Source of the DNA: Gemmatimonas sp.
Lineage (GTDB): Bacteria > Krumholzibacteriota > Krumholzibacteriia > LZORAL124-64-63
DNA length: 40,150 bases
NCBI GenBank assembly: GCA_013824755.1
Contig: PNOJ01000014.1
Coordinates: forward strand, 1-40,150
Direction: 5' to 3'
Notes under the pieces: model-generated
Told to the model about the DNA's origin: nothing
Database searches by the model: none
What the model saw: only the letters and a program-made list of their open reading frames with translations
Program-made: the position numbers and the translations under genes
Part shown: piece by piece, positions 1 through 40,150 of the stretch
Layout of the letters: each line of letters opens with the position of its first letter
How positions within the stretch are numbered: position 1 is the first letter of the stretch

Positions 1-1262
1 GCCCGCCACGCCGCCAGGTCGGCGCAGCCGGCGGCGCGCATCTCGTCGCCGAGGCGGCGCAGCATCCCGGACAGGCGGCCGTAGCCGCCGGGCTTCAGCA
101 GGTCGCTGCAGACGGTCACCGGCCCCAGCCCGAGCGCCACGGCTTCGGCCGCGTTGCCGCGCTCGATCCCGGCCGAGAACGACACCGGCACCTCGCCCCC
201 GGGCCGGCCGGCCAGGGCCAGGCGGCCGGGCAGGCGGGCGTCGAGCTCCGCGAGCAGGGTCGCGGCCAGCACGTGCAGCGGCGCTCCCGACAGGTAGGCC
301 CGTTCTCCCGGCAGACGGCCGCGGTCGTTGGCGACCACCAAGGTGTTGGTGAGCTTGACGCCGAAGCGCCTCCCCTGCGCGCGAGCGAAATCCGCCAGGC
401 GGGCGACGAGTTCCAGGGCGCGGTCCATGACCAGGTCCTCGGCGAAGGCCTGCGGCACCAGGGCCGCATCATGGTAGCCGAGCCGGTCGTGCAGGATCGC
501 CGCCACCGCGTCGGGGCCCAGCAGCGTGGGGTTCAGCTTCACCGTGACGTCCAGGCCGTGGCGGGTCATCAGATGGCGGACGATATCCTCGATCTCCCCC
601 GGCGGGCAGCCGTGGAAGGTGCTGAGGGTGGCGCCGGTGCAGAGGCGCGCCGGCACCTCGACGTCGCGCAGGGCGGCGAGCGGCCGCGGGACCTCGCGGC
701 GCTGCGCGTCCACGGCCGTGCGCGCGTCGCCGAGGCGGTCCAGGAACGCGGCCATCGGCGCGCTGCGCACGCCAGCGAGGTCGTAGCCGCACGACAGCTC
801 GAAGACGTGGCCGCCGGGCTCGCCCACCGCCGCGCGCACCGGCTCCCAGGCGCGCAGGACCGCGATCAGCAGCGCGGCCTTGGCGTATTCGCTCAAGGAC
901 TCGTCCAGGCGCAGCTCCTGGCTCCACTCGACGTTGTAGCCCTCGGCGGCCATGTCGATGCAGGGGCGCGGGATCTCCAGCTCGTCGAGGACCTGGACGG
1001 TCTTCAGTTCCAGCGTGCGCGCCCCGGCCAGCCAGCTCAGCGCCAGATTCTGCGCCAGCTGCGTGTGCGGGCCGGCGGCCGGTCCCAGGGGCGTGCCGAC
1101 GACGTGGCCGCCGACCGTGTCGGCGAGGTCGACGCCGTCGGGCGGCCGGTGCCACTTGCCGGCCGGCAGGTCGAAGATCGCGCCGCGGGCGTCCAGTTCG
1201 ACGACGGCGCGCCCGAGCAGGTCGCGCAGCGGCCAGGGTGTCAGGGCGGGGGGGCGGTTCAT
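1..1262 (-). CDS. ygfK: YgfK-type putative selenate reductase, N-terminal part (cut by window edge)
   Basis: About 420 N-terminal residues are visible; the C-terminal part lies beyond base 1. I translated this strand directly. The segment GTPLGPAAGPHTQLAQNL, then LELKTVQVLD, EGYNVEWSQELR, STFHGCPPGEIE, VKLNPTLLGP and FGVKLTNT match the dihydroorotate-dehydrogenase-like TIM barrel at the start of YgfK, a protein of about 1000 residues whose later parts bind Fe-S clusters and flavin. YgfK is annotated as a putative selenate reductase subunit, and its physiological substrate is not firmly established. The ATG overlaps the stop of the upstream phosphatase as ATGA (1262-1259), which indicates translational coupling. 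Family assignment is firm; function is by family annotation only. The C-terminal redox domains cannot be checked here. Confidence 0.85.
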   Translation of the reverse strand, partial: MNRPPALTPWPLRDLLGRAVVELDARGAIFDLPAGKWHRPPDGVDLADTVGGHVVGTPLGPAAGPHTQLAQNLALSWLAGARTLELKTVQVLDELEIPRPCIDMAAEGYNVEWSQELRLDESLSEYAKAALLIAVLRAWEPVRAAVGEPGGHVFELSCGYDLAGVRSAPMAAFLDRLGDARTAVDAQRREVPRPLAALRDVEVPARLCTGATLSTFHGCPPGEIEDIVRHLMTRHGLDVTVKLNPTLLGPDAVAAILHDRLGYHDAALVPQAFAEDLVMDRALELVARLADFARAQGRRFGVKLTNTLVVANDRGRLPGERAYLSGAPLHVLAATLLAELDARLPGRLALAGRPGGEVPVSFSAGIERGNAAEAVALGLGPVTVCSDLLKPGGYGRLSGMLRRLGDEMRAAGCADLAAWR

Positions 1263-1972
1263 GGGCGGGCCTTCCGGGGTGCGGGCGCGGGCCGGGCCGC
1301 GAAGTGGTCGGCGAGTTCGGCGAAGGTTTCCAACAGGAGGTCCGGGCCGGCGGCGAGCAGACGGGCCCGCGCCGTGAGGCCGAACGCGCAGCCGACGGCG
1401 GTGCAGCCCAGAGCGCGCGCCGCCAGCACGTCGTTGGTCCCGTCCCCGACCATGGCCGTGTCGCCCGGCGCGACGTCCAGCCCGGTCAGGCAGAGCGCCA
1501 GCGCCTCGGGGTCGGGCTTGCGGCGCGCCACGTCGTCGCCGCACACCACGCGCCGGAAGGCGCCGTCGACGTGCAGGCCCGCCAGCACCTTCTCGGCGAA
1601 GCGGCGGGACTTGTTGGTGGCGACCATGAGCGGGAAGCCGGAGAAACGGCGCAGCGTCTCCAACACGCCCGGGTAGAGGCGGCTGTGGTCCAGGCAGTGG
1701 CGGTCGTGGTGGTCGAGGAAGATCGCGAGGCCCTCGGCGACGCGGTCGGCGGCGGACGGGCCGTCCAGGTCGGCGAGCGCGCGCTCGACGAGCTTGCCCA
1801 CGCCGTCGCCCACGTAGGACACGACGACCCGTTCCGGGAGTTCCGGCAACCCGAAGCGCGCGCGCACGTGGTTGGTCGAGACGGTCAGGTCGCGTCCCGA
1901 GTCGACCAGGGTGCCGTCGAGGTCGAAGATGAAGGCCTCGGCCCGGCGACGTCGGCGCGGTTGGCGGCTCAT
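1259..1972 (-). CDS. gph: HAD-family phosphatase, phosphoglycolate phosphatase-like
   Basis: 237 residues. All HAD motifs are present: DLDGT (nucleophile D17, acid D19), ATNK for motif II, RRKPDP for motif III and VGDGTND for motif IV. An alpha-helical cap sits between motifs I and II, as in phosphoglycolate phosphatase Gph, which hydrolyses 2-phosphoglycolate in the cytosol. Length is typical. The start is supported by AGGGGAGGA a few bases upstream and by a promoter with a very short leader. The gene is first in a two-gene unit and overlaps the YgfK-type gene by four bases. Substrate is inferred from similarity; related HAD enzymes such as pyrophosphatase PpaX look much the same. Confidence 0.85.
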   Translation of the reverse strand: MSRQPRRRRRAEAFIFDLDGTLVDSGRDLTVSTNHVRARFGLPELPERVVVSYVGDGVGKLVERALADLDGPSAADRVAEGLAIFLDHHDRHCLDHSRLYPGVLETLRRFSGFPLMVATNKSRRFAEKVLAGLHVDGAFRRVVCGDDVARRKPDPEALALCLTGLDVAPGDTAMVGDGTNDVLAARALGCTAVGCAFGLTARARLLAAGPDLLLETFAELADHFAARPAPAPRKARP

Positions 1973-1989
1973 GCGTTCCTCCCCTCGCG

Positions 1990-2018
1990 ATCATAGGCGG
2001 CACGCGGCGGGGGCGCAA
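1990..2018 (-). promoter_or_regulatory. Promoter of the gph-ygfK unit
   Basis: On the minus strand, -35 TTGCGC (2018-2013), a 17 bp spacer and -10 TATGAT (1995-1990). The expected transcription start is only about 10 bases before the SD sequence. Confidence 0.6.
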
Positions 2019-2052
2019 GCGCGCGTCACGCCGGCCCGGGGCCGTTCCCCGC

Positions 2053-2082
2053 TTGTGCGGGCCGCCCTTCCCCGCCTATACT
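2053..2082 (+). promoter_or_regulatory. Promoter of the SPOR-protein gene
   Basis: -35-like TTGTGC (2053-2058), an 18 bp spacer and -10 TATACT (2077-2082), about 40 bases before the ATG. Confidence 0.55.
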
Positions 2083-2121
2083 CGCGCCTTGTCCGTTTCC
2101 CGAACGACCGGAGGACGCGCG

Positions 2122-2910
2122 ATGTTCGACGACCGGCGCCGCGACGACGACGAGGACGACGGGGACCTGGAGTTCCTCAACCGGGCCGACGAACGTGCGG
2201 AAGAGGCGCGGGCCGGGCACATCGCCGACCTGCCCGGCGACGACGCGGCGGACGCCGGCGAGGACTGGCGCGCGCCGGCGCCGGTGACCGCCCTGCGCCC
2301 GCGCCGCGCGCGTAGCGGCCGCGGCCTGGTGGCCGCGGTGGCGGTGGCGCTGGTGGCCATGCTGGCCTTCGTCTTCTGGCCCCGCGGCGGCTTCGAGCTG
2401 CCCCCGCCGGTGGGCGAGCAGACCTCGGTCGTCACCACCGATTCGCCGGGCCTCCCCTACGACCCGCAGCGGCCCGTCAGCGGGGACGTCGATCTGGCGC
2501 GGGAAGCGCCCGCGGTGGTGCCGGAGTCGCCCGGCGGGCGCGCGGCGGCGGCCGACGCGGCCCGCACGGGCACGACCGCCGAGGCGGCCGGCGACGAGGC
2601 GGTCGGCGTCCAGACTGACGGGAACGCTGCGGATGCCGCGGCCCCCGGCTCGGCGGTCGTGCCGCCGGGCGCTTCCGGGACCTGGGCGATCCAGCTCGGC
2701 GCCTTCGGCCAGCCGGCCAACGCCGAGGAGCTGGCGACCCGGCTGCGTCGGGCCGGGCACCGCATCGAGACCGAGACCGTCAGGACCGCCGGCGGCGCCT
2801 CGCTCACGCGCGTCCGGGTGGCCTGGTTCCGCACCGAAACCGAAGCCTCCGCCTGGGCCGCCGCCCACGCGGCCGTCCTGGGCCGGGACCTCAAGCTCAC
2901 GAGCCGTTGA
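2122..2910 (+). CDS. SPOR-domain inner-membrane protein
   Basis: 262 residues. A very acidic N-terminus (many Asp/Glu in residues 1-50) is followed by one membrane segment at about 69-87. Next comes a long low-complexity Ala/Gly/Pro linker, then a C-terminal SPOR domain from about 187 (WAIQLGAFGQPANAEELATR, VRVAWFRTETEA). SPOR domains bind denuded peptidoglycan at the division septum, so the topology is cytoplasmic N-terminus, one TM and periplasmic SPOR domain. The start at 2122 is chosen for the SD CGGAGGA seven bases upstream; an in-frame ATG at 2053 lies upstream of the likely transcription start. FabH follows after 34 bases with its own SD and may be co-transcribed. Similar to FtsN/DedD in architecture only. 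Confidence 0.8.
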   Translation: MFDDRRRDDDEDDGDLEFLNRADERAEEARAGHIADLPGDDAADAGEDWRAPAPVTALRPRRARSGRGLVAAVAVALVAMLAFVFWPRGGFELPPPVGEQTSVVTTDSPGLPYDPQRPVSGDVDLAREAPAVVPESPGGRAAAADAARTGTTAEAAGDEAVGVQTDGNAADAAAPGSAVVPPGASGTWAIQLGAFGQPANAEELATRLRRAGHRIETETVRTAGGASLTRVRVAWFRTETEASAWAAAHAAVLGRDLKLTSR

Positions 2911-2944
2911 CGAGCTCGCGCACCGCTGAACCGGGAGGCCGGAT

Positions 2945-3937
2945 GTGACCTGCGCCATGGTGATCGGGACGGGACACTGCGTCCCCGAGCGCGTCGTGAC
3001 CAACCGCGACCTCATGCAGTGGATGGACACCAGCGACGAGTGGATCGTCGAGCGCACGGGGATCCGCGAACGGCGCTGGATCTCCCCCGGCACGACGCTC
3101 GACGACCTCGCCGCCGGCGCCGCGCGCATGGCGCTGCAGGACGCGGGCCTCGCGGCCGAGGAGCTCGACCTGATCATCTGCGCGACCCTCAACCCCGACT
3201 GCTTCTTTCCTGGCAACGGCGTCCTGCTGCAGCACGCGCTGGGCGCGCGCACGGTCGGCGCCCTGGACATCCGCAACCAGTGCACCGGCTTCGTCTACGG
3301 CCTGGCCACGGCTGCGGCCCACATCAAAGCCGGGCTCGCGCGCACCGTGCTGGTCGTCGGCACGGAGATCCACTCCACCTCGCTGGACCTCTCCGACCGC
3401 GGCCGCGACATCGCCGTGCTGTTCGGCGACGGGGCCGGCGCCGCCGTCCTGCGCGCCGGCGAAGGCGGGGGCGACGTGCTGGCCAGCGTCCTGCACAGCC
3501 AGGGGGAATTCGCCCGCGAGCTGTGGTGCGAGCTGCCGTCGGGCAGCCAGCCCGGCCGCATCACGGCCGCGCAGATCGCCGAGGGTCGCCACTACCCGCA
3601 CATGAACGGCCGCGCCGTCTACACGCACGCCGTGCGGCGCTTCTGCGAGGCGATCCAGGAGGTGCTCGACGCGGGAGGGGTCGCGAAGCAGGACGTCAAG
3701 CTGGTCATCCCCCACCAGGCCAACCTGCGCATCACCGAGGCGGTGACCAAGCGCTTCGATCTGGCGCCGGAGCAGGTCTTCAGCAACATCCAGCGCTACG
3801 GCAACACGACGGCGGCGTCGATCCCCATCGCGCTGAGCGAGGCGGTGCGGGAGGGCAGGCTCGCCCGCGGCGACCTGCTGGTGCTGGTGGCGTTCGGCTC
3901 GGGGTTCACCTGGGGCGCCAACCTGATCCGCTGGTGA
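2945..3937 (+). CDS. fabH: 3-oxoacyl-ACP synthase III (KAS III)
   Basis: 330 residues, normal for FabH, which condenses acetyl-CoA (or another acyl-CoA) with malonyl-ACP to start fatty acid synthesis. The catalytic triad is visible: Cys113 in NQCTGFVYG, His257 in IPHQAN and Asn287 in YGNTTAASIP. The active-site context NQCTGF differs from the common ACSGF, so primer preference may differ. The start is taken as GTG 2945, six bases after GGGAGG; an ATG at 2957 is the alternative. It is not inside a fab cluster here. It ends seven bases from the convergent rex gene, with no terminator seen between them. Confidence 0.92.
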   Translation: MTCAMVIGTGHCVPERVVTNRDLMQWMDTSDEWIVERTGIRERRWISPGTTLDDLAAGAARMALQDAGLAAEELDLIICATLNPDCFFPGNGVLLQHALGARTVGALDIRNQCTGFVYGLATAAAHIKAGLARTVLVVGTEIHSTSLDLSDRGRDIAVLFGDGAGAAVLRAGEGGGDVLASVLHSQGEFARELWCELPSGSQPGRITAAQIAEGRHYPHMNGRAVYTHAVRRFCEAIQEVLDAGGVAKQDVKLVIPHQANLRITEAVTKRFDLAPEQVFSNIQRYGNTTAASIPIALSEAVREGRLARGDLLVLVAFGSGFTWGANLIRW

Positions 3938-3944
3938 GCGGCGG

Positions 3945-4619
3945 CTAGTCCTGCCTGAGCTCGTCGTTCTGGCCGATGCGCTTGGTCTTGAAGCTCAGGC
4001 ACATCAGCCCCACCGCGAGGCGCTCGTTGCGCACGATGACCTGCGGCGGGGTGCGGATGTCGGTCGGGGTGAAGTTCCAGACGCCGACCACACCGGCGGC
4101 GATCATCTGGTTGGCGACGTCCTGCGCGACGTTCACCGGCACGGTCAGCACGCCGACCTTGATGCCGTGCTCCTTCACGAACCCGGGCATCTCCGACAGC
4201 GGCCGGATCGGCACGCCCCGGATCTCCAGGCCCACCAGTTTCGGGTCCACGTCGAAGATCCCGCGCAGGGGGAAGCCCAACCGCTCGAAATTGCGGTAGT
4301 TGGCCAGGCCCTGGCCGAGATGGCCGGCGCCCACGATGATCATGGGGACCGGGATGTCGACCCCGATGATCTCCTCGAGGGCCGGCACCAGCTTGTCCAC
4401 CTGGTAGGGGCGCCCCGGTTTGCTGAAACCGCCGAAGTAATGAAAATCGTGCCGCAGCTGGCTGGCCTTGATGTCCAGCGAGGTCGCGAGTTGTCGCGAC
4501 GAGACTTCCTTGACACCCGCCTGCTGCAGCAGGATGAGCTTGTCCAGGTACAGGGGCAGGCGCAGGATCGTGGCGTCCGGGACGCGGAATTTCTTGCCCT
4601 TGTTGTTGACGACCCTCAC
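3945..4619 (-). CDS. rex: Redox-sensing transcriptional repressor Rex
   Basis: 224 residues. An N-terminal winged helix (about 13-65, ILRLPLYLDKL and SSRQLATSLDIKASQLRHDF, then YFGGFSKPG) leads into a Rossmann NAD(H)-binding domain (GAGHLGQGL at 97-105, FDVDPKLVG at 122-130). A C-terminal dimerisation region follows (RLAVGLMCLSFK). Rex senses the NADH/NAD ratio and represses fermentative or respiratory genes when NADH is low. I place the start at GTG 4619, seven bases after AAGGGAG; a GTG at 4664 would add 15 residues with no good SD. The gene is divergent from gatE and has its own promoter with a candidate Rex operator at the start point, suggesting autoregulation. Confidence 0.9.
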   Translation of the reverse strand: MRVVNNKGKKFRVPDATILRLPLYLDKLILLQQAGVKEVSSRQLATSLDIKASQLRHDFHYFGGFSKPGRPYQVDKLVPALEEIIGVDIPVPMIIVGAGHLGQGLANYRNFERLGFPLRGIFDVDPKLVGLEIRGVPIRPLSEMPGFVKEHGIKVGVLTVPVNVAQDVANQMIAAGVVGVWNFTPTDIRTPPQVIVRNERLAVGLMCLSFKTKRIGQNDELRQD

Positions 4620-4672
4620 CTGGATCTCCCTTCGCCGATCGCCCCGCAACCCCGCCAGGAACACAACCGTTC

Positions 4673-4690
4673 TTGTTAGGTCTTTGACAG
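4673..4690. promoter_or_regulatory. Candidate Rex operator
   Basis: TTGTTAGGTCTTTGACAG resembles the Rex-box form TTGTTAAnnnnTTAACAA with several mismatches, and it sits on the expected start point of rex. A second isolated perfect half-site, TTGTGAA on the minus strand (4749-4743), lies upstream of the rex -35 box. Position is persuasive; sequence match is only partial. Confidence 0.35.
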
Positions 4691-4694
4691 GACC

Positions 4695-4724
4695 AATCTA
4701 CTCCCACCCCGGGATGCGCGTCAA
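4695..4724 (-). promoter_or_regulatory. Promoter of rex
   Basis: On the minus strand, -35 TTGACG (4724-4719), an 18 bp spacer and -10 TAGATT (4700-4695), followed by a leader of about 70 bases. Confidence 0.55.
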
Positions 4725-4774
4725 GATGCTGGTTGACGAGATTTCACAACCGGCCTGCCGATGGGAAAACAACG

Positions 4775-4803
4775 TTGGCCCCCCGCCGGGCGCCCCCTAT
4801 ATT
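4775..4803 (+). promoter_or_regulatory. Promoter of gatE-gatD
   Basis: TTGGCC (4775-4780), a 17 bp spacer and TATATT (4798-4803), about 45 bases before the gatE ATG. Bacterial in form. Confidence 0.5.
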
Positions 4804-4848
4804 GGTCCCGCGCCGCACGTTCCGTCACTCCAGCCGCACAGGTCGCGC

Positions 4849-6765
4849 ATGAACGACGTCTCCCGCTACGATCCCCTGCAGGGCGCTCCGCTGCCCGTCC
4901 TGGGAGCCTGGGGCGAGGACGAGTACGCGTCGCTCGGGCTGATGTCCGGGCTCGAGGTGCACCAGCAGCTGCTGACCGCGAACAAGCTCTTCTGCCGCTG
5001 CCCCGCCGGCCGGTACGCCACGCGGCACCACGCGGAGATCCTGCGCCACATGCGCCCGACCCTCAGCGAGATGGGGGACTACGACGGCACCGCGCTGATG
5101 GAGTTCAAGACCCGCAAGAACATCACCTACCTGCTGAACGACGAGACGGTCTGCACCTACGAGATGGACGACGCCCCCCCCTTCGAGATGAATCCCGAGG
5201 CGCTGGACATCGCGGTGCGGGTCTCGCTGATGCTCGGCCTGCAGGTGGTCGACGAGATCCACATCGCCCGCAAGCAGTACCTGGACGGCAGCATCCCGAC
5301 GGGCTTCCAGCGCACGGCGATCATCGGCGTCCAGGGCGCGGTCCCCCACCGCGGCCGGCGCATCGGGATCCGCCAGCTGTCCATCGAGGAGGATTCCTGC
5401 CGCGAGGTCAGCGACCGCGGCCACTCCCGCGTCTACCGCACCGACCGCCTGGGCATGCCCCTGATCGAGACGGTCACTGACCCCGACATGCACACCCCCT
5501 GGGACGTGGCCGCCGTCTGCGACGCGCTGCGCCGCCTGGCACGGGCCAGCGGCCTGGTGCGCACGGGCGTCGGCGCGGCGCGGCAGGACGTGAACGTGAG
5601 CATCCGCGGCGGTTCCCGCGTCGAGATCAAGGGCGTCCCGAGCATCAAGCGCATCCCGCGGCTGGTCCACAACGAGGCCCTGCGCCAGCGCAGCCTGCTG
5701 GCCATCCGCGACGTCCTGCGCGAGCGCGGCGTCACCGCGGCTTCGCTGACCGACGCCTCGCGCGACGTCACGTCCGTCGTCCACGCCGCCGAAGGCGGCT
5801 ACCTGCGCGACGCGGTCGCCGGCGGCGCCCGCGTCGTGGCCGTGCCCCTGCCGGGTTTCGAGGGCCTCGTCTCCACGCCGACCCAGCCCCACACCCGCTT
5901 TCTGAAGGAATTCTCCGACCGCGTGCGCGTGGTCGCCTGCCTCGACGCGATGCCGAACGTCATCTGCTCGACGAGCGAGGTCCCGACGCTCTCGTCGGCC
6001 GAGTGGGGCCGCATCGAGCGCGCCTGCGGCGTCGGGCGCGACACGCCGATCATGGTGGTCTGGGGCGACGAGCGGGACGTGTGCACCGCGGCGGGCGAGA
6101 TCCTGCTGCGGGCCCGCGAGGCCTGCGAGGGCGTGCCCGAGGAGACCCGCCAGGCCCTGGACGACGACACCACCGGTTTCGAGCGCGTCCTGCCCGGCCC
6201 CAGCCGCATGTACCCCGACACCGACCTGCCGCCGGTGGTGCTGGGCGCGGAAAGGTTGGCGCGCCTGGCGACCGACCTGCCGCCGCCGCCCTGGGAGCGT
6301 CGCGAACGGCTGCGGCGCGACGGGGTCGGCGAGGACCTGGCCGACCGGCTGGCCCGGCACCCGGCGTACGCGCTCTACGCGCACCTGCAGCCGCGGCTCG
6401 GCGCCGGCCCGCTGAACGCGACCGGCCTGGCCTCGCTGCTGCTGGACCGCGACCTGCCGCGGCCGTCGAGCCTGGCCGCGGCGGGCGACTGGTGGGAACG
6501 CGTCCTGGACGGGCTGTGCGCGGGCCGCGTGCTGCCCGAGGGGATCTGGTGGGCGGACGGCGAGCCGGCGGACGCGCTGCCGCCGGCGGCGGCCCGCGCG
6601 GCCTTCGACGCGGCCTTCGCGGCGGCCGTGCAGGAGCTGCCGGCGGTCCTGCCGGCGGACGGTGGGCCGCGGCTGCGCGCGATCATGGGCCGGGTGATGC
6701 CCGCCCTGCGCGGCCGGGTGTCGGGACGCCAGGCGGCCGCCTGGGCCGAGGAGGCGACGTCGTGA
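4849..6765 (+). CDS. gatE: Glu-tRNA(Gln) amidotransferase subunit E (archaeal type)
   Basis: 638 residues, the usual GatE length and much longer than bacterial GatB (about 480). GatE is the tRNA-binding kinase/transamidase subunit that converts Glu-tRNA(Gln) to Gln-tRNA(Gln) with ammonia from GatD. Visible in order: the GatB/GatE cradle with GLEVHQQL (34-41), KLFCRCP (46-52, C49 and C51), ARQDVNVSIRGG (244-255) and VEIKGV (258-263); a GAD (AspRS-like) insertion at about 310-430 (PHTRFLKEFSDRV, EGVPEETR); PGPSRMYPDTDLPP at 449-462; and a helical tail ending in AIMGRVMPALRGRV. The GAD insertion and the PSRMYPDTD context separate it from GatB. Start 4849 has a weak SD (AGGT). It overlaps gatD by four bases (GTGA). 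Its presence in a bacterium is unusual. Confidence 0.93.
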   Translation: MNDVSRYDPLQGAPLPVLGAWGEDEYASLGLMSGLEVHQQLLTANKLFCRCPAGRYATRHHAEILRHMRPTLSEMGDYDGTALMEFKTRKNITYLLNDETVCTYEMDDAPPFEMNPEALDIAVRVSLMLGLQVVDEIHIARKQYLDGSIPTGFQRTAIIGVQGAVPHRGRRIGIRQLSIEEDSCREVSDRGHSRVYRTDRLGMPLIETVTDPDMHTPWDVAAVCDALRRLARASGLVRTGVGAARQDVNVSIRGGSRVEIKGVPSIKRIPRLVHNEALRQRSLLAIRDVLRERGVTAASLTDASRDVTSVVHAAEGGYLRDAVAGGARVVAVPLPGFEGLVSTPTQPHTRFLKEFSDRVRVVACLDAMPNVICSTSEVPTLSSAEWGRIERACGVGRDTPIMVVWGDERDVCTAAGEILLRAREACEGVPEETRQALDDDTTGFERVLPGPSRMYPDTDLPPVVLGAERLARLATDLPPPPWERRERLRRDGVGEDLADRLARHPAYALYAHLQPRLGAGPLNATGLASLLLDRDLPRPSSLAAAGDWWERVLDGLCAGRVLPEGIWWADGEPADALPPAAARAAFDAAFAAAVQELPAVLPADGGPRLRAIMGRVMPALRGRVSGRQAAAWAEEATS

Positions 6766-8156
6766 GCGGGAACGCCGGCGAGGACTACAAGGGCTACCGC
6801 GACCCCGCGCTGTCGGTGCTCCGGCGGTTCGAGGCGCTGGTGTGGAGCGACGTCACCGTCCGCACCGACCGCGGCGAGTTCCGCGGACTCATCCTGCCGC
6901 GCAACGAGATGGCCGACCCGGAGCACGTCGTGCTGAAGATGTCGACCGGCTACAACATCGGCCTGCACGTCGGCGGCGTGCAGGAAATCACGGTCCACGG
7001 GCGCAAGGTCGCCAACTACAAGATCCCGGAGAAGGCCTTCCCCTACGCCGAGGGCAAGCCCCGGGTCAAGCTGCTGGGCACCGGCGGCACGATCGCCTCG
7101 CGGCTCGACTACCGCACCGGCGCCGTGATCCCCGCCTTCTCGCCCGGCGAGCTGTACGGCTCGGTGCCCGAATTGGCGGACGTCTGCAACCTGGAGACCG
7201 AGAAGCTCTACGGCGTGTTCAGCGAGAACATGGGCCCCGAGCAGTGGATCGGCCTGGCCGAGGCCATCGGGCGCGAGATCGCCGCCGGCGTCGACGGCAT
7301 CGTGGTGGGCCACGGCACCGACACCATGCACCACACCGCGGCCATCCTCTCCTTCATGGTCCAGGACCCGCCGGTGCCGATCGTCATGGTCGGCAGCCAG
7401 CGCTCGAGCGACCGTCCCAGCTCCGACGCCGCCATCAACCTCATGAACGCCACGCGGACGGCCGCGACCAGCGACCTCGCCGAGGTGATGGTCTGCATGT
7501 TCGGCCCCACGAGCGACCAGTACGGCCTGCTGCACCAGGGCACGCGCGTGCGCAAGATGCACTCCTCGTACCGCTCGACCTTCCGCACCCTGAGCGACGT
7601 CCCCCTGGGCAAGGTCGACCAGGGCGGCGTCACGCCGTTCCGCAACGACTACCGCCGCCGCCGCGCCGACCGCGACGTCGCGATCAAGGCCGTCTTCGAC
7701 GACCGGGTCTCGCTGGTCTACTACTACCCGGGCATGAAGCCGGACGTCATCGACAGCCTGGTCGACCACGGCTACAAGGGGATCGTCATCGCGGGCACGG
7801 GCCTGGGCCACGTCAACCGCCCCCTGTACCCCGCGCTGGAGCGGGCGCACAAGGCGGGCGTCTCGATGTTCATGACCGTGCAGACGCTCTGGGGCTTCGT
7901 GCAGATGTACGTGTACGAGACCGGGCGCGAGATCATGGAGCTGGGCGTCGTGCCCGCGGCCAACATGCTGCCCGAGGTGGCCTACATGAAGCTGGGCTGG
8001 GCGCTGGGCCAGACGCAGGACCCCGCCGAGGTCGCCCGCATCATGCTGACGCCGATCGCGCGCGACATCACCGAGCGGGAGCCCTACAACGGCTACCTCG
8101 TGTACCAGGGCGGCATCCCCGAGGTCGACCAGTTCCTGAGCGAGCACTGGAAGTAG
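6762..8156 (+). CDS. gatD: Glu-tRNA(Gln) amidotransferase subunit D (archaeal type)
   Basis: 464 residues. An N-terminal beta-barrel-like domain (about 1-95, with the extension found in GatD but not in plain asparaginases) precedes an L-asparaginase-type amidase. Catalytic residues are all present: Thr110 in TGGTIAS, Thr186 and Asp187 in GHGTDTMHHTA, and Lys265 in RVRKMHSS. GatD releases ammonia from glutamine or asparagine and passes it to GatE. RKMHSS and the N-terminal domain argue for GatD rather than AnsA/AnsB. The GTG start at 6762 overlaps the gatE stop (GTGA) and has GAGGAGG upstream, so translation is coupled and the two products are likely made in equal amounts. Confidence 0.93.
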   Translation: MSGNAGEDYKGYRDPALSVLRRFEALVWSDVTVRTDRGEFRGLILPRNEMADPEHVVLKMSTGYNIGLHVGGVQEITVHGRKVANYKIPEKAFPYAEGKPRVKLLGTGGTIASRLDYRTGAVIPAFSPGELYGSVPELADVCNLETEKLYGVFSENMGPEQWIGLAEAIGREIAAGVDGIVVGHGTDTMHHTAAILSFMVQDPPVPIVMVGSQRSSDRPSSDAAINLMNATRTAATSDLAEVMVCMFGPTSDQYGLLHQGTRVRKMHSSYRSTFRTLSDVPLGKVDQGGVTPFRNDYRRRRADRDVAIKAVFDDRVSLVYYYPGMKPDVIDSLVDHGYKGIVIAGTGLGHVNRPLYPALERAHKAGVSMFMTVQTLWGFVQMYVYETGREIMELGVVPAANMLPEVAYMKLGWALGQTQDPAEVARIMLTPIARDITEREPYNGYLVYQGGIPEVDQFLSEHWK

Positions 8157-8168
8157 CGGCGGCCCGCG

Positions 8169-9569
8169 TCACTCGTGCGGCATCCGCTCGCCCGTGCTCG
8201 AGAAGAACTTCTGCACCGGGTAGCGCGACAGGTTGCTGACGCGGCTGGTGTAGACGCAGGCGACGTCGCGGATCTGGGCGCCGAAGCGGCTGACCGCCCG
8301 GCCCTCGCGGAAGATCGAGCCCCACCAGGGGTTGTAGGCCGCGGCGATCCGCTTCTGCAACTGGGCCCGCCGTCCCAGGCTGACCTGGATGCGGTCCTGC
8401 AGCTCCTGCACGACCGCGGGATCGTGGTCGGGCAGCGACAGCAGGTGGTCGCGCTCCAGCCCCAGGTCCTCCAGCGAATCCTCGATCTCCTCGAGGCCGG
8501 CCATCGCCCCGCGCAGCGGCTCCGACGCGAGGATCTCCTCCTCGACCTCCGGCACGATCATGGCGGTGCGCCAGCCGACCGACTTCTTGCTGCGCAGGAT
8601 GTCGCCGTAGGTGTGGTCGCCGAAGTACAGGATCGCGTCGCCGATCGCGCCGAGCTTGGACTCCAGGTAGAACGCATCGCCGCCGGTGAAGCAGTGCCCC
8701 CGGCGGTTCGGCAGGTGCGGCACCGTGTCGACGGGGACGCGCTCGCCCTTGCCCTTGGGCAGGAAGAAGCCCGGCTTGCGCGCGGTGCAGATGACCAGGT
8801 CGAAGAGGTCGTCCCAGGGGCCGTCCTCCCCGTCGAGGATGTAGTTCATGACGGCGCCGGTGTAGTCGGGCTCGGAGTTCGTGAGCAGGAACAGCTGCTT
8901 GCCCGCCGCGCGGAAGCGGCGCAGCGTCGGCGCCAGCAGGGGGTCGCGCACGAAGTAGCGGGGCAGGTCGGCCATGATGCGGCGCTTGAGCGAGCCGTTG
9001 CGGTGGATGGTGTCGATGGCGTCGCGGATGTCGTCGAACAACGTCTTGTAGCTCGGGCGCAGCAGCCCGGGCTGCCCGTCCTTCAAGGCCACCAGCGCCG
9101 AGTAGAGCGAGCCCTCCGGCAGGTCGAACAGCGTGTCGACGACGCGGTAGCGGTTCGGGCTCAGACGGATGCGGCCCCGCTTGTAGGCCTCCCGCCGCTC
9201 GACCTTCGACAGCAGCCGCCCGCCGTGGCGGACGCGCGCCACGTAACCGTAGGCGTCCACCTTGAGCAGGTTGCCCAGGCGGCGGTCGACGATCAGGCCG
9301 CGGGTGACGGCGGTGCGGTCGTACGCCACCTCGCGCAGGCTCTCGGGGTACCCCTTGGTCTCGACGAGCAGCGCGACGGCCATCTCGAAGCAGAGCTGTT
9401 CGAAGACGTGGGGGTCGTAGAGGGCGAGCGTGTGGTCCATGTCGAAGCCGATGGCCGCGATCGAGGCCAGGCGCAGGTTGCGGTGCGTGTGGACGCGCAG
9501 TTGGCGCGGCGGCGGATCGCCGCGCAGGCCGTCGGCATCCGGTTCGGACGTGACGTGGTGGTGGGGCAT
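8169..9569 (-). CDS. HAD-superfamily 5'-nucleotidase (IG / cN-II-like)
   Basis: 466 residues. The N-terminal motif GFDMDHTLALYD (nucleophile D43, acid D45) and the late motif YFGDHTYGDILRSKK (D318, D323) are diagnostic of the HAD-IG family related to cytosolic purine 5'-nucleotidase II. LLTNSEPDYT (229-237) is motif II and a long cap lies between. Such enzymes dephosphorylate IMP/GMP-type nucleotides in the cytosol. The start at 9569 has GGAG nine bases upstream, and the gene follows the glycosyltransferase by 16 bases in one operon. A larger open frame runs further upstream but is the shadow of that gene. The C-terminal third is rich in charged helices. Exact substrate unknown. Confidence 0.85.
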   Translation of the reverse strand: MPHHHVTSEPDADGLRGDPPPRQLRVHTHRNLRLASIAAIGFDMDHTLALYDPHVFEQLCFEMAVALLVETKGYPESLREVAYDRTAVTRGLIVDRRLGNLLKVDAYGYVARVRHGGRLLSKVERREAYKRGRIRLSPNRYRVVDTLFDLPEGSLYSALVALKDGQPGLLRPSYKTLFDDIRDAIDTIHRNGSLKRRIMADLPRYFVRDPLLAPTLRRFRAAGKQLFLLTNSEPDYTGAVMNYILDGEDGPWDDLFDLVICTARKPGFFLPKGKGERVPVDTVPHLPNRRGHCFTGGDAFYLESKLGAIGDAILYFGDHTYGDILRSKKSVGWRTAMIVPEVEEEILASEPLRGAMAGLEEIEDSLEDLGLERDHLLSLPDHDPAVVQELQDRIQVSLGRRAQLQKRIAAAYNPWWGSIFREGRAVSRFGAQIRDVACVYTSRVSNLSRYPVQKFFSSTGERMPHE

Positions 9570-9585
9570 CGTTTCTCCGGGGCGC

Positions 9586-10989
9586 CTAGGTGGTCTGCAG
9601 GCGGCGCGGGAGCATCTCGTCCAGCCAGTCGCTCGCGTCGCGCAGGCCGACGAATTCGGGGAAGAGGGTCTCGATCTTCGCGCGCCAGCTCTTGGCGTTG
9701 TCGCGGAAACCCAGTTCCTCCAGGACCTGCCCGCCCCTGAGCCAGGCCGACAGGTTCCGTTCGTCGGTGGTGACCGCCCGCAGGTAGTAGTCCAGGGCCC
9801 GCCGGCCATTCCCCCGCAGCCGGTCGCACTCGGCCTTGCCGAGCCAGGCGTGGGAGTACAGCGGGGCCAGGTCCAGGGCCCGGTCGAAGCGGCGCTCCGC
9901 CGCGTCGGGGTTCCCGTCGAGCAGGTCCAGCAGGCCAAGGTAACGCCACGGGTACAGGTCGCGCCAGCGTTCATCCGCGTCCGGCGCCGCGCCGGCCGAG
10001 GCCAGGCAGACCTCGAGGTCGCGCGTCGCCAGCTTGCGCAGGCTGGAGGCCGCGACCAGGGTGAGTCCGGCGTCGTCGCCGCGGGCCAGGTGGCGGACCG
10101 CCGCCACGGCGCGGCGGAACCGCAGCTCGGGGCGGTCGGGGTAGATCTCCATCGCGTCGCGCACGACGTCCAGCGCGGCGGCGGTCTCCAGCTGCGCGAT
10201 CTGCGCGGCGCCGAGCAGGCCCGCGAGGTCGGGCCCGTAGGCCAGCGCCGCCGCGGCTTCCGGCGCCATGCCGCGCACCGTCCCCCACGCCCGATCCAGC
10301 TGCCGCACGGTCTTGCCCAGGCCCGCGACCGGCAGCACCTCGTCCTCGAGACGGGTCAGGGTCTCGGTCGCCAGGCAGTAGGCGAAGTAGGGCTCGTAGG
10401 GGTATTCGCGGGAGGCCTCGCGCAGCAGCCGGCGGTTGCGCTCGCCGCGATTCGCGGCCCGGTCGGGGCCGCCGTCGTGGATCAGGGCGAGCTGGGAGCC
10501 CAGGATCGCGAGCCCGCGGGCGGTCGCCCAGTTCTCCAGGGCGATCTCCACCGTCTCGTGGACGGGGTAGCAGTAGCGCACATAGGGGTGGTTGCGGAAC
10601 AGCCGCACCTGGGTCGTCGATTCCTCGCCGCGCTCCTGCCCGCCGGCAAGGACCGCCACCCGGTAGCCGGCGGCCTCCGGCTCCGACAGCAGGCGCTGCA
10701 GCTCGACCGGACGCACCGGCTGCAGGCGCTCGTCGGCGTCCAGCACCAGGATCCAATCGCAGCGGGCTTCGGCCAGCACGGCGTTGCGCGCCGCGGCGAA
10801 GTCATCGTCCCACGGCACGTCGACCACGCGGGCCCCGTAGCCCTCGGCGATCAGACGCGTGTTGTCGGACGAGCCGGTGTCGCCGACGACGATCTCGTCG
10901 ACCACCGCCAGGGCGGACTTGATCGTCTGCCCGATGGTCGCTTCCTCGTCCTTGGCGATCATGCACAACGTGACGGTTTTACGTTTCAT
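9586..10989 (-). CDS. Family 2 glycosyltransferase with C-terminal TPR-like repeats
   Basis: 467 residues. The GT-A domain starts at once (TVTLCMIAKDEEATIGQTIKSAL, DEIVVGDTGSSDNT) and carries the metal-binding DAD at 84-86 in ILVLDADERL. From about residue 200 the protein is helical and repeat-like (RFDRALDLAPLYSHAWLGKAE, DYYLRAVTTDERNLSAW), as in TPR-containing GT2 enzymes that modify proteins or cell-surface glycans. No signal peptide or membrane segment is seen, so it is probably cytosolic. The ATG lies at 10989 with a weak SD. It is the first gene of a two-gene unit with the HAD nucleotidase. Donor and acceptor sugars cannot be read from the sequence. Confidence 0.85.
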   Translation of the reverse strand: MKRKTVTLCMIAKDEEATIGQTIKSALAVVDEIVVGDTGSSDNTRLIAEGYGARVVDVPWDDDFAAARNAVLAEARCDWILVLDADERLQPVRPVELQRLLSEPEAAGYRVAVLAGGQERGEESTTQVRLFRNHPYVRYCYPVHETVEIALENWATARGLAILGSQLALIHDGGPDRAANRGERNRRLLREASREYPYEPYFAYCLATETLTRLEDEVLPVAGLGKTVRQLDRAWGTVRGMAPEAAAALAYGPDLAGLLGAAQIAQLETAAALDVVRDAMEIYPDRPELRFRRAVAAVRHLARGDDAGLTLVAASSLRKLATRDLEVCLASAGAAPDADERWRDLYPWRYLGLLDLLDGNPDAAERRFDRALDLAPLYSHAWLGKAECDRLRGNGRRALDYYLRAVTTDERNLSAWLRGGQVLEELGFRDNAKSWRAKIETLFPEFVGLRDASDWLDEMLPRRLQTT

Positions 10990-11093
10990 TTACGGGCCGC
11001 ACCTGATCGTGATGATGGTTCAAGCCGCTCCCTCGCGCCCGGCGCTCCCTCGACGATGCTATCGGCCGGCGGCGGCCGCGGTTTAACCCGCTG

Positions 11094-11122
11094 TTGCCAG
11101 AAAGGCGGATCTTCCGCATCAT
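11094..11122 (+). promoter_or_regulatory. Possible promoter of the SpoU-DUF116-UbiA unit
   Basis: TTGCCA (11094-11099), a 17 bp spacer and CATCAT (11117-11122); the -10 matches the consensus at four of six positions. Confidence 0.35.
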
Positions 11123-11179
11123 GCCCGGCAACGGGCCGCCGGACGGCCCCAGCAGACCCAAGGCCCCCGGGGACCCCTC

Positions 11180-11728
11180 ATGCGCTTCAGCGACGACCCC
11201 TTCGCCCGACCCGCCGACCGGCTGGACCGCGCCTCGCTGGTCCTGCGGGACCGGATGCCCGTCTCCGCCCTGCTCGACGGCATCCGCAGCGCCGGCAACG
11301 TGGGCTCGATGTTCCGCACCGCCGACGCTGCCAACCTCGGCGGGCTCTACCTCTGCGGGATGACCGCCACCCCCCCGCGTCCCGACATCGAGAAGACGGC
11401 TCTCGGCGCCACCGAGACCGTCCCCTGGACCTACCGGCAGGACCCCGCCGCCGCGGTCGCCGACCTGCGGGCGCGCGGCGTCCAGGTCGTGGCCCTGGAA
11501 CAGGCGCCCGACGCCGCGCCCTTCGACGACTTCGCGTACCGCTTCCCGGTCTGCTTCGTGGTCGGGCACGAGGTCCAGGGCGTCGGGCCCGCGACGCTGG
11601 CGGCCGTCGACGCCTGCGTGGAGATCCCGATGTCCGGCGCGAAGAAGTCCCTGAACGTCGCCGTGAGCTTCGGCGTGCTGGCCTTCCAGCTGCGTCGCGC
11701 CTGGCTGGCCGCCGGGAGTCCGCGGTGA
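11180..11728 (+). CDS. TrmH/SpoU-family RNA 2'-O-methyltransferase
   Basis: 182 residues, the single-domain SPOUT form. The three SpoU motifs are clear: NVGSMFRTADAANLGGLYL (motif 1), VVGHEVQGV (motif 2) and IPMSGAKKSLNVAVSFGVLAF (motif 3), which form the trefoil-knot AdoMet site. It methylates a ribose 2'-OH in tRNA or rRNA; the target is not predictable because there is no extra RNA-binding domain. The ATG at 11180 follows GGGGA. The next gene overlaps its stop by four bases (GTGA), so the three genes from here to 13246 form one coupled unit. Confidence 0.88.
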   Translation: MRFSDDPFARPADRLDRASLVLRDRMPVSALLDGIRSAGNVGSMFRTADAANLGGLYLCGMTATPPRPDIEKTALGATETVPWTYRQDPAAAVADLRARGVQVVALEQAPDAAPFDDFAYRFPVCFVVGHEVQGVGPATLAAVDACVEIPMSGAKKSLNVAVSFGVLAFQLRRAWLAAGSPR

Positions 11729-12306
11729 GCCCCGCCCCTTACCGCTCCCCCTGGCGTCGCCGCGTCTTCGTGCTGGCCGTGACGGCGGCCCGCTCCCTGC
11801 TGACGCGGGCCGGCCGGTCGGACGAGCCCCTGGTCCGCCGCCTCGTGGCGGCCAACAACCGCCGCGTCGCGCGCCACCTCGCGGTCCACGGCGCCGCGAC
11901 CGTGCTGCTGATCCTGCCGCGCTGCGTCAAACGGGGCTGCTGCAGGATCGACAACGGCGGCTCGCTCTCCGCTTGCCTCGGCTGCGACAGCTGCGACCTG
12001 GGCGAGCTCGCACGCATCGCCGACCGGCACCGGGTCGAGGCGCTGGTCGCCTTCCGCAGCCACGTCGCCTTCGCCCTGGCCCGCGAGCGCCGACCCGACC
12101 TGATCATCGCCACCGCCTGCGAGGACCGCCTGGTCAAGGCCCTGCGCAGCGTGCCGGAGATCCCGGCCCTGCTCGCGCCGCTGACCGGCATGGAGCGCCA
12201 GTGCGTCAACGCCTCGTTCGAACCCGCGTGGTTCGCGGCGCAGCTGCGCCTGGCGACGGCGGCGAGGGAGGCGAGCCATGACGCGCGCGCGGCGACTCGG
12301 GCGTAG
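11725..12306 (+). CDS. DUF116 cysteine-rich protein
   Basis: 193 residues from GTG 11725 (GGGAG just upstream). After a basic N-terminus with one hydrophobic stretch comes a dense cysteine cluster, LPRCVKRGCC then ACLGCDSCDLGEL (C67, C72, C73, C84, C87, C90). Further on are ATACEDRLVKAL (C132) and a late Cys160. This pattern is the DUF116 family, whose function is unknown; the cysteines suggest a metal or Fe-S site, which is inference. It overlaps the SpoU gene by four bases and the UbiA gene by 29 bases, so it is translated in step with both. Confidence 0.75.
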   Translation: MSPAPYRSPWRRRVFVLAVTAARSLLTRAGRSDEPLVRRLVAANNRRVARHLAVHGAATVLLILPRCVKRGCCRIDNGGSLSACLGCDSCDLGELARIADRHRVEALVAFRSHVAFALARERRPDLIIATACEDRLVKALRSVPEIPALLAPLTGMERQCVNASFEPAWFAAQLRLATAAREASHDARAATRA

Positions 12307-13246
12307 GCTGCTGGGCCCCTCCTTCGACCACCTGCTCTTCCTGCGCCCCCGCCAGTGGCCCATCCTGACCGCGCAGCTCGCCGTCGGGCTGCTCGCGGCC
12401 CCGGCTCTCCGCGACGCGATCTTCTCGCGCCGGGCGCTGCCGGAACCGGCTGCCGCGACGGCCGTGCGTCCGGACGTCCTGCTGTGGGCCTGGCTGGCCT
12501 GGGTCCTCTGCCTCAACGGCGGGACCCTCGCCTTCAACAGCGCCCACGACCGCGACGTGGACGACATCGCCTACCTGCGCGCGCCGCCGCCGCCGCCGCC
12601 CCGGCTGGCTGTGTTCGCCCTGCTGCTGATGGCGGCGGGCCTGCTCCCCGCGCTGCTGGTGTCGCCGCGCTTCGCGGCGGTGACCGCCGCCTGCGTGCTG
12701 CTGTCGGTCGCGTACTCGCACCCCGCGACGCGCTGGAAGGGCGTGCCGGGCCTTGATCTCGCGGTGAACGCGGTGGGGTACGGGGCGGGAACCACGCTGG
12801 CGGGACTGCTGGCCGGCCGGGCGGCGGCCGGACGGCCCGACGCCTGGCCCGACGGACCGGGCTGGCTGTTGACGGGCGGCTTCGCCCTGCTGTTCGGCTC
12901 GTTCTACCCGATGACCCAGCTCTACCAGATCGACGCCGACCGCACCCGCGGCGACCGCACCCTGGCCACCGCCGTGGGCGCGCCGCGGTCGCTGGAGCTG
13001 GCCCTGCTGCTGGCCGTCGGCGCCGCCGCGCTCCTCTTGGCCGGTGCCGATCCCCGGACCGTGCCGAGGCTCATCCTGGGCCTGACGCTGGCGATGTGGG
13101 GCCTGGCGGCGGCGGCGTGGCGGCAGCGAACGCCGCGGCTGACTTCCCGTCAGCACGAGACCCGCATGTACGCGGCGCTGTCGCTGTGGGCGCTGATCGA
13201 CGCGGCGGTCCTGCTGGGATACTACTTCCCGCCGTGGACGCCCTAG
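12278..13246 (+). CDS. UbiA-family prenyltransferase
   Basis: 322 residues with about eight or nine hydrophobic membrane segments. Both aspartate-rich motifs are present: NSAHDRDVDD (87-96, the NxxxDxxxD type) and DADRTRGD (219-226). UbiA enzymes transfer a prenyl chain from a polyprenyl diphosphate to an aromatic or other acceptor in the inner membrane, for example in quinone, heme O or chlorophyll synthesis. The acceptor here is unknown and no quinone genes are adjacent. The start at 12278 has GGGAGG eight bases upstream, inside the DUF116 gene. Oddity: six consecutive prolines at 103-108, just after the first Asp motif, encoded by a CCG/CCC repeat. Confidence 0.82.
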   Translation: MTRARRLGRRLLGPSFDHLLFLRPRQWPILTAQLAVGLLAAPALRDAIFSRRALPEPAAATAVRPDVLLWAWLAWVLCLNGGTLAFNSAHDRDVDDIAYLRAPPPPPPRLAVFALLLMAAGLLPALLVSPRFAAVTAACVLLSVAYSHPATRWKGVPGLDLAVNAVGYGAGTTLAGLLAGRAAAGRPDAWPDGPGWLLTGGFALLFGSFYPMTQLYQIDADRTRGDRTLATAVGAPRSLELALLLAVGAAALLLAGADPRTVPRLILGLTLAMWGLAAAAWRQRTPRLTSRQHETRMYAALSLWALIDAAVLLGYYFPPWTP

Positions 13247-13250
13247 GGCC

Positions 13251-14345
13251 TCAGAACTGGGCGCGCCAGCGGCGGTCCAGCACGCCCCCGGGCTGCACGC
13301 CCAGGGCTTCGAACTCCCCGAGCACGCGGTTGATCAGGCGGGCCTTGTCGGCCAGGGGCAGGAATGCGCTCTTGAAGCCGTCGAGCAGGATCTTGGTGAC
13401 CTGCTCCACGCTCAGGGCGTAGTGGGCCACGGCCAGCTCCAGCTCGTGGGTCATCGTGGTGCCCGACACCAGCCGGTTGTCCGTGTTCAGCGTGACCCGC
13501 AACCCCTCGTCCAGGAAGCGCTTGATGGGGTGGTCCGACCAGTGGGCGATCGCCCGCGTCTGCATGTTGCTCGCCAGGCAGACCTCGACCGCGATGCGCC
13601 GGTCGTTGACCCACTGCATCAGGTCGGGATCGCGGGCCAGGTTGGTGCCGTGCCCGATCCGGTTGGCGCCGCAGTAGTGGATGGCCTGGTGGATGCTCGC
13701 GGGACCGAACGCCTCGCCCGCGTGCACGGTGACCGGCAGGTTGTGGTTGAGCACCACGTAGAAGGCCTGCAGGTGGTCCTTGGCGGGAAAATCCTTCTCG
13801 GCTCCCGCGAGGTCGAAGGCCACCACGCCCCGCCCCTTCCAGCGCACCGCCAGCTCCGCCAGCTCCACCGAAGAGGCGGGCGAGATGTGCCTGATCCCGC
13901 AGATGATCTGCCCGGTCACGATGCCGTAGCGCCGGCGCGCCCGGTCCAGGCCCCGCTGCACGGCGGCGACGATCTCGTCCAGGGTCAGTCCCCGGACCGT
14001 GTGCAGCATGGGCGAGTAGCGCACCTCCATGTAACGGATGTTCTCGCGATGCGCGTCCTCGGCCAGCTCGAAGGCGATCCGCTCGATGTCGCCGGCGTGC
14101 TGCATGAGCTGCAGGGTGATGTCGAAGACCTTCAGGTAGTCCTCCAGGCTCTCGCACTGCTCGCCCACCTCGCAGACCGCGCGCACGTCGTCGTCGTCGC
14201 GGAAGGCGAAGGGCAGGCCGTGGCGCGCCGTCAGCTCGCGGACCGTGGCCGGCCGCAGCGAACCGTCGAGGTGGACATGGAGGTCGGTTTTCGGGAGGGC
14301 GTGCAGGAGCTGGCGGGTGGTCCGATCGGTCACGTCCGTCGTCAT
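13251..14345 (-). CDS. add: Adenosine deaminase
   Basis: 364 residues. Zinc and catalytic motifs of adenosine deaminase are present in order: DLHVHLDGS (H23, H25), VHAGEAFG, IGHGTNLA and LNTDNRLVSGTTMTHE (metal-binding Asp). NTDNRLVSGTTM is the context of true adenosine deaminases rather than adenine deaminases. It hydrolyses adenosine to inosine and ammonia in the cytosol. The start at 14345 has GGGAG about ten bases upstream. It converges on the UbiA gene with a four-base gap. Together with ahcY nearby it would remove adenosine made by SAH hydrolysis, pulling that reversible reaction forward. The leader is long (about 215 bases) and holds a strong hairpin. Confidence 0.92.
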   Translation of the reverse strand: MTTDVTDRTTRQLLHALPKTDLHVHLDGSLRPATVRELTARHGLPFAFRDDDDVRAVCEVGEQCESLEDYLKVFDITLQLMQHAGDIERIAFELAEDAHRENIRYMEVRYSPMLHTVRGLTLDEIVAAVQRGLDRARRRYGIVTGQIICGIRHISPASSVELAELAVRWKGRGVVAFDLAGAEKDFPAKDHLQAFYVVLNHNLPVTVHAGEAFGPASIHQAIHYCGANRIGHGTNLARDPDLMQWVNDRRIAVEVCLASNMQTRAIAHWSDHPIKRFLDEGLRVTLNTDNRLVSGTTMTHELELAVAHYALSVEQVTKILLDGFKSAFLPLADKARLINRVLGEFEALGVQPGGVLDRRWRAQF

Positions 14346-14380
14346 CGTGGTGCTCCCGTCCAACGCCTGGAGTAGATAGC

Positions 14381-14419
14381 ATCCTGGGCCGGGGACCCCT
14401 TTGGGACCCGGCCCAGGAT
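14381..14419. repeat. Perfect 13 bp inverted repeat in the add leader
   Basis: ATCCTGGGCCGGG (14381-14393) and its exact complement (14407-14419) are separated by 13 bases. The hairpin ends 36 bases before the add start. No T-run follows on either strand, so it is not a simple intrinsic terminator; a role in mRNA structure or protein binding is open. Confidence 0.7.
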
Positions 14420-14564
14420 AGAAAGCGCCGATGCGGGCGATGGTCTCCAGGCCTGAAGGGCGACTCATTTCCCCAGGCACTGATGCCGGCCGCTCCGCAG
14501 CCACGAGTCAAGCTGCGTGGGACCGCACCGACCCTGTGCTGACAGGCTAGGCCTTCAGCGAATG

Positions 14565-14593
14565 ATGATACCCTGCCCCACCCCCAAAGGCAA
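14565..14593 (-). promoter_or_regulatory. Promoter reading toward add
   Basis: On the minus strand, -35 TTGCCT (14593-14588), a 17 bp spacer and -10 TATCAT (14570-14565). Transcripts would start near 14558, giving a leader of about 215 bases. Within it CTGAAGG near the 5' end can pair with CCTTCAG further on. Confidence 0.55.
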
Positions 14594-14966
14594 CCCGTAG
14601 CTTGTGGCGCCGAAATTGTGCCCGGCCCGGCCCGGGTCCCGGATCGAGCATGAAACCCCTGCAACCGGACCGGCCGCTTCCGCCGCGCCAGTATTCTAAC
14701 TGAATATACCACAACGAAATTTCGGCATCTTGGCGGTACCCGCGCGAGGAACTGCCCGTGGCGCCGCGTTCCCCATCGGGTTCGACGAGCCCCCGGTCGT
14801 CTCCGCGACCAGCGACGGCCGGCTGTTGCGTCCGCTCCGTCATCGCCGCTTCACCTCGCTGTCCTGGAGAGCGCAGGCGATGCCGGCCAGGCGACGGCAT
14901 AACCAACTCGCAGGGAGGACGGCACTTGCCCACCTCGGACCGAGACACAATCTCCGTGGCACAACC
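14594..14966. other. Non-coding stretch, nothing recognised
   Basis: Between the add promoter and the promoter of the outer-membrane protein gene I see no gene or RNA family. It holds an AT-rich patch (about 14691-14725) unlike the surrounding sequence, with several -10-like hexamers but no matching -35. Confidence 0.4.
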
Positions 14967-14995
14967 TGGACATCGCGATAGGGAAGCAGTATCTT
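14967..14995 (+). promoter_or_regulatory. Promoter of the outer-membrane protein gene
   Basis: -35 TGGACA (14967-14972), a 17 bp spacer and -10 TATCTT (14990-14995), about 45 bases before the ATG. Confidence 0.6.
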
Positions 14996-15039
14996 CCATT
15001 CGCAGCGATGGCCCCCACCGCCCCGAAAGGAGCGCGAGC

Positions 15040-15837
15040 ATGCGTTCGCTCCCGAGCCCGACCCGGCCCCTGGCCGGCGTGGTCCTGATGGCGTTGATCC
15101 TGGGCCTGGCGCCCGTCGCCTCGTTCGCCCAGGACACGGTCGCCGCGGCGGCGCCCGCCGACAATGTCCAGGTTCCGGCGTCCCTCAGGACGAGGCACCC
15201 CTCGGTGTTGGCCGTTTCAGCGTCGTACGTCCAGCTGCTCCCCCTGCACATCCTCAAGGAGAAGGTCGCCGACATCAACGACCTGACCGCGATGAGCTCC
15301 GGGGTCACGGCCGATTTCCGGGTGTATCTCCTGGACGGGTTGGCTCTCTCCTTCGGCGGCACGCGCAGCGGCTTCGGGTTGAGCGACACCAAGCCGGGCG
15401 AGATGGCCGCGATCAACGAGCGGTTCGGGGACAGCGATCCCATCACGCCGGACAACTACCTCCGGCTCGACGGCACCTTCCTGAACATCACCGCCTACCT
15501 GGGAAACAAGATCACCCCCGGTTCGCGGTTCAACCCGTACCTGCGCAGCAGCTTCCTCTACTACGACTGGGCGCTGCACGAGGACGGCCGGGACAGCGAC
15601 GTCGTCACCTACCAGGACCAGGCCATCGAGGGAAAGAACTTCGGTTTCGGCGCCGGCATCGGCACCGAGTACCGGTTGAACTCGCGGGCGAACCTCGACC
15701 TGCAGCTGCTCTGGGGCTACGTGCTGACCGGCGACGAGATCAAGTGGGAGGGCCTGCAGTCGCCCTTCAACGACAGCTACTACTGGACGAACACCCACTT
15801 CTGGAACCTCTCGCTGGGGCTGGTGATCGGGATCTGA
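15040..15837 (+). CDS. Secreted beta-barrel-like outer-membrane protein, unknown function
   Basis: 265 residues. The N-terminal signal peptide (MRSLPSPTRPLAGVVLMALI, hydrophobic to about 28) has a likely cleavage in SFA-QD. The mature part alternates polar and hydrophobic residues with many Tyr/Phe/Trp (NPYLRSSFLYYDWAL, NFGFGAGIGTEYRL, ANLDLQLLWGYVLTG). It ends in a strand with aromatic and aliphatic residues, all typical of small outer-membrane barrels (OmpW/OmpA-barrel-like). No family name can be given. AAAGGAG lies eight bases before the ATG. It is monocistronic, with its own promoter and a strong terminator after the stop. It sits between add and ahcY, with no evident functional link to them. 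Confidence 0.7.
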   Translation: MRSLPSPTRPLAGVVLMALILGLAPVASFAQDTVAAAAPADNVQVPASLRTRHPSVLAVSASYVQLLPLHILKEKVADINDLTAMSSGVTADFRVYLLDGLALSFGGTRSGFGLSDTKPGEMAAINERFGDSDPITPDNYLRLDGTFLNITAYLGNKITPGSRFNPYLRSSFLYYDWALHEDGRDSDVVTYQDQAIEGKNFGFGAGIGTEYRLNSRANLDLQLLWGYVLTGDEIKWEGLQSPFNDSYYWTNTHFWNLSLGLVIGI

Positions 15838-15858
15838 CCCGAGACCTACCGGAAGCGC

Positions 15859-15893
15859 GAAGGCCGGCCCCCGTGGGGCCGGCCTTCTTCTTT
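15859..15893. terminator. Intrinsic terminator, probably bidirectional
   Basis: A perfect 13 bp stem (15859-15871 with 15875-15887), a three-base loop, then TTCTTT on the plus strand. It lies between the convergent outer-membrane protein gene and ahcY and could serve both, although the minus-strand side has no T-run. Confidence 0.8.
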
Positions 15894-15912
15894 CAATCGC
15901 GGCGGGACGGGA

Positions 15913-17190
15913 TCAGGTGCCCGCGGAGTAGTCGTCGGCGTAGCGGGCCTGCTCGTCGGTCAACACGTCGAGCGACATGCCCATGGTGCGCAGCTTGATG
16001 CCGGCGATGTACTGGTCTTGCGACTCGGGGATGTCGTGGACATCGGCGACGAGGTCGCGGCCTTCGCGCGCGAGCCGGACCATGCTCAGGAACTGGTTCG
16101 CGAACGACATGTCCATGACCTCGCTGGGGTGGCCCTCGGCGGCGGCCAGGTTCACCAGGCGGCCCTGCGCCAGCAGGTAGATGCGGCGGCCGTCGCGCAG
16201 GGTGTACTCCTCGCAGTTGTCGCGGATCTCGCGCTTGCCGGTCGACAGCGAGGCGAGATCCCCGATGTTGATCTCGCAGTCGTAGTGGCCGGTGTTGCAG
16301 ACGATGGCGCCGTCGCGCATGACCTCGAAGTGCCGCTTGACGATGACGTCCTTCATGCCGGTGGCGGTGATGAAGATGTCGCCGACGGCGGCCGCTTCGT
16401 CCATGGTCATGACTCGGTGCCCGTCGAGGGTCGCCTTCAGGGCGGCGGTGGCCTTGATCTCCGTGGCGATCACGCTGGCGCCGAGGCCGGCCGCGCGCAT
16501 CGCGCAGCCCTTGCCGCAGTGGCCGTAGCCGGCGACGACGAAGTTCTTGCCGGCCAGCAGCACGCTGGTGGCGCGGATGATGCCGTCGAGGCTGGACTGG
16601 CCGGTGCCGTAGACGTTGTCGAAGTCCCACTTGGTCTCGGCGTCGTTGACCGCCACGACGGGGTACTTCAGCGCGCCGTCGGCGGCCATCGCGCGCAGCC
16701 GGTGGATGCCGGTGGTCGTCTCCTCGGTGCCGCCGACGATGCCCGCGATCAGGTGCGGGTGGCGGTTGTGGACGGAGAAGATGAGGTCGGCGCCGTCGTC
16801 GAGCGTCAGGGTGGGCTTGAAGTCGAGGGTGCGGTCGATGCACCAGTAGAACTCCTCGACGTTCATCCCGTGCCAGGCGTAGATCGAGACGCCGGCGGCC
16901 GCCAGCGCGGCGGCCACGTCGTCCTGCGTGGACAGCGGGTTGCAGCCGCTCCACGAGATCTCGGCGCCCGCGGCGAGCAGCGTCTCGACCAGGACGGCCG
17001 TCTCCTTGGTCACGTGCAGGCAGCCGGCGATGCGCATGCCCTTGAGCGACTGCAGGCGGGCGTGCTCCTCGCGCAGGGCCATCAGCACCGGCATCCGGCT
17101 CTCGGCCCAGTCGATCTTGCAGCGCCCGCGCTCGGCGAGGCCGGGATCGGCCACCTTGCTGGGTGAGGCGCCTGCGTGCTTGTTCGTCAT
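15913..17190 (-). CDS. ahcY: S-adenosylhomocysteine hydrolase
   Basis: 425 residues. It splits S-adenosylhomocysteine into adenosine and homocysteine using tightly bound NAD. Visible: HVTKETAVLVETL (59-71), SGCNPLSTQDDVAAAL (81-96), GTGQSSLDGI, the NAD-binding VVAGYGHCGKG and ATGMKDVI. The NPLSTQDDVAAAL signature and the moderate length mark the shorter form found in archaea, Thermotoga and cyanobacteria, without the insertion of the proteobacterial/eukaryotic enzyme. AGGAGG stands seven bases before ATG 17190. The upstream regulator gene ends 19 bases earlier, so the two form an operon. Function is secure. Confidence 0.95.
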   Translation of the reverse strand: MTNKHAGASPSKVADPGLAERGRCKIDWAESRMPVLMALREEHARLQSLKGMRIAGCLHVTKETAVLVETLLAAGAEISWSGCNPLSTQDDVAAALAAAGVSIYAWHGMNVEEFYWCIDRTLDFKPTLTLDDGADLIFSVHNRHPHLIAGIVGGTEETTTGIHRLRAMAADGALKYPVVAVNDAETKWDFDNVYGTGQSSLDGIIRATSVLLAGKNFVVAGYGHCGKGCAMRAAGLGASVIATEIKATAALKATLDGHRVMTMDEAAAVGDIFITATGMKDVIVKRHFEVMRDGAIVCNTGHYDCEINIGDLASLSTGKREIRDNCEEYTLRDGRRIYLLAQGRLVNLAAAEGHPSEVMDMSFANQFLSMVRLAREGRDLVADVHDIPESQDQYIAGIKLRTMGMSLDVLTDEQARYADDYSAGT

Positions 17191-17209
17191 CGTCGTCCTC
17201 CTGTTCGGG

Positions 17210-18256
17210 TCAGCGCGGGCCGGGGCCCGCATCGTCGGTCACGGATGGGGCGGCAGCGGCGGGAACCTTCTCCCCCACGGCCAGGAACACGTCGGGCCAG
17301 ACCGCGCCGCGGTCCTGCAGGCCGGGCGGCAGGGAGACCCGGGCCAAGTCGATCTGCGAGGGGCGGCGCACGAGGTAGCGGCGCGGGGCGAGGCCGTGGC
17401 GGTCGAAGAGGGCCAGCATCTCCTCGCGGGAGAACCCCAGCCACTGGTGGGCCAGCTCATCGCGCATCCATTGCAGGTTGTGGCGGGTGAACGCCGCGAC
17501 CACCACCCTGCCGCCGGGGCGTACCACGCGGGCCATCTCGTGCACGGCCTGGCCGGGGCTGGCGACGTGGTGCAGCACCATCGAACAGTAGGCGGCGTCG
17601 AAGGTCCCATCGGCGAACGGCAGGGCCTGGACGTCGGCGCTGTGGAAGCGGACGCCGGCGAGCTGCTCGCGCTCGCACAGCTGACGGGCGCGCTCGAGCA
17701 TCGCCTCGCTGGTGTCCACGGCGGTGACGGACGCGCCGGTGCCCGCGAGCAGCGGCAGCAGGGCGCCGGTGCCGGTGCCGATGTCCAGGACCGCCAAACC
17801 GGGCGGGACCAGGGCCGCCACGGCGCCGGCCTGGATGTCGGGCGCCTCGAAGGCGGGCCGGATCTGGTCCCAGGCGCCGGCGATGCCCGCGAAGAACTCC
17901 CCCGTGCGCCGATCGCGATCGGCCAGCACGCGTCGCAGCGCCTCGTCATCGCCGGCGGCCTCGGGCACGCCCCCGGCCAGCGTGAGCACGGCGTCCCGCA
18001 GGTCCGCCGCGTCACCCAGGGAAGACCGGTCGGCCAGTCCGTACCAGCCCCAGGTCCCGTCCTTGCGATGGCTCAGCCAGCCGGCCTCGCGCAGGACCGC
18101 CAGGTGCTTCGAAACGCCCGGCTGGCTCAAACCGAGGACCTGCACGAGGTCCTGGACGGTCAGCTCTCCCCTGCCGAGCACGCGCAGGATCCGCAGCCGG
18201 GTCGGATCCCCCACGGCCTGGAACAGGGCAGCCGGATGCTGGAATTGGACGACCAT
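17210..18256 (-). CDS. ArsR-family regulator fused to an AdoMet-binding methyltransferase-like domain (SahR-like)
   Basis: 348 residues. An ArsR winged helix occupies about 5-75 (ALFQAVGDPTRLRILRVL, then LGLSQPGVSKHLAVLREAGW). A class I methyltransferase-like domain starts at about 150 with motif I VLDIGTGTGALLPL (156-169), D181 in VTAVDTSEAMLE, and YCSMVLHHVASPGQ. This architecture is that of SahR, a regulator of methionine/SAM recycling that senses S-adenosylhomocysteine. Position directly before ahcY (19 bases) supports the same role. It may also be an enzyme; ArsR-methyltransferase fusions exist without a proven ligand. The start at 18256 has GGAG close by (three-base spacing), and its promoter overlaps a palindrome suitable for autorepression. 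Confidence 0.85.
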   Translation of the reverse strand: MVVQFQHPAALFQAVGDPTRLRILRVLGRGELTVQDLVQVLGLSQPGVSKHLAVLREAGWLSHRKDGTWGWYGLADRSSLGDAADLRDAVLTLAGGVPEAAGDDEALRRVLADRDRRTGEFFAGIAGAWDQIRPAFEAPDIQAGAVAALVPPGLAVLDIGTGTGALLPLLAGTGASVTAVDTSEAMLERARQLCEREQLAGVRFHSADVQALPFADGTFDAAYCSMVLHHVASPGQAVHEMARVVRPGGRVVVAAFTRHNLQWMRDELAHQWLGFSREEMLALFDRHGLAPRRYLVRRPSQIDLARVSLPPGLQDRGAVWPDVFLAVGEKVPAAAAPSVTDDAGPGPR

Positions 18257-18278
18257 GGTCTCCGCTCGCAGCCAATGA

Positions 18279-18294
18279 ATCGCTACATAACGAT
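18279..18294. promoter_or_regulatory. Palindromic operator candidate over the regulator-ahcY promoter
   Basis: ATCGCTACATAACGAT has arms ATCGnTA/TAnCGAT and extends outward by TG/CA after one mismatch, giving 8 of 11 paired positions over 22 bases (18276-18297). It covers the -10 box. Size and AT-rich centre suit an ArsR-type dimer. Confidence 0.6.
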
Positions 18295-18312
18295 GCAGTA
18301 ATCTATCAACAA
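18284..18312 (-). promoter_or_regulatory. Promoter of the regulator-ahcY operon
   Basis: On the minus strand, -35 TTGTTG (18312-18307), a 17 bp spacer and -10 TATGTA (18289-18284), about 28 bases before the regulator ATG. Confidence 0.6.
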
Positions 18313-18336
18313 CCCGCCAACCACGCAAGCCGAAGC

Positions 18337-18565
18337 TTCTGGCCGCGAAATTGTCCCTGCCCATGCTGTGATGCGACTTGGATCCCCACATCCTGCCGAG
18401 ACAGGGGACGCACTCCGGGCACCTCGTGTGCCCGGAGCGCTTGGCCTTCCGGCCCTTTCGCCATCCTGGCTTCAGGGCCTGCAGGACACCCCTGTCTCGG
18501 CAGGATGTGGGGATCCAAGTCGAACAGCAGCATGGGCATGGGCAGGGACAATTTCGCGGCCAGAA
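18337..18565. repeat. Large imperfect palindrome with an inner hairpin
   Basis: Two nested pairs of perfect inverted repeats: 30 bp arms (18337-18366 with 18536-18565) and 34 bp arms (18374-18407 with 18489-18522). They are separated by short unmatched bases (7 on the left, 13 on the right). The 81-base centre holds another perfect hairpin, CTCCGGGCAC (18413-18422) with its complement (18428-18437). The element fills the gap between the ArsR-fusion gene and the lpdA stop (its end lies four bases from that stop). It encodes nothing evident. It resembles a MITE or other palindromic repeat element; no target-site duplication was recognised. Confidence 0.85.
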
Positions 18566-18568
18566 CCC

Positions 18569-19981
18569 TTAGCGATGACTGGACGTCCCCAATGCGTCGT
18601 GAAGGGCTTCCATCAGCCCCTCGCTGAGCGTGGGATGCGGGTGCACCACCCGGCTCCAGGTCGCCAGGTCCCCTCCGAAGCCCAGGGCGGTGGCGGCGGC
18701 CGCGATCAGGTCGGTGGCGTGGGGGCCGACCATGTGGACGCCCAGGACCCGCCCCCCCGACTCTTCGGCCACGACCTTCACGAAGCCGTGCAGCTCGTTG
18801 AGGATGGAGGCTTTACCGAGCGCCGACATCGGGAAGCGTCCCAGGCGGACCTGGTGGCCGCGGGCGACGGCCTCCTCCTCGGTCAGGCCGACCGAAGCGA
18901 CCTCCGGCGAGCAGTAGGTGCAGGAGGGGATCAGGTCGAGATCGATGGGCGTCACTTCGCGGCCGGCGGCGTGGCCGGCGGCGACCAGCGCCTGGGCGCT
19001 TGCGGTGTGGGCCAGCTGCGGCGCCAGCGTGATGTCGCCGATGGCGTAGACGCCCGGCGCCGCCGTCTGCTGGTAGGCGTCGGTCTGGACGAAGCCGCGC
19101 TTGTCGACGACGGCGCCGGCTTCGGCCAGGCCCAGGCCTTCGGTGACCGGCCGGCGACCGACCGCCAACAGCAGGTGCGACGCCGAGCGTGTCGACGTCT
19201 CGCCGGTCGCGAGATTCTTCAGATCGACCCGCACCTCGTCGCCGGCGCGCTCGATCTTCACGGCGCGGTGGCCGCAGAGCACGTCGATCTTGCGGCGGAT
19301 GAGCGCTTGCTCGATCTCGCGCGAACAGTCCGCGTCCTCCAGGGGCAGGACGCGCGGCAGCATCTCCACCAGCGTCACCTCGCCGCCGAAGGCCGCCACG
19401 ATGTCGGCGAACTCGACGCCGACCGCCCCGGCCCCCAGCACGATCAGCGACGGCGGCACGGCCGGGATCCCGAGCAGGTGGTCGCTGGTCAGGATCCGCT
19501 CGCCGTCGGGCTGCACGCCGGGCACGGCGCTGGCCGCCGAACCGGTGGCGACGATGATCTTCGGCGCCAGCAGGACCTCGGGGGGCTCGCCGGGGCGTTC
19601 CACGACGACGCGGCCGGGACCGTCGAGCCGGCCACGGCCCCGCACGACCTCGACCCCGGCGCCGTCGAGCAGCACGCCGACGCCGAGAGCGCCCTTGCGC
19701 ACGACCGCCTCGCGGCGCTTCTGGATCTTCGCCCAGTCGAAGGTGGCGGCGGGCACTTCCACGCCGAAGGTCCTCGCGCCCTTGCGGCACAGCTCCCAGG
19801 TGCGCGCTGACTGCAGCAGGGCCTTGGTCGGGATGCAGCCGCGCAGCAGGCAGGTGCCGCCGAGCCGCTCGTCCTTTTCGACCAGCACGGTGCGCAGTCC
19901 GAGCCGGGCGCCGTGCGCGGCGGCCACGTAGCCGCCCGGGCCGGCGCCGATCACGACGAGGTCGCAGGATCGTTCGTTCAT
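18569..19981 (-). CDS. lpdA: Dihydrolipoyl dehydrogenase
   Basis: 470 residues. FAD-binding IGAGPGGYVAA (11-21), the redox disulphide GGTCLLRGCIP (C44, C49), the NAD-binding VLGAGAVGVEFA, the second FAD motif YAIGDI and the active-site HPHPTLSE near the C-terminus (H449, E454) are all present. This E3 flavoenzyme reoxidises dihydrolipoamide of 2-oxoacid dehydrogenase or glycine cleavage complexes with NAD. No E1, E2 or gcv genes are nearby, so the partner is elsewhere. ATG 19981 is preferred, with GGGAG nine bases upstream; an in-frame GTG at 19990 has no spacing from it. A TATGAT -10 at 20043-20038 is seen, without a convincing -35. Confidence 0.92.
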   Translation of the reverse strand: MNERSCDLVVIGAGPGGYVAAAHGARLGLRTVLVEKDERLGGTCLLRGCIPTKALLQSARTWELCRKGARTFGVEVPAATFDWAKIQKRREAVVRKGALGVGVLLDGAGVEVVRGRGRLDGPGRVVVERPGEPPEVLLAPKIIVATGSAASAVPGVQPDGERILTSDHLLGIPAVPPSLIVLGAGAVGVEFADIVAAFGGEVTLVEMLPRVLPLEDADCSREIEQALIRRKIDVLCGHRAVKIERAGDEVRVDLKNLATGETSTRSASHLLLAVGRRPVTEGLGLAEAGAVVDKRGFVQTDAYQQTAAPGVYAIGDITLAPQLAHTASAQALVAAGHAAGREVTPIDLDLIPSCTYCSPEVASVGLTEEEAVARGHQVRLGRFPMSALGKASILNELHGFVKVVAEESGGRVLGVHMVGPHATDLIAAAATALGFGGDLATWSRVVHPHPTLSEGLMEALHDALGTSSHR

Positions 19982-20101
19982 GGTTTCCACTCCCGGGATG
20001 TCGCCCGCGGCGGGGCCGGCCGGGCCGCGCCGCGACCATCATAGGAGGCGGCCGCGGGGAATGCCAGCCGCGACAAGGGGCGGCACGACCGCTCTCCGGC
20101 G

Positions 20102-20130
20102 TTGACGAATCGCGTGCCGCGGGTTCTCAT
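20102..20130 (+). promoter_or_regulatory. Possible promoter of the MFS gene
   Basis: TTGACG (20102-20107), a 17 bp spacer and TCTCAT (20125-20130). Confidence 0.35.
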
Positions 20131-20179
20131 GGGCCAGGTTCCGCCACGGCGGCGGACCGCTCACGATAGGAGACACGGC

Positions 20180-21523
20180 ATGTCCGACACCATCGCCATG
20201 GCGGCCCCGGGACGGTTCCACCCCGCCGGGCGCCCGTACCGGATGCTCGTGCTGGGCTTCGCCAGCCTGCTGACCTTCGGCAGCTACTTCGCCTACGACA
20301 TCATCGGGGCCCTGGCCCCCTCGCTGGTGGAGGACCTGGGCGCCTCGCGCAGCACCATCGGCGGCTTCTACACCGCGTACAGCGTGGCGGCGATCCTGGC
20401 GGTGTTCGGCAGCGGCTTCCTGATCGACCGCCTGGGCACGCGCCGCTCCAGCATGATCTTCTCGGTCCTGGTGCTGTGCGGCGCGCTGGTGGTGGCCTCG
20501 GCCAAGTCGATCCCGATGGTCTTCGTCGGCCGCTTCATCTTCGGGGCCGGCGCCGAGCCGCTGGTCGTGGCGCAGAGCGCCATCCTCGCCCGCTGGTTCC
20601 GCAACAAGGAGATCGCCCTGGCCTTCGGCATCTCCCTGACGGTCTCGCGCCTGGGCACGCTCTTCGCGTTCAACACCGGCGAGCTGATCGCCCAGACCTT
20701 CGGCGGCTACCGGGCCGGCCTGGTCGCGGCCGCGATCTTCTGCTGCGTCTCGCTGCTGGGCAACGTCGTCTACGTGATCCTGGACCGTCGCGGCGAGCGC
20801 CACCTGCCCGATCTCCAGGAGACCGGCGCCGAGGACAAGATCACCCTCGCGCACATCCTGAAGCTCAGCCCCAGCTTCTGGTACGTGACGCTGCTCTGCC
20901 TGACCTTCTACTCCGCGGTGTTCCCCTTCACGGCCCTGAGCACCGACTTCTTCGTCGACAAGTGGGGGGTGCAGCGGGTGGCCGAGGCGAGCGGCGGGTT
21001 CCTCGCCAACGTCTTCGGCAGCTTCCTGCACATGTTCCAGACCGCGGGCGGGCTGTCTTCGATCATCATCTTCGCCTCGATGATCTGCGCGCCGTTCGCC
21101 GGCCTGCTGGTCGACCGCGTGGGGAAGCGGGCGACGATGATGCTGGTGGGCTCGATCCTGATGATCCCGGCCTACCTGCTGCTCGGTCTGACCGACATCT
21201 ACCCGGTGCTGCCGATGATGGTGCTGGGCGCCGCCTTCGTGCTGGTGCCCGCGGCCATGTGGCCGGCGATCCCGCTGGTGGTCAAGGCCGAGCACACGGG
21301 CACCGCCTTCGGCCTCTGCACCGCGATCCAGAACATCGGCCTGGCGCTCTTCCCCTACCTGAACGGGAGGCTGCGCGACGCCACCCACGGCTACAGCGCC
21401 AGCATGCTGATGTTCGCGGGGCTGGGCGTCGTGGGGTTCGTCTTCGCGCTGCTGCTGAAACGGGCCGACCAGGCCGGCGGCCGCGTCCTGGAGGGCCGCC
21501 CGCCGCGGGCACCGGGGGTTTGA
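20180..21523 (+). CDS. Major facilitator superfamily transporter, MFSD1-like
   Basis: 447 residues with about 12 hydrophobic segments in two halves joined by a cytoplasmic loop near residue 205-225. Typical MFS loop motif GFLIDRLGTRRSS follows TM2, and GLLVDRVGKRATM is its repeat in the second half. The opening LLTFGSYFAYDIIGALAPSL resembles the MFSD1 branch, whose lysosomal members export dipeptides; substrate here is inference only. The start at 20180 has AGGAG eight bases upstream, while an upstream in-frame ATG at 20102 lies on the promoter. The stop codon overlaps the -35 box of the etf promoter, so the etf genes have separate initiation. Confidence 0.82.
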   Translation: MSDTIAMAAPGRFHPAGRPYRMLVLGFASLLTFGSYFAYDIIGALAPSLVEDLGASRSTIGGFYTAYSVAAILAVFGSGFLIDRLGTRRSSMIFSVLVLCGALVVASAKSIPMVFVGRFIFGAGAEPLVVAQSAILARWFRNKEIALAFGISLTVSRLGTLFAFNTGELIAQTFGGYRAGLVAAAIFCCVSLLGNVVYVILDRRGERHLPDLQETGAEDKITLAHILKLSPSFWYVTLLCLTFYSAVFPFTALSTDFFVDKWGVQRVAEASGGFLANVFGSFLHMFQTAGGLSSIIIFASMICAPFAGLLVDRVGKRATMMLVGSILMIPAYLLLGLTDIYPVLPMMVLGAAFVLVPAAMWPAIPLVVKAEHTGTAFGLCTAIQNIGLALFPYLNGRLRDATHGYSASMLMFAGLGVVGFVFALLLKRADQAGGRVLEGRPPRAPGV

Positions 21524-21548
21524 CGCCTCCGCAGCCGCCGCCTATCAT
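21520..21548 (+). promoter_or_regulatory. Promoter of etfBA
   Basis: -35 TTGACG (21520-21525, sharing bases with the MFS stop codon), a 17 bp spacer and -10 TATCAT (21543-21548). It leaves a leader of about 60 bases. Confidence 0.65.
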
Positions 21549-21617
21549 TCCCGGGCCCGCCCCGCGGGCCCGTCGCCGCGAACGGCGGCCGACGATGCAC
21601 GAGAGCCTGGAGGCCCC

Positions 21618-22400
21618 ATGAAGATCGCCGTCTGCGTGAAGCAGGTCCCCGACTCCGAGACGCGGATCACCCTGGCCGCGCCGGGGCCGGAACTCGACCG
21701 GTCCGGGTTCACCCGCGTGCTGAACCCCTACGACGCCTTCGCGGTCGAGGAGGCGGTCCGCATCAAGGAGCGCCTGGGCGCCGACTGCGAGATCACCGCC
21801 GTGACGATCGGGCCGGACCGCGCCGTGGAGACGCTGAAGAAGGACTGCCTCGCGGTGGGCTGCGACCGCGCGATCCGCGTCAACGAGCCCGCGCTGGAGA
21901 ACGCCGAGCCGTTGCAGACGGCGAAGGTGCTCGCCGCGGTGCTGCGCCGCGGCTCCTACGACCTGATCTTGACCGGCAAGCAGGCCATCGATGACGACAG
22001 CGCCCAGGTGGGGCCGATGCTCGCCGAGCTGCTGGACTGCTCGCAGGCGACCGTGGTGACGAAGCTGGAGCTGGGCGAGGGCGTCTTCACCGCCACCTGC
22101 GAGATCGAGGGCGGCGCCGCGATCGTGCGGGGCTCGCTGCCCGCGGTGATCACCTGCCAGAAGGGCCTGAACGAGCCGCGCCTGCCCAGCCTGCCGAACA
22201 TCATGAAGGCCGGGATGAAACCGCAGGAGACCCTGACCTGCGCCGACCTGGGTCTCGAGATCCCCGTGGCCCGCACCCGGATCACGACGTACTCCCCGCC
22301 CCCGCCGCGCGCCGCGTGCCGGATGGTCGCCGCCGACGATCCCGCCGCCGCCGCCCGGGAACTGGCGCGCCTGCTGCGCGACGAAGCCAAAGCCATCTGA
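21618..22400 (+). CDS. etfB: Electron transfer flavoprotein, beta subunit
   Basis: 260 residues. It opens with the family signature KIAVCVKQVPDSE and contains NPYDAFAVEEAVRIKE, LTGKQAIDDDSAQVGPMLAELL and a conserved LPAVITCQKGLNEPRLPSLPNIMKA segment (IM-KA binding loop region). ETF-beta binds AMP (or a second FAD in bifurcating types) and forms a heterodimer with ETF-alpha that accepts electrons from acyl-CoA dehydrogenases. GGAGG lies five bases before the ATG. etfA follows after 13 bases. Whether this pair is bifurcating cannot be decided by eye. Confidence 0.93.
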   Translation: MKIAVCVKQVPDSETRITLAAPGPELDRSGFTRVLNPYDAFAVEEAVRIKERLGADCEITAVTIGPDRAVETLKKDCLAVGCDRAIRVNEPALENAEPLQTAKVLAAVLRRGSYDLILTGKQAIDDDSAQVGPMLAELLDCSQATVVTKLELGEGVFTATCEIEGGAAIVRGSLPAVITCQKGLNEPRLPSLPNIMKAGMKPQETLTCADLGLEIPVARTRITTYSPPPPRAACRMVAADDPAAAARELARLLRDEAKAI

Positions 22401-22413
22401 CGGGAGACCGGAC

Positions 22414-23379
22414 ATGCCGAACATCGCCGTGCACATCGAGCAGAGCGGGGGCGCCGCCAAGAAGGTCGCCTGGCAGATGACGGCCGAGGCGCGCCGTCTC
22501 GTCGACCGGACGGGCGGCGAGGTCTGGGCCGTCGTGCTGGGCGACGCCGCCGCCGCCGCCGAGGCCGGCCGCCACGGCGCCCACCGCGTCTTCGCCGCCG
22601 GCGGCGACGCCTTCGCCCGCTACGACGCCGAGACCTGGACGCGGGCCCTGGCCGCCTTCGTCGCGGCCCGCCGCCCCGACCTGCTGCTGGTGGGCGCGAC
22701 CGCGACGGGCAAGGACTTCGCGCCCCGCCTGGCGGCGCGGTTGGACGCCGCCTGCGTGAGCGATTGCGTGGGCCTGGACTTCGACGGCGGGTTCCGGCTG
22801 CGCCGCCCGATCTTCGCCGGCAAGTGCTACGCCGAGGTGGCGGTCGACTCGCCGGTCGCGGTGGCGGGCGTGCGCCCGAACGCCTTCCCCTTCTTCGCGG
22901 GCGGCGGCGCCGACGCGCCGGTCGAGGAATTCGATCCCGGCCTGGGCGGCTTCGCGCCCCACGCCGCGGTCGTCGAGACGATCACGTCGGCGGAGAAGAA
23001 GATCGAGCTGACCGAGGCCGAGGTCATCGTCTCGGGTGGCCGCGGGCTCAAGGAAGCCGGGAACTACAAGCTGATCGAGACGCTGGCGGCGACCATGGGC
23101 GCCGCGGCGGGCGCCAGCCGCGCCATCGTCGACGCCGGCTGGGTGCCGCACTCCCACCAGGTCGGGCAGACCGGCAAGACCGTCAGCCCGAAGCTCTACG
23201 TGGCGGTCGGGATCAGCGGCGCGATCCAGCACCTCGCGGGCATGAGCTCGTCGAAGTGCATCGTGGCCATCAACAAGGATCCCAACGCCCCGATCTTCAA
23301 GGCCGCCGACTACGGCATCGCGGCCGACCTCTTCGAGGTCGTGCCCGCGCTGGACGCGGCGATCCGGGCCCTGGACTGA
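22414..23379 (+). CDS. etfA: Electron transfer flavoprotein, alpha subunit
   Basis: 321 residues. The C-terminal FAD domain is intact: [55 protein letters not shown] and [17 protein letters not shown]. The N-terminal half is the usual alpha/beta domain. GGGAG stands before ATG 22414. There is no ferredoxin-like N-terminal extension, so it is the simple form. Downstream is a hairpin terminator. A membrane Fe-S protein probably serving as the ETF:quinone oxidoreductase is encoded about 3 kb away on the other strand. Confidence 0.94.
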
Positions 23380-23411
23380 ACCGTCGCCGTCGCGACACCG
23401 GCCGTGACGCA

Positions 23412-23439
23412 GAGGGGCTCCGCCGCGGCGGAGCCCCTC
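23412..23439. terminator. Hairpin between etfA and the convergent lipoprotein gene
   Basis: A 13 bp GC-rich inverted repeat (23412-23424 with 23427-23439) with almost no loop. The tail CTGTTGAT is only weakly T-rich, so termination efficiency is uncertain. Confidence 0.6.
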
Positions 23440-23463
23440 CTGTTGATCCGCGTGTGGCGGCGG

Positions 23464-24957
23464 TCAGCCCGTGATCACGGTCCTGACGGGCCGCAGCCCG
23501 ATGTTGGCCACGCCGGCGGTCGGGTAGTTGGCCGCGCGACGGGCGCTCCGGCAGGCGTGGGCCGGGTTCGCGTAGCTGCCGCCGCGGACGACCCGCAGGG
23601 AACCCACGTCGACGTTCAGCGGGTCGGTCACGGCCCCGGGTTCATACGGCGCCGAGAGGTCGGCGCACCACTCCGCCACGTTGCCATGCATGTCGTAGAA
23701 ACCCCAGGCGTTGGGCAGCTTCTGCTCCACGCGCATGACCACCGGCATGCAGCTCCAGCCGACCTGGTCGAGGTTCGGGTCGACGCACCCCGGGTTCAGC
23801 AGCGGTCCGTTGGTGAAGGGCGTGGTCGAGCCCGCACGGCAGAGGTACTCCCACTCGGCCTCGGTGGGCAGCCGGTAGCCCGGCGTCGCGGTCGGGCTCC
23901 CGGCGACGAGCGTCCAGGTGGCATGGTCGTAGGCGCGCGGCAGGCCCTGGCGGAGGCTCCGCCAGTCGCAGTAGGCGATCGCGCCGTACCAGTTCAAGCC
24001 GCCGACGGGGTAGGTCGTCTGATCGGGGTTCGGGATCCGGAACGAATCCGCCGTGGCGATGAACCGCAACGCCGTGGCTTCGAAGGTCAGCAGTTCGATG
24101 TCGGAGCCGTCGAGGTTGTCGCGCACGTGGTAGCTCACGACATTGCCGTCGACCAACGAGTCGATGCTGCAGTGGCCCTGGCGGTAGGCCCAGTTCAGCT
24201 GCGTGCGGAAGGCCTCGCGCGTGACCTCGCTCCTGGCGGCGAAGAGGCTGCGGGTCAGGGTGACCTGGCGCTGGATCTCCTCGCTGCTGCGGCCCCACTC
24301 GTCCTCGGGGCTGCCCATGGTGAACGTGCCCTCCGGCACGAACCGGTACCCCGTCGGCGCCGGCAGGTCCTGGCGGTAGGTGCCGATGAACGTCGTGGTG
24401 CCGCCGAAGACCTCCAGGGTCTGCGGGTTGGCGACCGGCAGCCACCAGCCGGCGCGCGCCTCCCAGGTCACCGTGTACACGCCGGAATCGAGCCCGTCCA
24501 GGGTCCGGTCGCCCACCCCGTCCAGCCGGTAGCCGTCGGGGCCGGTGAGGACCCAGGCCGTGCCGGGATCGTCCGGGGTGGCGTCGACGACGATCGTGCT
24601 GGGCAGGTTCTCCCGATAGAGGCCGGTGAACTCCACGCTGCCGCCCGCCTCGAGCTTCAGGGTCGACGTGACCGGCGTGGGGCGGACCCATCCCTCGATG
24701 GCGTCCCAGGTCAACGTGTAGTTGCCCAGGGACTGCGAGGTGAACGTGCGCGCGCCGCTGCCGCTCTCGTTGAAGCCGCCGGGACCGCGCAGGGTCCACG
24801 AGATGGTCAGGGTCGTCGGGCTGGGCGTCACGACCACGGTGCCGGACGTGGGGGGCGCGGAGGACGAGCCGCCTTCGTCGTCGCTGCAGCCGCCGCCGAC
24901 GGCCATGGCGGCGGCGAGCGCGGCGCAGACGAGGAACAGGTGTCGCTGCTGGAACAT
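23464..24957 (-). CDS. Lipoprotein with two repeated beta domains and an FGE-like (sulfatase-modifying-factor) domain
   Basis: 497 residues. A signal peptide with lipobox VGGGC (Cys24) predicts a lipoprotein. Residues of about 40-195 hold two similar units, each ending in a strand pattern (VEFTGLYREN; TFIGTYRQD) and containing a TLTWDA/TVTWEA strand; they resemble PEGA-type surface domains. From about 205 comes an FGE-sulfatase domain (FTMGSPEDEWGR, YRLPTEAEWEYLCRAG, WGFYDMHGNVAEWCADL, VVRGGSYANPAHACRSARR). In catalytic formylglycine-generating enzyme two cysteines sit in this last segment; here only C469 remains, so an enzymatic role as FGE is unlikely. ATG 24957 is preceded by GAGG. Function unknown. 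Confidence 0.82.
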   Translation of the reverse strand: MFQQRHLFLVCAALAAAMAVGGGCSDDEGGSSSAPPTSGTVVVTPSPTTLTISWTLRGPGGFNESGSGARTFTSQSLGNYTLTWDAIEGWVRPTPVTSTLKLEAGGSVEFTGLYRENLPSTIVVDATPDDPGTAWVLTGPDGYRLDGVGDRTLDGLDSGVYTVTWEARAGWWLPVANPQTLEVFGGTTTFIGTYRQDLPAPTGYRFVPEGTFTMGSPEDEWGRSSEEIQRQVTLTRSLFAARSEVTREAFRTQLNWAYRQGHCSIDSLVDGNVVSYHVRDNLDGSDIELLTFEATALRFIATADSFRIPNPDQTTYPVGGLNWYGAIAYCDWRSLRQGLPRAYDHATWTLVAGSPTATPGYRLPTEAEWEYLCRAGSTTPFTNGPLLNPGCVDPNLDQVGWSCMPVVMRVEQKLPNAWGFYDMHGNVAEWCADLSAPYEPGAVTDPLNVDVGSLRVVRGGSYANPAHACRSARRAANYPTAGVANIGLRPVRTVITG

Positions 24958-25023
24958 CGTCGACCTCGGGGGGGTGGAGTGATCGGGACCGGAGGCCGCC
25001 GCCGTGCGGCGCCGGCCCCGTCT

Positions 25024-25053
25024 AATGTAGGGGCCGGCCGTCGCCAGCGTCAA
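25024..25053 (-). promoter_or_regulatory. Promoter of the FGE-like lipoprotein gene
   Basis: On the minus strand, -35 TTGACG (25053-25048), an 18 bp spacer and -10 TACATT (25029-25024), about 70 bases before the ATG. Confidence 0.6.
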
Positions 25054-25077
25054 GCGGGGAAGCGCCTGCGGGGGGCT

Positions 25078-26124
25078 TCAGGCGCCCAGGAGACCCCTGG
25101 CGGAGGCCACCGCCGCCTGGGCCTCGTCGACCAGTTGCTGGAGGATCTCGCGCAGGGGCTGAGTGCGGGTCACCAGGCCGACCGACTGGCCGGCCATGAG
25201 CGAGCCGCGCTCGACGTCGCCGTCCACCGCCCCTTCGCGCAGGGAGCCGACCCAGTACTTCTCCACCTCGAACTGGGCGTCCTGGCGGCTCATCTTCCCG
25301 GACTCCACTTGTTGCAGCAGGTCGAGCTGCAATTCGCCGAAGCGCTGCATCGCGGCGTTGTTCAGCGCACGCACGGCGACCACCGGCAACTTGGACGAGT
25401 ACTGGGGCGTGGCGATCGCCTCGCGGGAGCGGGCCCGGATGAAGGCCTGCTTGAACGCCGGATGGGCCAGGCACTCGTCGGCGACGACGAAGCGCGTGCC
25501 GAGCTGGGCGCCGGCCGCTCCCATCAGGCAGAGGTGCCCGATCATGCGGCCGTCCGCGATGCCGCCGGCGACGAAGATCGGCAGCCGGTCCGCGTAGGGG
25601 AACAGGACCTCCTGCAGCAGCACCGAGGTCGAGACGTGGCCGATGTGGCCGCCCGCCTCGCTGCCCTCCAGGATGAGCGCGTCGGCCCCGTAGCCGATCA
25701 TGCGCTCGGCGATGGAGCCGGCCGAGGCGAAGCAGATCACCTTGGCGCCGCTCGCGCGGGCCTGCTCCACCTCGCTCTGGCGCGGGATGGAGCCGGCGAA
25801 GAAGATGTGGCTCAGCCCCTTCTCGCAGCAGATGTCCAGGTGGGCCCGGTAGTTCGGGGCGATGACGATGATGTTGGCGCCGAAGGGCCGGTCCGTCAGG
25901 GCGCGGGTGGCGTCGATCGAGGCAGCGAAGAGCTCGGGCGGCATGTTGCCGCCGGCGAGCGAGGCGAAGCCGCCCAGGTTGCTGAACGACGCGACCAGGT
26001 GCGGGTCCGAGATCCAGGTCATGGCGCCGCACATGATCGGCACGTGGGAGCCGAAGAACCCGGCGCCGCGCCGCCACAGGCGGTCCAGTTCGGGGGTCGT
26101 GCGCACGGGGTCGTAGACGGACAT
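25078..26124 (-). CDS. FMN-dependent nitronate monooxygenase / FabK-like oxidoreductase
   Basis: 348 residues, a TIM-barrel flavoprotein. Family marks: PIMCGAMTWISDPHLVASFSN near the N-terminus, EGSEAGGHIG with His160, FVAGGIADGR (184-193) and GAQLGTRFVVADE. These are shared by nitronate monooxygenase (2-nitropropane dioxygenase) and by FabK enoyl-ACP reductase II; sequence reading alone does not separate the two. FabK would reduce enoyl-ACP in fatty acid synthesis. Start ATG 26124 has GGAGG five bases upstream. It lies between the FGE-like lipoprotein and the membrane Fe-S gene, each with separate promoters, so no operon is implied. Confidence 0.8.
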   Translation of the reverse strand: MSVYDPVRTTPELDRLWRRGAGFFGSHVPIMCGAMTWISDPHLVASFSNLGGFASLAGGNMPPELFAASIDATRALTDRPFGANIIVIAPNYRAHLDICCEKGLSHIFFAGSIPRQSEVEQARASGAKVICFASAGSIAERMIGYGADALILEGSEAGGHIGHVSTSVLLQEVLFPYADRLPIFVAGGIADGRMIGHLCLMGAAGAQLGTRFVVADECLAHPAFKQAFIRARSREAIATPQYSSKLPVVAVRALNNAAMQRFGELQLDLLQQVESGKMSRQDAQFEVEKYWVGSLREGAVDGDVERGSLMAGQSVGLVTRTQPLREILQQLVDEAQAAVASARGLLGA

Positions 26125-26191
26125 CGCAGCCTCCAGGACTCGTGGACCCGCTGGGAAGCGCCGGCGGGCGAACGCCGCCGGCGACGGCGAT

Positions 26192-26219
26192 ATCTTACCG
26201 CAGGTGTCCGGATTTGCAA
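26192..26219 (-). promoter_or_regulatory. Possible promoter of the flavin oxidoreductase gene
   Basis: On the minus strand, TTGCAA (26219-26214), a 16 bp spacer and TAAGAT (26197-26192). A 9 bp inverted repeat (26159-26167 with 26175-26183) lies in the leader. Confidence 0.4.
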
Positions 26220-26250
26220 GGGCCGAGGCCGGCCGCCGCCGCGGTCCGGC

Positions 26251-28260
26251 TCAATCGGCGAGCTGCCGCTCGATCATCTCGGCGAGGTCCAGCGCGCGCA
26301 GCGTCTCCTCGCGCCCGGTTTCCTTGATGCCGTCGCCGATCATCGTCAGGCAGAACGGGCAGGCGGTGCAGACCTCCGCGGCCCCGGTGCCGGCGGCCTC
26401 GTCGACCCGGTTCTGGTTGATGCGCGTGCCCAGGGACTCCTCCATGAACATCCGGGCGCCGCCGGCGCCGCAGCAGAACCCGTCGCGGCGGCTGCGGGCC
26501 ATTTCGACGCGTTCGAGTCCCAGGGCGTCGACGAGCTCGCGCGGCGCGTCGTAGACGCCGTTGTGGCGGCCGAGGTAGCAGGAGTCGTGGTAGGTGACCC
26601 GGGCGGCGCCGTCCGGGCGCAGCTTCAGGCGGCCCTGCCCCACCAGGTCCAGGAGCAGCTCGGAGTGGTGCAGCACGCGCGCCGCGGACCAGTCGAACTG
26701 GGGGTACTCGTTGCGGATCATGTTGAAGCAGTGCGGGCAGGCCGTGACCACGGCGCCGACCTCGTACCGGGAGAAGGTCTCGATGTTGCGCCGCGCCTGC
26801 GCCTGGAAGAGGTACTCGTGGCCCGCGCGACGGGCCGGGTCGCCGCAGCAACCCTCCTCGGTCCCCAGCACGGCGTAGTCGACGCCGGCGCGGTCCAGCA
26901 GGCGGCACACGGCCCGCAGGACGTCCTTGTTGCGCTCGTCGTAGGCGCCGGCGCAGCCCACGAAGAGCAGGTACTCGGCACGGCCCTTGTCGCGCAGGCG
27001 CGGCACCGGCAGGTCCCCGATCCAGTCCTCGCGGGCGGCGGCCCCGACGTTCCAGGGGTTCGAGTTGTTCTCCAGGCCGCGCAGCGCCGCCTGGAATTCC
27101 GGCGGCATGGCCGACTCCATCATCATGCGGTGGCGGCGCAGGTCCACGACGTGGTCGACGTGCTCGATGGCGACCGGGCAGACCGTCTGGCAGTAGCCGC
27201 AGGTGGTGCAGCCCCAGAGCACGTCGTCGGGGATCACGACGCCGGCGAGCGCCGGACGCGCGATCGCCGCCGACGCGGCGGCCGCCTCCTCGTCGCGGCC
27301 CTGGTGTTTCAGCTTGCCCACCCGGCGCAGGCCGTCGGCGACGGCCAGCAGGTGGTCGCGCTGGTCGGTGATGAGCTCCCGCGGCCGCAGGGGCTTGCCC
27401 GTGGTGGCCGTCGGGCAGTGCACCGTGCAGCGGCCGCACTCGGTGCAGGTGTACATGTCCAGGAGGCGCCGCCAGGAATAGTCCTCCAGCTTCCCGACGC
27501 CGAAGACCTCGCGCCCCTCGAAATCCATCCGGTCGGGCGCGGCCGGCGGACCCAGCTTCATCGTGAACACGTTGGGCAGGGCGGTCAGCACGTGGAAGTG
27601 CTTGCCGTAGGGCAGGAAGTTCAGGAACGCCAGCACCAGGACCAGGTGCGACCAGAACATCCAGACCAGCCACGCCCGGACCTCCGGCGCGGGAACGCCC
27701 GCGAACAGGCCCGACAGCATGGTGCCGACGAAGGACCAGCCGGCTTCGGGATGATCCGGCCGCAGGGCGAACAGGGCCGCGTCGCCGAGCAGGTCGGTGA
27801 CCATCAGCGCGGCGATCCAGGCCAGGATCAGCACGCCCTCGGCGCTGAGGTGCAGGCGCCGGGGACGCAGCACCAGCCGTCGCCAGGCGGCGAAGCCCAC
27901 CGCCGCCAGCACGACGATCTCGAACAGGTCCTTCAGGACCGCGTAGGCCTGGCCGAACGGGCCGTCGAAACCCGGCAGCTGGAAGTCGGGGCTGTAGCCG
28001 CGGCCGCAGAGCGTGATCGTGCGCAGGGCGACCACCAGGAAGCCCGAGAAGATGCCGACGTGCATCCAACCCGCGCCCCGCTCGTAGAGCAGCCGTTTCT
28101 GGCCGAAGCCGATGGCGAACAGGCGCCGCAGCCGCTCGCCGACGCGGTCGCGCCGGTCGTCGGGCGCCGCGGCCCGCAGCAGCCAGTAGCGGTCCGCGAC
28201 GGTGTTCGCGAACAGCGCCAGCGCCGCCAGCAGCAGCACGGTGGTCAGCACGGGGTCCAT
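26251..28260 (-). CDS. Membrane Fe-S oxidoreductase with two CCG domains, probable ETF:quinone oxidoreductase (EMO-like)
   Basis: 669 residues. The first 230 residues form a membrane part with about six hydrophobic segments and histidines suited to heme b (WMHVG H67, [10 protein letters not shown]205, KHFHVL). Two [4Fe-4S] motifs follow, [12 protein letters not shown] (C272-C282) and [12 protein letters not shown] (C351-C361). Two CCG domains of the heterodisulphide-reductase type come next (GCCGDP at 470-475 with ACPHC; HDSCYLG and FCCGAGG at 595-601 with ACPFC). This matches the HdrDE-like family that includes the ETF:menaquinone oxidoreductase EMO. With etfBA about 3 kb away, transfer from reduced ETF to membrane quinone is the likely role. 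ATG 28260 has GAGG six bases upstream. The ligand is inferred, not proven. Confidence 0.85.
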
Positions 28261-28298
28261 GGCCGTCCTCACGGGTCGGGATTCGCAACGCCGCCGCC

Positions 28299-28327
28299 AA
28301 GATAGCAACCGCGGACGGGCCGGGGAA
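28299..28327 (-). promoter_or_regulatory. Possible promoter of the membrane Fe-S gene
   Basis: On the minus strand, -10 TATCTT (28304-28299), 17 bp from a poor -35 TTCCCC (28327-28322). Confidence 0.35.
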
Positions 28328-28350
28328 CCGAAAATCCGCCGACGCATCCA

Positions 28351-28364
28351 CCACCCCGGGGTGG
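28351..28364. promoter_or_regulatory. Perfect 14 bp palindrome touching a -35 box
   Basis: CCACCCCGGGGTGG is self-complementary over all 14 bases, and its last three bases are the start of the -35 box of the following promoter. It is a possible repressor site; no regulator is identified. Confidence 0.4.
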
Positions 28365-28390
28365 ACACCGGGGCCGGTCCTCGGTACATT
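28362..28390 (+). promoter_or_regulatory. Promoter of the CoA-binding/ugd unit
   Basis: -35 TGGACA (28362-28367), a 17 bp spacer and -10 TACATT (28385-28390), about 105 bases before the first ATG. Confidence 0.6.
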
Positions 28391-28496
28391 CTGCGGGATC
28401 CGCGACCCAGTCGGAGGTGCGCCGGGACCGTGTCCCGGTTTTCTGTGAGGGAGCCGGGAGCCGACGACGGGTCCCGAATCGCCGTGAGGAGCCGCC

Positions 28497-28937
28497 ATGG
28501 ACCACAACCGCATCGACGACGACGACCCGACTCCCGGCGACGACGCGGTCCGGGAGCTCCTGCTCGGCATGCGCCGGGTGGCCGTGGTCGGCATCTCCGA
28601 GAACCCGGAACGGGCCAGCCACGGCATCGCCCGCTTCCTGCTCGGCAGGGGGATCGAGGTCGCGGGCGTCAACCCGCAGCTGCGGGAGGTGCTGGGCGCG
28701 CCCGTCTACCCGACCCTGGCCGACGTGCCGGGGCCGATCGACGTGGTCGACGTGTTCCGCCGCAGCGAGGCCGTCCCCGCCATCGTGGACGCCGCCATCG
28801 CCGCGGGGGCGCGCGCCGTCTGGCTGCAGGAGGGCGTGGTCCACCCGGAGGCGTCGCGCAAGGCGGTCGCCGCCGGGCTGACGGTCGTCGCGGACCGCTG
28901 CATCTACAAGGAATGGCTGCGCCTGGCCAACGCCTGA
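28497..28937 (+). CDS. CoA-binding domain protein (YccU-like)
   Basis: 146 residues, a single Rossmann domain of the CoA_binding_2 type: [21 protein letters not shown] (28-48), [32 protein letters not shown] and [12 protein letters not shown]. Small stand-alone members such as YccU resemble the nucleotide-binding part of succinyl-CoA synthetase; their physiological role is unknown. GTGAGGAG lies shortly before ATG 28497. ugd follows after 78 bases without a clear promoter, so co-transcription is likely. Confidence 0.82.
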
Positions 28938-29015
28938 TCCCCGGCGGCCGCGCCGGACGACACCACCAGAACCGGAACACCGCGGCTCGCTCGCCGCGAA
29001 GGACAAGGAAAAGCC

Positions 29016-30326
29016 ATGAGCCGCATCTGCATGATCGGGACGGGATACGTGGGCCTCGTGTCGGGAGCCTGCCTGGCCGACTTCGGGCACGAGGTCTGGT
29101 GCGTGGACATCAACGCCGAGCGCATCGCCGACCTGCACCGCGGCGTCATGCCGATCTACGAGCCGGGACTCGACCGCCTCGTCGCCAAGAACGTGGCCGG
29201 GGGCCGCCTCTTCTTCACCACCTCGCTGGCCGAGGCGATGGGCGTGACCGACGTGATCTTCATCGCCGTGCAGACGCCCATGTCCGACGGCGGCGAGGCC
29301 GACCTGAGCTACGTGCTGAACGTGGCGCGCGAGGTCGGCAGCCTGATGACGCGCCCCTGCGTGGTGGTCACCAAGAGCACCGTGCCGGTGGGCACCTCGC
29401 GCAAGGTCAGGACGGCGATCCTGGAGTCCCAGCCGCAGCCGGTGGACTTCGAGCTGGCCAGCAACCCCGAGTTCCTGCGCGAGGGATCGAGCATCGAGGA
29501 CTTCATGCGCCCCGACCGCGTCGTGGTCGGCGCCGATTCGGCCCTCGGCGAGAAGGTCATGCGCGAGATCTACCGGCCGCTGTACCTGCTGGAAACCCCG
29601 ATCCTGGTCTGCGACATCGAATCGGCGGAGCTGATCAAGTACGCCAGCAACGCCTTCCTCGCGGTGAAGATCTCCTACATCAACGAGATCTCCACGCTGG
29701 CCGACCGCGTGGGCGCCGACGTCTCGATGGTGGCCAAGGCCATGGGCCTCGACAAGCGCATCGGCCCGAAGTTCCTGCACGCCGGCCTGGGCTTCGGCGG
29801 CTCCTGCCTGCCCAAGGACACCAACGCCATCGTCCACATCGCCGAGCAGGCCGGCACCGACATGAGCATCGTGCGCGCGGCGATCGGCGTGAACGAGCGC
29901 CTGCCCGACCTCGCCATGGCGAAGGCCCGCGAGCTGCTGCCCGAGCTGAAGGGCAAGGTCGTGGCCATGCTGGGCCTGAGCTTCAAGCCGAACACCGACG
30001 ACATCCGCGACGCGCCCAGCCGCCCGCTGGTCGCGGCCCTGCAGGCGGCGGGCGCCTCGCTGCGCGTGCACGACCCGGTGGCCATGGACAACTTCCGCGC
30101 CCTCCACCCCGCCCTGCGCTACTGCGAGGGCCCGTACGACGCCGCGGCCGGCGCCGACCTGGTGATGTTGGTCACCGAGTGGAACGAGTACCGGCAGCTC
30201 GACCTGGCGCGCCTCGGGGCGGCCGTGTCCGGGCGCCGCTTCCTGGACTGCCGCAACGTCTACAACAGCGCCCTGCTGGGCGAGCACGGCTTCGCCTACC
30301 GTTGCTTCGGGCGCCCCCGCGCCTGA
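29016..30326 (+). CDS. ugd: UDP-glucose 6-dehydrogenase
   Basis: 436 residues. N-terminal NAD-binding motif MIGTGYVGLVSGACLADFGH, TKSTVPVGTSRK, ASNPEFLREGSSIEDF, ELIKYASNAFLAVKISYINE (K208) and the catalytic FGGSCLPKDTNA (C264, D268) identify the UDP-glucose/GDP-mannose dehydrogenase family. PEFLREG and GSCLPKD are the UDP-glucose dehydrogenase forms. It oxidises UDP-glucose to UDP-glucuronate for surface polysaccharide or UDP-pentose synthesis. AAGGAAAAG precedes ATG 29016. The aminotransferase gene begins 56 bases downstream, so the pair probably makes an amino or uronic sugar nucleotide. UDP-N-acetylglucosamine dehydrogenases of the WbpA type are a less likely alternative. Confidence 0.9.
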   Translation: MSRICMIGTGYVGLVSGACLADFGHEVWCVDINAERIADLHRGVMPIYEPGLDRLVAKNVAGGRLFFTTSLAEAMGVTDVIFIAVQTPMSDGGEADLSYVLNVAREVGSLMTRPCVVVTKSTVPVGTSRKVRTAILESQPQPVDFELASNPEFLREGSSIEDFMRPDRVVVGADSALGEKVMREIYRPLYLLETPILVCDIESAELIKYASNAFLAVKISYINEISTLADRVGADVSMVAKAMGLDKRIGPKFLHAGLGFGGSCLPKDTNAIVHIAEQAGTDMSIVRAAIGVNERLPDLAMAKARELLPELKGKVVAMLGLSFKPNTDDIRDAPSRPLVAALQAAGASLRVHDPVAMDNFRALHPALRYCEGPYDAAAGADLVMLVTEWNEYRQLDLARLGAAVSGRRFLDCRNVYNSALLGEHGFAYRCFGRPRA

Positions 30327-30382
30327 CGACCCCACGACCGGGAACCCCGCGACCGGCCGCGTCCGGGACGGGAAAGGACGGC

Positions 30383-31510
30383 ATGCACGAGAACGACGGC
30401 CGCCGCATCGCCCGCTACGACCTGGTGACGCCGATGCTGCCCTGCAAGCAGGAGATCCTCGCCGGCGTCGACCGGCTGCTCTCGACCGGGGAGTACATCC
30501 TGGGCCGGGAGGTGCGCGCCCTGGAGACCGAGATGGCCGCGGCCTGCGGGGCCGCCGACGCCGTCGGCGTCGCCTCCGGCTCCGCGGCCCTGTACCTGGC
30601 GCTGCAGATCGCCGGCGTCGGCCCGGGCGTCGAAGTCGTGACCACCCCGTACACCTTCGTCGCCACGATCGAGGCGATCATCCGCCTGGGCGGCACGCCC
30701 GTCTTCGCGGACATCGACCCCCGCACGCTCAACCTGGATCCGGCCCACGCCGCCGCGGCCGTCACCGGGCGCACCCGCGTCCTGCTGCCGGTGCACATCT
30801 TCGGCATGCCCTGCGAGATGGAGCCCCTCGCCCTGACCGCCGAGCGGCACGGCCTCGACCTGGTCGAGGACATGTGCCAGGCCTACGGCTCCCTGTACCG
30901 CGGCCGGCCCTGCGGGTCCTTCGGGCGCCTGTCCTGCCTGAGCTTCTACCCCACCAAGAACCTGCCCGGCATCGGCGACGGCGGCATGATCCTCTGCCGC
31001 GACGCGGCCGACACCGCCCCGCTGCGCCGGCTGCGCGGCCACGAGACGGTCCGCCTCGGGGGCCGGCTGCTGTCGGGCTGGAACAGCCGCCTCGACGAGA
31101 TCCAGGCCCTGGCGATCCGCGTCCGGCTGGCCCGCTTCGCCGACGAGCAGGCCGACCGCGACCGCGCCGCCGCCATCTACAACGAACTGGTCCCCGAAGC
31201 CAACCGGCTCGCCGAACCGCAGCCGGGCTCGGGACTCCGCGTGACCCATCATCAGTACTGGATCCGCGTGCCGGATCGTGCCAGACTGGAGGCCCGGCTG
31301 CGGGAAGCCGGCGTCGACTTCGGCATCTACTACGCGCCGCCGCTGCACCGCCACGAGCTGGCCGAGTACTGCCGGGTGCACGGGGAACTGACGCACGCCG
31401 AAGCCGCGGGACGGGAAGTGCTGGCCCTGCCGATCCACCAGGCGCTGCCCGAGCGCGACGCCATCAGGATCGGGGAACTGGTGAAGGAACACCTCGCGCG
31501 GGCGGCCTGA
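30383..31510 (+). CDS. DegT/DnrJ/EryC1/StrS-family PLP-dependent sugar aminotransferase
   Basis: 375 residues. Landmarks: STGEYILGREVRALETEMA near the N-terminus, VGVASGSAALYLALQ, TTPYTFVATIEAI, DLVEDMCQAYGS (D163 holding the PLP ring) and FYPTKNLPGIGDGG with the Schiff-base Lys192. These enzymes transaminate keto sugars bound to nucleotides. Companion ugd suggests a uronate- or pentose-derived keto sugar, as with ArnB or WbpE, but no further genes of such a pathway are in the window. AAAGGA stands before ATG 30383. The HemC-like gene follows after 37 bases. Confidence 0.88.
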   Translation: MHENDGRRIARYDLVTPMLPCKQEILAGVDRLLSTGEYILGREVRALETEMAAACGAADAVGVASGSAALYLALQIAGVGPGVEVVTTPYTFVATIEAIIRLGGTPVFADIDPRTLNLDPAHAAAAVTGRTRVLLPVHIFGMPCEMEPLALTAERHGLDLVEDMCQAYGSLYRGRPCGSFGRLSCLSFYPTKNLPGIGDGGMILCRDAADTAPLRRLRGHETVRLGGRLLSGWNSRLDEIQALAIRVRLARFADEQADRDRAAAIYNELVPEANRLAEPQPGSGLRVTHHQYWIRVPDRARLEARLREAGVDFGIYYAPPLHRHELAEYCRVHGELTHAEAAGREVLALPIHQALPERDAIRIGELVKEHLARAA

Positions 31511-31547
31511 TGCGAACGCGGACCGCGACCACGGGAGCGTACGAGCG

Positions 31548-32639
31548 ATGAGCAGCGGCACCTACACCCTGGGAACCCTGGACGGACGCCTCAACCGCGC
31601 CCAGACCCTGCTGGTCATCGAGCGGCTGCGCGCGGCGCACCCCCGGGCCATCTTCGACATGGTCACCGTCTCGGACCCCCGCACCAACCGCCAGAGCGCA
31701 TCGGAGCTGTACTGCGCCAACTCGGCGGCGGAGATCGAGCTGCTGCTGTCGCACCTGCTGGACGGCGAGTTCCAGCTGCTCGACGTCGCCGCGGAGGACA
31801 TCGTGCGCCCGCTGCCGAACGGCCTGGTCGTCGCCGCGGTGCCGGAGCGCAACACGCCCTTCGACGCCCTGCTGCACAAGGGCGGCTGCATCGCGGACGA
31901 TCTCGAGGACGGCACGCGCGTCGGCGTGCTCTCCCGCCGCTCGATGGCGCAGATCCACCAGCTCTGGCCCCTGCTCAAGCCGAAGCTGCTCTACGGCGGC
32001 GCCGTCGAGGCCCTGGACGCCTACCTCCAGGACGAGGCGGTGGACTGCCTGGTGATGCCCGCGGCCATCGCCGAGCGCCTGGGCGTGCAGGACATCGTGA
32101 CGGAAATCTTCTTCCCGGAGATGACGCTGCCCGGGGCGGGCCAGGGCCTCATCGCCATCATCGCGCGGGCCGGCGACGCCGAGGCGCTCGCCATGGCCGG
32201 GGCCGTGGACTCCCCCCAGTCGCGCGCGGAGATGACGGCCGAACTGGCCTTCCGCGAGCGGATCTGCTCGGACCAGGACTGCCCCCTCGGCGTGCTGGCC
32301 CAGGCGGGCGAAGACAGCCTGATCATCACCGGCGCCGTGGGTTCCCTGCACGGCCACTCCATGAACCAGGCCGTGCTGCGCGGGCCCTCGTCCGAAGCGG
32401 CGGCGCTGGGCGTGCGGCTCGCCGAGCAGCTGCTGCTCAACACGGCGTCCCTGATCGACCTGCTGGAAGCCGACTTCCCCGAGGGGTTGCCCGTGGAGCT
32501 GGATGAGGGCGCGGCGACGCCGCAGCAGAACGACGACCTGCGCGAGGCCAGCCTGCCGGAGGAGCTCGACGAGGAGATCAGGGGCGACGGGGACGATCCC
32601 TACGACGACGACTACGTCGAACCAAGAGATGACTACTGA
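31548..32639 (+). CDS. Degenerate hydroxymethylbilane synthase (HemC)-like protein with acidic tail
   Basis: 363 residues. The whole HemC fold can be followed: GTLDGRLNRAQTLLVIERLRAAHP (like GTRxSPLAxxQ), LLDGEFQLLDVAAED (like the LAVHSxKD strand), PNGLVVAAVPERNTPFDALL, VGVLSRRSMAQ (like GTSSLRRxxQ), MPAAIAERLGV, LPGAGQG (194-200) and ELAFRERICSDQDCPLG. Yet key residues are lost. The arginine of the N-terminal motif and the RGN(V/I)xTR arginines are gone (YGGAVEAL instead). In an ungapped alignment from F235 the dipyrromethane cofactor cysteine becomes Gln243, with Cys245 two residues on. Residues after 305 form a very acidic tail. It probably does not make hydroxymethylbilane; role unknown. 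ATG 31548 follows the aminotransferase in one unit. Confidence 0.75.
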   Translation: MSSGTYTLGTLDGRLNRAQTLLVIERLRAAHPRAIFDMVTVSDPRTNRQSASELYCANSAAEIELLLSHLLDGEFQLLDVAAEDIVRPLPNGLVVAAVPERNTPFDALLHKGGCIADDLEDGTRVGVLSRRSMAQIHQLWPLLKPKLLYGGAVEALDAYLQDEAVDCLVMPAAIAERLGVQDIVTEIFFPEMTLPGAGQGLIAIIARAGDAEALAMAGAVDSPQSRAEMTAELAFRERICSDQDCPLGVLAQAGEDSLIITGAVGSLHGHSMNQAVLRGPSSEAAALGVRLAEQLLLNTASLIDLLEADFPEGLPVELDEGAATPQQNDDLREASLPEELDEEIRGDGDDPYDDDYVEPRDDY

Positions 32640-32666
32640 ACCCGGACGACGACTGAACCTGGAAAA

Positions 32667-33602
32667 CTACCGAGCCTGCCGCTCGGCCGCCGCCAGGGCC
32701 GCCGCCACGGCGGCGGCGGCGAACGGGTCGCTCATCTGGGCCGTGCCGATCTGCACGGCGACCGCTCCCACCGCGAAGAACTTCAGCACATCCTCGAGGG
32801 TCGCGATCCCGCCGACGCCCACCACGGGCAGGCCCGTCTCCTGCACGATCTCGTCGACCCGGGCCAGCGCCACCGGCAGCAGCGCGGGTCCGCTGTAGCC
32901 GCCCCGGCGGCGCGGCAGGACCGGCGCGCCCGTGCTCAGGTCCACGTCCATGCCGATCAGGGTGTTGATGGCGGTCACGCCGTCGGCGCCGCCGCGGGCC
33001 GCCGCCGTGGCGAGCCGGGCGATGCTGCCCACGTTGGGCGTGAGCTTGGCCAGCAGGGCGCGCGCCGGCAGGTGCTCGCGCGCCGCGGCGACGCAGCGCT
33101 CCACCGTCGCGGGATCGCGGCCGAAGTCGACGCCGCCTTCGGCCACGTTCGGGCAGCTGAGGTTCAGTTCGACGCCGTGCCAGTGCACGGCCCCGTCCGC
33201 CGCGGCGGCCAGGCGGCGGGCCAGGTTCCCGAATTCCTCCGGCCGGGTGGCCGCGAGGCTGATGACGAAGGGCACCCCGCGCGCCTCCAGCGCGGGCACG
33301 ACCTCGTCCGCGAAGCGCGAGAGGCCGACGTTCTCCAGACCGATGGAATTCAGCGCGCCGTGCGCGGTCTCCCACAGCCGGGGCGGAGGGTTGCCGCAGC
33401 GGGCCTCGGGCGTGACCGTCTTGGTGACCACGGCGCCGAGACCGTCGAAGGGCGACCCGCAGCCCGGCGCGCCGAGATCGGCCCCGTCCAGTCCGTACCC
33501 GAAGCAACCCGAAGCGGTCCAGATCCGGCCGGGGAACACGCGCGGGCCGAGCCGCAGCGGTCCGCGGGGATCGAAGGCCAGCCAGGACGGCAGCGTCGTC
33601 AT
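32667..33602 (-). CDS. pyrD: Dihydroorotate dehydrogenase, catalytic subunit (class 1B)
   Basis: 311 residues, an FMN TIM barrel. It contains TKTVTPEARCGNPPPRLWET (61-80), NSIGLEN, LNLSCPNV with catalytic Cys150, KLTPNV, TAINTL, GGYSGPALLPVAL, VGVGGIAT and the phosphate-binding AVQIGTA. Cysteine as the base and the GNPPPR segment assign it to class 1B, which works with PyrK and passes electrons to NAD. It oxidises dihydroorotate to orotate in pyrimidine synthesis. ATG 33602 overlaps the pyrK stop as ATGA. It is the last gene of the pyr operon and converges on the HemC-like gene with 27 bases between; no terminator was recognised. Confidence 0.93.
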   Translation of the reverse strand: MTTLPSWLAFDPRGPLRLGPRVFPGRIWTASGCFGYGLDGADLGAPGCGSPFDGLGAVVTKTVTPEARCGNPPPRLWETAHGALNSIGLENVGLSRFADEVVPALEARGVPFVISLAATRPEEFGNLARRLAAAADGAVHWHGVELNLSCPNVAEGGVDFGRDPATVERCVAAAREHLPARALLAKLTPNVGSIARLATAAARGGADGVTAINTLIGMDVDLSTGAPVLPRRRGGYSGPALLPVALARVDEIVQETGLPVVGVGGIATLEDVLKFFAVGAVAVQIGTAQMSDPFAAAAVAAALAAAERQAR

Positions 33603-34425
33603 GCCCCGCCTCCCCCGCCGAGCCGCGCCCAGTCCAGGTCGAGGGCGTCGAAGACCGGCCCGTCCTTGCACGCCGTGGCGTAGCCGTCGCCGTCGGCCCG
33701 CGGCACCACACACCCCCGGCACACGCCGTACCCGCAGCCCATGCGTTCCTCCACCGAGACCAGGCAGTCCCAACCGCGCTCGGCGGCCAGCGCCGCGGCC
33801 GCGCGCAGCAGGGGCGGCGGGCCGCAGGCCAGCACCACGTGCGGGGGCGCCCCGGCCGGCAGCAGCGAGCGCGCCAGTTCCACGACGTTGCCGCCGAACG
33901 CCGGCCGGTCGGCGGGAGCGCGACGGCCCGGTCCACGCTCGTGCGCCAGGCGGGGCCCAGCAGGTCCCAGGGCAGGTCGCCGCCGTCGCGGCCGCCGGCG
34001 CAGCAGAGGTCCTGTGAGCGGCCCCAGCGCGTCTCCCAGGCGAGCAGGGGCGGCAGCCCCACCCCGCCGGCCAGCAGGAGGCGCGGTCGGGGATCGGGGG
34101 CGGGGAACGGTCGGCCCAGGGGCGCGAGGCAGGTCACGGGCGCGCCGACGGCGGCCTCGCGCAGCCGCGCGGTGCCGCGGCCGACGACCTTGTAGAGCAG
34201 CGCGAGGCGGTTCCCCGTCGTCGCCAGGATGGAGAAGGGACGGCCGAAGACCAGGGAGAGGTCACCCGCGAGGTTGAGCATGCAGAACTGGCCCGGCAGG
34301 AAGGGGATGTGCTCCTGCAGGTCGAACTCGACCAGGTGCATGGACGACGAGACGGAGGTCTGCGCGACGATCGACCCGTGCAGGCGTCGGGCGGGCGGGG
34401 CGCTGGCGGCGGCGGGCAGGTTCAC
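33599..34425 (-). CDS. pyrK: Dihydroorotate dehydrogenase electron-transfer subunit PyrK, frameshifted in this sequence
   Basis: The gene reads from GTG 34425 (AGGAG eight bases upstream) in one frame through the FAD domain (FLPGQFCMLNLAGD, FGRPFSIL, YKVVGRGTARL) and the NAD-domain start (LLLAGGVGLPPLLA). It then continues in another frame with VVLACGPPPLL and the [2Fe-2S] motif MGCGYGVCRGC and ACKDGP. Length 827 is one base short of whole codons. Restoring one C in the minus-strand run at 33914-33916 gives a smooth join (DRAVALPADRPAFGGNVVEL) and a 275-residue protein of normal PyrK size. PyrK carries electrons from PyrD to NAD. Either a sequencing/assembly error or a recent mutation; the intact flanks favour the former. 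Confidence 0.85.
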
Positions 34426-34459
34426 GTCGCGTTCTCCTGGGCCGAAGCCCGACCATCCC

Positions 34460-36019
34460 TCAGCCGCGCCCCTGCAGCTTCCGGTCGCGCCAATGCGACC
34501 GGCGTCCGCCCGGCGCCGGCGCGGGCCTCCCACCGTCGGGGCCGGCCGCCTCGACAACCTCGGGACCGCGATCGGGCGCTGGGCCGGCGGCCAGGTCCAT
34601 CTCGCGCCGACGGGCGTCGAGCTCGGTCAGGTAGGCGTAGAGATCGCCCTCGGCGCCTGCCCGGGCGATGAAGGCCTGGGGCGACTGCGGGTAGGCGGCC
34701 TGCAGCTGCGCGTCGTACACGGCCGCCGAGTCCGGCAGGCCGAGGCGGTCGCGGTAGACCAGTGCCGCGCCGAAGAGGCCGCGCACGGCGGCGGCGCTGT
34801 CCTGCGGCGCGGCCGCGGCCACCTCGAGATATCCGTCCAGCGCGAGCCGCGGCCGGTCCAGGGTGAACAGCAGGACGTTGGCCATGGTCAGGCGCAGCGC
34901 CGGCTTCTGGTCCTCGGCGGCGGCGGCGAACCGCTGTTCGGCGGCCAGGTAGCGGTTGAGCTCGGCGTCGAGCCGGCGGCAGCGCTGCTCGTCCTCCAGG
35001 ACGCTCACGTTGCGCAAGGCATCGCGGAACTGGGTGCGGGCCTCCTCGATCTTCCACTGCGACAGGTAGATGTTCCCGAGCATCTCGGCGAGCCGCCCCG
35101 GCACCTCGCCGGTGCGCCAATCCGGGGGCAGGGCCTCGAGCAGCGGGGCCGCTTCCTCGGGTCTTCCCCTGGCCATCAGGACCTCGGCCTGGGCCAGGGC
35201 CGTCACGCCGTCCTTGCTGTAGAGTTCGGCCTCCTCCTTCAGCCGGGTGACCAGCTCCGCCGCTTCGTCGTGCTTCCCGAGCCGCGTCAGGCAGCGGGCC
35301 TGCAGCAGGCGGGCCTCGAAGAGCTGGCCCTTGTCCCCATCGGCGGCGGCGACGGCCTCCAGGCGGCTGCGGGCCTCCTCGTACTCGCCGAGCTCCCAAT
35401 AGCAGCGGGCCAGCTTGGTGCCGACGGCCACCGCTTCGCCCCGTTCGGCGTGCCGGTCGAGGTAGTCGCGGAAGCGGTCGCGGGCGTCCGCCCAGGCCTC
35501 CATCGCCAGGGCGTTCTCGCCGCCGACGCGCAGCGCCTCGGCCTGGAACACCGATTCGGGGAACGCCAGCTCGAGCTGGGAGAGGTAGTTGTCGCTGCCG
35601 CCGGCGTCGCCCACCATCAGGTGGCTCACGGCCTGCAGGTACAGGGTCTCCTCCAGGTGCGGCGTGGCCGGGAAGTTCGTGATGAGCAGGTCCAGCTGGG
35701 TGATGGCCATGCGGTGCGACTCGAGGCGGTGGTACGCCTTCGCCATCAGGAACAGGGCGTCGTCGGTCAGCGCGTGACCCGGGTACTCGTCCAGGATGAT
35801 CTGGCACTTCTTGACGCAGCGCTGGTATTCCTGGGCCTGCTGCGGCGTGGGCGTGGCCGGGTCCAACCCTTGCTTGAGGCGGTCCTCGCGCACCCGCTCG
35901 GCCGTGTCGAAGGCCTTGCTGGCGTTGTAGAAGGTGTTGAAGCGGGCGCAGCCCGCGCCGACGGCCAGCAGCGCCGCGGCGACCGCGGCTGCGACCAGTG
36001 TGCGGTGCCGGTTCCTCAT
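34460..36019 (-). CDS. TPR-repeat lipoprotein (BamD/YfiO-like helices) inside the pyr operon
   Basis: 519 residues. MRNRHRTLVAAAVAAALLAV then GAGC gives a lipoprotein signal with Cys24. Helical repeats follow: QIILDEYPGHALTDDALFLMA, DLLITNFPATPHLEETLYLQA, AFPESVFQAEALRVGG, KLARCYWELGEYEEARSRLE and so on to about residue 430. They resemble the tandem TPRs of BamD-type outer-membrane assembly lipoproteins and cell-division factors. The C-terminal end is Pro/Gly/Asp-rich. ATG 36019 is chosen for TAGGA at a fitting distance and the signal peptide; ATGs at 36028 and 36073 (the latter overlapping the pyrC stop) are alternatives. It lies between pyrC and pyrK. Function unknown. Confidence 0.75.
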   Translation of the reverse strand: MRNRHRTLVAAAVAAALLAVGAGCARFNTFYNASKAFDTAERVREDRLKQGLDPATPTPQQAQEYQRCVKKCQIILDEYPGHALTDDALFLMAKAYHRLESHRMAITQLDLLITNFPATPHLEETLYLQAVSHLMVGDAGGSDNYLSQLELAFPESVFQAEALRVGGENALAMEAWADARDRFRDYLDRHAERGEAVAVGTKLARCYWELGEYEEARSRLEAVAAADGDKGQLFEARLLQARCLTRLGKHDEAAELVTRLKEEAELYSKDGVTALAQAEVLMARGRPEEAAPLLEALPPDWRTGEVPGRLAEMLGNIYLSQWKIEEARTQFRDALRNVSVLEDEQRCRRLDAELNRYLAAEQRFAAAAEDQKPALRLTMANVLLFTLDRPRLALDGYLEVAAAAPQDSAAAVRGLFGAALVYRDRLGLPDSAAVYDAQLQAAYPQSPQAFIARAGAEGDLYAYLTELDARRREMDLAAGPAPDRGPEVVEAAGPDGGRPAPAPGGRRSHWRDRKLQGRG

Positions 36020-36069
36020 CGCGGTCATCCTATCCCAGGGGTCGACACGGGATCCAGGTCGTGACGCGA

Positions 36070-37380
36070 TCATTCGCCGTCGCGGTAGGTCGGCCGACCG
36101 CGCAGGAAGGTCGCCTTCACGCGCCCGGCGAGCTTCTGCCCGCCGTACGGGGTGTTGCGGCTCATGGAGCGCATCGCCTCGGGCTGCACGGTCCACTCCT
36201 CGTCCGGATCGAAGAGCAGGAAATCGGCCTCCCCACCCTCCTGCAGGCGTCCGCACGGCAGCCCGTAGGTCTCCGCGGCGCGCGAGCTCATCTTCTCCAT
36301 CAGCTGGCCCAGGTCCAGACGGCCGGTCCTGACCAGGTGAGTATGGCAGACCGCGAGCGCCGTCTCCAGCCCTACCACGCCGAAGGGGGCCTGGTCGAAC
36401 ATCAGCTCCTTCTCCATCGCCGTGTGCGGCGCGTGGTCGGTGGCGACGCAGTCCAGCACGCCGTCGACGAGCCCCTGGGTCACGGCCTCGATGTCCTCCT
36501 GCTCCCGCAGGGGCGGGCTCATCTTGTACAGCGGCGAGAAGTCCCGGCAGCAGGCGTGGTCCAGGGTCAGGTGGTGGGGCGTCACCTCGGCGGTGACGTG
36601 GACGCCCTGCTCGCGGGCGCGCCGGATGATCTCGACGGTGCCCTTGGTCGAGACGTGGGCCACGTGCAGGTGGCCGCCGGTGGCGCGGGCCAGCTCGACG
36701 TCGCGGAAGACCATCACGTCCTCGGCCAGCCGCGGCAGCCCCGCCAGCCCCAGCTTCGTCGACCAGTAGCCGGCGTGCATGACGCCCTTGCCGGCCAGGG
36801 TCAGGTCCTCGGCGTGGCAGGTCACCGGCACGCCCAGCACCCGCGCGTACTGCAGGGCGAACTGCATGAGCTTGCCGTGCATGACCGGGCGGCCGTCGTC
36901 GGTGAAGCCGACGGCGCCGGCCTTGACCAGGTCGCCGAACTCGGTCAGCGTCTCGCCCTCCTGGCCCCGGCTGATCGCCGCGGTCGGGAACACGCGGCAG
37001 AGCCCGGTCTCCTGCGCGCGGTCGAGGATGTAGCGCACCATCGGCGCGTGGTCCACCGGCGGGCGCGTGTTGGGCATGGTGACCACGGCGGTGAAGCCGC
37101 CGGCGGCCGCGGCGCGCGAGCCGGTGGCGATGGTCTCCTTCTCCTCCTGGCCGGGCTCGCGGAAGTGCACGTGGACGTCGACCAGGCCGGGCGCGCAGAC
37201 CAGGCCGCCGCCGTCGAGCACGGGCAGGTCCTCGCGGGACGGCACGCCCGGCCCCAGGGCGGCGACGAGCCCCTTCTGGACGTGCAGGAACCCGGGGCGG
37301 TCGGCCAACTTGCCGTCACGGCACAGGCGCACGTTCGCGACCAGGTACTCGGCGGGGATCCGCTTCCAGCTCCACTCCAT
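36070..37380 (-). CDS. pyrC: Dihydroorotase (class I)
   Basis: 436 residues. Metal ligands are in place: DVHVHFREPG (H70, H72), GFTDDG (D161/D162 in the Aquifex-like position instead of a carbamylated lysine), TCHAED (H189), HVAHVST (H242) and ATDHAPH (D315). The enzyme cyclises carbamoyl-aspartate to dihydroorotate. Length and motifs fit the active class I enzyme, not the inactive PyrC' partner. ATG 37380 lies two bases after the pyrB stop, and its SD GAGGAG is inside pyrB. Confidence 0.94.
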   Translation of the reverse strand: MEWSWKRIPAEYLVANVRLCRDGKLADRPGFLHVQKGLVAALGPGVPSREDLPVLDGGGLVCAPGLVDVHVHFREPGQEEKETIATGSRAAAAGGFTAVVTMPNTRPPVDHAPMVRYILDRAQETGLCRVFPTAAISRGQEGETLTEFGDLVKAGAVGFTDDGRPVMHGKLMQFALQYARVLGVPVTCHAEDLTLAGKGVMHAGYWSTKLGLAGLPRLAEDVMVFRDVELARATGGHLHVAHVSTKGTVEIIRRAREQGVHVTAEVTPHHLTLDHACCRDFSPLYKMSPPLREQEDIEAVTQGLVDGVLDCVATDHAPHTAMEKELMFDQAPFGVVGLETALAVCHTHLVRTGRLDLGQLMEKMSSRAAETYGLPCGRLQEGGEADFLLFDPDEEWTVQPEAMRSMSRNTPYGGQKLAGRVKATFLRGRPTYRDGE

Positions 37381-37382
37381 GC

Positions 37383-38347
<965 letters not shown>

Positions 38348-38351
<4 letters not shown>

Positions 38352-38899
38352 CCCTCCAGCACCTCCCCGACCACGACCTCCTGGCGGTCGTCGTACTCCT
38401 TCACCTTGACCTTGATGATCTCCTTCTGGGAGGTGGGGACGTTCTTGCCCACGAAGTCCGGGCGGATGGGCAGCTCGCGGTGCCCGCGGTCGATGAGCAC
38501 CGCCAGGCGGATGGCGCGCGGGCGGCCCCAGTCCATGATCACGTCGAGCGCGGCGCGCACCGTGCGGCCGGTGTACAGCACGTCGTCGACCAGGATGACG
38601 TTCTTGTCGGTGACGTCCATCGGGACGGTGGTCTCGTTGATGCGCGGCGCCGGCCCGATCGTCGAGAGATCGTCGCGGTAGAACGTGATGTCGATGGCGC
38701 CGAGCGGCACCTCGACCCCCTCCACCTTGCGGATCGCCTCGCCGATCAGCGCCGCCAGCGGCACGCCGCGGCGCTGCACGCCCAGCAGCACCAGGTTCGC
38801 CGTCCCCTTGTTCGCCTCGATGATCTCGTGGGCGATGCGGGTCAGCGCCCGGCCGACCTCGCTGCCGTTCATGATGGTGGTCTTCTCGACGAAGGACAT
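38348..38899 (-). CDS. pyrR: Pyrimidine operon regulator / uracil phosphoribosyltransferase PyrR
   Basis: 183 residues. The PRPP-binding motif [14 protein letters not shown] (101-114) and [20 protein letters not shown] and PMDVTDKN are typical of PyrR, which binds a loop in pyr mRNA when UMP or UTP is high and may have weak uracil phosphoribosyltransferase activity. ATG 38899 is preceded by GGGAGG and GGAG. It is the first gene of the pyr operon and lies just after a leader holding a matching RNA loop and terminator. Confidence 0.95.
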
Positions 38900-38930
38900 C
38901 TCCACGCCTCCCGGGGGCGTCGCCGGACAC

Positions 38931-38967
38931 AAAAAAAGGCAGGGTCTGAACGCACCCGTGCCTGCCT
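38931..38967 (-). terminator. Intrinsic terminator in the pyr leader (attenuator)
   Basis: Transcribed on the minus strand: AGGCAGG (38967-38961), a 17-base loop region, CCTGCCT (38943-38937), then a run of seven T's. It ends about 32 bases before pyrR, inside the leader, so it would stop transcription before the operon. Confidence 0.75.
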
Positions 38968-38983
38968 GGTTCCGGTTCCGCCT

Positions 38984-39015
38984 CCTTTTGGGCCTCGCGG
39001 GGCCGCATTAAAAGG
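38984..39015 (-). promoter_or_regulatory. PyrR RNA-binding loop (anti-antiterminator-like hairpin)
   Basis: The RNA contains GGCCCCGCGAGGCC, which fits the PyrR loop consensus ARUCCNGNGAGGYU in its invariant core CCNGNGAGG. The fold is an outer stem CCTTTT/AAAAGG, a five-base bulge, an inner stem GGCC/GGCC and a six-base loop. Position between promoter and attenuator is as expected. Confidence 0.7.
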
Positions 39016-39038
39016 ACAGCCGTCACTGTCTCGGGGGG

Positions 39039-39067
39039 AATCTAGCAGACTCGCGCCGCGGGCGCAA
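39039..39067 (-). promoter_or_regulatory. Promoter of the pyr operon
   Basis: On the minus strand, -35 TTGCGC (39067-39062), a 17 bp spacer and -10 TAGATT (39044-39039). The leader to pyrR is about 135 bases. Confidence 0.6.
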
Positions 39068-39121
39068 GGGCCGTCCCCTGGCCGGTTCCCGCGCGGCCGG
39101 CCCCCGCATGACGAGCCGCCG

Positions 39122-40138
39122 CTAGGGATCGCGGTCCGCGCGCCGCTGCAGGTCCGCTTCCCCCCGCACTTCGGCCAGGACGGCGAGCATCCGCTCCCCG
39201 GTCTCGGTGGCGAACAGGCGCCGCCGGATGGCCGCCGCGCCGGGGAAGCCGCGGAAATAGCGCACCACGTGCTTGCGCACCACCTGCGAGCCGATGCGCT
39301 CGCCCTTCAGGCGGCACTCGTCGGCGATGTGCCGCTCGACGGTGGCGAAGATCTCGGCCAGCGTCGGCGGCGCGTACGACCGTAAACCCTCGGCGGCGTC
39401 CATCGCCTCGAAGAGCCAGGGGTCGCCCGTGGCGCCCCGACCCACCATGACCGCGTGGCAGCGGGTCGAGCGCACCATGCGGGCGTACCCTTCCCCGTCC
39501 ACGACGTCGCCGTTGCCGATCACCGGGATGTCGAGCGTGTCGACCAGGTCGGCGATGCGCTCCCAGTCGGCCTCGCCGGTGAACTTCTGGGCGCGGGTGC
39601 GGCCGTGCAGCGTGACCCAGACGCAGCCCGCCTCCTGCAGCGCCAGGCCCACCTCGCGGTAGTTGACCGACGCTTCGTCCCAGCCGGTGCGGATCTTGGC
39701 GCTGACCGGCGCCGGGCTGGCCGCGACGACCGCGGCGGCGATCTCCGTCAACAGCGGCACGTCGGCCAGGAGCGCGCTGCCGCCGCACTTCGCCACGACC
39801 TTCTTGGCGGGGCAGCCGAAATTGATGTCCAGCACGTCGAGGCGCCGGCCCTCCATCATGCGGGCGGCGCCGGCCATGGCGGCGGGCTCGTTGCCGAAGA
39901 TCTGCACGCCGACCAGACCCCGCTCGCCCTCGGTGTCCACGAGCCGCCAGGCCTGGGGGATGTCGTAGGTCAGGCCCTTGGCGGCGGTGAATTCGCAGAA
40001 GGCGATCCCCGCGCCGTGATCGCGGCAGATGTCCCGGAACGCCCGGTCGGTCACCCCCGCCATGGGCGACAGGGCGGTGCGGACCCCGGCGAACCAGGGC
40101 GTGCGGGGGTCGATGCGGGCGGGCTTGCGGTCGAACAC
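39122..40138 (-). CDS. dusB: tRNA-dihydrouridine synthase
   Basis: 338 residues. FMN-binding TIM barrel with LSPMAGVTDRAFR (23-35), VGVQIFGNEP, DINFGCPAKKV with catalytic Cys109, KIRTGWD, VTLHGRTRAQKFTGEADW, VIGNGDV and MVGRGATGDPWLF. The GCPAKKV and GRTRxQ(K)xxGxADW forms match DusB. It reduces uridine to dihydrouridine in the tRNA D-loop. The GTG start at 40138, eight residues before the barrel's usual beginning, has GGAG four bases upstream; a longer start outside the window cannot be excluded. It is followed by the separate pyr promoter. Confidence 0.9.
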   Translation of the reverse strand: MFDRKPARIDPRTPWFAGVRTALSPMAGVTDRAFRDICRDHGAGIAFCEFTAAKGLTYDIPQAWRLVDTEGERGLVGVQIFGNEPAAMAGAARMMEGRRLDVLDINFGCPAKKVVAKCGGSALLADVPLLTEIAAAVVAASPAPVSAKIRTGWDEASVNYREVGLALQEAGCVWVTLHGRTRAQKFTGEADWERIADLVDTLDIPVIGNGDVVDGEGYARMVRSTRCHAVMVGRGATGDPWLFEAMDAAEGLRSYAPPTLAEIFATVERHIADECRLKGERIGSQVVRKHVVRYFRGFPGAAAIRRRLFATETGERMLAVLAEVRGEADLQRRADRDP

Positions 40139-40150
40139 GGGGCTCCGGTC

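Follow-up and report, generated by a model that had tools for sequence, protein, structure and literature searches.

The amidotransferase GatDE is placed in archaea only by reviews (PMC9499178, 2022; PMC8007984, 2021), and the archaeal enzyme is reported to read A1-U72 and the D-loop of tRNA-Gln (PMC9499178). Bacterial tRNA-Gln amidation depends on U1-A72 (PMC9976931), and a survey of 366 bacterial genomes relied solely on whether GatCAB was present to infer the function of GluRS and GlnRS (PMC3927822). In this study, a gatE-gatD pair was analyzed that lies in a stretch of 40,150 nucleotides of bacterial DNA, hereafter the window. An earlier note on this DNA had proposed that the pair encodes an archaeal-type GatDE. 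The closest solved structures are indeed those of archaeal GatDE, 1zq1 and 2d6f.

The gatE-gatD locus

The locus comprises the following features.

4849-6765, plus strand: gatE, 638 residues, ATG start at 4849; cradle, GAD-like insertion and helical/YqeY-like tail (TIGR00134, NF003107, 1zq1_C, 2d6f_C, AlphaFold/Foldseek)
6762-8156, plus strand: gatD, 464 residues, GTG start at 6762; GatD_N and type I asparaginase-like domain (TIGR02153, NF003217, Pfam)
5701-6123, plus strand: GAD-like insertion of GatE, residues about 285-425, limits approximate (1zq1_C alignment, predicted fold)
6319-6762, plus strand: divergent C-terminal tail of GatE, residues 491-638 (phmmer alignment to 1zq1_C)
4775-4803, plus strand: sigma-70-like match TTGGCC-17-TATATT upstream of gatE, 9/12 of the consensus, assigned by sequence match
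3945-4664, minus strand: rex, divergent neighbor of gatE (NF003995 over cut-off)

The two genes overlap by GTGA (6762-6765), both open reading frames are intact, and both products pass curated NCBIfam cut-offs. GatE scores 416 bits against TIGR00134 (cut-off 320) and 467 against NF003107 (456), and GatD scores 497 against TIGR02153 (324) and 499 against NF003217 (310). The Pfam domains found in the pair are GatD_N (PF18195), Asparaginase and GatB_N. GatD has all four catalytic residues, T110, T186, D187 and K265, and an alignment of 65 bacterial GatD sequences shows no variation at these positions other than a single gap. The completeness of both subunits, their coupling by GTGA and the four catalytic residues had been claimed in the earlier note and were all borne out. 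The same holds for the GAD insertion of GatE: the Pfam GAD model gives no match to GatE at E<=0.001, though the alignment to P. abyssi GatE (1zq1_C) passes through the GAD region and the predicted fold agrees. The AlphaFold model of GatE has a pLDDT of 86.7, and a Foldseek search with it returned 1zq1_C as the best match (E 3.7e-47), followed by 2d6f, by GatB chains and, weakly, by bacterial AspRS, which also has a GAD insertion (PMC4206432). Against the GatB models, GatE (P0001) reaches 65-128 bits where the cut-offs are 315-680 and thus falls outside GatCAB; no GatA profile match over cut-off was found in the window assembly (G000). Thirty-six GatE positions are common to bacterial GatE, archaeal GatE and GatB. 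The TIGR00134 match ends near profile position 486, and the tail beyond it was aligned to 1zq1_C by phmmer; in archaeal GatE the tail touches tRNA.

Four GatE cysteine residues, C49, C51, C102 and C184 (window 4993-5400), are invariant in 39 bacterial GatE and may form a putative metal site. Counterparts of C49, C51 and C102 exist in Methanothermobacter and Natrinema and not in P. abyssi, and C184 is Ala in the archaeal rows.

The locus is a bacterial one. As stated in the earlier note, the divergent neighbor encodes Rex, and both GC and GC3 of gatE and gatD agree with the adjacent genes, in line with its view that a transfer would not be recent. Its bacterial-style promoter is a candidate defined by consensus: the 9/12 match at 4775-4803 is one of two sigma-70-like sites in the region, compared with 0.2 in shuffled sequences. 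Positions 1-14626 of the window (14.6 kb) are collinear, at 90% DNA identity, with a locus of a same-genus genome (L001, matching G062), and the order rex-gatE-gatD is also kept in L004, L009, L011 and L013. A contig chimera with an archaeal fragment is ruled out by the collinearity with L001. By its sequence, the pair is GatDE of the archaeal type, complete and residing in a genuine bacterial genome.

Judged from dN/dS, gatE and gatD are under purifying selection. The ratio is 0.15-0.23 for GatD and 0.32-0.34 for GatE in comparisons with the genus and near relatives, and larger against the more distant L009; within GatE it is 0.65 for the GAD part, 0.50 for the tail and 0.30 for the first 490 residues, all values being limited by a dS that is rough in genes this GC-rich. 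Elsewhere in the window, an ArsR-type regulator is fused to a class I methyltransferase (17210-18391, minus strand), near S-adenosylhomocysteine hydrolase (15913-17232) and an adenosine deaminase family protein (13251-14504).

Distribution and phylogeny of bacterial GatDE

One scan yielded 245 related loci, with GatE-GatD relatives under at least 12 bacterial phylum labels. Among the best 80 of the 245 loci these labels are Krumholzibacteriota, Latescibacterota, Zixiibacteriota, Fermentibacterota, Ignavibacteriota, Myxococcota/Deltaproteobacteria, Edwardsbacteria, Acidobacteriota, Bacteroidota, Chlorobiota, Neomarinimicrobiota, Cloacimonadota, Gemmatimonadota and Planctomycetota. Nearly all loci come from metagenome bins, the titles and contents of which are fallible; L001 and L002, both of the same genus as the window organism, bear the titles Latescibacterota and Fibrobacter. 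In almost all loci of sufficient length gatD directly follows gatE (the order is inverted in L071, and L078 shows none).

Within the phylum of the window organism, GatE was found in 60 of 69 genomes, counting five contig-end fragments below cut-off, and in its family in 30 of 33, with G046, G054 and G058 lacking it. A second phylum, that of G092 (Bacteroidetes by title), was represented by a drawn sample of 297 genomes, of which 22 carry GatE. The system is therefore lineage-wide, as had been suggested, in that most genomes of the phylum have it, but it is not special to this lineage, because pairs occur under many phylum labels. Apart from gatE-gatD itself, no gene neighbor is common across phyla, save that in three loci a glnA or GlnA-like gene adjoins gatDE: glutamine synthetase in L015 (11440-12855) and L022 (6512-7957), and, in L026 (11363-12910), a GlnA-like gene that stays below cut-off. 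Glutamine synthetase beside gatDE is a weak hint toward glutamine metabolism.

Trees of GatE and GatD, which the earlier note had called for, place the pair outside GatB and outside ordinary asparaginases, so that membership in either is ruled out. When the GatE trees were rooted on GatB, the three archaeal sequences grouped together, with a support of 100/97 in the careful 39-row tree. The bacterial GatE clade has an SH-aLRT support of 93 in the quick 77-row tree and 65/92 in the careful tree, and because this support is only moderate the position of the root is not firm. In the GatD tree the bacterial sequences are separated as a single clade from archaeal GatD and the asparaginases with a support of 100, at a point where long branches meet. 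GatD is not an ordinary L-asparaginase: it contains PF18195, and two asparaginases fall outside the GatD rows of the tree. GatD identity is 67% among bacterial groups, 47% between bacteria and archaea and 58% among archaea; bacterial and archaeal GatE are 33-36% identical, and 12 GatE positions are fixed differently between the sampled rows of the two domains.

The archaeal references were three euryarchaeal ones, from Pyrococcus, Methanothermobacter and a frameshifted Natrinema sequence. A search for further archaeal GatDE gave none in the viral contigs scanned, and plasmids gave that one Natrinema GatE. It lies unannotated on a Natrinema thermotolerans plasmid (L171, 2911-4862), spread over two frames by either a sequencing error or pseudogene formation. 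The bacterial sequences are distinct from these three references; they may derive from an inter-domain transfer, including one that would nest them in an unsampled archaeal group. The GatDE pair is neither local nor recent.

Co-occurrence with GlnRS, AsnRS and GatCAB

The archaeal GatDE pathway goes with an absence of GlnRS. Of the genes that the earlier note had proposed to search for, gatA, gatB, glnS and gltX were covered. GlnRS was found over cut-off in 44 of the 60 GatE genomes of the phylum, including all three same-genus genomes, in 34 of 40 GatE genomes from many phylum labels and in 20 of 22 from the drawn second-phylum sample, that is, in most carriers. The GlnRS tree is family-coherent, with one family (f5) forming one clade and another (f1) two, so the co-residence of GlnRS and GatDE looks old. 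A lineage-wide replacement of GlnRS, also considered in the earlier note, is contradicted by these data, since GlnRS is complete in the same-genus genomes and occurs together with GatDE in most of the family.

In the window assembly (83.7% complete), no GlnRS, GatA or GatB was found over cut-off. A 4.6 kb glnS stretch of the same-genus G062 is missing from it together with its flanks. Given this loss and the incompleteness, an assembly gap is the simpler reading, and the absence of GlnRS is probably such a gap. Of the 69 phylum genomes, 62 have AsnRS over cut-off; the window assembly, unlike its relatives, has none that passes it. A need for GatDE in Asn-tRNA formation is ruled out by the AsnRS of these 62 genomes.

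Some amidotransferase, GatDE or GatCAB, is retained in 67 of the 69 phylum genomes. In a few genomes GatDE looks like the sole visible Gln-tRNA route. The best case is G013 (95% complete, 1% contamination), which has GatE and two GluRS, with no GlnRS, GatA or GatB over cut-off; G081, G087 and G096, under three other phylum labels and in assemblies that may be incomplete, carry GatE without GlnRS and GatB. The archaeal layout of GatDE and GatCAB without GlnRS occurs in G010, G023, G029 and G068. In a Phycisphaerales genome (G074, locus L015), GatDE and GatB are intact and the sole GlnRS-like match covers profile positions 230-523, below cut-off; this GlnRS may be truncated.

tRNA-Gln and GluRS

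A tRNA-Gln model was built, and tRNA-Gln was read from the window assembly, 17 class relatives and genomes of other labels; none was recovered for G081 and G092, and a few ARAGORN calls without encoded CCA, offset by 1-2 bases, were read by eye. Every fully readable tRNA-Gln has U1-A72, not the archaeal A1-U72. Of the tRNA(Gln) identity features recognized by GatDE, which the earlier note had suggested looking for, A1-U72 is thus absent. If tRNA-Gln is a substrate of bacterial GatDE, it must be recognized in another way than by the archaeal enzyme. Because A1-U72 belongs to the tRNA partner in archaea and not to the proteins, its absence concerns tRNA recognition and not family membership.

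In the family of the window organism, tRNA-Gln(CUG) has C3-G70 and A73 (L168/L170 in G000, L189, L190 and L200), whereas G3-C70 is found in the UUG isoacceptor and in the rest of the class. A division of labor by tRNA-Gln isoacceptor finds no support: the same CUG type occurs in G046, which lacks GatE, and genomes with and without GatE are alike elsewhere.

Two GluRS copies are usual in class genomes that lack GlnRS; the family of the window organism has one. The GluRS position aligning with Gly366 of T. elongatus GluRS, a residue tied to tRNA-Gln acceptance, is occupied by Arg in this family, and G013, G029 and G064 have Gln, Asn or Lys there in their second GluRS. Arg at this position is not confined to genomes with GlnRS, as three GatDE genomes lacking GlnRS (G087, G081 and G104) have it too. 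In L202 (G000:C41, 1590-5848), L203, L205, L208, L212 and L219, a GluRS gene is found close to tRNA-Gln(CUG), which is followed by tRNA-Glu(CUC). This linkage occurs in class relatives with and without GatE and might reflect co-expression.

Function of bacterial GatDE

We consider it probable, at roughly 0.6, that the pair encodes a functional heterodimer with Glu-tRNA(Gln) amidotransferase activity, which belongs to a bacterial GatDE branch and uses U1-A72 tRNA-Gln, usually as a second route beside GlnRS. By homology, GatD would free ammonia from Gln or Asn, the ammonia would pass from GatD to GatE, and GatE would activate the Glu of Glu-tRNA(Gln) and amidate it to Gln-tRNA(Gln), the likely substrate of the bacterial branch being bacterial tRNA-Gln with U1-A72. 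The few genomes without GlnRS or GatCAB have no visible route to Gln-tRNA(Gln) other than GatDE; in the majority, and probably in the window organism too, GatDE would act beside GlnRS as a second route or clear Glu-tRNA(Gln) made by GluRS. Catalysis, tRNA substrate and physiological role are what we infer from sequence comparison. Support for this reading comes from the family scores and domains, the invariant GatD residues and the 36 shared GatE positions, the fold match to 1zq1_C, the adjacency of gatE and gatD across phyla, purifying selection, and the carriers that lack GlnRS (G013, G081, G087 and G096). When GatE of genomes with and without GlnRS was compared, only two positions differed in make-up, both conservatively, and the lack of any further separating site favors one shared function. 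Several observations count against this reading. With GlnRS in most carriers, the product of GatDE is not obviously needed. The single GluRS of the family has Arg at a position presumably linked to tRNA-Gln rejection, and that Arg is also present in carriers without GlnRS. Finally, tRNA-Gln has U1-A72 and not the A1-U72 read by archaeal GatDE (PMC9499178).

The stable, family-wide co-residence with GlnRS, together with AsnRS in 62 of 69 genomes and an amidotransferase kept in 67 of 69, could instead mean that GatDE of GlnRS-bearing bacteria has been re-aimed at another aminoacyl-tRNA, at a non-translational substrate or at tRNA-bound Gln for metabolism. The faster evolution of the GAD and tail parts of GatE and the glutamine synthetase genes adjoining gatDE in L015 and L022, with the GlnA-like gene in L026, would fit. 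However, GatE shows no site signature of a shifted function, rows with and without GlnRS intermingle in the tree, and no conserved neighbor suggests another substrate, so we regard this as unlikely. We are less inclined still to see GatDE as a relic or a transitional state that became dispensable when GlnRS arrived later and is now being slowly lost. Its patchy absence in the family (G046, G054, G058) and its low prevalence in the second phylum (22/297) could be read in this way, but the genes are intact and constrained, 30 of 33 family genomes have them, and a family-coherent GlnRS implies a long co-residence that is hard to square with decay in many phyla. Least probable is that GatDE replaced GlnRS and GatCAB and is the sole source of Gln-tRNA(Gln) in the window organism. 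The window assembly does lack GlnRS, GatA and GatB matches, yet it is 83.7% complete, misses the whole 4.6 kb glnS stretch with its flanks, and also lacks the AsnRS that its relatives have over cut-off; all three same-genus genomes possess GlnRS.

More tentatively, and with less confidence than in the second-route amidotransferase, GatDE might be an ancient enzyme of bacteria and not a borrowed one: a widespread additional amidotransferase that reads U1-A72 tRNA and is kept for a task outside GlnRS and AsnRS, for example the removal of Glu-tRNA(Gln) or a tRNA-bound amidation that does not serve normal translation.

The existence of a broad GatDE branch in bacteria breaks the archaea-only view as well as pathway inference from GatCAB alone, and it has a direct bearing on whether GatDE was already present in the last universal common ancestor. 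An enzyme thought to replace the ordinary glutamine-charging enzyme usually sits beside GlnRS in bacteria; direct and archaeal-type indirect Gln-tRNA synthesis coexist there, which makes the reason for keeping both testable. A literature search, with subscription papers outside its reach, found no paper describing bacterial GatDE. NCBIfam models already label such proteins GatD and GatE, and the bacterial pair may have been noticed earlier elsewhere.

Comparison with known systems

The bacterial pair shares with archaeal GatDE (Pyrococcus abyssi 1zq1, Methanothermobacter thermautotrophicus 2d6f) its two subunits, domains, GatD catalytic residues, GatE active-site positions, predicted fold and passage of the curated family cut-offs by both genes. 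It differs in sequence (about 47% identity in GatD, 33-36% in GatE), in its separate branch with 12 fixed GatE differences, in its bacterial host, in a tRNA-Gln with U1-A72 instead of A1-U72, and in the GlnRS that usually accompanies it. The type I L-asparaginases have the same catalytic domain and catalytic residues as GatD; in contrast to them, GatD has GatD_N and scores far higher to the GatD models, and the asparaginases lie outside it in the tree.

To our knowledge, GatDE is known for Gln only, unlike the GatCAB of Deinococcus, Thermus and Bdellovibrio. The latter serves tRNA-dependent Asn formation with a non-discriminating AspRS, and it resembles the bacterial GatDE as an amidotransferase kept beside both GlnRS and AsnRS (PMC4206432). 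Bacterial GatCAB in general has the same overall reaction, which for GatDE would follow by homology, and acts on U1-A72 tRNAs; GatB and GatE have a common catalytic cradle and 36 positions. The two systems differ in that GatE has a GAD insertion and an asparaginase-type partner, whereas GatB has an amidase-type GatA and GatC, and GatE lies far outside GatB in the tree.

Follow-up and report, generated by a model that had tools for sequence, protein, structure and literature searches.

The window analyzed here is the whole stretch of DNA, 40,150 nucleotides in length, in which a gene for a HemC-like protein lies downstream of sugar-metabolism genes and is followed by a convergent pyrD. The features on which the analysis draws are as follows.

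29016..30326, + strand: Ugd, a UDP-glucose/GDP-mannose dehydrogenase by family match, the most widely shared upstream neighbor
30383..31510 (start approximate), + strand: DegT/DnrJ-type sugar aminotransferase, from a Pfam match on the L067 ortholog
31548..32639 (stop codon included), + strand: HemC-fold pseudoenzyme of 363 aa with an ATG start, from profile matches and an AlphaFold2 model
31797..31799, + strand: codon of Asp84, which corresponds to a catalytic residue (Asp84) in E. coli HemC; retained by 31/31 members of the window's family (f1)
31992..32012, + strand: YGGAVEA, residues 149-155, aligned in place of RGNVGTR, with Arg149 and Arg155 lost
32073..32075, + strand: codon of Glu176, invariant in 51/51 paralogs and not conserved in canonical HemC (a gained constraint)
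32274..32276, + strand: codon of Gln243, which takes the place of the cofactor cysteine (Cys242) in the alignment with E. coli HemC
32460..32492, + strand: LLEADFPEGLP motif, residues 305-315, present with small variations in all f1 members checked
32493..32636, + strand: acidic, low-confidence tail, residues 316-363
32667..33773, - strand: PyrD (dihydroorotate dehydrogenase), convergent, ending the transcription unit

The aminotransferase gene is directly upstream and ends 37 bases before the ATG of the HemC-like gene. This is in agreement with the preliminary description of the locus, which had placed the gene with ugd and a sugar aminotransferase and not with heme genes. Elsewhere in the window, an S-adenosylhomocysteine hydrolase adjoins a fused ArsR-type DNA-binding domain and methyltransferase (15913-18391, - strand). 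An electron transfer flavoprotein (ETF) alpha subunit (22414-23379, + strand) is near both a nitronate-monooxygenase-like protein (25078-26124, - strand) and a 712-aa protein carrying 4Fe-4S and CCG domains (26251-28389, - strand).

The protein matched PF01379 over residues 8-213 (83 bits) and PF03900 over residues 229-296 (25.4 bits, just under the 26-bit cut-off), and its TIGR00212 hemC score of 125.8 bits was below the 164-bit equivalog cut-off. Sequence matches in the PDB were exclusively to hydroxymethylbilane synthase (HMBS). According to the alignment with E. coli HemC, Arg149 is replaced by Tyr and Arg155 by Ala, with other losses at Arg11 (Leu), Lys83 (Glu), Arg132 (Ser) and Arg232 (Leu), and the loop residues Lys55 and Lys59 are likewise lost. 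Asp84, Arg131 and Arg176 are retained, such that only the latter two remain from the set Arg11, Lys83, Arg131, Arg132, Arg149, Arg155 and Arg176. Mutagenesis of E. coli HemC, as summarized in PMC3945110, found R11H, R149H, R155H, R176H and R232H to be detrimental and cofactor binding to be impaired in R131L and R132L. The absence of substrate arginines claimed earlier thus holds for the RGNxxTR segment but not for Arg131 and Arg176, which remain.

An AlphaFold2 model of the window protein (pLDDT 87.2) was least certain in the tail and in the loop around residues 41-60. Its best structural match in the PDB was human HMBS (Z 38.0, 2.2 Å over 302 residues), with HMBS chains matching at Z 37-38 and the three-domain HMBS fold present, and Z fell to 11 for the next fold family, the two-lobe solute-binding proteins. 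The earlier tracing of a full HemC fold was therefore corroborated by the model (pLDDT 87) and by its best match. An f3 paralog at 24% identity was also modeled as HemC (pLDDT 93, Z 33.4), and its genome is without hemC and hemB. Domains 1-2 may share a two-lobe ligand-cleft arrangement with type II periplasmic solute-binding proteins and receptor domains of this type (for example GlnP SBD, BvgS VFT2 and Bug27), which they match at Z 10-12, far below the HMBS match; unlike those proteins, the paralog has a third domain. No hydrophobic leader peptide was recognized on reading the window protein, whose start, MSSGTYTLG, coincides with the first strand of its fold. The protein is therefore presumably cytoplasmic. 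No solute-binding-type transporter was recognized among the annotated neighbors of the paralog. The C-terminal addition spans residues 305-363. The acidic tail described earlier was found in the window protein (20 D/E and 3 K/R in 48 residues) but is not a property of the whole group of paralogs, within which it is confined to families f1 and f5.

The window's genome belongs to Candidatus Krumholzibacteriota, with f1 as its GTDB family, and 80 genomes of this phylum were examined by profile search. PF01379 matches were sorted by hand, using score and, where aligned, catalytic residues, into canonical (approximately 190-272 bits when complete) and paralog (approximately 37-146 bits) classes; contig-end fragments were placed by score, so single class assignments could be wrong. 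A second, canonical hemC, raised as a possibility in the preliminary description, was found on another contig of the window's genome (G000:C26:2560-3195; 313 aa) with the motif GGCQLPFG, scores of 236.6 bits (PF01379) and 274 (TIGR00212), and hemB approximately 1 kb away. The paralog was present in 68 of the 80 genomes, canonical HemC in 41, HemB in 40, and the latter two together in 39. Paralog and HemB coexisted in 38 genomes, and 28 genomes contained the paralog with neither HemC nor HemB; its retention must therefore serve a purpose other than tetrapyrrole synthesis. HemB was not detected in any f3, f4, f7 or f8 genome of the census; the f3 genomes without HemB number 20, several of them more than 90% complete, while other absences may reflect incomplete assemblies. 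Where HemB and canonical HemC are both missing, the paralog cannot serve porphobilinogen chemistry. One genome, G047, carries two canonical HemC copies (C1:110167-110787 and 3236472-3237092) and two HemB copies besides the paralog. A scan of the genome collection with f1-specific peptide patterns gave matches in f1 alone.

For residue comparisons, 51 paralogs (31 from f1) were aligned with 20 canonical HemC sequences. Cys242 was absent from 51/51 paralogs and present in 20/20 canonical proteins, which upholds and extends the initial reading of Gln243 at the cofactor position. Within f1, Arg11, Lys83, Arg132 and Arg155 were each found in 0/31 members and Arg131 in 30/31. Asp84 was kept in 31/31 f1 and 4/4 f5 members and in 1/16 from f3, f4 and f6/f8, and the position is mostly Thr, His, Tyr, Met or Glu in f3, f4, f6 and f8. 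Few residues are conserved across all families, and these are partly new: Arg101 and Glu232 are retained in every paralog, and Glu176 (51/51), Gln181 and Glu228 are near-invariant residues gained clade-wide. In a quick-search tree of 69 sequences, built without bootstrap and with E. coli HemC as the sole sequence from beyond the phylum, the paralogs formed a single clade (SH-aLRT 100) with the GTDB families monophyletic inside it. This separation of families fits vertical descent from a single ancient duplication, the point of which is not dated by a tree with one outside HemC.

Within-genus dN/dS of the paralog core was 0.08-0.11, indicating purifying selection, and the tail evolves faster than the core; whole-gene values were alike for the paralog (0.15-0.24) and canonical hemC (0.18). 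PERNTPFDAL and PGAGQG are both present in the window protein, as reported earlier, and the accompanying argument that random decay is unlikely is strengthened by the loss of Cys242 in 51/51 homologs and a core dN/dS of approximately 0.1. With the cofactor cysteine and most catalytic and cofactor-binding residues lost in a gene under purifying selection, the original pseudoenzyme reading was retained, and, judged from sequence, the HMBS function has almost certainly been lost.

Comparison of approximately 40 loci revealed that an upstream sugar/polysaccharide block is common to all, with Ugd as its widest member (19/20 f1, 4/4 f5 and 4/6 f3 loci). In f3, f6 and f8 the upstream order is nucleotide-sugar epimerases, Ugd, WecB, Wzx flippase, WecA-type transferase and the HemC-like gene, and WecA and Wzx are also upstream in f5. 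The right flank in f3, f6 and f8 runs from the HemC-like gene to seryl-tRNA synthetase (SerRS), a histidine kinase and a response regulator with a PglZ domain, followed, contig permitting, by TsaE, TsaB, RimI, nucleoside phosphorylase, AccD and FolC (named from sequence). Families f4 and f7 retain most of this gene order, such that in f3, f4, f6, f7 and f8 the paralog also abuts SerRS and a two-component system. A convergent PyrD replaces this right flank in f5 and f1, and the upstream gene in f1 is the DegT aminotransferase. Among the conserved neighbors at the approximately 40 loci no heme genes were recognized, and no fusion of the paralog with a neighboring gene was found in the loci compared. 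Both the residue losses and the upstream sugar neighborhood thus recur among orthologs of the window gene. From synteny, a role tied to the polysaccharide locus is probable.

Two neighbors were considered and rejected as a universal partner: WecA, as the f1 neighbor is the DegT aminotransferase and the f1 genome G015 has a single PF00953 gene, and SerRS, as f1 and f5 have the convergent PyrD in its place. At L133 (G044) and L134 (G063), WecA is directly followed by SerRS and the HemC-like gene is cleanly deleted, so the paralog, though useful, is dispensable in these two genomes. Separately, the Wzx gene is missing at this locus in G044 and G075. The run of SerRS, histidine kinase and PglZ response regulator is found at L078:9558-13645, with equivalents in f3, f4, f6, f7 and f8; the response regulator has a PorX-like architecture (PF00072 and PF08665) and adjoins envelope-polysaccharide genes. 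In f5, a 336-aa protein lacking any Pfam match is encoded directly 3' of the HemC-like gene (L072:9837-10844 and its L038 counterpart).

The cleft was defined as 29 aligned pyrrole-contact positions, namely the E. coli HemC list (PMC3945110 Table 1) minus two loop residues, plus Cys242. Mean net charge over these positions was +6.4 in canonical HemC, -0.3 in f1, +0.5 in f5, -1.2 in f6/f8, +2.8 in f4 and -3.5 in f3. Cleft positions in f1 were conserved above the rest (0.79 vs 0.68, p = 0.0018), and those of f5 and f4 were likewise more conserved than the remaining positions; conservation above background was not found in f3 (p = 0.62) or f6/f8 (p = 0.24). The new near-invariant f1 cleft residues (Leu11, Val127, Gly151, Ala155, Pro171 and Asp242) are mostly small or hydrophobic. 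The new composition to which the f1 cleft is constrained is neutral, which speaks for a ligand different from the acidic pyrroles. The earlier suggestion that another acidic ligand may be bound was weakened, given that the net charge drops from roughly +6 to near 0 in f1 and to -3.5 in f3. As both cleft conservation and charge vary by family, one common ligand is unlikely, and the ligand probably differs too.

Taken together, the paralog may well be an ancient, non-catalytic, HMBS-derived ligand-binding or adaptor protein of the cytoplasm that belongs to an envelope-polysaccharide locus. As to how it acts, the tentative proposal is a ligand-binding or adaptor mechanism in which f1 and f5 members would dock through their tail. 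The protein would be a cytoplasmic accessory in envelope-polysaccharide assembly whose ancestral cleft, formed by domains 1 and 2 and similar to a type II solute-binding protein, would bind a small non-pyrrole ligand, in f1 not a strongly acidic one, for which a metabolite of the nucleotide-sugar pathway is the first candidate. Domain closure may then relay binding to a partner encoded in the sugar locus, with the partner docked by the C-terminal acidic tail in f1 and f5, in f1 after the LLEADFPDGLP motif. It is conceivable, and put forward with the same reserve, that the HemC fold was converted once, early in Krumholzibacteriota, into a cytoplasmic ligand-responsive controller or helper of envelope-polysaccharide assembly, the cleft being re-specialized in each family as the polysaccharide changed.

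Among other readings, an unlikely one is that the paralog is a pure scaffold or adaptor, a stable body without a cleft ligand in which Glu176, Gln181, Glu228 and the acidic tail hold the polysaccharide enzymes or another partner. The small and partly new set of residues common to all families would fit such a body, as would the fixed motif of the f1 tail and the f3 and f6/f8 clefts that do not exceed background conservation. However, cleft positions are extra conserved in f1, f4 and f5, a constraint for which a cleft without a ligand would have no need. Rather improbable is a new enzyme whose cleft has gained another chemistry that uses the retained Asp84 and Arg131, with a nucleotide sugar or some other intermediate from the locus as a possible substrate. 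Their near-complete retention in f1 (31/31 and 30/31) and the near-invariant new cleft residues of that family are consistent with catalysis, but the gained residues are mostly small or hydrophobic, and the replacement of Asp84 in most f3, f4, f6 and f8 members leaves no catalytic set common to the clade.

A connection with heme is harder to maintain. Descent shared with HemC and coexistence with HemB in 38 genomes could be read as signs of a regulator or partner of heme synthesis, sensing porphobilinogen or heme intermediates or binding canonical HemC; this is highly improbable, as it is contradicted for the clade by the 28 paralog genomes without HemC and HemB, the conserved neighbors include no recognized heme genes, and the paralog is missing arginines by which acetate and propionate groups are held. 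A hydroxymethylbilane synthase that is still active, with its cofactor on Cys239 or Cys245 or held non-covalently, is scarcely credible despite the full fold, the retained Asp84, Arg131 and GQG turn, and one f4 member above the hemC equivalog cut-off. Lys83, Arg132 and Arg155 are lost in 31/31 f1 members and the window's genome has its canonical hemC near hemB. Furthermore, Cys245, proposed earlier as a substitute cofactor site, occurs in just seven closely related sequences, the window protein and the six nearest to it (Cys239 in six of these seven); almost every other member of the family has Leu there, and that proposal was abandoned. A decaying pseudogene or assembly artifact, which the sub-threshold hemC score and missing catalytic residues might suggest, is practically dismissed, since the gene occurs in fixed contexts in 68/80 genomes with a core dN/dS of approximately 0.1, and the matched stretch is free of internal stops; the phylum-wide conservation and dN/dS rule out both random decay and an assembly error.

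The non-catalytic ligand-binding or adaptor reading has an analogy of fold in the solute-binding receptors and an evolutionary one in HisZ, a paralog of histidyl-tRNA synthetase that regulates HisG. By the latter analogy, the HemC-like protein would be another housekeeping-enzyme paralog that has lost catalytic residues, kept its fold and come to reside in the operon of an unrelated pathway, although it derives from HemC. With HemC itself (TIGR00212, PF01379 and PF03900) it shares common descent, the three-domain fold, Arg101, Glu232, the GQG turn and, in f1, Asp84. Unlike HemC, the paralog is without the cofactor cysteine, has lost Lys83, Arg11, Arg132 and Arg155, has a neutral to acidic cleft, is not associated with hemB, persists without tetrapyrrole synthesis, and has an added acidic tail in f1/f5. 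The paralog works unlike HemC and, while it descends from HemC, should not be filed there.

A literature search for HemC pseudoenzymes, paralogs and HemC-like proteins, in which few subscription journals were covered, yielded nothing comparable. Two of the seven paralogs scored pass the 164-bit TIGR00212 cut-off without the cofactor cysteine, namely L041:43-993 (f4; 210 bits), from a genome (G037) without HemB, and L033:8933-9856 (f6; 165.9 bits). Both would be automatically named hydroxymethylbilane synthase, and automatic annotation can in this way credit heme synthesis to genomes unable to make porphobilinogen. With a phylum-wide clade, a fixed gene context and persistence in the absence of the tetrapyrrole pathway, the paralog is a clear example of an enzyme from an essential pathway that has been given a different function, one open to direct testing.
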